Shown: piece by piece, positions 1 to 44,390 of the stretch
How the letters are laid out: every line of letters starts with the position of its first letter
Position numbering within the stretch: the first letter of the stretch is position 1
Virus record (IMG/VR): IMGVR_UViG_3300048837_001091
Span: 1 to 44,390 of that record
DNA from: a virus
Direction: 5' to 3' (one strand)
DNA length: 44,390 nucleotides
Made by a program: the position numbers and the translations under genes
Notes under the pieces: model-generated
Databases searched by the model: none
Told to the model about the DNA's origin: nothing
What the model saw: the letters and a program-made list of their open reading frames with translations, nothing else

Positions 1-127
1 GCGTGCGTGCGGGTGTGAGTTCACGGGCGTTGACGATCAAGTACCTCACGGCCTCGGCGTCGTCGGTTGGGTGCTGCCAGAGCAGCGGGAGCGTTCCGCC
101 GGCGGTCTCGACCAGCGCCTCGGCGAG
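1..127. repeat. Terminal direct repeat, copy 1 (circular overlap)
   Basis: Bases 1-127 recur without a mismatch at 44264-44390. The length of 127 is a common assembler k-mer, and a gene crosses the joint in frame, so the repeat most likely marks a circular molecule rather than a true terminal redundancy. Confidence 0.97.
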
Positions 128-850
128 CTGGGCCATCTCGGCCGAGCTCGCCAGGTCGATGGGCAGGCCATACACCCGCGGCGACAGCTCGCTGAGCGCC
201 CGCGTGTGCCTCTGGGGGCCCTCGGTCGCCAGCACCACGGCGCCCGGGCTCATGGTCACCGGCCAGCGGGGGTTGATGAGGTCCAGCTCGTAGCCAGGGG
301 GCGGCGGTGGTGGTGGCGGAGGCGGGGGCGGCGGAGGGGGTGGTGGCGGCGGTGGCGGGTTGGCCGGCCCCCACTGGTTGGCGTTGGGCACCTCGAAGGC
401 CAGATAGCTGACCTCGAGCGACCAGAAGGGCTCGACGTTCTCGACCTTCAGCCGGGCCGAGACGAAGCCGTAGTCGGTGATCAGGGCGATCGCCGCCTCG
501 GGGATGTCAAAGCTGTTCTGCTGCCAGACGTCCTCCATGGGCGTGATGGGCGGGCTCTCCCAGATCACCAGGCCACCCTGGTAGAGCTGCACCGTGAGCG
601 TCGGGTCCACGTCGTCTGGAACCACGACCTCGGTGATCTTGTGACGGACGTGGATCTCGTGCAGGTCGTCGCGGATGGGCGGCGTGAAGCTCTCGAATCG
701 GATGTCGCTGCTGAGGTTGTTGATGGTGGTGGTGATGTACGAGGTGTCCTCGATCGAGGCCAGGGCGGTGTAGACGAAGTCGGCGCCAGCCACCGTCCAG
801 GCAGGCATGGTGTCGGGCGAGTCGGGCAGTGCGGTGATGGTGGCGCTCAT
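1..850 (-). CDS. Tail protein with a 21-proline linker (3' end continues at 44211-44263)
   Basis: The gene starts at ATG 850 with a 4-base ATGA overlap on the preceding gene, stays open to the left edge, and continues after circularisation from 44263 to a stop at 44211, giving 300 residues. An N-terminal domain of about 163 residues is joined to a C-terminal domain of about 115 residues by 21 consecutive prolines encoded at 296-358. The C-terminal part contains LPLLWQHPTDDAE and ends in TLTLEEVLP. The gene lies between the tail terminator candidate and the tail tube, so it is probably a minor tail or tail-completion protein. I do not recognise the family. The polyproline run should act as a rigid spacer, and translating it normally needs host EF-P. 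Confidence 0.85.
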   Translation of the reverse strand, partial: MSATITALPDSPDTMPAWTVAGADFVYTALASIEDTSYITTTINNLSSDIRFESFTPPIRDDLHEIHVRHKITEVVVPDDVDPTLTVQLYQGGLVIWESPPITPMEDVWQQNSFDIPEAAIALITDYGFVSARLKVENVEPFWSLEVSYLAFEVPNANQWGPANPPPPPPPPPPPPPPPPPPPPPGYELDLINPRWPVTMSPGAVVLATEGPQRHTRALSELSPRVYGLPIDLASSAEMAQLAEALVETAGGTLPLLWQHPTDDAEAVRYLIVNARELTPART

Positions 851-1332
851 CGGAGGGCCTCGAGATCTCCGCGGGCGTGGCGGTAGACGACGTCCATCTC
901 GAAGACGGTCACCGTGGTGCCCATGCCTCCCGGGTCCTGTCCGATCCCCCCGCCGCCCTGGTCGATCGTCTGCTCGGCCAGGCCGCCCCAGGTTCCCACG
1001 CTCGGGTCGGTCTCGTCCTCTATGAGGCCGACGACCTCGGCGTAGAGCTGGTCGGCGTAGGCGCGGTAGCTCACGCCGTCGGGCCGGTTGTCGGGCAGGT
1101 GGCACAGCAGGAAGATGGGGAAGGTCTTGCGGATCAGCGTGCTGTGGTTCTGCTCGGGCTCGTCGCTGCCGATGCCGATCTCCACGTACGCCTTGCCCGT
1201 GGACAGGATCTCGGTGATCCGCTGCTCGGCGATGGAGTTGCGCGTGTCCACATCCGAGACGTGGCCGACCATCTCCAGGGCCCGGAGGTCCTCGAGGATG
1301 GTGTCGACGATCTGGGTGCGCACGGGGGTCAT
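847..1332 (-). CDS. Putative tail terminator / tail completion protein (gpU-like position)
   Basis: This 161-residue protein starts at ATG 1332 (ATGA overlap with the tailspike stop) and ends in an ATGA overlap with the next gene. It opens with a short helix (VRTQIVDTILEDLRAL), followed by alternating strands (YVEIGIGSDEPE) and a second helix around residues 85-105. That layout is typical of small alpha/beta tail-terminator and neck proteins. In lambda, gpU sits just ahead of the tail tube gene gpV; here only the proline-linker gene separates them. The assignment rests on position and size, not on a diagnostic motif. Confidence 0.6.
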   Translation of the reverse strand: MTPVRTQIVDTILEDLRALEMVGHVSDVDTRNSIAEQRITEILSTGKAYVEIGIGSDEPEQNHSTLIRKTFPIFLLCHLPDNRPDGVSYRAYADQLYAEVVGLIEDETDPSVGTWGGLAEQTIDQGGGGIGQDPGGMGTTVTVFEMDVVYRHARGDLEALR

Positions 1333-4145
1333 GCTCGCAACCTCTCACCGACGCGGTCACGGCGAGCCCTCAGGCTCAAACGCGCTGATGGCGATCTCCG
1401 ATCCCCACCCCCACCCCCGCCCGGCTCGTCGGCCTCGGCCTGCAACGCGCCGATGGCCGTGCCATACGCCACGCCGTTCATGTCTCGCTGGGCGAAGCTG
1501 TCCTCGACGAACAGTGTGGCCAGCAATGGCGATGCGGTCGCGGGCAATCCCGTGTCCAGGTCGGCGTAGAGAACCGACTCGTTTTGCCCGCTCCCGCTGG
1601 CCGACCCACTCGTGAATGTGCTGGGCGGCTCCCCCTCGGTGTAGGAGTCGCGGACGTTGATGTTCGTGCCTTCGGCAAGCGTGATGGCCGCGATGAACGT
1701 GATGCCGTTGGCCACGCACCGACGAACCAGGATATCGTCGGTGTCCTCGTCGCGGAAGTTGATGCTGTGGTTCGGCAGCGAGCACTGGTCCACGATGATG
1801 TGGCGAAAGATGCCGGTGCTGTTCTCGCCGAAGTTGATGCCGACCGACTGCGTGCCCTTGGAGTAGATGCGACCGTAGTAGGCGTTGGTCGTGCTGATTC
1901 CAACGGAGCTGTTCGGATCGTCTAGACTGGTCTGCGTGTTCTCCTCAAGGTTGAACACGCCGTCGATGATCCGGTTGGTTCCTCCCTTTGACTGGATGAC
2001 ATCTCGGTGGCCTGCGTTCAGGATGCTGTTCACCGTCGTGTCGATCGCGTAGTCCTGGAGGATACCGTTCTCGCTACACCGCGTAAGCGTGTTTCGGATG
2101 GCTCGACTGGTTCGCATTATGCCTGCCTCGAATGGCAAGTCTTCAAGCACACAATCCTCCAGCCCGGACATTATCGGCGTGCTGCCGATGAAGTATTGGC
2201 TTGCGTACTGTGGGTCGCCGATCTGGGCTCCAGCGAGATGGGACGTTGCGGTGCTGGCGCTGCTGCCTCTCGTCACGCCGGTCAGGTTGTTGCCACTCTT
2301 GCCCGACCACGAAATCGTCTCGCCGCTCGGGTTGTCGCCCAGCTTGATCGAAACGTCGGTTCCAGCGGTCGGGAAGTCGCTGGCGTCAACGAGTGGGATT
2401 GTGGTCTGGCTGTCGTCGATGTCCTCGGCCAGCGTGGAATACCATTTGAGCAGCCCGTAGATCCGGCAGTTCACGAACAGGCCGTGCCCGAGCACGACGC
2501 GGTTGCCGATGGCTTCCTTGGTAGCCTGCGGCAACGTGTTGACCGTCATGTTCTCAAAACGAACACGCATCATGCCTGACGACGCGGAGATAGTTGAACC
2601 CGCCGTCTTTCCCAGCGTCAGTGTGGTGTTCGCCTTGGTGTACCCATCGGCGTTCTGCACGGTCAGCCATGCGGTCCCGGCCGTGTTTTGCAGCGGGCCG
2701 TTATCGTAGTCTACGTCTCCGCCACTGTCGGGTGTGCAGATCAGTGTCACTGGCTTGCCTGATGCCATCATGACTCTCGCGGCGTCTAACGCGCTTCGCA
2801 TCGAGTTGAACGGCGACCCACTGCTGCCGTCGCCGCCACCGCCCGCATCCCCATCGAAGTAGAGCGTCTCCCGGTTCGTGACGTTGCAGCGGAGCCACAG
2901 CGAGGCCGTGAACAGTGCCTCGGTTCCGTCGCTGTCCTGTAGGATCGCGCCCTGTCCTGCGGTCGGATAGATCCTCGCCCGAATCTCCACGAGCGTGTCG
3001 TTGCCGAAGTCGGACGGGTCGAGGGTGCAACAATACTCATAGTCTCCGGTCTGCGGGTTGAGCGTCTGCTTGACGACTTGAGCCCAGTTGTCCGAGTCGT
3101 TCACGTTGAACTCAACTCGGTCGATGCCGTTCATGTGGTACGCCTTCACGCCAACATAGAGCAGGTCGTTGGCCTCCTCGTACCACCAACGTGTGAACTT
3201 TCCGAACGCAGTGTGGTTGACGCCAGGCTCATCGGTTGTTCCGATCTGCCCGATGGATGTGGTATCGGTCCAGTTGGCGGCAGGGTCACTGTCGGCCCCA
3301 GTGGCGTCCAGGGTGGGCGGATCGTTGCTGGCCACCACGGTCAGGAAGTAGGACCGCGTGGTGGCGTCGCTGTTATCGTCGGTGACAGTGAGCGTCACCT
3401 CGTAGGTGCCAGCCGAGGCGTAGGTGTGCGAGGCCGACACGCCGCTGCTGGTGCTGCTCATGTCGCCCCAGTCCCACTCGTAAGTGGCGGGCTCAGCGTT
3501 CACGCCCGAAGCGTCGGCACTGGCGTAGAGCGTCAGGCCGTCGCGGCGGAAGGCCCCGACCGGCTTGGGGGGGATGACCACCACGACATCCTCGACCGAG
3601 AAGTTGTCGCACTGTGGGCCACCGCTGTCTTTGACACTGAGAATGACCGAGCTTGCAGCGGTGAACGTCGAGTCCAAAGCCGAAATGATGACCACATCGT
3701 CTTTGAGAACCTGGAGGGTGCTTTGCTGGGCACGGAACTTGAACGCGCCAGCCGAGGCGGTACCTCCGGACGTGCCGAGCGAGGTGGTTGATCCATCGGT
3801 ATTGAGCCGCAAGAGAGCCGACACGCCATTGCTTCGCAACTCCATGCGATAGCCGCCCGGAGTGGCGGATGGCTTTCGGATGTCGATGCGGAACTCGCCG
3901 TTTCGCGTACCCTTTTGGACATAATCAAGGCCGACCTCGATGTCAGCCGTTGGCGTGAAAGACGTCTCACACGTCGCCCAGTTGTTGGTTCGGTTGCCCT
4001 GGCACTTGTTGTCCTGGATCGTGAGCAGTGTGCCGCTGGCAACGTCTACCCACGTCCACCCCTGACCCGTCGCACCCTGGGTAGCCTCGCGTCCGGGAAG
4101 CTGGGTCGTGTCGGTCCCCGTGAAGTCGTCGTTGTAGGTCGCCAT
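1329..4145 (-). CDS. Tailspike/tail fibre with PKD domain and beta-helix
   Basis: This 938-residue virion protein starts at ATG 4145, with GAGGGG about 8 bases upstream. Residues 1-185 look like a beta-sandwich. Residues 195-272 form a PKD domain, with YEWDWGD and SHTYASAGTYEVTLTVTD as hallmarks. The remainder has the repeating short-strand pattern of a right-handed parallel beta-helix, as in receptor-binding or polysaccharide-degrading spikes. Within the helix sits a module (SGETISWSGKSGNNLTGVTRG) of the kind found in many phage tail proteins. Base composition is visibly less GC-rich than the neighbours, which suggests acquisition by transfer. A C-rich tract at 1403-1419 precedes an Arg-rich C-terminus that differs from the product of the next frame (see findings). 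The probable role is host surface recognition. Confidence 0.85.
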   Translation of the reverse strand: MATYNDDFTGTDTTQLPGREATQGATGQGWTWVDVASGTLLTIQDNKCQGNRTNNWATCETSFTPTADIEVGLDYVQKGTRNGEFRIDIRKPSATPGGYRMELRSNGVSALLRLNTDGSTTSLGTSGGTASAGAFKFRAQQSTLQVLKDDVVIISALDSTFTAASSVILSVKDSGGPQCDNFSVEDVVVVIPPKPVGAFRRDGLTLYASADASGVNAEPATYEWDWGDMSSTSSGVSASHTYASAGTYEVTLTVTDDNSDATTRSYFLTVVASNDPPTLDATGADSDPAANWTDTTSIGQIGTTDEPGVNHTAFGKFTRWWYEEANDLLYVGVKAYHMNGIDRVEFNVNDSDNWAQVVKQTLNPQTGDYEYCCTLDPSDFGNDTLVEIRARIYPTAGQGAILQDSDGTEALFTASLWLRCNVTNRETLYFDGDAGGGGDGSSGSPFNSMRSALDAARVMMASGKPVTLICTPDSGGDVDYDNGPLQNTAGTAWLTVQNADGYTKANTTLTLGKTAGSTISASSGMMRVRFENMTVNTLPQATKEAIGNRVVLGHGLFVNCRIYGLLKWYSTLAEDIDDSQTTIPLVDASDFPTAGTDVSIKLGDNPSGETISWSGKSGNNLTGVTRGSSASTATSHLAGAQIGDPQYASQYFIGSTPIMSGLEDCVLEDLPFEAGIMRTSRAIRNTLTRCSENGILQDYAIDTTVNSILNAGHRDVIQSKGGTNRIIDGVFNLEENTQTSLDDPNSSVGISTTNAYYGRIYSKGTQSVGINFGENSTGIFRHIIVDQCSLPNHSINFRDEDTDDILVRRCVANGITFIAAITLAEGTNINVRDSYTEGEPPSTFTSGSASGSGQNESVLYADLDTGLPATASPLLATLFVEDSFAQRDMNGVAYGTAIGALQAEADEPGGGGGGDRRSPSARLSLRARRDRVGERLRA

Positions 4146-4229
4146 TTACTCGTCCCCTCGCGTCAGGCCCTCAGCCATCGCGGTGAGGAGGCAGGGCGGG
4201 GTGTTGGTGTTCCTGAACGCTTCGATCAT
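4146..4229 (-). CDS. 27-residue ORF linking the neck gene to the tailspike
   Basis: ATG 4229 overlaps the upstream stop (ATGA), and its own TAA lies directly before the tailspike ATG at 4145. The peptide starts MIEAFRNTNTPP and ends TRGDE, with no recognised motif. It fills an otherwise empty gap and could serve to carry ribosomes to the tailspike gene. It may be a leader rather than a functional protein. Confidence 0.45.
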   Translation of the reverse strand: MIEAFRNTNTPPCLLTAMAEGLTRGDE

Positions 4230-5080
4230 GTCAAACCCCCGGCCTCGCCCACCGCCCGCTCGAGCAGGTTCCGGCGCACGGCCTTGGCGGCCCTCCGCTT
4301 GGCGGCGCGGGCGCCCGGCACGTCGCCGGGGTTGGCCTTGATGTACGACTGGTACTCGCGCTCGCCGGCGGCCAGGGCGGCCGCCACCACCTGGGGCGTG
4401 ACCGCCCGCGTGATGCGATCGGATGCCAGCTTCGACTTGAGCTGGCCGCGTCCCGCCTCGGTGGTCAGCAGGTCCAGGTCGCGCTCGTACTTGGCCAGCG
4501 CCTTGGGGCGGATCATGTCCCACCGCTTGAAGAACCCAAGCCGCGGCTTGCGCGTGATCCGCTTGGTGAGGATGCCGGCGATCTCGGTGCGCTCGCTCTG
4601 CTTGCGGTCGTCCGGGTCGATCAGCAGGCCCCGAGATCCGACGAGCACGAACTGGTTGCGTTCCAGCTTCTCGCGGAAGCGGGCGCCACCCCTGGCGCCG
4701 CGGTACTTCGCGGCGATCGGGACGGCCATGGACTCGTTGGTGTTCTGGGGCCCGCCCTCTTCCAGCCCCTCGAGCACGCCGTCACGCTCGGTGCCGAAGC
4801 TCTCGCCCCGGGCCTGGCTGAGGAACGTGGGGAGCTGGCCGCCCGTGGTCCGGCCGAACCGCTTGAGCCTGGGCGCCAAGAACCGCTGGGCGCCACGACC
4901 GCGCTCGAAGTTCTTGCTGGCGTCCTTCAGCACGCCCGACCGGTGGTGGCTCAGGACATCGATGTTCCGCTCGGCGATGACCACCGGAGCCAGATCGCGC
5001 GTCATCGCCAGCGTGCGGACCGAGTCCAGCACGTCTGGAACGACTACGAACCCGCTCACCATGGCGCCCGCGCGGGTCAT
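4226..5080 (-). CDS. Putative neck / minor tail completion protein (gpZ-like position)
   Basis: This 284-residue basic protein starts at ATG 5080 with an ATGA overlap. It is rich in Arg and Lys (FERGRGAQRFLAP, ITRKPRLGFFKRWDM) and has long amphipathic helices in its C-terminal third. Lambda-like phages place gpZ/gp10-type neck proteins, including ones with a 'VLKDASKNF'-like N-terminal segment, between head and tail tube genes. Order and size fit that role, but the similarity is weak by eye. Connector or tail-completion subunit is the best guess. Confidence 0.5.
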   Translation of the reverse strand: MTRAGAMVSGFVVVPDVLDSVRTLAMTRDLAPVVIAERNIDVLSHHRSGVLKDASKNFERGRGAQRFLAPRLKRFGRTTGGQLPTFLSQARGESFGTERDGVLEGLEEGGPQNTNESMAVPIAAKYRGARGGARFREKLERNQFVLVGSRGLLIDPDDRKQSERTEIAGILTKRITRKPRLGFFKRWDMIRPKALAKYERDLDLLTTEAGRGQLKSKLASDRITRAVTPQVVAAALAAGEREYQSYIKANPGDVPGARAAKRRAAKAVRRNLLERAVGEAGGLT

Positions 5081-6621
5081 GCCGACACCTCGACCGACCA
5101 GTAGGACCGGTCCACCAGCTTGAAGGTCTCAGGCACGCGCAGCTTGACGACCTCGTTGCTCGGCAGGCCCAGGTGCTCGGCCGCGATCGCGAAGACGTCG
5201 CTGTTCTCCAGTCGCACCATCGACCGGGCGTCGAGCTGCACGGCCTCGAGATCGGGGTCGTTGGCAACGCCCAGGCCCGGGTCGGCCAGGTGGGTTCCAG
5301 CCAGGCAGATCAACCGCCACGACTGGCGCCTGCGGTTGTTCAGGCTGTGCCGGCTGCGTTCGGGCGTTCCACCCACGACCTCGGCGGCCGAGTCGCTGAT
5401 GTAGACCACGACGTCGATGCCCGTGCCCAGCCCGCGCTGGTAGTACTTCGCCGGCACGCCCAGCCGCAGGATCGTCGCGGCGATCTGCTGGCGCTGCACC
5501 TTCTGATGGTCCTTCAGCGGCGTGGGCAGGCCGGGCTCGGCCGGCGTGGGCTGGCCCGTCACGGGCTGGGCCGTCTGAAACGTGCTGCTGGGCCCTGGCA
5601 GGCCGTCCACGAACACCGTCTCGTCGGCGATCGTGAGCACCGCCTCGGCGAGCTCGGCCACACTGCTCAGCCCCAGCAGGGCGGGCGGGGTGTTCTCGAT
5701 GCCGCCCACGTCCACGTTGGGCCAGCCTGCCTCAGCCATGCCCTCGAAGCCCGCACGCAGGAAGTCCAGGCCCGTGGCCACCGAGTCATACCCGGCGGCG
5801 GGATCTTCCACGAAGTGGGGCAGCCAAACGGACATGGACCATTGGGCCTCGGGCACGCCATCGGCCAGCAGCCTGGTCTTCTCGCTGCTCGCCCACAGCC
5901 GGTGCGCCTCGCGGAACTTGGCGGGCGTGGACAGCACCGGATCGGTCATCGGCTTGAAGTGCCCGTGCACGTAGTGACGCTGCTGGGGGTCCCAGAAGTG
6001 GGTCTTCACCCAGGCGATCTCTCCGGTCGTTGGCAGGCCGCGCCGCTGGGTGAGGCCGGTCGGATTCAGGAACGGCCGCGGCCAGCCAAGGGCATAATTG
6101 CCGTAGGCGCTGTTCGGGTAGTCGGTGTTGGCCACGTGCTGCTTGCCGCGCATCCAAGCGGCGAACATGGCGTCGTACGCCGCGGAGTCTTCCTCGGCGG
6201 GAATGGCGCCAGCCCCGTCACCGATCCATTGGCCAGCCAGCCGGCTGAGCGGGCCGCGCCACTCGAAGTCGTCCTGGATGTCCCATTCCTCGGCGATGGC
6301 CTGGGCGCTCATGCGGTTGGCGAGCTGCACCGACCACGCGGCCGCGGCGTCCTGCGTCATGCGGTACGTGGTGCCCTCGAACTCGACCTCGGGCAGGTCG
6401 GGGTAGGACAGGGGGTTGTCGCCGGATCCCGGCGTTGGCTCGGCGCTCGTCTCGACCAACGCGGGGAGGTACTGGCCGCCGCTCAGCGGGTCGGTGCTCT
6501 TCTTGAGACCCGAGGCAGAGCTTTGCATGAAGATCGCAGGGCGCACGTACGACCGCCGACCCGCGAGAACGAGCGGGGTGCTGGTGGTGGCCGTGCTACC
6601 GAGTGCGATCAAGATTCCCAT
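5077..6621 (-). CDS. Uncharacterised head/neck protein, 514 aa
   Basis: I start it at ATG 6621 because the upstream decoration gene ends at 6674 and the open frame upstream of 6621 lies partly inside it. An AGGG lies about 9 bases upstream. The N-terminus is hydrophobic (MGILIALGSTATTSTPLVL), perhaps buried in a capsid assembly. The middle is rich in aromatic residues (GNYALGWPRPFLNP, HYVHGHFKPM). A Pro-rich stretch near residue 345 separates it from a C-terminal region of about 150 residues. The position between the decoration protein and the neck gene suggests a head-completion, connector or structural role. No family was recognised. Confidence 0.7.
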   Translation of the reverse strand: MGILIALGSTATTSTPLVLAGRRSYVRPAIFMQSSASGLKKSTDPLSGGQYLPALVETSAEPTPGSGDNPLSYPDLPEVEFEGTTYRMTQDAAAAWSVQLANRMSAQAIAEEWDIQDDFEWRGPLSRLAGQWIGDGAGAIPAEEDSAAYDAMFAAWMRGKQHVANTDYPNSAYGNYALGWPRPFLNPTGLTQRRGLPTTGEIAWVKTHFWDPQQRHYVHGHFKPMTDPVLSTPAKFREAHRLWASSEKTRLLADGVPEAQWSMSVWLPHFVEDPAAGYDSVATGLDFLRAGFEGMAEAGWPNVDVGGIENTPPALLGLSSVAELAEAVLTIADETVFVDGLPGPSSTFQTAQPVTGQPTPAEPGLPTPLKDHQKVQRQQIAATILRLGVPAKYYQRGLGTGIDVVVYISDSAAEVVGGTPERSRHSLNNRRRQSWRLICLAGTHLADPGLGVANDPDLEAVQLDARSMVRLENSDVFAIAAEHLGLPSNEVVKLRVPETFKLVDRSYWSVEVSA

Positions 6622-6673
6622 AAAGCCCGGCCCTGGCGTCAACCAGAGCCGGACCGAAACCGAAACACGACGG

Positions 6674-7285
6674 CTACAGGTGGATGGTGTAATCCAGCAC
6701 GTCGCCCTCATCGAGCTGCGTGCCCGAGCCCACTCCCGTCACGCTGACCTTGCCCAGGTCCGCGCCGCCCATCTTCAGGACGTCGTACGTGGACTTGAGC
6801 CGGCCCGTGGTGACCGCGCGCAGGCTGGTCTGCACCGAGCTGGGGGCCACACCCCAGCCGGTGTCGATGATGACCTGGCCGTTGGCGCTGCTGGCCGAGG
6901 CCTGCGTCGAGTCGATGGTGATGCTGCCCGTGCAGGGCGGGGGCATGACGTTGAGGTCGACCACCACGCTGGTGGCGCCCGAAACCACCGCCTCGCGAGC
7001 CGTGCCGAGGGGCGGCGTGCCGGTGGGCACGAAGCTCACGCGGCTGTTTTCGCCGTCCCACCAGAGCGGCTGGCCCTGGGCGACGGCGGTTCCGGCGGCC
7101 TTGGTGAAGCTGTACGCGCCGGCGCCGTAGAGGATGCCCGTGGCGGCGGCGAGGATGTCGACGTGGGCCACGCCCCAGCCCTGCTTGGTCTGGACGGGCG
7201 TGCCGCCCGCGATCGTCGTCTCGCCACCGTTGGTGTAAGCGAGCTCGATCACGTTGGCGGGAAAGTCCTTGATTCCGTTCTTCAT
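6674..7285 (-). CDS. Capsid decoration protein (DUF2190-like)
   Basis: This 203-residue protein starts at ATG 7285, preceded by AGGAGACGC. The sequence contains GVAHVDILAAATGILYG and VAQGQPLWWD, which match the beta-rich DUF2190 head-decoration proteins found directly downstream of the major capsid gene in many siphophages. Such proteins sit on the capsid surface and stabilise it against internal DNA pressure. This copy is longer than typical members (about 110 residues), with an extra C-terminal beta-rich half. The 103-base gap between it and the capsid gene contains short GC-rich inverted repeats but no clear terminator. Confidence 0.72.
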   Translation of the reverse strand: MKNGIKDFPANVIELAYTNGGETTIAGGTPVQTKQGWGVAHVDILAAATGILYGAGAYSFTKAAGTAVAQGQPLWWDGENSRVSFVPTGTPPLGTAREAVVSGATSVVVDLNVMPPPCTGSITIDSTQASASSANGQVIIDTGWGVAPSSVQTSLRAVTTGRLKSTYDVLKMGGADLGKVSVTGVGSGTQLDEGDVLDYTIHL

Positions 7286-7388
7286 TGCTTGCGTCTCCTG
7301 GTTGGCCTGATTCGCGGACGAGGTCCCGAATCGATCGGCGTTGGGAAACGCGCCCGCCTACCAGCGTGCGCGTGTCAGGCGGTCGGGT

Positions 7389-8867
7389 TTAGCCGCCGGC
7401 GTTGCTGTAGCCGGCCTCGGGGTTGACGGGCGCCACGCCCACGCCGGGCAGCCAGCACCAGAACTCGCGAGCAAACGGCGTGGACTTGCTCTCGATGAGG
7501 TCGACGGTGGGCTGCTCCTGGCCGTCGAGGAACTTGACCTCGAAGGCGGCCAGCTCGCCGGGATCGGCGAACAGGTACCACCGCGTACCGCTCAGGCGGG
7601 GGCTGTGCACCGAACGAAGTCGGCCGCGCATGGTGTTGCGCTGGTTGTTGGCACCCTCGCTGCCCGGCACGAACTCCTGCATGGTGATGTCGTCGGCCGT
7701 GTCCGCCAGGTCCGTAGGCACCAGCAGCACGCGGGGATCCACCTCGATGTAGGCTTGGTCGGGCCCGAAGCCGCGGAGCTTCATCATCGCACGCCGGGCC
7801 TTGCGGACCTCGGCGTAGGACAGCGCGGCCGGCGAGCTGGCCAGATTGCCGCGGCCAGTGGCGAAGAACGCGCCGTTGCCATCGCTCATGGTCGGGCCCG
7901 CGCCGGAGTTGAGTCCCAGCAGGGCCACGATGAGCTGGTCGGGCAGGCGGGCGCCGCCACGGCCCATGATCTCGGTGAGCTGGTTGAAAGCGCCCAGGTC
8001 GTCGTTGCGAATCATCTCGTACGTCACGCTGATTGCGCGACCGTACTTCTCGACCTTGATCTTTTCGGCCCGCTCGTTCAGGGTCGTGTGGTCGGGGGTC
8101 CCACCGGGCATGATGAGCTTGAGGTCGCCCGACTCGCTCAGGCGGATCGTGGTCGATTCCTTGAAGTCGGTCGCGGCGGTCCGTCGGGCGATGTTCCGCC
8201 AGAACGGCTTGATCTCGTTGAACTGAGCGAGCAGGCTCTTCTTGGCCAGGTTGCTCAGCAGGTGGGGGAAGTCGCTCGACCCGTGGAAGGCCGCGGCCAT
8301 GAACTGGCCTTCGTTGAACGCGAACTTGTCGCGCGCCTGCTCGAAGCTGATGGCCTGAGCGTTGGCGATCGAGCCGATGGCCAGGTCCATAAGGCGGACG
8401 CTGCCAACACCGGCCTGGGCCTCGCGGATGGCCTTGCGGGCCAGGTCCTGCGAATCGAAGCCGATGGCCCGCGCGACCCGAGCGCCGGACTCGCCCTCGA
8501 GCTTGCTCTCGATGTCGGTCATCCGGTTGGCGAGCACCAGGGCGGCGTCGGCGTTCTTCCGCTCGCGGCCGCTGGCGCCGACCTGCACGCCGGGGATGTG
8601 GGACTTGGGCTTGTCGGCCTCGGTCAGGTGCGCCAGCAGCTTGTCGGCGAACGCCTGGGGCGTGGTATCGGCATCGCCGATAGCCGCGTCCACGATGGCC
8701 TTGACACCGTCGCGGTCCAGGTAGGGCTGGGCCCGGAGCTGGATGTCGCGGATGCGATCGGCGGCGTCCTTATTGGCCTGGGCGCGGATGGCCTTCTCAT
8801 CGATGGTGGTGGCGGTCGTGCCCTCGGGCTGCGCCGCCACGGTGCTGTTACCGTTGCTTCCGGGCAT
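7389..8867 (-). CDS. Internal product: scaffold + major capsid protein
   Basis: Codon 352 of the fusion is ATG (8867), in frame, preceded by AGGAGGGG at 8873-8880 with ideal spacing. It would produce a 492-residue protein lacking the protease. Lambda Nu3 likewise starts inside C. Because one genome needs hundreds of capsid subunits but few proteases, this start may provide the bulk of the coat protein. Confidence 0.6.
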   Translation of the reverse strand: MPGSNGNSTVAAQPEGTTATTIDEKAIRAQANKDAADRIRDIQLRAQPYLDRDGVKAIVDAAIGDADTTPQAFADKLLAHLTEADKPKSHIPGVQVGASGRERKNADAALVLANRMTDIESKLEGESGARVARAIGFDSQDLARKAIREAQAGVGSVRLMDLAIGSIANAQAISFEQARDKFAFNEGQFMAAAFHGSSDFPHLLSNLAKKSLLAQFNEIKPFWRNIARRTAATDFKESTTIRLSESGDLKLIMPGGTPDHTTLNERAEKIKVEKYGRAISVTYEMIRNDDLGAFNQLTEIMGRGGARLPDQLIVALLGLNSGAGPTMSDGNGAFFATGRGNLASSPAALSYAEVRKARRAMMKLRGFGPDQAYIEVDPRVLLVPTDLADTADDITMQEFVPGSEGANNQRNTMRGRLRSVHSPRLSGTRWYLFADPGELAAFEVKFLDGQEQPTVDLIESKSTPFAREFWCWLPGVGVAPVNPEAGYSNAGG

Positions 8868-9920
8868 GGTTGCCCCTCCTGCGGCGACTGCCGCGGCTGT
8901 GCCCTCGGCCACCGGCTCGGCCGGTTGCACGCTGGCGTTGATGTGGTCGGCGGCCGGCTCGATGGCCGACACAGCGCCCACGGTGGTCCTGCCACCGGCG
9001 GACTTCACCGGATGGCGTTCGTTTAGTTGGTCGATGAGCTCGTTGATGCTGCCCAAGGTCCCGTCGATCAGGCCGCGGCTCTGGGCCTCGGCGGCCATCC
9101 AGACCTCGCCGGTGGCGTGCTGCCTGATGGCTTCGGCCGAGACGCCGCGGCCGCGGGCCAGGTCGTTGATGAACGTGTTGGCTAGCGCGTCAACGATCGA
9201 CTGGTGCTGCTTGAGTTGGTCCTGGGTGATCGGCGTGCCACGGGTACCCGCGCCCTTCATGGGGCCGCTGGAGACCACGTAGGTTTTGATCCCGGCGTTC
9301 TCGAAGCGCCGGCTCTCATCGTCCATGACCATGAGCGTGCCGATGCTACCGACAATCGCATCACGATCGGCCGTGACCTTCTCCGCTTGCCCGGCCAAAT
9401 ACAGCGCAGCCGACGCGCCCATGCCGCTGATGTGCGCGTAGGTTGGCTTCGTCTGCCGGCCCTGGTAGATGATCGCTGACAGTTCCTCGAGGCCTTGAGC
9501 GGCGCCGCCGGGGCTGTCGACGTGGAACACGATCGACCCGACTTCGGGATCGGCCATCGCCTCGGCGTAATGCCGCGCGATCGTGTCCTGACCCACACCA
9601 CTGGTCTTGGACGAGTTGTTGACCATGCTGCTGTGGCGTGCGATCACGCCACCGATGGGGATGCGGGCCACGCTGCCGTGAAGCGACCATGGCGCGGCCC
9701 GCGATTCCTGGTCCCGTTGCGAGTATCGGGTTGCGGCTTGAACCTGGCCGAGATGGTCCACGCGGGCGTCGACGATCTCGGCGATCGCGTCGGCATCGAG
9801 CAGCTCACCGCGGGCGTGGCGGTCCACCAGGCTGACAAGCTGGTTGAGTGCGGTGGCTTCCATGCACCACGGGCGACCACATAGGGCCTCGATGAGCTTG
9901 CTGTCACGCTGCTTGGGCAT
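7389..9920 (-). CDS. Prohead protease - scaffold - major capsid fusion
   Basis: This 843-residue protein starts at ATG 9920, preceded by GGAGGCGCAAGCG; the longer upstream frame lies inside the portal gene. Residues 80-290 form an S49/SppA-type serine peptidase: DSPGG at 135-139, nucleophile Ser170 in GMGAS, and probable general base Lys222 in SSGPMKG. Residues 350-500 are Ala/Gln/Asp-rich and helical, like a scaffold or delta domain. The C-terminal 340 residues (KPFWRNIARRT, GRAISVTYEMI, RWYLFADP) look like an HK97-fold major capsid protein of the Mu/D3 class. Protease, scaffold and capsid are separate genes in lambda (C, Nu3, E) but fused in several phages; self-cleavage would release the capsid subunit. 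Confidence 0.9.
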   Translation of the reverse strand: MPKQRDSKLIEALCGRPWCMEATALNQLVSLVDRHARGELLDADAIAEIVDARVDHLGQVQAATRYSQRDQESRAAPWSLHGSVARIPIGGVIARHSSMVNNSSKTSGVGQDTIARHYAEAMADPEVGSIVFHVDSPGGAAQGLEELSAIIYQGRQTKPTYAHISGMGASAALYLAGQAEKVTADRDAIVGSIGTLMVMDDESRRFENAGIKTYVVSSGPMKGAGTRGTPITQDQLKQHQSIVDALANTFINDLARGRGVSAEAIRQHATGEVWMAAEAQSRGLIDGTLGSINELIDQLNERHPVKSAGGRTTVGAVSAIEPAADHINASVQPAEPVAEGTAAAVAAGGATMPGSNGNSTVAAQPEGTTATTIDEKAIRAQANKDAADRIRDIQLRAQPYLDRDGVKAIVDAAIGDADTTPQAFADKLLAHLTEADKPKSHIPGVQVGASGRERKNADAALVLANRMTDIESKLEGESGARVARAIGFDSQDLARKAIREAQAGVGSVRLMDLAIGSIANAQAISFEQARDKFAFNEGQFMAAAFHGSSDFPHLLSNLAKKSLLAQFNEIKPFWRNIARRTAATDFKESTTIRLSESGDLKLIMPGGTPDHTTLNERAEKIKVEKYGRAISVTYEMIRNDDLGAFNQLTEIMGRGGARLPDQLIVALLGLNSGAGPTMSDGNGAFFATGRGNLASSPAALSYAEVRKARRAMMKLRGFGPDQAYIEVDPRVLLVPTDLADTADDITMQEFVPGSEGANNQRNTMRGRLRSVHSPRLSGTRWYLFADPGELAAFEVKFLDGQEQPTVDLIESKSTPFAREFWCWLPGVGVAPVNPEAGYSNAGG

Positions 9921-11544
9921 CGCTTGCGCCTCCTGCGTCGTCTGCCTTCTGGGCGGCGGCCAGGGCGGCCATCCGTGCGGCCCTCGACTCGTCGGTCTTC
10001 CGGTCGTTGTCGTCCTGGTCGCGGTCGTCGCGGTCCGTCTGGTCCTTGCGCCGTTCGCGGTTGTCCGGGTTTGCGCCGGCCTTGGGCCCCAGGCCCTCCC
10101 GCTCGCGCTCCTGCTGCACCAGCTTCTCCCAGCGGGCCATGTCCCGGGCCACCTGACGGGGGCTTCCGCCACGCTCGCCGATGACCTCCTGGGGGCTCCG
10201 CACGCCGTTGTCGATGTCCTCGCCGGCGGCCATGGCCTCCTGGGCGGGGTTGACGTACTCCCAGCCGGGGAAGCGCGGGGCGCACTTGTAGAGCCGCTCG
10301 CGGTCCTCGTTGATGGCCAGCCGCTGCTCTGGGGTCAGCGTGATGCGTCCCACGGCGATGGCCCAATCGATGACGCGCCGGCGCCACTGCTCGGTGTGGT
10401 CGGTCCAGACCCACCGCTGACGCGGGCGCCAGCCCTTGCGGGCGCTCAGACCCTCGGCCCGCTGGCTGGCGAAGTTCACGCGCGACCAGTCGCCGCTCAG
10501 CTCGGCGGTCGGCACGCCGGTGCCCCGGGCCATCCGACGCTGGAGGGCGTGGCCGAGCTGGTCGACCCCGGGCGCCTGCTGGCTGCCCTGGGCCACCTGC
10601 ATCGTGGTGCCCTCAGGCATGATGCCAACGATGCCGGGCTCCATCCGCATGACCGGGTCGCCCCTGCCATCGACCACGGCGGCGTTCTTGCCGTTCTTGG
10701 ATCGAAGGATCGTGTTGAACACGTTGGACGGCGAGGTGAAGAAAACGCCCAGGCTCAGCACCACCTTCAGCAGGGTGGCGAAGTCGTCGAGGATGGTCTT
10801 GTTGACACGGGCCGTGTCGATGACGCTGGTGGCCTCGGGCAGGCCGCGGATCTGGTTGGGCTCGCCGCCGAAGAACGTGAGCAGCGTGTCGCGAGCGTCG
10901 TACCGCTCGGTCTCCATGATCCGCATGCCCGGGTACCACCCGTCGTCGGGGTGCTCGACGTAGACCAGGTATCCCGAGACCCGGCCCTCGGAGTCGAACT
11001 CGACGCCATGTCGGACCTGGCGGCCGTTGTAGACGCCCGTGAGGGTGACGTCGACCCGCTCGGCCTCGATCAGTTCGATGGCCGGCATGGCGGGGTAGCC
11101 CTTCCAAGGCTTGGCCATGGTGTGGTGCACCGCCACGTCGCCGCCGTCGAAGCACTCCCCGTAGAACTGCCGCTGGCTCTCGGAGATCGTGGTGTCGCGG
11201 TCCTTGTTCACCGCGCGCCCGGCCCACTCCATGAGCTTGTCGATCGCTTCGTTGAGCTCGGGCCAGTCGGTGTCGGCCTCGCTGCCGATGCCCAGACCCA
11301 CGACGTTGTTCAGGTGGGCCTCGCGGGCCGCCTTGATGTTGGGGTCGCTCTTGGCCAGGAACCGGGCCTTGGCGCGGATGCGCGGCAGGTTGGACGCCTC
11401 GATGAGGGCATTGGGCCCGCGCGGGCTGGGCGCGAAGTCCGGGTCGGTGCGGTCGACGCGGCCGGCCTCCAGCCCGCCCCACGCGTTGGGCATGGCCACC
11501 TGCACCACACGCTGCACCGGTCGAAGGAAGCTCAGGAAGCTCAT
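9904..11544 (-). CDS. Portal protein (lambda gpB family)
   Basis: This 546-residue protein starts at ATG 11544 with an ATGA overlap on the gpW-like gene. It shows lambda portal features: an N-terminal region with LIEASNLPRIRAKARFLAKSD, the motif FDGGDVAVHH, then NNVVGLGIG and a membrane-like stretch near residue 275 that would be the crown or channel segment. The C-terminal 60 residues are highly charged (DRDDRDQDDNDRKTDE) and probably disordered. Twelve copies would form the DNA channel at the packaging vertex and bind terminase. Its 3' end overlaps the protease-capsid gene by 17 bases. Confidence 0.92.
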   Translation of the reverse strand: MSFLSFLRPVQRVVQVAMPNAWGGLEAGRVDRTDPDFAPSPRGPNALIEASNLPRIRAKARFLAKSDPNIKAAREAHLNNVVGLGIGSEADTDWPELNEAIDKLMEWAGRAVNKDRDTTISESQRQFYGECFDGGDVAVHHTMAKPWKGYPAMPAIELIEAERVDVTLTGVYNGRQVRHGVEFDSEGRVSGYLVYVEHPDDGWYPGMRIMETERYDARDTLLTFFGGEPNQIRGLPEATSVIDTARVNKTILDDFATLLKVVLSLGVFFTSPSNVFNTILRSKNGKNAAVVDGRGDPVMRMEPGIVGIMPEGTTMQVAQGSQQAPGVDQLGHALQRRMARGTGVPTAELSGDWSRVNFASQRAEGLSARKGWRPRQRWVWTDHTEQWRRRVIDWAIAVGRITLTPEQRLAINEDRERLYKCAPRFPGWEYVNPAQEAMAAGEDIDNGVRSPQEVIGERGGSPRQVARDMARWEKLVQQEREREGLGPKAGANPDNRERRKDQTDRDDRDQDDNDRKTDESRAARMAALAAAQKADDAGGASDAQAA

Positions 11545-11744
11545 GACGGCCTCCCGAACTCAAGCTTGTGGTAGACGCCGCCGTTGGCCTCGGACGCTTC
11601 CTCGGCCGCCAGCTCGGCGCGCAGGCGGCGCAGCTCGGCCAGATTGGCATGAGAGACGGCGCGGCCATCGGACAGCGTGTAGCTCTGCCCAGCCGTGAGG
11701 ATGTGGCGAATCGCCGTATCAACTTCCGCCGAGGTCACCGCCAT
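11541..11744 (-). CDS. Head-tail joining protein (gpW-like)
   Basis: This 67-residue protein lies between the terminase and portal genes, as lambda W does. The sequence has the typical small helix-strand-helix pattern: AGQSYTLSDGRAVSHANLAELRRLRAEL. Lambda gpW seals the portal after packaging and provides a site for tail attachment. ATG 11744 lies in the stem of a perfect 12-bp hairpin (11739-11772) whose loop holds the only SD-like AGGA, so its translation may be repressed. Confidence 0.75.
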   Translation of the reverse strand: MAVTSAEVDTAIRHILTAGQSYTLSDGRAVSHANLAELRRLRAELAAEEASEANGGVYHKLEFGRPS

Positions 11745-11772
11745 AGACGAATCAGTCCTGTCGTCTATGGCG
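11739..11772 (-). promoter_or_regulatory. Hairpin sequestering the gpW-like start codon
   Basis: A perfect 12-bp inverted repeat (CGCCATAGACGA / TCGTCTATGGCG) encloses a 10-base loop. On the transcribed minus strand the ATG of the gpW-like gene lies in the 3' arm and AGGA lies in the loop. Such a structure should limit initiation until it is melted or bound. Confidence 0.7.
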
Positions 11773-11784
11773 AGTCAAAAAGCA

Positions 11785-11804
11785 TTTTTACAACGTTGTA
11801 AAAA
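11785..11804. promoter_or_regulatory. 20-bp perfect palindrome centred on AACGTT
   Basis: Ten bases TTTTTACAAC are followed immediately by their reverse complement. It lies 4 bases after the zinc-ribbon stop and upstream of the gpW-like hairpin. The central CG resembles operators of LacI-family regulators; alternatively it is a weak transcript hairpin. No partner protein is visible in the window. Confidence 0.55.
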
Positions 11805-11807
11805 AAG

Positions 11808-12203
11808 TCAGCCGCGGAACTCTTCCTTGCCGTCGATGGTGACGGTCTTGAACGTGAACCCGCACGCGTTGCACTTGCGGTACTGCACGTTGCCCTGGGT
11901 GCTCTTCGATGGGCAGCCGAAGCGCCCGCACCGCGGGCACTTGGTCTGGTCCGCCCGGCTGGCGGCCTCTTCGCCCGAACTTTCCGGGGTTTCCGGATCG
12001 TTCGACTTTTCGGCTTCGGCCCGGGCCTTGGCGTCCGCTTCGGCCTTGGCCTCCTCATCGACTTCCTGCTTCGCCTTCTCGTCGGCCTCTCGCTTCGCCT
12101 GCTCTTGCGCTTCTTGCTTCGCCTTCTCGTCGGCGGCCCTCTTGTCGGCTTCCTGTTGCTTGTTGTCGGGTTGCTTGGGTTCGGTCTGCTGACGCTTGGC
12201 CAT
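11808..12203 (-). CDS. Charged coiled-coil protein with C-terminal zinc ribbon
   Basis: I start it at ATG 12203, after the terminase stop, with AGGAGAAACACG upstream; the longer frame would run back into the terminase gene. The 131-residue protein has an Ala/Lys/Glu-rich helical region (residues 15-75) and then a zinc ribbon with CPRCG and CNACG knuckles separated by about 20 residues. Its place between terL and the gpW-like gene suggests a packaging or head-assembly factor, or a DNA-binding regulator of the late operon. I do not know a named family. Confidence 0.75.
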   Translation of the reverse strand: MAKRQQTEPKQPDNKQQEADKRAADEKAKQEAQEQAKREADEKAKQEVDEEAKAEADAKARAEAEKSNDPETPESSGEEAASRADQTKCPRCGRFGCPSKSTQGNVQYRKCNACGFTFKTVTIDGKEEFRG

Positions 12204-12213
12204 CGTGTTTCTC

Positions 12214-14172
12214 CTAGAGCATGAACTGGGGCACGATGACGCCCTCGGAGGGGCCATCGTCGTACGCCAGCTCGTGGATCGAATCGAGTTCTAACGTGAT
12301 GGCCGCCACCGCCTCGGCGTAGGCCAGGGCCATCATCCAGTCGTCCCGCCCGTCCTTGATCTTCTCCCATTCCAGGCGGGGCGCTTCCCAACTGTGCTTC
12401 TGCTCGAGGGGGCGCAGCACGTTGGCGGTCATCTGGGCTTGGAAGTCGCGCGGCGGCCGGCACAGTACCGTCATGCGCGATTCGCTCACGCGCCGGGCCA
12501 CGCGGTCCACCCAGGGGTGGCGGTAGAGGTCGTACATGGGGATCTTGCCCAGCTCGGGCCGGGTCGGGTTGATGCGTTTCTTCTCGTCGCGCAGCTTGAA
12601 GGGCACGTCGCGGCCGACGCCGCCGGTCACAAACCGCATGGGCACCAGATCGATCCGGGCCGAGCTCACCTGGCTGTACAACACCGTCCGGCAGAGGTCC
12701 TTGATCACGTCGGGCGGCCACGCGTCATCGATGCCAACGGCATCCACGCCCATCCGGCTCATGCCCGTGGCCTGGTGGGGCTCGCCCAGGGCCACCGACA
12801 GGCTCGAAAGCCAGTCCAGCCACGCCGCCGAGCCCTTGATGGCCACGAGCTCGACAATGTGGGCGTGGCCCAGGCCGGACCACGCGACGGCGGCCGAGAC
12901 GAAGGTCGGGTTCTCGCGTGGGGCCTGGACGTCGGTGCCCACCGTGAGGAACCAGCACCCCTTGCGCCCGCCGGGCACCACGATCCGGTCGCTGACCTTG
13001 ATGACCGCCTCGACGGCGTTGGCGTCGATGACGGCCTCGCGCGGCTTGTAGGCCTCGCCACAGGCCACGTTCATGGCCGACTGCCGCTCGGCCTCATCCG
13101 GGGCGCCCTCGACCTTCCGGGCTAGGTTCACCACCGACACGTACGGGTCGACCAGGCCGTGCACGCCGAAGCCCAGGTAGTCCCGCTTGGCGGCTTCCTC
13201 GTCGCTCATGGGCGTCCAGCGCCGGCCCGTGCCACCCTCGCGCATGTCGGGGGGCCAGACCGCCCGCGCCCGCTCTTCGTCGGTGATGACGGCGTTGCAC
13301 CGGGCGCACCGCAGCTCGGCCGTCTCGGGGATCGGCTTGCCCTGCTCGTCGCTCTCGCGGAAGTGCACCAGGTCGTAGCTGGGGTCCACGACCTCGCCGC
13401 AGTGCGGGCAGTCGAAGACCCAGCGGCCCAGGTCGCTGAACTTGGTGAAGATCAGGTCGATGCCCTGGCCGTGCAGCGTGGGGTGGCTGAACATCCAGAT
13501 CTGCCGGTTGACCGACCGACTCGGCTGGCGCCCCAGCACGAAGTTGTGCAGGCCGCCGAACCGGCTGGGGAAGTTGGCCATGCACTGGTCGAGCTCGTCC
13601 ACGAAGATCGGGCCGTAGGTCCGGCTGCTCACCGCCGCGGCCGAGCCAGCGGCCGAGAAGTCGATGCCCCCGCCGCGGTATGGACGCTCGAGCAGGATCT
13701 GCCGCTGGTCGTCGGCCTTGGCTTCCTCGAACCGCTCGGCCAGGACCGGGATGGTCTTCACCAGCGGGTCCCACCGCTTGCTGACCTGGCTCTGGGCCTC
13801 TTCCTTGCGGCTGATGAGGTAGAGGATCGAGACGTCCTCGGTCGCCGCCAGGCACGCCATGATGTTCATGGTGGCCAGCGTGAAGCCCTTCTGGCTGGGC
13901 TTGATGACCACCACGCCCAGCTTGCCAGGGTTGTCGTAGATCAGGTCGTGGAACTCGCGGAGGAACGGCAGGTGGTCGCACCGGTAGGCGCCGGGGCGGT
14001 CGGCGCCCTGCTGGGATCCCAGCCGGACGTTCTCTTCGGCCCACTCGCTGGGGCGCCGGCGCACCCGGGGCGTGATCGACTTGCGGAACGCCTCGAGCAG
14101 CGGGATGTCCGCCCGGTCGAGGAAGCTCACGTCCAGCTCGGGGCGCTTGGGTCTCTTGGCCTTAGCGACCAC
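12214..14172 (-). CDS. terL: Terminase large subunit (lambda gpA family)
   Basis: This 652-residue protein starts at GTG 14172, overlapping the small-subunit gene by 11 bases. The N-terminal ATPase has a deviant Walker A (KPSQKGFT, residues 91-98) and Walker B with catalytic acid (PIFVDELD, 187-194). A zinc-knuckle pair follows (CPHC at 255-258, CARC at 289-292), which is characteristic of the gpA/PF05876 group. The C-terminal half holds the nuclease, with conserved acidic positions in GTDVQ and GRDDWMMALAYAEA. It pumps DNA through the portal and cuts the concatemer, probably at a cos-type site given the gpA affinity. Confidence 0.95.
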   Translation of the reverse strand: MVAKAKRPKRPELDVSFLDRADIPLLEAFRKSITPRVRRRPSEWAEENVRLGSQQGADRPGAYRCDHLPFLREFHDLIYDNPGKLGVVVIKPSQKGFTLATMNIMACLAATEDVSILYLISRKEEAQSQVSKRWDPLVKTIPVLAERFEEAKADDQRQILLERPYRGGGIDFSAAGSAAAVSSRTYGPIFVDELDQCMANFPSRFGGLHNFVLGRQPSRSVNRQIWMFSHPTLHGQGIDLIFTKFSDLGRWVFDCPHCGEVVDPSYDLVHFRESDEQGKPIPETAELRCARCNAVITDEERARAVWPPDMREGGTGRRWTPMSDEEAAKRDYLGFGVHGLVDPYVSVVNLARKVEGAPDEAERQSAMNVACGEAYKPREAVIDANAVEAVIKVSDRIVVPGGRKGCWFLTVGTDVQAPRENPTFVSAAVAWSGLGHAHIVELVAIKGSAAWLDWLSSLSVALGEPHQATGMSRMGVDAVGIDDAWPPDVIKDLCRTVLYSQVSSARIDLVPMRFVTGGVGRDVPFKLRDEKKRINPTRPELGKIPMYDLYRHPWVDRVARRVSESRMTVLCRPPRDFQAQMTANVLRPLEQKHSWEAPRLEWEKIKDGRDDWMMALAYAEAVAAITLELDSIHELAYDDGPSEGVIVPQFML

Positions 14173-14941
14173 CTAGATGGCCCTCCGCGCGCTGCACGGC
14201 CTGGCCGAGCTCGAGCATGCGCCGGTCTTCCACGTCTCGCACGGTCGATCGGGCGATCCGCACGAACTGCTCGCGCGGGCCGGGATCGACGCCGGCGGCG
14301 CGCAGGCTCTCGTACAGCCGGTCGGAGAGGTCCACGACCGAGGCCCGCGAGCCCGCCGAGACGATCGAGCCGATCTCCACGATGGCCCGGATGGCCTTGT
14401 TGCGGTCGATGAGCGTCTCGTCGCGCTCGGCCTCCTGGTCGAGGCGCCGGAAGATGGCGCTCGCAGTGGATTCCGCGCTCTTGATGGCCGTGGCGACCTG
14501 GCTGGCCGCCAGGGATCCGTCGCTCGTATTGAGGTCGGCCAGGAGCTTAGGAATCTTGGCGAGGATGCTCTCCCCGGTCTTGCGCCGGCCCTCGGGCGAC
14601 ATGTCGGGCTCTGTCTCTGACGGGGGCTCTGGCGGCTCTGGCTTGCCCTTCCCCCCCTTGGGCTTGGCCGGCTTGGACTTGCCGGGCTTGGACTGAGCCG
14701 GCGGCTTGGCTGGCTTGGGCTTGCCGGGCTTCGACGCGCCCCCCTTGGCCTTCTGATCGCTGGCGCTGAGCAGGCCCTTCTGCACCGCCCACGCCCGGAC
14801 CTCGCCCACGTCGAAGAGCAGCCGCGTGCCCTTGGCGTTGAGCTCGTGGGGGGCCTTGCGGTCCTTGACCCACTGCTGCAACACCCTGGGCGTGACGCCC
14901 AGTTGCGTTGCTGCTTGCGTGGTTGAGGTCTCGCGGGGCAC
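14162..14941 (-). CDS. Terminase small subunit (Nu1-like)
   Basis: This 259-residue protein starts at GTG 14941. Residues 5-55 form a winged helix-turn-helix of the Nu1/MerR type (AATQLGVTPRVLQQWVKDRK), which would bind packaging sites. A Lys/Pro-rich low-complexity linker of about 45 residues (repeats of KPGK and KPAKP) leads to a helical C-terminal region likely to contact the large subunit. Its place directly ahead of terL supports the assignment. The linker is unusually long for the family. Confidence 0.85.
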   Translation of the reverse strand: MPRETSTTQAATQLGVTPRVLQQWVKDRKAPHELNAKGTRLLFDVGEVRAWAVQKGLLSASDQKAKGGASKPGKPKPAKPPAQSKPGKSKPAKPKGGKGKPEPPEPPSETEPDMSPEGRRKTGESILAKIPKLLADLNTSDGSLAASQVATAIKSAESTASAIFRRLDQEAERDETLIDRNKAIRAIVEIGSIVSAGSRASVVDLSDRLYESLRAAGVDPGPREQFVRIARSTVRDVEDRRMLELGQAVQRAEGHLGGR

Positions 14942-14947
14942 ACGGGG

Positions 14948-15490
14948 TTACCGCCAGGTAGCTCCCATGGGCGAGACGCCCGTGGCGGTGCCGACCCGGG
15001 GCACGCGCAGCAGGTAGCGGCTCGGGCCCACGTCGTAGATGGTGGCGATGGCCGGGTTGGCGTTGGCCACGCCGACCTCGATGCCCGTGCGGGTGGCCAG
15101 CCGGCCTTCGCCGCTCAGCACCACGGCCTTGGGCAGCTTCTCGCCCAAGCGGCCGCCGTCGACCGCCGTGGCGCCCGCCGTCCAAGTGAGCGTGCCGATG
15201 GGCTCGACCAGCACGCGGTTCTTGCCATCGCTGGCGGTGTGGGCCGGCGTGACCAGGTAAAGGTCCTCGATGGCCGTCTCGTCCTCGCTGCCATCGATGG
15301 CACAGGTCAGCATCGCGCGGATGCCGCGGCTGGCGTTGCCGGGGCTGTCGAAGTCCATGAGCACCGCCTGGGTGTTGAGGGCGTCTCCGATGGCCGCCAC
15401 GTCCTCATACATGGCGGCGACAGATGGGGCCGAACCACCTACGGTGATGGCCGCGGTGGTCAGATACACGATCGCTTGAGCGCTACTCAC
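14948..15490 (-). CDS. Uncharacterised probable structural protein, 180 aa
   Basis: ATG 15490 gives a beta-rich, Ala/Gly/Val-rich protein without Cys clusters, signal peptide or membrane span. Motifs such as RYLLRVPRVGTATGVSPMG suggest a compact beta domain, like accessory capsid or tail proteins. It lies between the lysis candidates and the small terminase gene with short spacing on both sides. No function can be named. Confidence 0.65.
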   Translation of the reverse strand: MSSAQAIVYLTTAAITVGGSAPSVAAMYEDVAAIGDALNTQAVLMDFDSPGNASRGIRAMLTCAIDGSEDETAIEDLYLVTPAHTASDGKNRVLVEPIGTLTWTAGATAVDGGRLGEKLPKAVVLSGEGRLATRTGIEVGVANANPAIATIYDVGPSRYLLRVPRVGTATGVSPMGATWR

Positions 15491-15500
15491 GGTGATTCTC

Positions 15501-15893
15501 CTATGGGCGGATGAATTGCTGGATCACGGCCACCAGCCAGCCGGTGGCGCCAACGACCATGGTGGTCAGGAATGTCATGAACAGCTTGCGGCGGTCGGCC
15601 CTGGTCTCGGCCCGCGCGGCCTCGAGAACGGCGACGCGTCCGTTGAGGTCCCTTGGTGGGTGGGGCTTGATCTCTTCGCTGATGTCGTTCAGGTCTCGGC
15701 GGATGCCGTCGACCTCTCGCACCAGGCCGATGGAGTTGTCGCTTCCGAACATGGCCCGCTTCACGAGGCTGATGTCGTGCTGGCTGCGCTCGATGAACAC
15801 GCCGAGCTGAGCGTTCATGGTGGAAACCTGCGCGTTGAGCGCTTTCACGTCGTCGCGCAGCTCCTGCTGCAACTTCTTCTCGGTGTCGTCCAT
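15501..15893 (-). CDS. Coiled-coil protein with C-terminal membrane span (XhlA/holin-like)
   Basis: This 130-residue protein begins at ATG 15893. Residues 1-80 form an amphipathic coiled coil, then a basic segment (RAETRADRRK) is followed by one membrane helix near residues 103-124 (MTFLTTMVVGATGWLVAVIQ). Proteins with this design include XhlA-type hemolysin/holin partners and some spanins. Its position next to terminase and beside another membrane protein matches lysis cassettes. No enzymatic endolysin is adjacent. Confidence 0.6.
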   Translation of the reverse strand: MDDTEKKLQQELRDDVKALNAQVSTMNAQLGVFIERSQHDISLVKRAMFGSDNSIGLVREVDGIRRDLNDISEEIKPHPPRDLNGRVAVLEAARAETRADRRKLFMTFLTTMVVGATGWLVAVIQQFIRP

Positions 15894-15927
15894 GGCCGGG
15901 CCCCTGACCTACCTGGTTGCGTGCGGG

Positions 15928-16521
15928 TCAGAGCAGGCGTGCGGGCTTCTTGCCCTGGGCCTCGTCCACGAGGCGCCGGGCGGTGGCGCCCTGGTTCAGG
16001 CGGATCAGGCCGGCGTTTTCCTGGATGCGCTGCTTGAGCGCGGCGTCCGCCTCGGCGGCCACCTGCACGCCCCTGGCGACCTCGCGGCCGGCACGCTTGA
16101 GCTGCCACGCCCTGGCCAGCGAGGCCAGCAGCGGCACGCCCAGCGCCAGCGGCAATCGGTACGGCTCGGGCAGGAAGGGCAGCACGGTGTTCACCACCTG
16201 TCCGAGGATGGTGTCGCCCGATGGGTCGGCCTCGATGGCGATGGCCACTTCGAGGGCCTTGGTAGCGACGGCCAGTTGCTGCTCGACGGTGTCGAGGGCC
16301 TCCTGGGCCTCAGCCACCGCATCCGGCTCGGCCTCCGGGTCCGCGATGGTGGCGCCCAGGCCAGCCTTGATCCGTTCGAGGTCCTCCACGGCGGGTTCGA
16401 GCGTCTCGCGGGCTTGTCGCGCTTGGTCCTGCGCCTGCTGCTCGGTCAGGCAGCCGGACGCGAACAAGGCCAGCGCAATGACAGCGAGGCCGACAAGGGT
16501 GATGACTCGGTTTTGACTCAT
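15928..16521 (-). CDS. Lipoprotein with coiled coil and hydrophobic C-terminal segment (lysis candidate)
   Basis: This 197-residue protein starts at ATG 16521. The N-terminus is a lipoprotein signal (basic start, hydrophobic core, ALFASGC with acylated Cys24 expected). Residues 30-100 form an Ala/Glu-rich coiled coil. Residues 108-140 are hydrophobic (VVNTVLPFLPEPYRLPLALG), followed by a basic segment. An acylated coiled-coil protein beside a holin-like gene resembles an outer-membrane spanin component, though it is larger than Rz1. A virion-associated or periplasmic role is also possible. Confidence 0.6.
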   Translation of the reverse strand: MSQNRVITLVGLAVIALALFASGCLTEQQAQDQARQARETLEPAVEDLERIKAGLGATIADPEAEPDAVAEAQEALDTVEQQLAVATKALEVAIAIEADPSGDTILGQVVNTVLPFLPEPYRLPLALGVPLLASLARAWQLKRAGREVARGVQVAAEADAALKQRIQENAGLIRLNQGATARRLVDEAQGKKPARLL

Positions 16522-16576
16522 GGCGCTGCCTCTCGGCAGCTCTGGGGCGTCGGGCTATCGTGGGCAACCCCGCGCG

Positions 16577-16623
16577 AACTGTCAAGTGGGGCTTGACAGT
16601 TCAGCCGTCAAGGATTCCTTGAC
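16577..16623 (-). promoter_or_regulatory. Two adjacent inverted repeats between the immunity and lysis operons
   Basis: AACTGTCAAG/CTTGACAGTT (16577-16601, 5-base loop) is a perfect 10-bp repeat, and GTCAAGG/CCTTGAC (16607-16623) is a second one. Both share the CTTGAC core, so they may be paired operators. On the minus strand TTGACA (16585-16580) could be a -35 element for the lysis/head operon, but the -10 is poor. There is no U-run to make a classical terminator. Confidence 0.5.
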
Positions 16624-16958
16624 GACTGCTCGTCGGCCCAATCCTGGAGCGACTTCGGCTCGGCTGGCTCGATCGCCTCGGCGTCTTCGATCGACTGCCT
16701 GTACCGCTCGCCGGCCTGTTGCTCCTGGTATGCGGATCCAGCAGCGCCGGCACCCAGAAGCGCGATGCCGAGCAGGGGCAGACCGAATGCCAGCATCGCC
16801 AGGGTGAACAAGTGGGCCGCGACGACGGCCACGAAGACCTGCATCGTCATGTGGACCTTCCACGGGCGCCGGCGGAAGCCCGCGAGCCGTCGATTGACCT
16901 CCTGGAGCTCTTTGAGAACCAGTTCGTTGGTTGCATCGGAGTCGTGTTCGTTGCTCAT
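16608..16958 (-). CDS. Small membrane protein in the immunity operon
   Basis: This 116-residue protein starts at ATG 16958, 3 bases after the lipoprotein gene ends. An acidic helix (residues 1-30) precedes a basic patch (RRRPWK) and one or two membrane helices around 38-75 (VFVAVVAAHLFTLAMLAFGLP), with an acidic cytoplasmic-type tail. Being co-directional and nearly contiguous with the repressor and lipoprotein, it is probably expressed in the lysogen. Superinfection exclusion is a possible role. No family was recognised. Confidence 0.65.
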   Translation of the reverse strand: MSNEHDSDATNELVLKELQEVNRRLAGFRRRPWKVHMTMQVFVAVVAAHLFTLAMLAFGLPLLGIALLGAGAAGSAYQEQQAGERYRQSIEDAEAIEPAEPKSLQDWADEQSSRNP

Positions 16959-16961
16959 GGG

Positions 16962-17417
16962 CTAGTTGTCCTTATAACTCGACCAGTGGGTCAGGATCGC
17001 TTCCTCATCGAAATAGACCCAGGTGACATCCGACCCGAAACGCCAGTCCACGTGACCGTACTGCCACGTGTAGGACGTGCTGTAGCTGCTCTTGCGCTCT
17101 TCCATCTCGGCTGGCGGGCCCCACGAGTAGTAGACAGCTTGGGACGGCATTCCGTTGCGGATCTCGCGGTTCCTGACAAGCTCATCGACATCGTCTGGCC
17201 AGTCGTACAACTCGATCGCTCGCTCCCGGATCGCGTCTTTGTGCTTCGAGTAGCTGGAGAACGAGTGATCCGCCAGATGGTGGACCTTGGCGTGGGCTTG
17301 CCACAACTCTGGCTCGTGGAGGCTCGAGATTGTCTGGAGCGACGGCGCGCAACCGACGAAGGACGCAGCAAGCAAGCTACCCGCCAGCGCTCCGACGATC
17401 TTCCTCTTCTTCAGCAT
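16962..17417 (-). CDS. BamE/SmpA-like lipoprotein downstream of the repressor
   Basis: I start it at ATG 17417, where a lipoprotein signal begins (MLKKRKIVGALAGSLLAASF, Cys23), rather than at the longer frame start inside the repressor gene. Residues 85-150 have a BamE-like fold signature: an initial 'REIRNGMPSQAVYYSWGPP', then TWQYGHVD and VYFDEEAI. BamE-like domains are small periplasmic alpha/beta domains that bind outer-membrane assembly partners. The 5' end overlaps the repressor gene by 41 bases, so it is likely co-transcribed in the prophage state. A lysogenic-conversion or superinfection-exclusion protein at the outer membrane is a reasonable inference. Confidence 0.75.
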   Translation of the reverse strand: MLKKRKIVGALAGSLLAASFVGCAPSLQTISSLHEPELWQAHAKVHHLADHSFSSYSKHKDAIRERAIELYDWPDDVDELVRNREIRNGMPSQAVYYSWGPPAEMEERKSSYSTSYTWQYGHVDWRFGSDVTWVYFDEEAILTHWSSYKDN

Positions 17418-17940
17418 CACTGGAACCCCCTTCAGACTCAAAATAGGCGCGGTGCGCTCCGTGGAGATCCTTGGCCGGCGGACCCAACACGACGGCGCGG
17501 GATCGATCCCCAGCGGAGGCCCTCGCTGCTGACGCCACACCCTCGGCGAAATTGACGATCTCCTGGAGCATCTGGTCGCGACGGTCGCCTTCGGCATGCT
17601 CGCAGATCTCGAGGACGATGGGCCCGATTTCGCCCAGGACCACCCGCACGACGGCCATCTCACGGCTCTGCGACGCGGACGACGCCCGCCGCTCCGCCGC
17701 TCTCGCTTCGAGATCTAGCCTGGCCTGTTGGGCTTCAACCTCCCGCTCGAAGGCCCCAGCGGGAAGCCTCAGCACCCGATCCCAGAGGCTGTACTCCTTT
17801 AGTCGGATTTTGGTAATACCAGATTCGCGCTTGCTGACCGCCGATGGCTTCATATTGGCGGCTCGCGCGATATCGGTCTGCGACATCCCCGATGCCTCAC
17901 GCAGTCGCTCTAAAGCCTTGGCACCAGCGGTATTAGGCAC
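17377..17940 (-). CDS. XRE-family repressor (immunity regulator)
   Basis: This 187-residue protein starts at GTG 17940. Residues 8-60 form a lambda-repressor-type helix-turn-helix (LREASGMSQTDIARAANMKPSAVSKRESG). The rest is helical, with Ala/Glu/Arg-rich segments probably used for dimerisation and a very acidic tail (AEEEED). I see no S24 peptidase motif, so RecA-stimulated self-cleavage is unlikely and induction may need an antirepressor. It is divergent from the rightward operon across a 109-base control region containing repeated half-sites. Confidence 0.85.
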   Translation of the reverse strand: MPNTAGAKALERLREASGMSQTDIARAANMKPSAVSKRESGITKIRLKEYSLWDRVLRLPAGAFEREVEAQQARLDLEARAAERRASSASQSREMAVVRVVLGEIGPIVLEICEHAEGDRRDQMLQEIVNFAEGVASAARASAGDRSRAVVLGPPAKDLHGAHRAYFESEGGSSDAEEEEDRRSAGG

Positions 17941-17977
17941 ATAGGGAGATTACCACCTCTATCCTCTAGACCCCGCT

Positions 17978-18082
17978 TTGTGACGATTTTTTTAGCATTT
18001 GTTCACTTTTGTGCTTGACTATCGGGCACAAATTACCGATACTCGGACCATGTTGGTCACAACTGGTCACAACACGTCACAG
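17978..18082. promoter_or_regulatory. Repeated operator half-sites in the divergent switch region
   Basis: TTGTGAC (17978-17984) is the inverse of GTCACAA, which occurs at 18056 and 18066 and, as GTCACAG, at 18076: three copies exactly 10 bp apart on one helix face. TTTGTGC (18008-18014) and GCACAAA (18026-18032) form a 7-bp inverted repeat flanking the -35 box. These are probable binding sites for the XRE repressor and/or the rightward HTH protein. Confidence 0.6.
18015..18043 (+). promoter_or_regulatory. Rightward sigma70-like promoter (PR-type)
   Basis: TTGACT (18015-18020), a 17-base spacer and GATACT (18038-18043). The expected start site is at or next to the ATG at 18050, so the first transcript would be leaderless or nearly so. 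The -35 lies inside the operator inverted repeat, as expected for repression in the lysogen. Confidence 0.65.
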
Positions 18083-18388
18083 GTCATCGGGGTGCAGGAG
18101 GTTGCCAAGGCCCTCTCGCTGCACCCACAGACCATCCGCGAGATGGCCAGCGCCGGCGAGATCCCCGGGGCCAAGCGGCGCGGCACGCGCGGTAAGTGGC
18201 TCTTCCCCGCAACCGCGCCGGCCGACTACCTCGAGCAGAACTCCCCCCATCGCACCCAGACCAGCAGCTCTGGGGCGTCAACAGATGGGGCTCCCTCCGG
18301 GCCCGATCGCCAGGATGGCGACCAGCCGGCAGGAATGCCGGCGGGCTCTTTTGACTCCAACCCGGGCCAGCCGGCCCAGGAGGCCTGA
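18050..18388 (+). CDS. HTH_17/excisionase-type DNA-binding protein, first gene of the rightward operon
   Basis: I start it at ATG 18050, not at the longer frame start at 17999, because the promoter ends at 18043. The 112-residue protein has a MerR/Xis-like winged helix at residues 12-60 (VQEVAKALSLHPQTIREMAS, then the 'wing' RRGTRGKWLF). A Ser/Gly/Pro-rich tail of about 50 residues appears disordered. Position opposite the repressor suggests a Cro-like or activator role in the switch. A directionality-factor role is less likely since another Xis-type gene sits beside the integrase. Confidence 0.75.
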   Translation: MLVTTGHNTSQVIGVQEVAKALSLHPQTIREMASAGEIPGAKRRGTRGKWLFPATAPADYLEQNSPHRTQTSSSGASTDGAPSGPDRQDGDQPAGMPAGSFDSNPGQPAQEA

Positions 18389-18389
18389 C

Positions 18390-18611
18390 ATGGGCATGAT
18401 CGACACAGCCGCTCTCCGCGAGCCCGATTCGCTCCAACTCGGCATCGACGCTCGAGATGCCGCGGACGTGGCCAAACGAATCACCCGCGCCGTCGCCGGC
18501 GCGACTGCTGAACCGCATCGGGCCCACCAGGGGCACCGCGAGCAACCCGTGCATGGGAACAGGGGCGACCGCATGTCCGACCCCGGGGTCTTCACAGGGC
18601 CCGTTATCTAG
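18390..18611 (+). CDS. Small hypothetical protein, 73 aa
   Basis: ATG 18390 follows the preceding stop by one base and the frame ends in TAG at 18611. The peptide has a helical first half (DARDAADVAKRITRAVAG) and a polar His/Arg-rich second half. No domain was recognised. A perfect 14-bp inverted repeat arm (18537-18550) lies inside it, so the region may have an RNA-level function instead of, or as well as, coding. Confidence 0.5.
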   Translation: MGMIDTAALREPDSLQLGIDARDAADVAKRITRAVAGATAEPHRAHQGHREQPVHGNRGDRMSDPGVFTGPVI

Positions 18612-18652
18612 CCCGGTCCCGCGCGGCCGGGTGCCCGAACGGGTTGCTCGCG
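18537..18652. repeat. 14-bp perfect inverted repeat upstream of the tRNA
   Basis: CGCGAGCAACCCGT (18537-18550) pairs with ACGGGTTGCTCGCG (18639-18652) across 88 bases. In RNA it would close a large domain ending just ahead of the tRNA. A further hairpin, GCCTGG/CCAGGC, lies directly before the tRNA. Confidence 0.55.
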
Positions 18653-18679
18653 CGGTCCCGCCTGGGAGCCCAGGCAGTT

Positions 18680-18752
18680 TGCGGGGTAGAGCAGTGGCCA
18701 GCTTGCCGGGCTCATATCCCGGAGGTCCCTGGTTCGAATCCAGGTCTCGCAA
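18680..18752 (+). tRNA. tRNA-Met(CAT), initiator type
   Basis: This 73-nt cloverleaf has a 7-bp acceptor stem (TGCGGGG/TCTCGCA, two G-U), D arm GAGC/GCTT, anticodon stem CCGGG/CCCGG with loop CTCATAT (anticodon CAT, 18713-18715), variable loop AGGTC, T arm CCTGG/CCAGG and discriminator A; CCA is not encoded. Initiator hallmarks are three G-C pairs below the anticodon loop and the A11-U24 pair in the D stem. Elongator tRNA-Met and tRNA-Ile2 lack both. The first pair is a weak U1-A72, in place of the usual bacterial C1xA72 mismatch. Confidence 0.93.
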
Positions 18753-18754
18753 TT

Positions 18755-18836
18755 CCGGCCTCAACGCCGGAGAAACATCCCGGCTCAAACGGCCGGGTCA
18801 CTAAGAAGCCGGCGTGTCCCCGGGTAAGCGCCCGGG
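18755..18836 (+). other. Array of three GC-rich hairpins downstream of the tRNA
   Basis: CCGGC/GCCGG (18755-18770), CCCGGC/GCCGGG (18779-18797) and CCCGGG/CCCGGG (18819-18836) follow one another with loops TCAAC-, TCAAACG and TAAGCG. They may help tRNA 3' processing, stabilise the operon mRNA or terminate weakly. No open frame is convincing between 18612 and 18878. Confidence 0.55.
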
Positions 18837-18878
18837 CGCTGGTTTGCAGAATCACACACGCACCAGGAGCATCGAACC

Positions 18879-19235
18879 ATGCCAGAGCAAGCCCCCACCC
18901 TCGGCCGAATCGTCCTGTGCCACGCCGGCAACGCCCACCCCGCCGGCCGAGACGATCCCTTGCCGGCCATGGTCGTCACGACCCACAAGGACGGAACGCT
19001 CGACCTGAACGTCTTCGGCGACGTCGCCACGTTCCGCGGCCGAGGCCAGACGAGCATGGTGATCGAGAAGGTGCCAGCCGGTGAGCCCAACGGGCAGGGA
19101 AAGCGGTGGTGGTGGCCCCCGCGCGTCGCCCTGGGGACCGACGCGCCCCAGGGCGGCGCGGCTGCGGTCGCCGGCGGGAGCGACCTGGGCGCCGATGGCC
19201 AGGCTTCCGGCGGCGGCGACGACGACGCGGCCTAG
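18879..19235 (+). CDS. Small phage protein, 118 aa
   Basis: ATG 18879 is preceded by AGGAGCATCGAACC. The N-terminal 75 residues look like a compact beta domain (GRIVLCHAGN, MVVTTHKDGTLDLNVFG, TSMVIEKVP) ending in an aromatic patch (KRWWWPPR). The tail is Gly/Ala/Asp-rich and disordered. Similar small proteins with a KWxWPPR-like ending occur in many siphophages without known function. It precedes the recombination genes and may belong to the early operon. Confidence 0.75.
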   Translation: MPEQAPTLGRIVLCHAGNAHPAGRDDPLPAMVVTTHKDGTLDLNVFGDVATFRGRGQTSMVIEKVPAGEPNGQGKRWWWPPRVALGTDAPQGGAAAVAGGSDLGADGQASGGGDDDAA

Positions 19236-19243
19236 CGAAATAC

Positions 19244-19269
19244 CCCCCAGTGGGGGCTGTGGGAGCCCC
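19244..19269 (+). promoter_or_regulatory. Two mutually exclusive hairpins in the leader of the recombination genes
   Basis: CCCCC/GGGGG (19244-19256) and GGGGCT/AGCCCC (19253-19269) share the same GGGG, so only one can form at a time. A further stem (GGCGC/GCGCC, 19345-19367) follows in the 172-base gap before ATG 19408. It may act as an attenuator; no U-tract is present. Confidence 0.4.
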
Positions 19270-19407
19270 GAGACCCCAAGCCATGGCGGTACCGATTCGC
19301 GCCGCCAAGGCACCCACGGACAGCACGGAGAGACGTGCGGCGCTGGCGCTGGGGTAACACCCGCGCCATTGCTTGACGGATGAAACCGACGAAACCGGAG
19401 AAACACG

Positions 19408-20079
19408 ATGGCAACGACGACGAAAAAGAAGACTGCTTCCCCAACATCAGAGGCGATCGCGATCAAGCGGCCCAACATGGCCCAGGCCACCTTCGGCATC
19501 GTGGGCATCGCGCCCTACGTGCAGAACAAGTTTTCGAACAAGGCCAGAGAGCAGATTCGATTGAAGCAAGCCGCTGGCAGCACGTCGAACAAGTCGAAGA
19601 ACCGCGAGGCCAAGGACTTCGATGCCGCCTACGAGGCAGCCATCCATTACTCAAAGGAGGGGTGGATCGGCATTCCAGCCACTGCGTTCCGTGCCGCGTG
19701 CATCTCCGCTTGTCGCCTGGTGGACTACAAGATGACCGTCGCCAGGCTTAGCGTCTTCTTTGAGGCCGATGGCTTCGATCGAGACGACGGCACTCCCCTG
19801 GTTCGCATCACGAAGGGCGAGCCTCGGTGCGTCGAGCACATGGTTCGGGTCGGGCCGAGCAAGGCGCCTGACATCCGTTCGAGGCCCATGTGGGACCCCG
19901 GCTGGGAAGCCAACATCACTGTTCGGTTCGACGCCGACCAGTTCACGATCCAGGACGTGGCCAACCTGCTGTCCCGTGTCGGACAGCAGGTCGGGATCGG
20001 TGAGGGGCGACCCGACAGCAAGGGCACCGGCGGCGGTATGGGCTGGGGCATGTTCCTTCTGGCGGAGGGCGGCAAATGA
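19408..20079 (+). CDS. Phage protein of unknown function, possible recombination role, 223 aa
   Basis: ATG 19408 follows GGAGAAACACG. The protein has a Lys-rich start, then IVGIAPYVQNKFS, GWIGIPATAFRAACISACRL, RSRPMWDPGWEANITVRFD, and a glycine-rich C-terminal loop (VGQQVGIGEGRPDSKGTGGG). I recall homologues in other siphophages, annotated only as hypothetical and usually with the next gene as partner. The alternating strands and Gly-rich loop are reminiscent of RAMP/ferredoxin-like RNA- or DNA-binding folds, but that is speculation. The position after the tRNA and before Holliday-junction resolvase genes suggests nucleic-acid processing. Confidence 0.8.
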   Translation: MATTTKKKTASPTSEAIAIKRPNMAQATFGIVGIAPYVQNKFSNKAREQIRLKQAAGSTSNKSKNREAKDFDAAYEAAIHYSKEGWIGIPATAFRAACISACRLVDYKMTVARLSVFFEADGFDRDDGTPLVRITKGEPRCVEHMVRVGPSKAPDIRSRPMWDPGWEANITVRFDADQFTIQDVANLLSRVGQQVGIGEGRPDSKGTGGGMGWGMFLLAEGGK

Positions 20080-20501
20080 GCCGGTTGCTGACGGTTGAGC
20101 TTGAGAAGGTCCGGTTACAGTCCAAGGACGGCATGCTCCGGCCCGAGAAGGTGGTCGAGTACGCGCGCAAGAACCCCAAGAGCGAGCTGCACAAACAGTT
20201 CGACTGGGACAAGAGCGTGGCCGCCAACAAGTGGCTGCTGCACCAGGCCCGCGAGATCATCCGTGTGGCGGTCATGTACGTGGGCGACGGTCCCAAGTCG
20301 GTTCGGGCGTACGTCTCGCTCGACCAGGACCGGGCCAACGGTGGCGGGTACCGATCGACCACCGACGTGGCATCGAGCGACGCCCTGCGATCGGCCATGC
20401 TGGCAGAGGCGAAACGCGACGCCGATGCATTCGTGAGGAAATACCAGAGCTTGGAGGAATACGCGGAAGCGATCGCGGCGATCCGAAAGGTCGCCGGATA
20501 A
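20076..20501 (+). CDS. Phage protein co-occurring with the preceding gene, 141 aa
   Basis: The gene begins in an ATGA overlap at 20076. Features are LRPEKVVEYARKNPKSELHKQFDWD, a helix with RAYVSLDQDR, and a C-terminal helix (YQSLEEYAEAIAAIRK). I recall this type of protein from many temperate phages near recombination or early genes; its function is unknown. Tight coupling implies that it works with the 223-residue protein. The GGCNN repeat array starts just after its stop. Confidence 0.8.
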   Translation: MSRLLTVELEKVRLQSKDGMLRPEKVVEYARKNPKSELHKQFDWDKSVAANKWLLHQAREIIRVAVMYVGDGPKSVRAYVSLDQDRANGGGYRSTTDVASSDALRSAMLAEAKRDADAFVRKYQSLEEYAEAIAAIRKVAG

Positions 20502-20738
20502 CACGGCAGGCGCGGCTTGGTCTGGCCAGGCGTGACTTGGTGAGGCAAGGCGTGGCATGGCAGGCACGACACGGCCCGGTGCGGAATCGTGAGGCAGGGC
20601 CGGGCATGGCACGGCAGGCATGGATAGGCAAGGCACGAATTGGCGGTACAAGGCCAGGATTGGCATGGCAGGCACGGCGAGGTCCGGCATGGCCCAGTAA
20701 GGCACGTCACGCCAGGGCGCGGCAGGCATCTTGCCCAA
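20502..20738 (+). repeat. Degenerate 5-bp-periodic GGCNN array
   Basis: About 235 bases consist almost wholly of overlapping units such as GGCAT, GGCAC, GGCAG, AGGCA and TGGCA, G-rich on the plus strand and held in a 5-bp register with occasional slips. There is no plausible protein in any frame; open frames give repetitive Arg/Gly/Pro text. It fills most of the 293-base gap between 20501 and 20795. The rest of the gap holds a short ACCGGGACACCGGT-type inverted repeat and the next RBS. Confidence 0.85.
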
Positions 20739-20794
20739 CGACCGGGACACCGGTCATCGGGCTTTGGCGGTGAGATCCGCCTGGGAGCAGAAAA

Positions 20795-21106
20795 ATGAAC
20801 CACGCGCATCGCACCGGCGAGCGGCAGGTATCCAATGCCGACTCGAAGCTGTCCCACACCATCGCCTACGCCGCCCTGGGCAGCATCCTGGGCGCCATCG
20901 CCCTGCTGCTGTGGCTCCAGTTCGGCTGGTACGCCCTGGCCTTCATCGGCTGCTTCCTCGGCGCCGCCCTGCTGGCCAGGCTCATGGCCAAGGTCGAGCT
21001 CAAGCGGATGATCCGCGAGCTCGAGTACCAGCGCCGCACGCCCTACGAGGCGGGCGTCGGCCAGGTGGGCCAGAAGGTCGGCCAGAACCTGGACGTGGAA
21101 GCGTGA
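20795..21106 (+). CDS. Two-span membrane protein, 103 aa
   Basis: ATG 20795 is preceded by GGGAGCAG. Residues 25-65 form two membrane helices joined by a short turn (GSILGAIALLLWLQFGWYAL, then FIGCFLGAALLARLM). A basic helix follows (KRMIRELEYQRR). The C-terminus overlaps the next start codon. Function unknown; as the first gene of the long coupled operon it may carry ribosomes into it. Confidence 0.75.
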   Translation: MNHAHRTGERQVSNADSKLSHTIAYAALGSILGAIALLLWLQFGWYALAFIGCFLGAALLARLMAKVELKRMIRELEYQRRTPYEAGVGQVGQKVGQNLDVEA

Positions 21107-21450
21107 GCGTGCCGCGCCTCGAGTTCGAGATCCCATTCCCGCCGTCGCCGTTCGACGAGTGCCGGCGCTTGCCCAAGTACAAGCTCGAGCAGCGCTTCAA
21201 GGCCGAGGTCCGCGAGCGGTTCCGCGCTGCCGGCCCGATCACGTTCAAGCCCACGAGCGTGAGCCTGGTGGTGAGCCATCCGAGCCAGAACCGGCCCCGG
21301 GTCAACTTGATCGCCGCCCAGGCCAGCGTCGTAGGTGCGCTCAGCTCTTGCAACGCCATCCACCTGGTCTACCAGCTCGACCACGTCGAGGTCGTCCGCG
21401 GCGACGCCGAACGCCCGGGCGTGGTCGTGATCCTGGAGGGCGCCCAATGA
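21103..21450 (+). CDS. RusA-like protein without catalytic acids
   Basis: This 115-residue protein starts at GTG 21103 (GTGA overlap). The N-terminus (FEIPFPPSPFDECRRLPKYK), a helix, a strand pair (TSVSLVVSHPSQNRPR) and a final strand follow the RusA layout of the next gene. Where the active enzyme has RRRRDMDN and LDD, this one has RPRVNLIAAQ and YQLDHVE, so at most one acidic residue remains. It may be an inactive partner for the following resolvase, possibly as a heterodimer. RusA kinship is inferred from layout and context. Confidence 0.55.
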   Translation: MSVPRLEFEIPFPPSPFDECRRLPKYKLEQRFKAEVRERFRAAGPITFKPTSVSLVVSHPSQNRPRVNLIAAQASVVGALSSCNAIHLVYQLDHVEVVRGDAERPGVVVILEGAQ

Positions 21451-21824
21451 CCGGACCCAAGCGCCGCGTCTGCCTACTGCTGCGTTGGCCGCCCTCGGTC
21501 AACCACTACTACGTCAACACCGGGCGTGGCCGCAAGGCCCTCTCTGACCCGGTCGTGGCGTTCCGCGCCCACGTCCAGGCATCGGTGCTCGAGCAGGAGC
21601 CCGGCTTCGACCCCCTCGAGGGCCCGCTCAACTTCCGGGCCACGCTCTGGCCGCCCGACCGGCGCCGGCGCGACATGGACAACCTGTGGAAGGGCACCTG
21701 GGACGCGCTCAAGCACGCCCGGGTGATCCTGGACGACCAGCAGTTCAAGCGCAAGGCCGTGCTCTGGCACGACGAGCCGCGCAAGGGGGGCCAGATGTTG
21801 CTCCAGATTTCGGAGAGGGCATGA
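21447..21824 (+). CDS. rusA: RusA-family Holliday junction resolvase
   Basis: This 125-residue protein starts in an ATGA overlap at 21447. Family signatures are PPSVNHYY at residues 15-22, the metal-binding aspartates in RRRRDMDN (Asp76, Asp78) and Asp96/97 in VILDDQ, and a basic KRK segment. RusA cuts four-way junctions symmetrically as a dimer and is common in temperate phages, where it resolves recombination intermediates before packaging. It fits beside the putative recombination genes upstream. Confidence 0.9.
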   Translation: MTGPKRRVCLLLRWPPSVNHYYVNTGRGRKALSDPVVAFRAHVQASVLEQEPGFDPLEGPLNFRATLWPPDRRRRDMDNLWKGTWDALKHARVILDDQQFKRKAVLWHDEPRKGGQMLLQISERA

Positions 21825-22072
21825 GCTGGTGGAAGGACTACAAGCAGATCCGCAATCGGGCTGACGAGCTGAACCAGTCGGCACTCGAATTGCTCTGCGA
21901 GTCGCTGCCGAAAGGCGCCCGGGTGGCGTGGGATCACGGCGGCCACATTCAGCACGGTGTGGTCGAGTCTGTGGTAGGCATGAATTGCGATCATCGCGTT
22001 CGGGTAACGAACGACCGCACCGGGGTGACCAGGGTGATTTCGATCTTCCACCTTCGACCGGAGCTGGCATGA
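21821..22072 (+). CDS. Small hypothetical protein, 83 aa
   Basis: ATG 21821 overlaps the RusA stop by 4 bases. The first 35 residues are helical (WWKDYKQIRNRADELNQSALELL). The rest resembles a small beta barrel (RVAWDHGGHIQHGVVESVVG, HRVRVTN, RVISIFHLRPEL), like SH3-type modules. Function unknown. Confidence 0.7.
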   Translation: MSWWKDYKQIRNRADELNQSALELLCESLPKGARVAWDHGGHIQHGVVESVVGMNCDHRVRVTNDRTGVTRVISIFHLRPELA

Positions 22073-22581
22073 TCGACGCAATCTCTCAACTCTGGGTCTC
22101 GATCTTCGGCCTGACCGCGCTCCTCTGCATGGTCTCCAAGCCGATCCGCGCCCGCCGCGCCGGGGTGATCCTGGGCCTGATCGGCCAGCCAGGCTGGTAC
22201 GCACAGCTCGTGATCCATGAGCAATGGGGCATGCTGCCCGTGTTCGCCGGCTACACCGCGGTCTGGCTCATCGGGCTGTTCACGCTTTGGATTCGGCCGA
22301 CCAACGCTCCGCACACGCCAGAGACGATTCGGCCAGTCAACAACATCGAACGCGAGGTCATCGCGATCATCGGCACGAACACAATGTCAGGCCGAGAGAT
22401 CCGTCAAGCCATGAAAGCTCGGGGGCATCACAGGACCAAGGCCGCTGCCTACTTGCTCTTGGCCAACATGGTTGATTCAGGCCTGCTACAGCACGACTGG
22501 GAAAACTGGGTAGAAAACGGCGAGACATACCGGCAAAAGGTCTTCAAACTGGCCCCGATTCGCCAGGCGGTGCCACGATGA
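22069..22581 (+). CDS. Membrane protein fused to a winged-helix domain
   Basis: ATG 22069 (ATGA overlap) gives 170 residues. Residues 1-78 hold three hydrophobic segments (SQLWVSIFGLTALLCMV, a middle segment with GWYAQLVI, and YTAVWLIGLFTLWI) like small phage membrane proteins of the PnuC-like type. Residues 90-165 look like a winged helix: EREVIAIIGTNTMSGREIRQAM, then AAAYLLLANMVDSGLL, and a wing with GETYRQKVFKL. A membrane-tethered DNA-binding protein in a replication operon is unusual and could anchor phage DNA to the membrane. The fusion itself is in one uninterrupted frame. Confidence 0.75.
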   Translation: MIDAISQLWVSIFGLTALLCMVSKPIRARRAGVILGLIGQPGWYAQLVIHEQWGMLPVFAGYTAVWLIGLFTLWIRPTNAPHTPETIRPVNNIEREVIAIIGTNTMSGREIRQAMKARGHHRTKAAAYLLLANMVDSGLLQHDWENWVENGETYRQKVFKLAPIRQAVPR

Positions 22582-24254
22582 CAGGCCTGATCATCGACAA
22601 CTTCGCGGGCGCGGGCGGGGCCTCGGTGGGGATCGAGGCGGCCATGGGCCGATCCGTCGACTACGCCATCAACCACGACCCCGAGGCGATCGAGACGCAC
22701 GCGGTGAATCACCCGGGCACGACGCACCTGGTCGAGGACGTCTTCGCCGTGAATCCCGCCGAGCTGTGCGCGGGGCGGGCGGTGGACCTGGCTTGGTTTA
22801 GCCCGGACTGCACGCACCACAGCCGGGCCAAGGGCGGGCGGCCGCGCGAGAACAAGCGGCGCGGGCTGGCGTGGGTGGTGATCCGGTGGGCGGCGACGGT
22901 CCGGCCGGCGGTGATCATGCTCGAGAACGTGAGCGAGTTCGCCGAGTGGGGGCCGCTGGACGCCGAGGGCCGGCCGTGCCCAAAACGCAAGGGCCAGACG
23001 TTCCGGTCGTGGACCGGGCGGCTCCGCGAGCTGGGCTACGACGTGCAGTGGCGCGAGCTGGTGGCGGCCGACTACGGCACGCCCACGATCCGCAAGCGGC
23101 TGTTCCTGGTGGCGCGGTGCGACGGCAAGCCCATCGTGTGGCCCGAGCCGACCCACGCGCCGCGTGAGAAGGCCGGGGCGCTGGGGCTCAAGCCGTGGCG
23201 GGCGGCGGCCGAGTGCATCGACTGGAGCCTGCCGTGCCCGTCGATCTTCCTGACGCCCGAGGAGGCCAAGGCGTGGGGCAAGGCCCACGGCGTGCCGACG
23301 CCCAAGCGGCCGCTGGCCGAGGCGACGATGGCACGCATCGCGAGGGGCGTGAAGCGGTATGTGCTCGACGGCGATCCTTTCGTGGTGCTGTGCAACCACG
23401 GCGGGTCCGAGTTCCGGGGCCAGGCGGTCGGCGATCCGATGCAGACGATCACGGCCGCGCACGATGCGCGGGGTGTCGTGCGCCCGTTCGTGACGAAGTT
23501 TCGTACGGGTTCGACGGGCCACTCGGCCGAGGATCCGCTGCACACAATCACGGCCAACAGCTTTGTGAAGCGGCCGGGCGGCGCGGTCCCGCTTGGAATC
23601 GTGGCGCCGAGCCTCGTGCAGACCGGCTACGGCGAGCGTGAGGGCCAGGCCCCGCGTTCCCTGGACATCGGCCGGCCGCTGGGTGTGGTGCCCGCGGGCG
23701 GGTGCAAGCACGCCCTGGTCGCGGCGTTCCTGGCCAAGCACTTCGGCGGGGTCGTGGGCCAGGGCGTCGACCGCCCCGCGTCTACGGTGACGGCGACCGA
23801 CCACCACGCGCTGGTGGCGGCAAGCCTGACGTACGCCCAGCAGGGCGGCCGCAACCGCGACGCGCGGGAGCCGATCCACACGATCACCGCCAGCGGCAAG
23901 GACCAGAACTGCGCCGTCGCCGCCTTCCTGACCAAGTACCACGGCACCGGCGGGCAGCACGCGGCCTGCGGCGACCCGATGCACTGCGTGACGTGCGCCG
24001 ACCGGATGGCCCTGGTGACGGTGGCCGGCCAGGTCTACGCCATCGCTGATCTGTGCATGCGCATGCTCCAGCCCCACGAGCTGCTGGCGGCCCAGTTCGG
24101 GCGCTTCGCCGCGGGCTACCGGCTGATCGGCACGAAGCGGCGGCAGGTGGCGGGGATCGGCAACTCGGTGTGTCCCGAGGTCGCCGAGGCGCTGGTGCGG
24201 GCGAACGTGCCGGCGCGGGCGCCGCGGCGGTCCAGAAAGGCGGTGGCGGCGTGA
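22578..24254 (+). CDS. C5 cytosine DNA methyltransferase
   Basis: This 558-residue enzyme starts at ATG 22578. Motif I is FAGAGGAS (residues 9-16); motif IV is FSPDCTHHS with catalytic Cys78 in PDC rather than the usual PPC; motif VI is ENV (116-118); motif VIII is DYGTPTIRKR; motif X is GNSVCPEVAEAL near the end. The target-recognition region between VIII and X has five repeats of the pattern P-x-x-T-[IV]-T (DPMQTIT, DPLHTIT, RPASTVT, EPIHTIT, DPMHCVT). No restriction enzyme is adjacent, so it is an orphan enzyme, likely to protect phage DNA or mark it for regulation. Confidence 0.92.
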   Translation: MTGLIIDNFAGAGGASVGIEAAMGRSVDYAINHDPEAIETHAVNHPGTTHLVEDVFAVNPAELCAGRAVDLAWFSPDCTHHSRAKGGRPRENKRRGLAWVVIRWAATVRPAVIMLENVSEFAEWGPLDAEGRPCPKRKGQTFRSWTGRLRELGYDVQWRELVAADYGTPTIRKRLFLVARCDGKPIVWPEPTHAPREKAGALGLKPWRAAAECIDWSLPCPSIFLTPEEAKAWGKAHGVPTPKRPLAEATMARIARGVKRYVLDGDPFVVLCNHGGSEFRGQAVGDPMQTITAAHDARGVVRPFVTKFRTGSTGHSAEDPLHTITANSFVKRPGGAVPLGIVAPSLVQTGYGEREGQAPRSLDIGRPLGVVPAGGCKHALVAAFLAKHFGGVVGQGVDRPASTVTATDHHALVAASLTYAQQGGRNRDAREPIHTITASGKDQNCAVAAFLTKYHGTGGQHAACGDPMHCVTCADRMALVTVAGQVYAIADLCMRMLQPHELLAAQFGRFAAGYRLIGTKRRQVAGIGNSVCPEVAEALVRANVPARAPRRSRKAVAA

Positions 24255-24766
24255 CGTTCAAGGCCAAACCCATCCCCCGACCGCAACCTGTAAGCCAGCC
24301 TGAGCAGTTGCCACCCGAGACACCCGAGCCCGTGGCCTTCATCGAAGTCCAAGGCCCGGTGGCCAACCGCGGCGTGTTGACTCCTGAGGTCCTTCTCACG
24401 CTCGTGCTGGACTTCTACGGCGTCTCGGATGCAATATTCCGAGGTCGTGGCCGCCACAGGGACACGGTGAAGGCTCGCCAGGCGTTCGTCTGGCTCGCTC
24501 GGCAGCACCTGAAGCACTCGTACCCCGAGCTGGCCATCATTGCGAGCAGGCCCAACCACTCCAGCCTCGTCACGCAGATGCGTCGTGTCGAGCGTCGGAT
24601 GATCGAAGAGCCGGATTTCCGCGACGAGCTGCTTGAGCTCAACGCCTGGGTCATTGCCAATAAACCAGGGCGCAAGCCGCCAGCGCCGGAGGTCACGCAG
24701 CACCAGCCCGCCGCGCCGTACCCGATCGAGGGCGATCCGATCCCGCTGGAAGGCGGTGAGTCATGA
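24251..24766 (+). CDS. DnaA domain IV-like DNA-binding protein
   Basis: This 171-residue protein starts at GTG 24251 (GTGA overlap). Residues 42-117 match the DNA-binding domain IV of DnaA: a helix starting LTPEVLLTLVLDFYGVSD, the basic loop RGRGRHRDTVKARQAFVWLAR, and PNHSSLVTQMRRVERRM, which corresponds to the DHTTV-type signature helix. The AAA+ ATPase domain is absent. Flanks are Pro-rich. It could bind DnaA boxes to start phage replication, or act as a decoy that restrains host initiation. Confidence 0.75.
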   Translation: MTFKAKPIPRPQPVSQPEQLPPETPEPVAFIEVQGPVANRGVLTPEVLLTLVLDFYGVSDAIFRGRGRHRDTVKARQAFVWLARQHLKHSYPELAIIASRPNHSSLVTQMRRVERRMIEEPDFRDELLELNAWVIANKPGRKPPAPEVTQHQPAAPYPIEGDPIPLEGGES

Positions 24767-25707
24767 CGGCGGTGGACTGCGCGATTCGGGCGGTGGCGCC
24801 ATGGTTCGGTGCGAAGCGCCGCATGGCAGAGATGATCGTCGCCGAGTTGGGCGAGCATGACAGCTACGTCGAGCCGTTTTGCGGCTCCTGCGCCGTGCTG
24901 CTCGGCAAACAACAGGTCAGCTTCGAGACCGTGAACGACCTCCACGGTGACCTGACCCACCTGCTCCGGTGCCTCCAGGATGAGGCCGTGGCGCTCTGGC
25001 TGTACGGACAGACCGCACGGACGTGCATGGCCGAGGGCTTGCTGAAGGACGCCCACGAGCTGCTCGGCGGATCTCCGCCGCCAGACATGGGCGCTCCGGT
25101 CGACCGCCACCGCGCGTACGCCTATCTGATCCAGAGCTGGATGATGCGGTCCGGCGTGTCCGGAACCAAACTCGGAGAGGTCTCAGGGGTCAGCTCGTGC
25201 ATCGCAACGAGGTTCACCACCGGCGGAGGATCCCCAACCGTTCGTTGGACCTCGATGGTCGAGAGCATTCCCGCGTGGCACCTTCGGCTCCGGAGCGTCG
25301 TGGTGCTCCGCCGAGATGCTTTCGCGCTCATCGAGCAGATTGACGACAAGTCTGGCGTGGTGATCTACCTAGACCCGCCATATCTGGCGGGATCTCGCAC
25401 CGGACTGGACCGCGCCAGCGGAAAGGCGGCCTACCTCCACGAGTTCGAGGCCGGCGGCGTCGGGATCTTCGGCCACGTGGACGACCACACCCGCCTGGCC
25501 GACGCCCTGGGCCGCTTCAAGCGGGCCCGGGTCGTCGTCAGCTACTACGCCCACCCCCGCCTGGCGGAGCTCTACCCGGGCTGGACCGTGCGCGACTGCA
25601 CCCAGAACAAGAACATGAGCAACTTCACTGGCCGCGGCGAGCGCTACTCCAAGTCGCCCGAGGTTCTGTTGATCAACGGGCCCAGCTACACCGGCGGTGG
25701 CTCATGA
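24763..25707 (+). CDS. DNA adenine N6-methyltransferase (D12/Dam class)
   Basis: This 314-residue enzyme begins at ATG 24763 (ATGA overlap). It has PWFGAKRRM (residues 13-21) and the AdoMet-binding EPFCGSCAV (37-45), a cysteine-rich variant of the usual FxGxG. The catalytic DPPY is at 204-207, and a C-terminal SKSPEVLLIN segment closes the domain. Order and size fit phage Dam-type enzymes. It may mask GATC-like or other sites from host restriction, or mark replication status. Confidence 0.92.
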   Translation: MTAVDCAIRAVAPWFGAKRRMAEMIVAELGEHDSYVEPFCGSCAVLLGKQQVSFETVNDLHGDLTHLLRCLQDEAVALWLYGQTARTCMAEGLLKDAHELLGGSPPPDMGAPVDRHRAYAYLIQSWMMRSGVSGTKLGEVSGVSSCIATRFTTGGGSPTVRWTSMVESIPAWHLRLRSVVVLRRDAFALIEQIDDKSGVVIYLDPPYLAGSRTGLDRASGKAAYLHEFEAGGVGIFGHVDDHTRLADALGRFKRARVVVSYYAHPRLAELYPGWTVRDCTQNKNMSNFTGRGERYSKSPEVLLINGPSYTGGGS

Positions 25708-26807
25708 GTAAGGCCCCCGGCATCTTCATCCAGCTCAAGACCACGATCATCCACGATGACAAGCTCGCCGCGGCGGGCCCTGAGGCCACGTGCCTGTACG
25801 TCAAGGGCCTCTGCTGGGCGAAGGAACACCTGACCGATGGCGAGGTCCGGCGTGGCGCCCTGGCCATCCTGGGGGCCGGCATCAGCGACCCAGAGGCCGC
25901 CGCGCAGCGCCTCGTGGACAACCACCTGTGGACCGTGACCGAGAACGGCTGGACGGTCGGCTCCGAGCGGTGGGCCAGGCACCAGGAAACCAAGGCCCAG
26001 GTCGACGCCCGCCGAGAGGCCGACCGAGAGCGCAAGAAGGCCGGCAAGAAGGTCACAAAGAAGGTCGCGAAGACCACGAAACCGAAGGCGTCAGGAATCC
26101 GCGAGGATTCCGGGCGGAATCCGAGCGGAAGCAAACCGGAATCCGCGACGAGTCGGGACGGATTCCAGCATACAGACACATATCCAGAGACAGAGACAGA
26201 GACAGAATCACCACCACCACGCGCGAGCAAACGCGAACCCGAACCGGCTGCGCCGGGTGGTGGTGGTGGTGAGTGCGCTGGATTCGAGGGGGATCTGGAC
26301 ACGGCTGTCGCCGCCCTGACGGCGCTCCGCGTGAACCGGGCCACGTCCCACGCCCGGCAGGCGGGCAGCGAGCGGGCGGTGCTCTACGCCATCGAGCGGG
26401 CCCGCGAGCCCGGCGTGAAGAACCGGGCCGCCATGGCGGTCCAGCTCATCCGCGACGGCGAGAAGCCGCCGGCGGGCTGGCGATCGCGGGGCGAGATCGA
26501 TGCCGCCAGCGCCGAGCGCAACCGCCAGGCCGATCGCGATCAGGCCGTCGATCTGGCACAGCGGAAGCGCGAGTACGAACGCAACGTCGCCGAGATCGCG
26601 TTGATCAAGGCCCACCAGGACATCGCCATGCAAGCCGCCGAGCAGGTCGCCAAGGGCGACAGCTTCTCGGCCAGGACGCTCAGATCCAGGCCCAAGCGTG
26701 ATTGGGTGCTCAACCCGCTCTGCCGTGCCGAGGTCCTGGACGCGATCGAGAAAGAAACCGGAGACACCGTCGAGGCGCTGCTGGCCAGCGGGAGGGAATC
26801 AGCGTGA
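25704..26807 (+). CDS. Phage replication initiator-like protein (O-type)
   Basis: ATG 25704 (ATGA overlap) gives 367 residues. The N-terminal 100 residues resemble the winged-helix start of phage replication proteins (FIQLKTTIIHDDKLAAAGPEA, CWAKEHLTDGEVRRGAL). A low-complexity linker follows (KKAGKKVTKKVAKTTK, TETETES, poly-Gly). Residues 190-300 are helical and Arg/Ala-rich. Lambda O-like proteins often carry the origin within their own coding sequence in such linkers; this one has imperfect repeats at 26160-26270 (GACAGAGACAGAGACAGA; a ggtggt run). Helicase loading by host factors would be needed. Confidence 0.7.
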   Translation: MSKAPGIFIQLKTTIIHDDKLAAAGPEATCLYVKGLCWAKEHLTDGEVRRGALAILGAGISDPEAAAQRLVDNHLWTVTENGWTVGSERWARHQETKAQVDARREADRERKKAGKKVTKKVAKTTKPKASGIREDSGRNPSGSKPESATSRDGFQHTDTYPETETETESPPPRASKREPEPAAPGGGGGECAGFEGDLDTAVAALTALRVNRATSHARQAGSERAVLYAIERAREPGVKNRAAMAVQLIRDGEKPPAGWRSRGEIDAASAERNRQADRDQAVDLAQRKREYERNVAEIALIKAHQDIAMQAAEQVAKGDSFSARTLRSRPKRDWVLNPLCRAEVLDAIEKETGDTVEALLASGRESA

Positions 26808-27229
26808 AGATCGAAGAACTCATGGAGATCGTCAGGATTTACCGGCTCTCGAAGGCGGATGAAAAACAAACGGGCAGGACCAGTGCCATGATCGAAGAAA
26901 TGGCCCGTCGAGTTGCCCACGGCAGCGACGTGCTCGGTGTGTTTGTGTCACGCCAGCAAGCCATGGCCGCGATGTCCGACGTCGAGAAGCGAGCCCGGGA
27001 GATTCATCAGGAGCTCGGCAAGACCCAGCCTTCTGAATCTGTGCTGGCCCTCGGCAACGCCCTCAGGGAGCGTCACCCGGACGCCCGCGGCCATTGCTTC
27101 TGCATCCAGGTGGGCACCGCCACGCCGCCCAGTTTCTACCCGGATGAACGGTTCGTAGACCACGCGGTGCATGAGGCTCGCGTTTCCACGTTCGCTTGTG
27201 ACATGGGTCTTCTGGGGGTGTCGTCATGA
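26804..27229 (+). CDS. Hypothetical protein, 141 aa
   Basis: GTG 26804 starts in a GTGA overlap. The protein is helical at first (IEELMEIVRIYRLSKADEKQTGRTSAMIEEMARRV), then contains VEKRAREIHQEL, and ends with a mixed region containing HCFCIQVG and FACDMG. No family was recognised. Coupling on both sides places it in the replication operon. Confidence 0.7.
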   Translation: MKIEELMEIVRIYRLSKADEKQTGRTSAMIEEMARRVAHGSDVLGVFVSRQQAMAAMSDVEKRAREIHQELGKTQPSESVLALGNALRERHPDARGHCFCIQVGTATPPSFYPDERFVDHAVHEARVSTFACDMGLLGVSS

Positions 27230-27339
27230 AACCGATCCGCGCCATCGTCTCGTTCCTCGCCTGCGCGCTCTACGCCATCGGCTACGCCTTCATGTGGGCC
27301 TCCCAGGCCCTCGACGAGGCCGTGGAGGTGCGCCCGTGA
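27226..27339 (+). CDS. 37-residue single-span membrane peptide
   Basis: ATG 27226 overlaps the upstream stop, and its stop overlaps the next GTG. The peptide is basic at the start (MKPIR), hydrophobic (AIVSFLACALYAIGYAFMW), then acidic. Small membrane peptides of this design are common in phage early operons and may affect host membrane proteins. Confidence 0.6.
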   Translation: MKPIRAIVSFLACALYAIGYAFMWASQALDEAVEVRP

Positions 27340-28715
27340 AGGTCGACCTCACGATCAACAAGGCCCGCGGCGTCCAGCGCACGGACATCGAGTGGGCCGA
27401 CTACTCGGCCAACCCCATCCGGGCCCGCGACCGCGTCACGGGCGAGGTCGGATGGGCCTGCCGCAAGGTCAGCGCCGGCTGCGCGAACTGCTACGCCGAG
27501 GCGCTCAACAAGCGCTTCGGCACCAAGCACCCCTACACCGCCGCCGGGCTCGGCCAGGTCGAGCAGGTGCTCGATGAGGGCGTGCTCCGCAAGCTGCTGA
27601 CCATGCGGCCGCGGGGCCCGTTCAATAACGGCCGGGAGCGTCCGGCGGTGTTCCTGGGCGACATGATGGACCTGTTCTACGGCGACGAGGCCGACGAGCG
27701 GGCCGCCAAGGCCGCCGGCGTGCCCTTCGCCCCGATCCCCTTCGACATGCTCGACCGCCTCTTCGCCGTCATGGCGCTGCGCACCGACATCGACTTCCTG
27801 CTGCTGACCAAGCGGCCTGGGCGGATGCGGGAGTATTTCGAGGCACACCCCGACTTTGACCGCGCCTTGGACAGACTCCCGGGCGCTGCGGACATCGACA
27901 TCGATGGCACCCATCTCAAGTGCGTCCAAGACTCGACGGGCGAATACGAGGTCGTGACGCGGGTTTGGCCCCTGCCCAACGTCTGGGGCGGCACGAGCGT
28001 CGAGAGCGACGCCGTGATCAATCGCGTCGATGAGCTGCGTAAGTGCCGCCTGGCCGTCCGCTTCCTGAGCTGCGAGCCGCTGATTGGCAAGCTGAACCTC
28101 AACGGCATGCTTCGCAAGTCGCAGAGGCGTCATATCGGGGCGTGTATAAACGGCCTGCTGCGCAACCGCCAATTCGACTGCTTGCAGCACGACGACGGCA
28201 CGCCGATGACGCCGGCAGAGGCCGAGGCTGACCTCAGGCAGCTTCAGATCGAAGGCGTTGAAGTCATCCCCTGCGTCGGCCGCGACAAGTGCCCCGACTT
28301 CCACCCCAAGACCGGCTGCCCTGGCCACCCCCAGGCCGGCATCGACTGGGTCATCGTCGGCGGCGAGAGCGGCCGCGGCGCCCGGCCGTGCGATCTGGCG
28401 TGGATCCGCGGCGTGGTCGAGCAGTGCCGCGAGGCGAAGGTGCCCTGCTTCGTGAAGCAGCTCGGATATTGGATCCAAGGCCCGCACGACTTCGATGGCT
28501 GGCATGGTGCCATCGATCGATTCCTGCTGAAGTCCGAAGATGGATCCACGGCCACCTGGCACCGTCCAGTACTCCGATCCGAGCTCCACCCAGAACGCTT
28601 TGACGAGCGCCCGCGCAACGCGATCGCGTGGGGCTTGGGCGACCCCAAGGGCGGCGACCCGGCCGAATGGCCCCAGGACCTCCGCGTCCGCCAGATCCCC
28701 GGGGGTGGCCAGTGA
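27336..28715 (+). CDS. DUF5131 (phage Gp37/Gp68 family) protein
   Basis: This 459-residue protein starts at GTG 27336. Family features are IEWADYSANPI (target motif near residue 18), the cysteine cluster VSAGCANCYAEALNKRF, VFLGDMMDLF, LLLTKRPGRM, VWGGTSVES, RFLSCEPLIG, DWVIVGGESGRGARP and VPCFVKQLG. These follow a TIM-barrel-like order and resemble radical-SAM-type barrels, with the Cys trio as a possible metal site. The family is widespread in phages and prophages and biochemically uncharacterised. An insertion of about 55 residues with further Cys/His residues (CVGRDKCPDFHPKTGCPGH) looks like an extra zinc finger. Confidence 0.88.
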   Translation: MKVDLTINKARGVQRTDIEWADYSANPIRARDRVTGEVGWACRKVSAGCANCYAEALNKRFGTKHPYTAAGLGQVEQVLDEGVLRKLLTMRPRGPFNNGRERPAVFLGDMMDLFYGDEADERAAKAAGVPFAPIPFDMLDRLFAVMALRTDIDFLLLTKRPGRMREYFEAHPDFDRALDRLPGAADIDIDGTHLKCVQDSTGEYEVVTRVWPLPNVWGGTSVESDAVINRVDELRKCRLAVRFLSCEPLIGKLNLNGMLRKSQRRHIGACINGLLRNRQFDCLQHDDGTPMTPAEAEADLRQLQIEGVEVIPCVGRDKCPDFHPKTGCPGHPQAGIDWVIVGGESGRGARPCDLAWIRGVVEQCREAKVPCFVKQLGYWIQGPHDFDGWHGAIDRFLLKSEDGSTATWHRPVLRSELHPERFDERPRNAIAWGLGDPKGGDPAEWPQDLRVRQIPGGGQ

Positions 28716-29452
28716 AAGAGCGACCGATCTTGTTCAGCGCCGAGATGGTGCGTGCGATCCTGGCGGGGCGCAAGACCCAGACGCGACGGGTGGTGAAGCC
28801 GCAGCCGTGGGAGTACCCCTTCGGCGGTCCAGAGATGTACCAGCCGACCGTCATCCGCAAGGGTTTCGAGGAAGCTGGCGACGAGATCTACGGGATCTAC
28901 GGACTGGACGGCGAATGGGGCGTGCGTTGCCCCTACGGCCAGCCCGGAGACCTGCTGTGGGTGCGTGAGGCGCATCGGATTCTGGACGATCCGGCGGCGC
29001 GTTTTGCGGACGAGCCCGAAACCCCTCCGCACCCCGACTTCGGTTCTTATGACGCTGGTGTGGCCATTCGGCGTGGCGAGAACGGCGAACGACTTGTCGT
29101 TGACTACCGGGCCGATGGTGGGCACGGCCGAATCAGGGATCGCATGGGCAAGCCACAGTGGAAGCCGTCCATCCACATGCCGAGGTGGGCTTGCCGCCTG
29201 ACCCTCCGCGTCACCGACGTGCGCGTGGAGCGGGTGCAGGAGATCAGTAGGGATGATTCCCGAGCAGAGGGACTCAAGCACGCCAACGCACACCAGATCG
29301 GCAAGACCTACTACGCGCCGGGATGGGTGGAAGACCCACGCGACGCCTTCGCTCGCCTCTGGGACTCCATCAACGCCAAACGTGCCCCGTGGGAGAGCAA
29401 CCCGTGGGTGTGGGTGGTCGAGTTCGAGCGGGTGGAGGGCGCCCATGCCTGA
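28712..29452 (+). CDS. ASCH-domain-like phage protein
   Basis: GTG 28712 gives 246 residues. It opens with ILFSAEMVRAILAGRKTQTRRVV, the ASCH-type 'GxKTxTRR' motif, and continues with PYGQPGDLLWVRE, HMPRWACRLTLRVTDVRVERVQEIS and EDPRDAFARLWDSIN. ASCH domains have a PUA-like fold and bind RNA or modified nucleic acids. It directly follows the DUF5131 gene, with which I believe it is often paired in phages; a joint role in RNA or nucleotide modification or counter-defence is possible. Confidence 0.8.
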   Translation: MKERPILFSAEMVRAILAGRKTQTRRVVKPQPWEYPFGGPEMYQPTVIRKGFEEAGDEIYGIYGLDGEWGVRCPYGQPGDLLWVREAHRILDDPAARFADEPETPPHPDFGSYDAGVAIRRGENGERLVVDYRADGGHGRIRDRMGKPQWKPSIHMPRWACRLTLRVTDVRVERVQEISRDDSRAEGLKHANAHQIGKTYYAPGWVEDPRDAFARLWDSINAKRAPWESNPWVWVVEFERVEGAHA

Positions 29453-29939
29453 ACACATCATCAACCAAACCGAACTCTGCGGCGCCATCTTCCAGCACCT
29501 TGCCGACCAGGGCATCGAGGAACTGGAACCGCGGTGCATCAACGCCGTCATCAAGGCCGCCGACGCCATCAAGGCCGAGTGCGAGCGCGAGAGCGTGAAG
29601 GCCACGGCCGGCATGGGCCTGATGGAGTGGCTCGCCAGCGACGACACGGGGCTGTCGAGCAAGTTCATGGCCCACGTGCTGTGCGGCAGACCGAAGGTTT
29701 GCGACGAGACACGCTTCCCATGGGATCCCAGCGACTTCGGCCGCTGCCACCGCTTCCTCGAGGCCGTACCCAATGCCCGCGAGAGCCTCGACGCCATGCG
29801 CCAGCACGGGCCGGTCTGGGCCGCCTACGTCGACCACTGGCAGGAGATGACCGACCTGTACCTGGCCGAGCTGCCCACCGGCTCATGCCCGAAGCTCTAC
29901 GAGCTGATGAAGCGTCTCCAGCGGGAGGCCGCGTCATGA
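29445..29939 (+). CDS. Hypothetical protein, 164 aa
   Basis: ATG 29445 lies 8 bases before the end of the ASCH gene. The second half (SDFGRCHRFLEAVPNARESLDAM, HWQEMTDLYLAELPTGSCPKLYELMK) matches a small helical module seen in several phage early proteins, where a conserved 'W-D-P-x-D-F-x-R-C' segment precedes two helices; here it reads PWDPSDFGRC. Function unknown. Confidence 0.75.
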   Translation: MPEHIINQTELCGAIFQHLADQGIEELEPRCINAVIKAADAIKAECERESVKATAGMGLMEWLASDDTGLSSKFMAHVLCGRPKVCDETRFPWDPSDFGRCHRFLEAVPNARESLDAMRQHGPVWAAYVDHWQEMTDLYLAELPTGSCPKLYELMKRLQREAAS

Positions 29940-30289
29940 ACCAGCCCGCATGGCTCGAAGCCGAGCAAGCCCAGGCCGCCGAGCGCCGGCACGACCGCCT
30001 CTGCCGCGCCGCCGCCGAGGCTGTGGGTTGGGGCGGTGTGACCAAGCAGCGTCTGTGCGGGCTTCTGTCGTGCGGCATGGTCGACGCCGGCAAGATGCTC
30101 GACGAATTGATCCGGCTGAACATCTGCGACGTCCGCTATGACGCCGAGGACCTCGCGCGAGTCGACTGGTACCCGGTCAATCGCGAGTTCCTCGAGAAGT
30201 GCCGCGATGGCGCCCACCCGGGCCCGTTCGGCGGCGATCACCTGGTCGAGGTCGTCAAGGGCATTCTGAGCAAGGAGGGATCGTCGTGA
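29936..30289 (+). CDS. Hypothetical protein, winged-helix-like, 117 aa
   Basis: ATG 29936 (ATGA overlap). After a helical N-terminus the segment GVTKQRLCGLLSCGMVDAGKMLDELIRLNICDVRYD has the helix-turn-helix and beta-wing rhythm of a winged helix. The remainder is acidic. It sits just ahead of the excisionase-like gene and might regulate integration, but no homologous family was recognised. Confidence 0.6.
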   Translation: MNQPAWLEAEQAQAAERRHDRLCRAAAEAVGWGGVTKQRLCGLLSCGMVDAGKMLDELIRLNICDVRYDAEDLARVDWYPVNREFLEKCRDGAHPGPFGGDHLVEVVKGILSKEGSS

Positions 30290-30528
30290 TCCAGCAGCAG
30301 GAGCAGGAACGCGAATACCATGGTGAAGAATTGCTGCTGGAGCCGTGGGAGGCCGCCGAGGCCCTCAAGATCAGCGCCAGCCAGCTTGAGAAGTGGACCA
30401 GCCAGAATCTGGTGCCATCGGTCAAGCTGGGAAGGCTGAGACGGTACTCTCCAGACGCACTCAAGGCATGGATCGCCAAAGGATGCCCGATGGAACCGCA
30501 AGGCAGCGGCGAAGTCGGGGAAAGGTGA
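30286..30528 (+). CDS. Excisionase-like HTH_17 protein
   Basis: This 80-residue protein starts at GTG 30286, preceded by AAGGAGGGATC. Residues 17-70 form a winged HTH: LEPWEAAEALKISASQLEKW, then LVPSVKLGRLRRYSPDALKAWI. The spacing of 4 bases to the integrase supports a recombination directionality factor that bends attachment-site DNA. Confidence 0.8.
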   Translation: MIQQQEQEREYHGEELLLEPWEAAEALKISASQLEKWTSQNLVPSVKLGRLRRYSPDALKAWIAKGCPMEPQGSGEVGER

Positions 30529-30532
30529 TCCC

Positions 30533-31921
30533 ATGGCCAGCCTGACCCAAGCCAAGAAGACCGGCGCGTGGCGCATCCTGTTCTTTGACGACCGAGGCCG
30601 GCAGACTGTGCACCTGGGCAAGATGGACGAGGCCACCGCGCGCACGATCTTCGGGCACGTCGACCACCTCTGCACCGCCGCCACGACCGGCACGCCACCG
30701 CACCGAAGCACGACGGTCTGGCTGTCCCAATTGGGCGGCAAGATGCATGGTCGGATCGCCGCGGCCGGACTGGTGGAGCCCCGGGAGCCGGAGTCTCTGG
30801 CGACGGTGGGGGAGCTGGTCGAGCGATTCGTGGACGCCGCGAACGTGAGCGAGGTCACCCTGGACGCCTACCGGCAGACCACCAGGAACCTGGTCGAGTT
30901 CTTTGGCGCCGACGCCGAGATCGCGGTCCTGACGCCAGAGGACGCGGCGCTATGGTGTCGGTCTCTGGCTGACGGTGGCTACGCCAGGGCGACGCAATCG
31001 AAGCGCACCAAGGTCGCCAAGCGGATTTTCCAGCAGGCTGTGGAGTGGGGGCTGCTCGACGCCAGCCCATTCGCCAGCATCCGGCCCGGGACGCAACGGA
31101 ACCCAGAACGGACCGAGTACATCCCTGTCGAGCACATCGAGCGCGTCATCGACCAATGCCCCGATGCGTCGTGGCGGGCCAGGATCGGTCTGTGCCGCTA
31201 CGCGGCCCTCCGATGCCCATCCGAGCTCCACGCGCTGACCTGGGCCGACGTCGACCTCGTGAACCGCCGCCTGACGGTCCGGCCCGCGAAGACGCGCAAC
31301 CACGAGACCGGCCAGATCCGACTCGTGCCGATCACGCCCAGGCTGGCCGAGCTGCTCGAGGATCTGTACGAGTTAGCCGAGCCGGGCGATGACCAGATCT
31401 TCCCCGACATGACTTCGCAGACCAATCTTGGCCCGCCGATGGCCAAGATGGTTGTTCGTGCCGGGCTCAAGCCCTGGCCCCGCCTGATGCAGAACCTCCG
31501 GGCGAGCTGCGCGATCGACTGGCATAGCGAGTACCCAGAGAAGGACGCATCGTCGTGGGTTGGCCACAGCCCGCTGGTGGCCTCGCTGCACTACCTCAAG
31601 CCCCGCGATGAGAACTTCCGCAAGGCCACCGGATTGCCGAGCGCGCAGATTCCTACGCAGCAGGCGACCACAGACAACCACAGGCGACCACACCAGAAAC
31701 CGACCGAACCGCCCTCTTGTGGCCACCGAGGGCCCCTTACGGCCGCCCGTGGTTGGGATGTGTCAGTAGAAGTAGGCCCGGAGGGACTTGAACCGCCCCT
31801 GGAATCGCCGAGCGAAACCGCCGGCTTCGGCCCGTGCGCGCAGATTCCGACGCGCGCGGTTTCCCCAGTCATTCAGACAGCACTCGCGTGGGCAGCCGCC
31901 CCCCATCCATGGGGTCGGTGA
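30533..31921 (+). CDS. int: Tyrosine integrase with attP in its 3' tail
   Basis: ATG 30533 gives 462 residues. An N-terminal SAM-like core-binding domain spans about 90-185. The catalytic domain carries Arg227 (ALRCPSELHALTW), Lys253 (PAKTRN), QxxR at 320-323 where HxxR is usual, His345 (VGHS) and nucleophile Tyr354 (HYLKPRDE). The NLRAS box at 321-325 resembles planctomycete integrases. Residues after about 372 are low complexity; GPEGLEPPLES is the kind of tail produced when the gene runs through a tRNA-derived attachment site. The enzyme would integrate the phage into a host tRNA gene with host-type accessory factors. Confidence 0.92.
   Translation: MASLTQAKKTGAWRILFFDDRGRQTVHLGKMDEATARTIFGHVDHLCTAATTGTPPHRSTTVWLSQLGGKMHGRIAAAGLVEPREPESLATVGELVERFVDAANVSEVTLDAYRQTTRNLVEFFGADAEIAVLTPEDAALWCRSLADGGYARATQSKRTKVAKRIFQQAVEWGLLDASPFASIRPGTQRNPERTEYIPVEHIERVIDQCPDASWRARIGLCRYAALRCPSELHALTWADVDLVNRRLTVRPAKTRNHETGQIRLVPITPRLAELLEDLYELAEPGDDQIFPDMTSQTNLGPPMAKMVVRAGLKPWPRLMQNLRASCAIDWHSEYPEKDASSWVGHSPLVASLHYLKPRDENFRKATGLPSAQIPTQQATTDNHRRPHQKPTEPPSCGHRGPLTAARGWDVSVEVGPEGLEPPLESPSETAGFGPCAQIPTRAVSPVIQTALAWAAAPHPWGR
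31772..31794. other. Putative attP core (tRNA 3'-end identity)
   Basis: The reverse strand reads GGTTCAAGTCCCTCCGGGCC, which is a T-loop plus 3' acceptor strand of a tRNA, ending in CTAC. The 5' half of the T stem does not pair fully, as expected if only the 3' end of the tRNA is duplicated in the phage. It lies in the last part of int, where many temperate phages place attP. Confidence 0.55.
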
Positions 31922-31952
31922 GCTGTCGCGCAATCAGGAAGGAACCAGCACG

Positions 31953-32267
31953 ATGGATTGGAAGACCCAGCACGCCAATGAGGCAGAAAAGGCCCTCAAG
32001 CACCCCTTGGTTGAGAGCGTCATCGAAGAACAGATGTTCAACCTGCGCATCAGCCCAGATGACGACCTGGCCAAGTATGGCCTGATGAAGATCGCCACGT
32101 ACGCCGCCCAGGTTGCTCGCGCCCAGGCCCTCGGGTTCGATCCAGACCTGCTGAGGCTTACCGACGAGGAAGCCACCGAGGCCCAGCTCCGGCTGCTGAA
32201 GGCGTTCGAGCAAGCTGGCAAGCCGGTGACGGTTGTCGTTTCTGGCGATAGCGAAGGGGGTGCCTGA
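31953..32267 (+). CDS. Hypothetical protein, 104 aa
   Basis: I start it at ATG 31953, just after the integrase, preceded by AGGAAGGAACC. The protein is helical and acidic (NEAEKALKHPLVESVIEEQM; RLTDEEATEAQLRLLKAFEQ). It is the first of seven small genes after int. No family was recognised. Confidence 0.7.
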   Translation: MDWKTQHANEAEKALKHPLVESVIEEQMFNLRISPDDDLAKYGLMKIATYAAQVARAQALGFDPDLLRLTDEEATEAQLRLLKAFEQAGKPVTVVVSGDSEGGA

Positions 32268-32270
32268 GCC

Positions 32271-32468
32271 ATGTTCACGGAGATGGAACTGCGCAGATTG
32301 AACGGCTTGCGCCGTGACCTTCGGGAGGTCGCTAGCGATGGGAAACTCGAACCCCTGCCGGACGGGATCGGCCCGACCGACGCCGAAGTGCGGTACGACC
32401 TGAGCCAGCAGGCCTACCGCGATCGCATCGCGGCCCGCAAGGCTCGCCAACGGGCGGGGGGTGCCTGA
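32271..32468 (+). CDS. Hypothetical protein, 65 aa
   Basis: ATG 32271 is 3 bases after the previous stop. The peptide is basic and helical (MELRRLNGLRRDLREV; YRDRIAARKARQRAG), possibly nucleic-acid binding. Its stop overlaps the next ATG by one base. Confidence 0.6.
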   Translation: MFTEMELRRLNGLRRDLREVASDGKLEPLPDGIGPTDAEVRYDLSQQAYRDRIAARKARQRAGGA

Positions 32469-32704
32469 TGCCCAAGGTTCTACCCGTTCCACCCGGGCTC
32501 GAGGGGCTGCGCGACAACTTGGCCCACCACCTGACCTGCATCGAGGGCCTCTTTCGCGAGTCGGCGAAGCCGAAGGTGACGCTGGTCGTCCGCATGGACG
32601 GCCTCGAGGACGCCGACATCGTGATCGGCAACGACGACTTCGATCGAGCGGCCGAGACCATCCGCAGCTTTCAGCGGCGGACCGAACCGAAGGCGGGTGC
32701 CTGA
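32468..32704 (+). CDS. Hypothetical protein, 78 aa
   Basis: ATG 32468 overlaps the previous stop (TGATG). It has a helix (LEGLRDNLAHHLTCIEGLF), a strand pair (KVTLVVRMDGLEDADIVIGND) and a final helix, an alpha/beta layout in fewer than 80 residues. Function unknown. Confidence 0.65.
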   Translation: MPKVLPVPPGLEGLRDNLAHHLTCIEGLFRESAKPKVTLVVRMDGLEDADIVIGNDDFDRAAETIRSFQRRTEPKAGA

Positions 32705-32985
32705 TGGCCAATCCAAGCGGCGGCTCCAACTACGACGCCTTCCAGGCGATGGACGCTGGCTCGGCGCTGGCGATGCTGGACGGCCTGCACCACTGGTCCT
32801 GCACCCGCGTGAACCGCGCGGACGGCCGTGGCTACAAGGTGAAGGTCACCCACGCCGGCAAACGAGTTTCCGCCACCCGCCCCTCGTGGATCGACGCGGT
32901 GAACGCCGCGGTTCAGAAGCTGCACCGTACGACAGCGGGCGAGAAGGGCTTCGGTCTGAGGCTCGTCGGCCCGGAGAAGACATGA
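32704..32985 (+). CDS. Hypothetical protein, 93 aa
   Basis: ATG 32704 overlaps the previous stop by one base. The segment HHWSCTRVNRADGRGYKVKVTHAGKRV plus the following helix WIDAVNAAVQKLH resembles a small beta-sheet and helix domain seen in other short phage proteins. Function unknown. Confidence 0.65.
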   Translation: MANPSGGSNYDAFQAMDAGSALAMLDGLHHWSCTRVNRADGRGYKVKVTHAGKRVSATRPSWIDAVNAAVQKLHRTTAGEKGFGLRLVGPEKT

Positions 32986-33062
32986 TCCAGAAGGGCCAGC
33001 CGATCCGGGGGACGGATCTGCTCTACCATGAGGTATTGGCGAAGGGGAGGGTTGCGGGATGA
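32982..33062 (+). CDS. 26-residue ORF
   Basis: ATGA overlaps at both ends (32982 and 33059) place this tiny frame in register with the coupled operon. The peptide begins MIQKGQPIRGTDLL. It may be a coupling leader. Confidence 0.4.
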   Translation: MIQKGQPIRGTDLLYHEVLAKGRVAG

Positions 33063-33268
33063 GCACCATTCGAGATCGAAACGCGTCCGAGGCTGCCGAG
33101 AGGATCAGGGCCAAGAAACTTGAGCTTGAAGCCAGGTTCGAGGACCACCCCGAGCAGCAGAGAGAGCTCGTGGGAGAGTTCGCCAACTTCGTGGCCCGCG
33201 AATGCGTGTCGACCGTAGTTCAAACTGCGATCGAAGAGGTTGTGGCCAAGGGGATGGTTGCATCATGA
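33059..33268 (+). CDS. Hypothetical helical protein, 69 aa
   Basis: ATG 33059 (ATGA overlap). The sequence is mostly charged helix (ASEAAERIRAKKLELEARF) with a hydrophobic second half (EFANFVARECVSTVVQTAIEEVV). No family was recognised. Confidence 0.6.
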   Translation: MSTIRDRNASEAAERIRAKKLELEARFEDHPEQQRELVGEFANFVARECVSTVVQTAIEEVVAKGMVAS

Positions 33269-33723
33269 GTGAGCCGGACTCCGAGAAAACGTACGACTCC
33301 ATGGCCTTCAGGTATAGCCGTAGGCCGCATACTGAAGTCGAAGATGACGAAGCCTGTATTTCTGGCGAAGTCGAAGTGAAACGATGGCAGGATGATGGCC
33401 ACGTCTATTACGCGATCTACAACGAACGACATGGCATCCGCGACGTCCAGGTGGTAGATCTCGAGCCGGACGTCGCGGTCGATGTCGCGCGAGCCATCCT
33501 GGAACTGGCTGGCGAGGGCGGAGACCAGAAGCCGCCAAAGCTGATGAACGGTCTAGAAGTTCTAGAAGCTCTCGGAAGCAGGGGCCCAGGCAGTTTCAAA
33601 TGGCTTCAACAGAAAACCAAGTCCGGTGAAATCCCCTGCGTCAAGATTGGCAAGACTTACAGATACAGCCTAGCTGCTGTTGAGAGTGCCATTCTCAAAA
33701 TGGCCGATGGCGAAACGGCCTGA
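33265..33723 (+). CDS. Protein with C-terminal HTH_17-like domain, 152 aa
   Basis: I start it at ATG 33265 (ATGA overlap), not at the longer frame start at 33202. Residues 10-85 are acidic and beta-rich. Residues 95-150 form an excisionase/MerR-like winged helix (EVLEALGSRGPGSFKWLQQK, then IPCVKIGKTYRYSLAAVES). Its base composition is visibly less GC-rich than its neighbours. It ends the rightward operon, 33 bases before the terminator stem, and may be a late-acting regulator. Confidence 0.75.
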   Translation: MSEPDSEKTYDSMAFRYSRRPHTEVEDDEACISGEVEVKRWQDDGHVYYAIYNERHGIRDVQVVDLEPDVAVDVARAILELAGEGGDQKPPKLMNGLEVLEALGSRGPGSFKWLQQKTKSGEIPCVKIGKTYRYSLAAVESAILKMADGETA

Positions 33724-33827
33724 TTCGCGTTTCGCGTTTCCATCAGAGTATAAAAAGCCGGTTTTCCTCGGGAAAACTGGCATTTTTGCCCTTTGAGTCA
33801 TGGGGTCAAAAACGCGAAACGCGAATC
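33722..33827. repeat. 18-bp perfect inverted repeat enclosing the terminator
   Basis: GATTCGCGTTTCGCGTTT (33722-33739) and its exact reverse complement (33810-33827) flank 70 bases holding the terminator hairpin. Each arm contains a tandem TTCGCG(T). The repeat is longer than a terminator needs, so it may also be a protein-binding or recombination site. Confidence 0.8.
33757..33787. terminator. Bidirectional rho-independent terminator
   Basis: GCCGGTTTTCC and GGAAAACTGGC form an 11-bp stem with one G-U pair and a TCG loop (33757-33781). AAAAA precedes it and TTTTT follows (33783-33787), so it would work for both the rightward and the leftward transcript. Confidence 0.85.
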
Positions 33828-33888
33828 CATAAATCGGGCCACCCCAGCATTTGTGCGCACGTCGCCTCGCGACCTGATACCAGGGGGT

Positions 33889-33915
33889 GGGGGTCCGGTA
33901 GTACCTACCGCCCCC
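33889..33915. other. GC hairpin downstream of the last leftward gene
   Basis: CGGTAG/CTACCG with TAC loop, extended by GGGGG/CCCCC past a 2-base bulge. It lies 14 bases beyond the stop at 33930 on the minus strand. It may protect the late mRNA 3' end; the rest of the 33828-33929 gap has no gene. Confidence 0.5.
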
Positions 33916-33929
33916 CGTACCCCAGGGAG

Positions 33930-34256
33930 TCAGGCTGGGGCCGCCGGCACGGCCGTCCAGGCCGACCGGCTGGCGTGGCCTTGCACCAGACTCTCGACGC
34001 ACACCACGCGGCTGCCACCGCCGATGTCGGCCTCGAGCAGCCAGTCGTCGCTGTCGCCGATCTGACGACGCGTGAGGGTGACCTGCTCACCGATCGGCAC
34101 CGGATCACGTCCGCCCTTCTCTCGCATCTCAAAGCCTGCCTGATCGAAGGCCTGTACCACGAGCTGCACGAGCTTGCGGTCGATGCCTTGCCGCTCGAGG
34201 CGGGCGAGGATCCGCGTCAGTACTTCGGACGCGGTGACTTCACGCGGGTCGGCCAT
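33930..34256 (-). CDS. Hypothetical protein at the end of the late operon, 108 aa
   Basis: ATG 34256 is preceded by AGGAGAAGCC. Residues 8-50 are helical (ASEVLTRILARLERQGIDRKL), and the rest is beta-rich (EQVTLTRRQIGDSDDWLLEADIGGG). It follows the J-like fibre, where lambda-like phages carry fibre, exclusion or accessory virion genes. No function is assignable. Confidence 0.65.
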   Translation of the reverse strand: MADPREVTASEVLTRILARLERQGIDRKLVQLVVQAFDQAGFEMREKGGRDPVPIGEQVTLTRRQIGDSDDWLLEADIGGGSRVVCVESLVQGHASRSAWTAVPAAPA

Positions 34257-34264
34257 GGCTTCTC

Positions 34265-37200
34265 CTAGCTCACGAGGGTGGCGTGGAACGCGGCGAGAGC
34301 TGGCCTGTAGGGTGCGCTCTGTCGCTCGAGGGTAATGCGGATCTGGAACTTGCCAATGGTGGCGTCATAGCTCGTGAAGGGCGGCCACTCGGTCCACGAC
34401 CCGAAGCTGGCGTTGGCGGCCGTGCGAATCTCGACCTTGTAGCCGATGCGTGCGTCCGGGAAGGGCGGCATCAGCATGCCCACCACACGGTCGGGGTCGT
34501 TGTCTACGACGCCCCACTGGTCGGCCTCGATGCTGGGGATCTTCTCGGGATAGTCGGCCAGCGTTGGGTCGTCGGTGTCGTTGCCCGTCAGGATGCGGTG
34601 CATGAACGTCGTCAGCTCGGCCGAGCCCACGACGACCTCTGGGCTCTCCCACACACCGGGCTCGTCTGGGTCGGTCAGCTCGAGGCGTGAGGTCGTGGCG
34701 TTCCAGGTCAGGTTGGTCAGCGTTCCATCGGTGGACAGGTCTGGGTCGTAGGTGTCGCGCACGGATTTGCCGGCCGGCAGGTTGGAGTGGTTCAGCGTCT
34801 CATCGGTGGCCGTCCACGACAGTCGGCCGCTGGGGCCCACGCTGCGGACCCACCATCGGTGGTCGATGTCGGGGGCAACGACCAGGCCGGTCAGCTCAGG
34901 ATCGACGGTCCTGGCCAGCACGTAGCAGTCCTCGGCCCCGTCGTTGGGCAGGGCGGTGCCCGCATTTGGCCCGCCATACAGCACCTGGTAGCCCACGGCG
35001 CCGGTCACCGCGTCCCAAGTCAGCGAGTACGTCGATCCGGCCTCCTGCGTGGCCGTGACGGTGGCCGGGGGAGGGGGCGGCAGTTCGCCCAGGCCGAAGG
35101 CGATGCCCGTCTTGGGCACGCTGGGGTCGTATGGGCTCAGGAATCGGCCCAGGTAGCTCACGGCCACCACGGCGAAGTCGTAGCCGATGTCGCGGTCGTC
35201 GATTTCGATGATCGAGCCGCGCCGGCTTACCTTGGGATCTGGCACCAGCACCCACGTGGTCGTGCCCACGCGCCTGCGGTAGATCCGGAAGCTGGCCGTG
35301 ATGAGCTGATCCTCGGCCTTCTGACGCCACGCCAGCTCGATGACGCTGATGTCGTTGATGACCTTCTCGAAGGCCACCAGGTCGAGCACGGGCCCGGGCG
35401 TGCGCAGCTTGTCGTCGAGGCTCGAGTAGGGCGGGAACGTGACGTCGCCGACGACCTCGTTGTAGACGTCCTCGTCGTACTCCAGGCCGGCGACTTCCCA
35501 TGCCAGGGCGCCATCGAGCTCCACGGGCCGGACCTCGGTGCACGTGAAGGGCTTCACCTGGATGCCGCTCTCGCCGAGCTGGTATTCCTCGTCGGCCAGC
35601 GCCGGCGTCGAGAACGCGCTGGCGAGCTGGATTTCCTGCCCCCTGGCGTAGACGCCGGGAGGGCTCACGACCTGGCGGACCTCGATGCCGTTGTCCAGGT
35701 GGTGCACCTGCACGACGTACTGCCGGCCGCTCACCAGCTCCACGGTGCGGTCGAGCTTGATGCGGTTGCCCACGGCGTCGCCGGCCAGGCGGCCCGACTT
35801 GCCCCAACCCGTCAGGTCAAACGACAGGTCGAACCGCTCCCCGGGCTGGAGCATGACCATGGGCCGGATGGTGACGAAACGCACGCTTCGGGTCAGGAAG
35901 CGGGTGCGGTCCATGATGTAGGCGGCCTCGGCGGCGGCCTGGTCGGGGTCGGTCACGCCGTCGAGCCTCACCTGGTTCTCGCGGACGGGCTCGGTCTCCA
36001 GCCACAGCTCCCCGTATTCAGGCAAACCCACGGCGTCCGGCAGGCCCCCCGCGTTGGCGTTCTCGAACTGCACCACGGTGCGATTGGGTCGATTGCGCCC
36101 GCCAGTGGCATCCTCGCGCTGGTATGACCACTGGGCCACGCCGTTCTCATCGACGGCGATTGAGCCATCGCCAAAGGTCTCGATCGCCACGGTCTGGGGC
36201 TTGTCGACGATGAACCGCACCACGCCGCCGGCCGTCGCCGGCGAGCAGCGCCCGGCCCGGCAGATCTGCCGGAGCCAGTCCCAGCCGTTCTGCTGGCGGT
36301 CCAGGGCGAAGTGGTGGCGGAACCGCTGGCGTGTGCCCCCGCCTGGCCTGTCGACGACCTCATCGCAATACTGAGCCCAGGCGAACAGGCTGGGCATGTC
36401 GATGCGCGAGTCGCCGTAGGTGGCGCCCAGGCCCCAGGTCGTGTTGGTCAGCAGCTCCAGGGCGTGCCAGGCCGGGTTGTCCGTTGCGGCTGTGATGAAC
36501 GTGGGGTCGGTGGGGTCGCTGACCCCATCCCACACCCGGCAACGCAGGCCGTTGATGTCCGCGGAGACACGTGGAACGCCTGCAATCTCTTCGCCCGCCG
36601 TCAGCTCGAGGGCCAGCATGGCCAGGCCGGCGTACCGCTGGCTGTCGTAGGTTTGTTCCACCAGGCTGTCCCAGACCATCTGGTCGGCGCCCTGGGCCGG
36701 ATCGACCTCGGCGGTGATCCGCTCAACCTCGATGTCGAGCTGGGTCGGCGTCTCCACCAGGAAGTCCAGGCGCCCGGCGCTGGTGAACTCGCTCTGCTCG
36801 GCCCGCTCCACCGTGCGCGTGATCCAATCAGACCAGTCACCCGGCCCGGCAGTCTCGCGCCAGCGGACACGGTACTGCACGTTCCTGGGATCGATCTGGG
36901 AGCCGTTCAGCTCGTAGAGGCCCAGGGGGAAGCGGATGCGGGGCACAAGAGCCTGTACGGGCCCGCTCGTGGTCACCTGGAACGCCGTGCTGGGCTCGAG
37001 GGTGACGCCACCCACCCCCACGTCTCTCAGGGCGCTGGGGTTGTCGAAGCCCGGAATGGCGGCCTGGTCGTCGGCGCCCATGCGGCCCCAGGCCCGCACC
37101 CCGGTGAAGTTGCTGATGGGCTGGTCGTTCAGGTAGATCCCGGCCAGGGCGCTGCTGTCCACGTTGTCGAAGTCGGCCACCTGGTTGCCGATGGCCTGGA

Positions 37201-37738
37201 TGGTTCCCCAACCGACCAGCAGCAGCATGCGGAGCTTGCTGTCGCCCGCCACGCTGTCGTCGGGCACCACCGACACGACCTTAGGCCCGAAGGTCCGCTC
37301 GCCGAACACCACCGGGATCGGGTCGCCCACCCGGGCATCGAAGCTCAGGCGGTTGAAGCCGTAGCGCCGGCTCTCCTGGTCGTCGGTGCTGGTGACCTTC
37401 TTGAGCTGCTGGCGCGTCAGGGCGTAGCTGGCGGCGCTGGCGGCCGCGGCGATGGCCAGGTTGATTGCGATCGCCCCAAGGCTGAGCCCGCCCGGCATGG
37501 GGGCCGCATGGATAACCCCTCCATCGGCCACCTTCCAGTCCGACAGCAGCGGCACGGCCTTGCCGTCGATGATGACCCCGATGCCCGCTGGGCCAGCCGG
37601 CACGCGCCGCTTGATTGCCTCGATGACCTCGTGGCGCAGGTCCGTGACCTCGTAGAACTGGACCCGCTCGGTCCGCTGGTTGGTCCGGGCCAGAGCGTCG
37701 TCGTACAGGTGGAGCGTGACGGTCTTGAGCTTGCTCAT
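34265..37738 (-). CDS. Central tail tip fibre protein (lambda gpJ-like)
   Basis: I start it at ATG 37738, in an ATGA overlap with the NlpC/P60 gene, giving 1157 residues; the longer frame runs through that gene. Typical features are an N-terminal domain and a hydrophobic stretch (LSLGAIAINLAIAAAASAASYAL) near residue 95, then GDPIPVVFGERTFGPKVV. A tail-hub region follows, with RVRWRETAGPGDWSDWI, GLGATYGDSRIDMPSLFAWAQYCDE and WDWLRQICRAGR. A fibronectin III-type domain lies near residue 835-930 (PPPPATVTATQEAGSTYSLTWDAVTGAVGYQVLY). The C-terminal 250 residues form the likely receptor-binding tip. It is the main candidate for host recognition besides the tailspike. Confidence 0.9.
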   Translation of the reverse strand: MSKLKTVTLHLYDDALARTNQRTERVQFYEVTDLRHEVIEAIKRRVPAGPAGIGVIIDGKAVPLLSDWKVADGGVIHAAPMPGGLSLGAIAINLAIAAAASAASYALTRQQLKKVTSTDDQESRRYGFNRLSFDARVGDPIPVVFGERTFGPKVVSVVPDDSVAGDSKLRMLLLVGWGTIQAIGNQVADFDNVDSSALAGIYLNDQPISNFTGVRAWGRMGADDQAAIPGFDNPSALRDVGVGGVTLEPSTAFQVTTSGPVQALVPRIRFPLGLYELNGSQIDPRNVQYRVRWRETAGPGDWSDWITRTVERAEQSEFTSAGRLDFLVETPTQLDIEVERITAEVDPAQGADQMVWDSLVEQTYDSQRYAGLAMLALELTAGEEIAGVPRVSADINGLRCRVWDGVSDPTDPTFITAATDNPAWHALELLTNTTWGLGATYGDSRIDMPSLFAWAQYCDEVVDRPGGGTRQRFRHHFALDRQQNGWDWLRQICRAGRCSPATAGGVVRFIVDKPQTVAIETFGDGSIAVDENGVAQWSYQREDATGGRNRPNRTVVQFENANAGGLPDAVGLPEYGELWLETEPVRENQVRLDGVTDPDQAAAEAAYIMDRTRFLTRSVRFVTIRPMVMLQPGERFDLSFDLTGWGKSGRLAGDAVGNRIKLDRTVELVSGRQYVVQVHHLDNGIEVRQVVSPPGVYARGQEIQLASAFSTPALADEEYQLGESGIQVKPFTCTEVRPVELDGALAWEVAGLEYDEDVYNEVVGDVTFPPYSSLDDKLRTPGPVLDLVAFEKVINDISVIELAWRQKAEDQLITASFRIYRRRVGTTTWVLVPDPKVSRRGSIIEIDDRDIGYDFAVVAVSYLGRFLSPYDPSVPKTGIAFGLGELPPPPPATVTATQEAGSTYSLTWDAVTGAVGYQVLYGGPNAGTALPNDGAEDCYVLARTVDPELTGLVVAPDIDHRWWVRSVGPSGRLSWTATDETLNHSNLPAGKSVRDTYDPDLSTDGTLTNLTWNATTSRLELTDPDEPGVWESPEVVVGSAELTTFMHRILTGNDTDDPTLADYPEKIPSIEADQWGVVDNDPDRVVGMLMPPFPDARIGYKVEIRTAANASFGSWTEWPPFTSYDATIGKFQIRITLERQSAPYRPALAAFHATLVS

Positions 37739-38115
37739 GCCTGCCTCCTGGGCCTCAGCACCCTGTGGGCGATCTTCTGGCGGTGCACCACGGCCACGCT
37801 TACGAGCTGCACGCCCGATGTCTTCGAGCTGTGCAGCACGTGCTCGCCGATGCACACGCCCACGTGCAGGCCCCGTTGCATGGTCACCAGGTCGCCCGCT
37901 CGGATGCTCCTGGTGTCGTCGAGCACCTGGCACAGCTCGCCCATGCGGGCCATGGCCTCCGAGTCGTCGGCCGGCAACTCCACGCCCGTGAGCTGGTGAC
38001 AGACCATCCGCGCCAGCCCCCAGCAGTCCAGGCCCTTGTCGCGCTTCAGGTCGCGGCCGCCCTGCACCCAGGGAATCGATCGGTAGTGGTCCAGGCTCGT
38101 CAGCACGTCCATCAT
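37735..38115 (-). CDS. NlpC/P60 tail tip peptidase (gpK-like)
   Basis: I start it at ATG 38115 (ATGA overlap), giving 126 residues. The NlpC/P60 catalytic dyad is visible: Cys31 in KGLDCWGLARMVCH, with His84 in LHVGVCIG and His95 in VLHSS as supporting residues. In lambda-like phages gpK sits between gpL and gpI/J and probably digests peptidoglycan during DNA entry. This protein lacks the N-terminal Mov34 metallopeptidase domain of gpK and no gpI-like gene follows. It is not a lysis enzyme by context. Confidence 0.85.
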   Translation of the reverse strand: MMDVLTSLDHYRSIPWVQGGRDLKRDKGLDCWGLARMVCHQLTGVELPADDSEAMARMGELCQVLDDTRSIRAGDLVTMQRGLHVGVCIGEHVLHSSKTSGVQLVSVAVVHRQKIAHRVLRPRRQA

Positions 38116-38609
38116 GCCAGGGCGCCCACCGAGCGCAAGCCCGGGAACCTCTGCCGCGTGATGAGCTGGCTGGGCACGGGCTGATCGACGGCCGGGTGGC
38201 CGCCGCGGCATTGCAGGGTTTGCTCGTCGGCGTCGATTGACCGGATGACGTGCTGCCAGCTCGCGGCGTCGTCAAAGGTGTCCAGGCTGCTGGTGGTCTG
38301 CACCCAGCACGTCACGGTCTGGCCCAGCAGCTCGCCGTCGACCTCGACCAGGGCCGTGGGCACCTGCGAGACGTTGGGTATGCTCAGGATCATCTCGCCT
38401 AGGGTGCCCGAGTCGTCCTCGCCCGGGAGCTGCACGTCGATGCTGGCCGCTTGCCAGCGGACGCCGTTGCCGTCCACGTGCTCGCTGTTGCGGACCAGGC
38501 GGTAAAACCCCCCGCCCAGGGTTGGGATCTCCACGAAGAACAGCCAGGCGCTCTCGTCGCGAAGCGCCAGCCGGGCGATGTGCAGCGGGTTGGTGAGCGG
38601 CCTTGCCAT
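38112..38609 (-). CDS. Minor tail protein (gpL/DUF1833-like)
   Basis: I start it at ATG 38609 in a TAATG overlap, giving 165 residues. The pattern LHIARLALRDESAWLFFVEIP, WQAASIDVQLPGEDD, MILSIPNVS and TVTCWVQTTS resembles DUF1833/gpL-type tail-tip subunits; the C-terminus ends RFPGLRSVGA. It lies between a fibre-like gene and the peptidase, as expected for the lambda order M-L-K. It probably joins the tail tube to the central fibre. Confidence 0.72.
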   Translation of the reverse strand: MARPLTNPLHIARLALRDESAWLFFVEIPTLGGGFYRLVRNSEHVDGNGVRWQAASIDVQLPGEDDSGTLGEMILSIPNVSQVPTALVEVDGELLGQTVTCWVQTTSSLDTFDDAASWQHVIRSIDADEQTLQCRGGHPAVDQPVPSQLITRQRFPGLRSVGALA

Positions 38610-39580
38610 TACGCGCTGAACTCGTTGTAATCGATGAAGATCTGGGCGATGCCCTCCGCGCCGCCGCCGACCTGATCGATGTCCTGGTATGCGCCCGCGT
38701 CGCCGCGTCTCAGCCAGAACTCCACGCCCTTGGTGCCCGAAATGTGGAACTTCACGTACAGGCGCACGCCCTCGCCCAGGTCCTCGCTCCGCCAGTCGTA
38801 GTCGGCCGAGGTCGAGTTGGTGAAGCTGCCCAGGAGCTGGAGCCAGCCCGCGGTGGTCTTGTACCACCCCGCGGGAACGACGAACGTGCCGCCGTTTCCG
38901 GTCTCGTGCCTCCATCGTGCGATCTGGCAAACGAGCTCAAGCGTGCTGAGCCGGAGCGTGTCGTCGTCCGCGTCGGCAATCCGGCCCTTGATGACAATCT
39001 CGCAGGACTCGGGGTTGAATGGCGTCTCGTTGATGACCTGATACGGCGTGGTGGTGGTTGGCACCCAGCCCGAGTAGATGACCGAGCCCGGCGCGCCGCC
39101 CGTCGTGCGGTAGAAGTTCCGGCCCACCGCGTCCTGGAGCCGGGCCGCGTCGGTTCCCGAGGTCGGAGCGCCCAGCCCCGTGATTCGGTTGTTGCCCATG
39201 GCGAGATTGCCGGCCATCGCCTGAGCGCCCGTCAGCAGCATGACCTGGGCCTGACGCACGGCGTCGTTGGCTGAGGTCGAAGCGGCCAGGTTCGTGAGCT
39301 TGTTGTTGCCCATCGACTGGTTGGCGCCGAACGCCACCGTGCCGCCGGCGTTGATCTGGGCGTGGTCGGGGTCCAGCAGCAGGCTGTAGGCGGACCCGCC
39401 CCAGATCACCCACGCCTCACCCAGCGTGGGGTAGTCCGTGCGGTGCCAGAGCGAGCCGATGGGCTTCACCGTGGGCTCGCTGGTGCCCCGCTGGTGGCCC
39501 ATGATCTCCTGGTGCTGGCCCTCGATCGCCGTGATGAACGCGCTGATGTTGGTGCCCAGTGGCGTGAACTGGTAGGTCAT
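38609..39580 (-). CDS. Tail fibre-like protein, 323 aa
   Basis: ATG 39580 (ATGA overlap). Residues 80-150 contain two collar-type fibre repeats of the G-N-N-x-[LI]-T-x-L pattern (MGNNKLTNLAASTSANDAVRQ; MGNNRITGLGAPTSGTDAAR). The C-terminal 150 residues are beta-rich (YDWRSEDLGEGVRLYVKFHISG, VEFWLRRGDAGAYQDI). Two fibre-type proteins plus the tailspike suggest a complex adsorption apparatus. It interrupts the lambda-type order between the gpM- and gpL-like genes. Confidence 0.75.
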   Translation of the reverse strand: MTYQFTPLGTNISAFITAIEGQHQEIMGHQRGTSEPTVKPIGSLWHRTDYPTLGEAWVIWGGSAYSLLLDPDHAQINAGGTVAFGANQSMGNNKLTNLAASTSANDAVRQAQVMLLTGAQAMAGNLAMGNNRITGLGAPTSGTDAARLQDAVGRNFYRTTGGAPGSVIYSGWVPTTTTPYQVINETPFNPESCEIVIKGRIADADDDTLRLSTLELVCQIARWRHETGNGGTFVVPAGWYKTTAGWLQLLGSFTNSTSADYDWRSEDLGEGVRLYVKFHISGTKGVEFWLRRGDAGAYQDIDQVGGGAEGIAQIFIDYNEFSA

Positions 39581-40029
39581 CCGAACATTTCCTCACAGCG
39601 GCAGGTGATGGACCACCCCGCCTTGGTTTCCCACGTGTATTGCGGCGGCGCCAGCGGGCGCAGGCCCACCAGGTTGGCGTCGAGGTCGATGTCCACGAAG
39701 AACGGCCGGAGGTGCTCGCCGACCTCGTCTCGAAAGAACGCCCTGAGCGTGTCGTGATCGGCCTTGTCGGTGGTCCAGCGGACCTCGAGCTCGCCCCGCC
39801 GCTTGGTGCCCGTGCCCCGCGTCCAACGCTGGCCCGAGCGCACGCGTCCGGTGGCCATGGGCTCGGCGACGTCCACGGCCTGGATCAGGCTGGGCTGAAG
39901 GGGGCATACGCCCCCGGCCAGCGTCTCCTGGCCGGGGATGAGCAGCTCGAGGTCGTCCTGGCCGGGCGTGACGGTCAGGGCATCCTGGCCGCCCAGGAAC
40001 TGCCTCAGTTTGACGGCGGGCTCGCTCAT
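39577..40029 (-). CDS. Minor tail protein (gpM-like)
   Basis: ATG 40029 in an ATGA overlap gives 150 residues. The segment RGELEVRWTTDKADHDTLRAFFRDEVGEHLRPFF followed by YTWETKAGWSITCRCEEMF follows the strand-helix-strand layout of gpM-type distal tail proteins, where a helix after a strand carries an 'AFF/AFL' motif. It lies directly after the tape measure, as gpM does. It probably caps the distal tail tube. Confidence 0.68.
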   Translation of the reverse strand: MSEPAVKLRQFLGGQDALTVTPGQDDLELLIPGQETLAGGVCPLQPSLIQAVDVAEPMATGRVRSGQRWTRGTGTKRRGELEVRWTTDKADHDTLRAFFRDEVGEHLRPFFVDIDLDANLVGLRPLAPPQYTWETKAGWSITCRCEEMFG

Positions 40030-42110
40030 GTCAGGCGTGCCCTCACCTGATCGCGGAACGATGGGTCACGCGCGAAGAGGTCCAGGAAGACCGCCTTCAT
40101 CGCCTCGGTGGCCTGCCTGGCACTGGTGGGCGAGCCACCCCCGCCCATGTTGATGACCGGGGCGAAGGTGAACGAGAAGGCCCCGCCGCCCTCGCCCCGG
40201 TTCAGGGCGTGCAGACGATCGGTACCAGCGTTCTTGACCCCTCGACGGTTTACGACGAACTCGCCCGGGGTCAGAAGGGCTGGAACCATGTCGCGGTTGA
40301 TGTTGGGCCCGGGAACGCCGCCACCGCCGTTGAGGCGGAGAACGCTCCCTCGTGCGGCGATGAACCCGCCCTTGTTGGCAAAGGCAGTGCTGAAGCCGCT
40401 CCCGACCGTTTCAGATGTCGAGGTTGTGGCGCCACCACCACGGGCCCCAAAGCTGCCAAACGCACTGGAAAGGGCGTTGAAAACGGCCATGCGGATCAGC
40501 AGGCGAGTTATGTCGTCGAGGATGCCCTTGGCCATGTCGCGGAAGGCGTCTTTCGCCTTGGCCGCTCCAGTGGCGAGATCCGACAGGCCGGTGGTGATTT
40601 GGTTGCCCACGACGTTGTAGACGTCCGAGCCGAGTTGCTTGAACTGGGCTTGCATCGTCCCCACCGCCTCGGCCGCCTCGCGAACACCATTCGTGAAGTG
40701 GCCCCACCACGTGATGCCCTTGGTCGGCATGTCGTTATTGACCTGTGCCTGCACGGCGCTGAGGCGACCGACCAATTGGTCGATGATCTCGTTGAGGCCG
40801 CGGATATCTCGGCTGGCGATCCTGTGGATGGCCGTGAACGATTCGTTGAGGATGTCGGCAATGTCGCGCTGGACGCGCGAGCCGGCGCCCTTGAGCGAGT
40901 TGGTGAGGCTCTCGTCAAACGCCTGACGCAGCTCCCCCCCCGAACCCATCTCTTCCTTGAGGTAGGCGATGCCGTCTCGGGTCTGCTGCGCGAGGTCGTT
41001 GAAGAATCGGCTGAGCGCCGGCGCCCCGGGAGCTCGCCCCATCCAGTCGTACACCTTGGCCAGGGCCTCGCCCACGGTTTCGATGATGACGTTGCCCAGG
41101 CTGGGCCCCAGCGTGTTCCGAATCAGGATGAGCAGGGGCTCGATGGAGTTCTGGAGCAGCACGCCGGTGGAGCGAACCAGCGCGACGATTCCGACCTGGA
41201 CGATTTCGGAAACGTCGAACAGCAGGCTACTGACGGCGTTCCCGATTGCCTGCCGCGTCTCTGGATCGTTGGCGGTCGCAACAAAGGCCTGAAACACGCC
41301 CCCCACCAGCCGGCCGAAGTCCGCCATCTTCTCGGCGGCGGTGTTGATGGCATTGGTGAGGGCCGGGCCGATCGCCTCGAGAACGGACGCACGAAGGAAG
41401 GTCCACGCCCGTCCCAGGTTGGTCAGCGAGTCCTGGAAGGCCTCAGCGACCACGGTCTGGTTCCGCGTGATGGAGCCGTACCGCTCGGCGTCCCGGAGCA
41501 GGTTGACCAGGTCGCCGCCGATGTTCTTGAACTGGGCGCCCGTCCTCCCGAAGATGTCGTAGAGCTTCGACGTCTTGACGGCCTCGTCCTGGATCTTGCT
41601 GATGGGGTCCAGGATCGCCTCGAGCAGGGCCGTGCCTTGCTTCACGCGGCCGTTAGCGTCGGTCAGGTTGGCCCCCAGGTCGGCGAAGGCCCGGACGGCC
41701 GCCCCGCCCTCGCCTCGGACGTACTGGGCCGCATTGCGCTGGACGGTGATGAAGGCCTTGGCGAGCTGGTTGACAGCGATGCCCGACCGGTCGGCCGCGA
41801 ACTCCAGCTTTGAGTATTCCTCGACCTCGATGCCCAGCGACCGGGCGGCCTTGGCGGTGCGGTCGAGGCCCTCGGCCACACGCAAGATCGAACGTACTAG
41901 AGCGGCGGCGGCGAAGGCGGCGGCCAGGCCAGCAAAGAGCGTGCGGACATTCAGCAAGCTTCGCGCCAGCCCGCCCATGCTCCGCAGCACCCGACCCGTC
42001 GTGTCGATCGCCTGCCGGCCCATGCGGCCGATGGCCGTCATGGTGCGCCGGATCGGGGCGCTGATCTGATCGACGGCCTTGATGGCGATGACGAGTTCTT
42101 TGCGGGCCAT
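40026..42110 (-). CDS. Tail tape measure protein
   Basis: ATG 42110 gives 694 residues, largely helical. Features are a typical start (VIAIKAVDQISAPIRRTMTAIGRMG), an early hydrophobic stretch (LRSMGGLARSLLNVRTLFAGLAAAFAAAALV), a later membrane-like span around residue 300-335 (EIVQVGIVALVRSTGVLLQ), and a Gly/Ala/Ser-rich C-terminal segment (FGSFGARGGGATTSTS). It also has GEFVVNRRGVKNAG, a recurrent tape measure C-terminal motif. The length predicts a tail of roughly 100 nm if the common 1.5 angstrom per residue rule holds. It precedes gpM-like proteins and follows G/GT. Confidence 0.92.
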   Translation of the reverse strand: MARKELVIAIKAVDQISAPIRRTMTAIGRMGRQAIDTTGRVLRSMGGLARSLLNVRTLFAGLAAAFAAAALVRSILRVAEGLDRTAKAARSLGIEVEEYSKLEFAADRSGIAVNQLAKAFITVQRNAAQYVRGEGGAAVRAFADLGANLTDANGRVKQGTALLEAILDPISKIQDEAVKTSKLYDIFGRTGAQFKNIGGDLVNLLRDAERYGSITRNQTVVAEAFQDSLTNLGRAWTFLRASVLEAIGPALTNAINTAAEKMADFGRLVGGVFQAFVATANDPETRQAIGNAVSSLLFDVSEIVQVGIVALVRSTGVLLQNSIEPLLILIRNTLGPSLGNVIIETVGEALAKVYDWMGRAPGAPALSRFFNDLAQQTRDGIAYLKEEMGSGGELRQAFDESLTNSLKGAGSRVQRDIADILNESFTAIHRIASRDIRGLNEIIDQLVGRLSAVQAQVNNDMPTKGITWWGHFTNGVREAAEAVGTMQAQFKQLGSDVYNVVGNQITTGLSDLATGAAKAKDAFRDMAKGILDDITRLLIRMAVFNALSSAFGSFGARGGGATTSTSETVGSGFSTAFANKGGFIAARGSVLRLNGGGGVPGPNINRDMVPALLTPGEFVVNRRGVKNAGTDRLHALNRGEGGGAFSFTFAPVINMGGGGSPTSARQATEAMKAVFLDLFARDPSFRDQVRARLT

Positions 42111-42122
42111 CCGTGGATCCCT

Positions 42123-42874
42123 CTACTTCTTGCGCCGGCGGGCCTTTTCCCGCTGGCGCTTGACCTGCTCAGCCATGTGCTCCTGACGCAATCGCTCGAG
42201 CTCGCTCCCGAAGGTCGTCATGGCCTCGGCCAGGGCCGGATGCGGCTCGACGCCGTGCAGGGCCATCCAGCCCAGCAGCCCGTGGGCCTCGATCTCGTTC
42301 CACGCGACCAGGAACTCCGAGCACGCCCCCAGCCAGGCCGGTGGGTTGGCCGCGTCCAGGTCGCTCGCCCGCGGCAGTTCGACCGGCGTGCCGTCCTCGA
42401 GCCACTCGTAGCGGCTCTCGTCCTTCAGCGGGTCGTACTCGGGGTCGAGGTCCTGTTGCTTCTCGACCTGGCAAGCGTGCCACCATAACGCGGCCTCCCT
42501 CAGTTTCCCGATTGGGCCTCGGTGAGCGTGCCGGTCTGGACGTACTCGGCGACCCGGGCAACCTCGTCGTCGGTCAGGTCGTCGTACACGCTCTCCGGGG
42601 CGATGTCACCGAGGACCGGATCCCGCTCGGGGTTCGCATCCGTGCCCCATTCGACAATGCCCCACCGGACCAGCTTGCCCTGGAAGCGGAGCTGCTCGCC
42701 CACGGTCGCCGTGACCTTGTCGTCGGCGCCGGCCGCAATGCGGATGGGCGCCGCCTCGTGGATCCGGGCCATCTGGCTCCGCGTGGCCGGCCTGACCTTC
42801 AGCGCCGGCTTGCCCTCTCGCTCGAGGGTCAGGAGCTTGGCGCCGGCGGTCGTCGGGATTCTGGTATCGCTCAC
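42123..42874 (-). CDS. Tail assembly chaperone gpGT-like fusion (-1 frameshift product)
   Basis: At GGGAAAC (42509-42503) the ribosome can slip by -1, changing the reading from AAC-TGA to AAC-CTG. The new frame stays open for 126 codons to TAG at 42125-42123, giving a 250-residue fusion. The extension begins LREAALWWHACQVEKQQDLD and ends with a basic helix (KRQREKARRRKK). It has no useful start codon of its own, so frameshifting is its only evident route. Lambda G/GT uses GGGAAAG in the same place; both products coat the tape measure during tail assembly. Confidence 0.85.
42500..42874 (-). CDS. Tail assembly chaperone (gpG-like)
   Basis: This 124-residue protein starts at GTG 42874. Features are KLLTLEREGKPALKVRPATRSQM and a C-terminal helix (DLTDDEVARVAEYVQTGTLTE). 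Position between the tail tube and tape measure genes is the lambda gpG position. Its stop directly abuts the frameshift site. Confidence 0.85.
   Translation of the reverse strand: MSDTRIPTTAGAKLLTLEREGKPALKVRPATRSQMARIHEAAPIRIAAGADDKVTATVGEQLRFQGKLVRWGIVEWGTDANPERDPVLGDIAPESVYDDLTDDEVARVAEYVQTGTLTEAQSGN
42503..42509 (-). promoter_or_regulatory. Slippery heptamer G_GGA_AAC
   Basis: Read on the minus strand in the zero frame as G_GGA_AAC, followed immediately by the zero-frame TGA (42502-42500). It follows the X_XXY_YYZ rule and closely matches lambda's GGGAAAG. Confidence 0.88.
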
Positions 42875-42924
42875 GGTCGTGTTCCTTCTGGCCCTATGGG
42901 CCGAGTCTCATGCGGTCAGGTCAT

Positions 42925-44214
42925 TCAGTCGGCGGCCACGAAGATGTGGTCGATGAGGATCTCGTCGTCGCCGTTGACGCGGGTGCACCGCGCCTCGAGC
43001 CCGTAGGTGTCGATGCCGTCGCGCTCGTCCTCGCCCAGGTCGCCCTGGAGCTGGCACCGCGGGGCGTGCACCACCAGCATGCCGTTGGCGTCCGACGGCA
43101 TGCCCAGGCGGGTGAAGAACTCGAAGAAGCTGGCCTGGTAGATCTTGTCCACGAAGTTGAAGACGCTGGGCGCCACCTTCTCGGGGTCGATCGAGATGAC
43201 GATGTTGCGTTCGGTGATGCGGGTCGCCATGTACCCGGTGTCGCCGATGCCCGCGTTGGTGATCGTCGGCCGCGGGGTCAGCGTGATGCCGAAGTCGATG
43301 GTCGCCTCGGTCAGGATTGGCGTGTAGTCGGTCTCGCCCTCGACCTCGAGGCGCAGGGGCATGCCCTTGGCCACCTTGGGCGGGGTCGGGTAGGTCGGGA
43401 TGCCCGTGAGCGCCGAGACCTGGCTGGGCTCGTAGACGCCATCGGTCTGGGTCATGATGGGGGCGCCCATGTACTCGACCTGGAGCAGCGCAGGCTCGCC
43501 CACGCGCAGGCTCAGCGAGCCCTGGGCCCGGGCGCCCACCAGGCGCTCCTCGTACCACTGGCTGCCCTCGACGTACCGCAGGCCCGCCGTGACCGAGGGC
43601 GGGGTGCCCGTGGCGTTCTCGCTGAAGGGCTGGAATCGGAAGCCAGCGTCCACGGGGGTGGTGTCGATGTCGGCCGTGCCCTGGGTGTCCTCGTAGTTGT
43701 ACAGGGTGTCATCGTCGCTGAACGTGCCGGTCATGGGCAGGTACACCAGCTTGCCATCCTGCCCGATAGGGCCGATGACCGACCCAGAGCCCGAGGCGCC
43801 CACGAAGTCGACCACCAGACCGGTCGCTGTCGCGGAGCCTTGGCTGGCGTTGTTGCCCACCACCTGGCCCCGCTCGAAGGCCGAGTCGGCGATCGAGCTG
43901 ATCTCGATCATCTTCAACGCGGCCGAGGAGAAGCCCATGGCCCTCAGGTCGGTGTGCCACGGGGCGGCCGTGCCGGCGGCTCCACCCACCAGCTCTTGCT
44001 CGGGGAAGCTCAGCGTGCCCATACGGTGGCCCGGGAGCGTGCCCAGCGGGCTCAGGTCACCCTGCTGGATGTCACGCTCGTACTGGTTGGGCGATCGGGT
44101 CAGGGTGGGCCGGCCCTTGATGTTGCCCGCGTAGTCGGCGGCCGCCAGGGTCTCGGCGGTTCCTTCGGCGGCTTCGATCTTCCGGCCGGCTTGGCGTAAG
44201 CGGCTCAGGCTCAT
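42925..44214 (-). CDS. Major tail tube protein
   Basis: This 429-residue protein starts at ATG 44214 in an ATGA overlap. It has the pattern of large tail tube proteins: an N-terminal segment with GTAETLAAADYAGNIKGRPTLTRSPNQYERDI, a region with ERGQVVGNNASQGSATATGLV, an inserted beta domain, and a C-terminal half (TEATIDFGITLTPRPTITNAGIGD, ARCTRVNGDDEILIDHIF) typical of the tube beta-sandwich. It lies just ahead of G/GT, as in lambda. Hexamers stack to form the tail. Confidence 0.82.
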   Translation of the reverse strand: MSLSRLRQAGRKIEAAEGTAETLAAADYAGNIKGRPTLTRSPNQYERDIQQGDLSPLGTLPGHRMGTLSFPEQELVGGAAGTAAPWHTDLRAMGFSSAALKMIEISSIADSAFERGQVVGNNASQGSATATGLVVDFVGASGSGSVIGPIGQDGKLVYLPMTGTFSDDDTLYNYEDTQGTADIDTTPVDAGFRFQPFSENATGTPPSVTAGLRYVEGSQWYEERLVGARAQGSLSLRVGEPALLQVEYMGAPIMTQTDGVYEPSQVSALTGIPTYPTPPKVAKGMPLRLEVEGETDYTPILTEATIDFGITLTPRPTITNAGIGDTGYMATRITERNIVISIDPEKVAPSVFNFVDKIYQASFFEFFTRLGMPSDANGMLVVHAPRCQLQGDLGEDERDGIDTYGLEARCTRVNGDDEILIDHIFVAAD

Positions 44215-44390
44215 GGCAGAACCTCCTCGAGTGTCAGCGTGACCGTGCCTCGTTGGCCGGCCAGCGTGCGTGCGGGTGTGAGTTCACGGGCGTTGACGAT
44301 CAAGTACCTCACGGCCTCGGCGTCGTCGGTTGGGTGCTGCCAGAGCAGCGGGAGCGTTCCGCCGGCGGTCTCGACCAGCGCCTCGGCGAG
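44211..44390 (-). CDS. 3' end of the polyproline-linker tail protein (wraps to 1-850)
   Basis: This is the carboxyl end of the gene starting at 850, reached through the circle joint. Bases 44264-44390 duplicate 1-127, so only 44211-44263 (17 codons and stop) is new sequence. It reads RTLAGQRGTVTLTLEEVLP and ends in TGA overlapping the tail tube ATG. Confidence 0.85.
   Translation of the reverse strand, partial: LAEALVETAGGTLPLLWQHPTDDAEAVRYLIVNARELTPARTLAGQRGTVTLTLEEVLP
44264..44390. repeat. Terminal direct repeat, copy 2
   Basis: Exact copy of 1-127. Remove one copy to obtain the unit circle. Confidence 0.97.

Follow-up and report, generated by a model that had tools for sequence, protein, structure and literature searches.

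The 18-bp inverted repeat analysed here forms part of a non-coding cassette of three related sites that, as judged from aligned sequences, is kept in two related phages although the genes around it change. We put at about even the chance that this cassette is a cos or packaging-initiation region of the GpA/Nu1 type, in which the arms of the repeat would be binding sites. The window, that is the whole stretch of DNA that was analysed (44,390 nt), is an IMG/VR virus record with a 127-nt repeat at its ends, an overlap by which it closes to a circle; it is a circular temperate phage, the host of which is probably of planctomycete type. The late genes (TerS, TerL, portal and head protein, with the tape measure and the gpJ tail protein lying across the joint of the circle) are found on the minus strand, the integrase and, judged by the open reading frames, the remaining early genes on the plus strand, and the two blocks converge on positions 33724-33929 between gene ends at 33723 and 33930 (Table 1). 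Elsewhere in the window, a 927-aa open reading frame at 7389-10172 joins an S49-type protease to a major capsid domain, and three imperfect direct copies (66-72% alike, 54 nt spacing) rich in GGCATGGC and GGCAGGC words occupy 20543-20729.

Table 1. Positions of the cassette and of the genes considered with it
Feature	Position in window	Strand	Remarks
Terminase large subunit (TerL), GpA family (ATPase and nuclease)	12214..14172	-	PF05876 E 2.4e-37, PF20454 E 1.2e-12
Probable TerS with N-terminal winged HTH	14162..14941	-	phrog_57 E 1.3e-4; weak Nu1 match; model
HTH_17 proteins	17999-18388; 30199-30528		Other DNA-binding candidates of the window phage
Replication initiator	25704-26807		7 kb from the cassette
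Core of the attachment site, within the integrase gene's 3' end (tRNA 3' end 31773-31793)	31762..31794		Present at both ends of the G096 prophage
Last gene of the plus operon, 173 aa; partial HTH_17 match below cut-off	33202..33723	+	Arm b begins within its stop codon
Site a (R1-like), remnant GCGAAACG, 8 nt	33710..33717	-	Opposite to b; overlaps the last codons of the upstream gene
Site b (R2-like), left arm; two overlapping TTCGCGTTT cores	33722..33739	+	G096 L160:6323-6336; G368 L206:730-742
Inner hairpin with A-tract and T-tract	33752..33787		Terminator score on both strands; this form is specific to the window
Site c (R3-like), right arm; two overlapping cores	33810..33827	-	Four heptads in G096
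Conserved non-coding block adjoining c; candidate cosN (possibly cosQ)	33841..33911		From the alignment of three
Dyad GTCGC-CTC-GCGAC	33861..33873		Identical in all three; preceded by palindrome GTGCGCAC (33853-33860)
Small gene that closes the convergent late (tail) operon; lies downstream of gpJ	33930..34256	-	65% identical in G096

The inverted repeat and its inner hairpin

The original prediction described a perfect 18-bp inverted repeat, with arms 70 nt apart, enclosing a bidirectional terminator. The repeat is real and beyond chance: the right arm AAACGCGAAACGCGAATC is the exact reverse complement of the left arm GATTCGCGTTTCGCGTTT, a scan by script found no longer perfect inverted repeat in the window at spacers up to about 100 nt, and at such spacers none of 60 order-1 Markov shuffles reached 18 bp, the best giving 16 once. 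The last two bases of the plus-strand gene's stop codon also serve as the first two of the left arm. Each arm contains two copies of a tandem unit, as had been claimed, the true unit being the heptad TTCGCGT rather than TTCGCG.

The hairpin between the arms (33757-33781, with an A-tract at 33752-33756 and a T-tract at 33783-33787) has a terminator-like score on both strands, in a scan that returned two sites in a 1.6-kb region compared with 0.9 expected in shuffles. In this phage it probably also terminates transcription between two convergent operons. The RNA of 33715-33840 is predicted to fold at -61.4 kcal/mol (z -8.2). A transcript stopped at the inner T-tract lacks the far arm, which leaves read-through RNA as the only transcript able to form the outer stem.

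Three related sites in three phages

Relatives were reached through the tRNA 3' end, a 21-mer of which (31773-31793) is found in at least 119 stretches, mostly alphaproteobacterial; one of them, L070, is labelled Pirellulaceae, and we took the integrase tail to be planctomycete-like and hence used the genome of L070 as entry point, a choice supported by the relatives G096 and G368 that were later found. Among 294 genomes of the phylum, 28 match the integrase with an E of at most 1e-20. In G096 the integrase is split, with residues 1-433 (79%, one internal stop) lying 42 kb from residues 406-462 (85%), and window positions 31762-31794 recur at both ends, which identifies an integrated relative. 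The C-terminus of gpJ is matched in 8 of 163 genomes of the family, including G368 (86%) and G096 (83%), the others (G360, G404, G376, G342, G301 and G336) showing 37-52% identity. With the cassette DNA itself as query (33766-33925), the 163 genomes gave G368 (86%), G096 (82%) and a weak 27-nt match in G443, and 400 genomes of the order, which overlap the 163, gave G096 and G368 only.

The cassettes of the window, G096 and G368 all carry three TTCGCGTTT-based sites, named a, b and c in the order of their positions, of which b is inverted; the arms of the repeat are b and c. In the alignment of three, a variable stretch separates the inverted site b from site c, and a near-unchanged block lies beyond c; in the relatives b is preceded by a. 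Site a is longer there (G096 L160:6292-6309, G368 L206:692-709), the 8 nt of the window being weak alone. Copy number differs between sites and phages: the window has two TTCGCGTTT cores each in b and c, G096 one in a, one in b and four in c, and G368 two in a, one in b and three in c. The cassette accounts for four of the five copies of this 9-mer in the window, for all six found over 48 kb at the G096 locus, and for all six in the 5.75-kb stretch L206 of G368.

The left neighbour genes are unrelated in all three phages; the product of 33202..33723 has no tblastn match in the G096 stretches, and in G368 a different gene lies upstream of the cassette. On the right, where G368 is rearranged, the neighbours are plus-strand open reading frames that include an inverted tape-measure gene, and gpJ is 3.3 kb away. 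Identity to the window is 86% (G368) and 82% (G096) over the cassette and 82% and 75% over the flanking late DNA. By this comparison the cassette has been retained next to changing neighbours. Since the arm motif is kept as sequence next to unrelated left neighbours, a role as a DNA binding site is favoured. The original prediction had named non-conservation of the arms as evidence against itself, and both close relatives keep them; of the two roles in DNA that it had offered, protein binding gains from the arm sequence shared by three phages, and resolution has nothing in its favour, integration using the tRNA 3' end 2 kb away.

Several identities of the repeat were rejected on these data. 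It is not an attP, attachment or resolution site, as the ends of the G096 prophage match 31762-31794 and not the repeat, and inspection by eye showed no target duplication of the kind expected of transposon-like ends. Nor is it a dispersed host repeat: over the 294 genomes the motif gave 56 matches in 47 genomes compared with 48 for the reversed control (hand tally), and all four copies of GCGTTTCGCGTTT in the 3.6-Mb genome G096 lie within the cassette. The pattern CGCGTTTCG...CGAAACGCG was found in three of the 294 genomes, apparently by chance. The same arm pair occurs in one further IMG/VR contig (L023), which is apparently unrelated and has it as a tandem 27-nt repeat. The arm motif alone is present in 16 IMG/VR stretches, and the DNA examined showed no inverted partner for it in any of them. 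TTTCGCG heptad arrays were also seen in apparently unrelated viral contigs (L013:2500-2540, L014:4859-5915, which is long, and L012:412-430).

The cassette was not found in the six remaining, more distant gpJ relatives at the sensitivity of the DNA search, and ten stretches from four of these six contained one core 9-mer and no dyad. G342 encodes a GpA TerL (40%); it shows no match to the TerS of the window, the HTH-like segment of the preceding gene differs by eye, and the stretches examined contain neither cores nor dyad. Viral scans with gpJ and TerS alignments revealed no new phage, the sole TerS match being 100% identical and located on another contig of the same phage, and in a phage collection window 33000-34600 was unmatched by blastn and 1-25000 by megablast.

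Comparison of the loci yielded further observations. In L206:983-3658 of G368 the tape-measure gene is inverted beside the gpJ end relative to the window and G096, a rearrangement or misassembly that adjoins the cassette. Stop codons inside the gpJ and integrase matches of G096 (L160, L161) indicate that this prophage may be decaying. Positions 28337-28465 of the window are identical to G096 L161:1985-2113 at 128 of 129 nt, within a DUF5131 gene with less similar surroundings, reflecting recent exchange or unusual constraint. The att core lies inside the 3' end of the integrase gene (window 31762-31930, L160:2461-2629), and as the C-terminal tail of the integrase is encoded across the tRNA 3' end, integration alters the end of the protein. 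Another contig of this phage, L019 (31,885 nt), stops within the att core, at window 31788, which would be expected of a sample containing both integrated and free forms.

Comparison with packaging sites

The block beside site c varies little: 33844-33911 is 94% identical to G096 and 88% to G368 (hand count from the alignment), with identical runs of 33 nt between the window and G096 (33847-33879) and of 28 nt between the window and G368, the latter common to all three (33852-33879). A run of 33 nt is not exceptional for the pair with G096, which shares exact matches of 44, 53 and 63 nt elsewhere, mostly in genes. In all three phages the centre of the dyad lies 53 bp from the centre of one core of c and 46 bp from that of another; the dyad was chosen after the alignment, and the heptad array offers several registers, so that the agreement at 53 bp is partly favoured. 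Rfam contains no family matching the cassette up to E 1, and inspection of the cassette by eye identified neither an IHF-type site nor a cosQ.

PMC4669245 and PMC9026076 give complex cosB the order R3-I1-R2-R1, in which R2 faces the other way from R3 and R1; these two sources and PMC6739421 describe cosN as two-fold symmetric at 10 of 16 bp and its distance to cosB as crucial. According to PMC9026076, bp 55-63 of lambda R3 interact with TerS; the midpoint of this segment is 52.5 bp from that of the 12-bp cosN, compared with 53 bp in the cassette. Read from the dyad side the cassette runs c(+), b(-), a(+), the same order as R3, R2 and R1 of lambda, where R2 and R1 form an inverted repeat (25 nt, 84%). 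The arrangement with the middle site opposite to both others is complete in two of the three phages, the window having only the 8-nt remnant of a. With the cos regions of lambda, phi80, 21 and Gifsy-1, which have a complex cosB, the system shares a GpA-family TerL, a winged-helix TerS, a non-coding region of about 200 bp and three related sites with the middle one inverted; a symmetric candidate for cosN lies about 53 bp from the nearest. Unlike those of lambda, the sites are tandem heptads of variable copy number, a is degenerate in the window, and the cassette, which follows the last tail gene and is close to att, has no significant cohesive-end match.

The terminase proteins were assessed separately. 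The large subunit belongs to the GpA family, both Pfam domains matching above cut-off, and the portal was assigned to the lambda family by profile search. The probable small subunit matches the terminase small subunit family phrog_57 ahead of the excisionase/regulator family phrog_66 (E 7.6e-4), although the second match also counts against the assignment. Its HTH_17 match falls below the Pfam cut-off, and BLASTP against lambda Nu1 gave a weak, collinear match of 25% across 52 aa, with E 2e-4 in this pairwise comparison. A winged-helix model of low confidence (pLDDT 65) found no fold match at E 0.001 or better; the best was RacA, followed by BldC, and 7lw0 and 7lwr (titled viral DNA packaging) appeared among the weak matches behind them; the fold matches as a whole are of a general MerR type. 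We regard a Nu1-like winged-helix TerS as predicted with moderate confidence. Its segment LGVTPRVLQQWVK is identical in the window and G096.

The cassette lies about 19 kb from terS and not directly upstream of it, the usual though not essential location; the start of terS is 191 bp away from the end in lambda and 89 bp away in N15. Here the open reading frame upstream of terS begins 6 nt away, which leaves no room for cos. The packaging-site reading is supported by the GpA TerL, the lambda-family portal and the winged-helix gene ahead of TerL, and by the case of G342, where a GpA TerL without a match to this TerS goes with stretches that contain neither cores nor dyad. The records of P2 and 186 place cos next to the portal gene with its terminator (annotated tQ/tW), so cos can adjoin another late gene; unlike in P2 and 186, the terminase here is of the GpA family. 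Compared with known cohesive ends, the dyad region was not distinguished: 28 places in the window, the dyad among them, match the P2 19-mer end at least as well, and 217 match the lambda 12-mer end at least as well, so that the likeness of a dyad strand to the P2 end (13 of 19 letters) is not significant and was rejected. This places the cassette outside the group with lambda-like cohesive ends and limits the claim to a region that would work like a GpA/Nu1 cos. Also to be set against the packaging-site reading are the shortness of site a in the window and the size of the comparison, which covers three phages, with TerS compared in the window and G096.

If the reading is correct, a, b and c would be putative binding sites for the phage's own TerS, arranged like lambda cosB (R3, inverted R2, R1). 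A TerS dimer might bind c and b across a bend in the DNA between them and place the large subunit on the dyad, the candidate position for its staggered nicks, and packaging would proceed leftward, towards a, the plus-strand genes and att.

A second conserved non-coding region, 18389-18878, may be the cos instead. It shares 63 identical nt with G096, and in it a phage tRNA-Met(CAT) is closely preceded by a perfect inverted repeat of 14 nt, CGCGAGCAACCCGT, with arms 88 nt apart (87 in G096). Its fold (z -2.9) and position beside the tRNA suggest a possible structured RNA; tRNA aside, no Rfam family reaches gathering level.

Other readings of the cassette and consequences

The cassette could be a DNA control region of another kind, an operator or promoter for a phage regulator such as another HTH_17 protein, or a replication origin; we consider this unlikely, at roughly one chance in five. 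The palindromes GTGCGCAC and GTCGC-CTC-GCGAC and the repeated cores would suit a DNA-binding protein, and the phage encodes two further HTH_17 proteins and an initiator (Table 1). Yet the initiator gene lies at a distance, the neighbours of the cassette are swapped between phages, as would not be expected of the operator of one gene, and a simple scan for sigma-70-type sites found none at the G096 or G368 cassette; the scan gave the window a single promoter-like site, which lies between c and the hairpin on the minus strand and is directed to the left, into the hairpin.

It is similarly improbable, at a little under one in five, that the cassette is only a bidirectional terminator between convergent operons, with the outer arms as an accessory stem without separate function. 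The convergent gene ends, the score on both strands, the very stable fold and an AT skew that switches sign at the cassette, as expected where two operons meet, all fit this explanation, and with a plain bidirectional intrinsic terminator the window shares an A-tract/T-tract hairpin between convergent genes. The hairpin is not kept, however. In G368 the inner region (L206:740-805) folds at z +0.99 with a broken T-tract, G096 has a weaker hairpin with a T-run and no A-tract (z -1.4), and the scan that scored both strands in the window scored no site in the G096 and G368 cassettes, while the arms and the block 33841-33911 are retained. The long nested palindrome is consequently the window phage's own version. 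A hairpin of a with b, stable in both relatives (z -3.6 to -4.6), could serve instead; in G368, though, the cassette lies between plus-strand open reading frames, so that no convergence exists right there. Outer arms are moreover superfluous for termination, and the conserved block is left unexplained. On the aligned sequences, the terminator is an extra of the window phage and the conserved function lies elsewhere in the cassette. The original interpretation is partly borne out, the arms probably being more than a transcription stop and the terminator not the conserved part.

Retroregulation as at lambda sib, where RNase III cleaves the stem of a read-through transcript, would have the outer stem of read-through RNA serve as an RNase III target and the upstream mRNA degraded. 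At sib, as here, the sequence around a terminator can pair only once transcription has read through, and int, att and element follow one another in the order seen in the window; pairing of b with c is possible in all three phages (18, 14 and 12 bp). Unlike at sib, int is distant, ending 1.8 kb away, and a conserved DNA block lies alongside. The three sequences show no compensatory changes and the number of heptads is unequal between partners (four in c of G096); in G368 the whole stretch has a lowest-energy fold in which a is paired with b, a centroid in which b is paired with c, and an ordinary stability (z -1.25, no better than shuffles). We regard this explanation as very improbable. Hardly any weight falls on a functionless palindrome produced by heptad slippage and template switching, for although copy number varies (2 versus 4) and heptad arrays exist in the unrelated contigs L013 and L014, the motif is not dispersed in G096, its count over the phylum is near that of the reversed control, and order and orientation are equal in three phages with different neighbours.

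Returning to the packaging-site reading, a stronger form of it is possible though doubtful: a relocated cos of a new type, in which TerS would read arrays of a 7-bp unit with drifting copy number (2 versus 4), the cassette would be a mobile module between unrelated genes, and in the window the two main TerS sites and an intrinsic terminator would form one 106-bp palindrome, serving as packaging start and transcription stop. If the packaging-site reading is true, a GpA-type cos can sit far from the terminase genes, and a terminator enclosed by a long inverted repeat is no sure sign that the repeat serves transcription. Repeated TerS sites with the middle one inverted and a dyad about 53 bp off would then provide a signature by which packaging sites of uncultured phages could be recognized from sequence alone, and phages with planctomycete-type hosts would have in the cassette a packaging start that can be put to the test.
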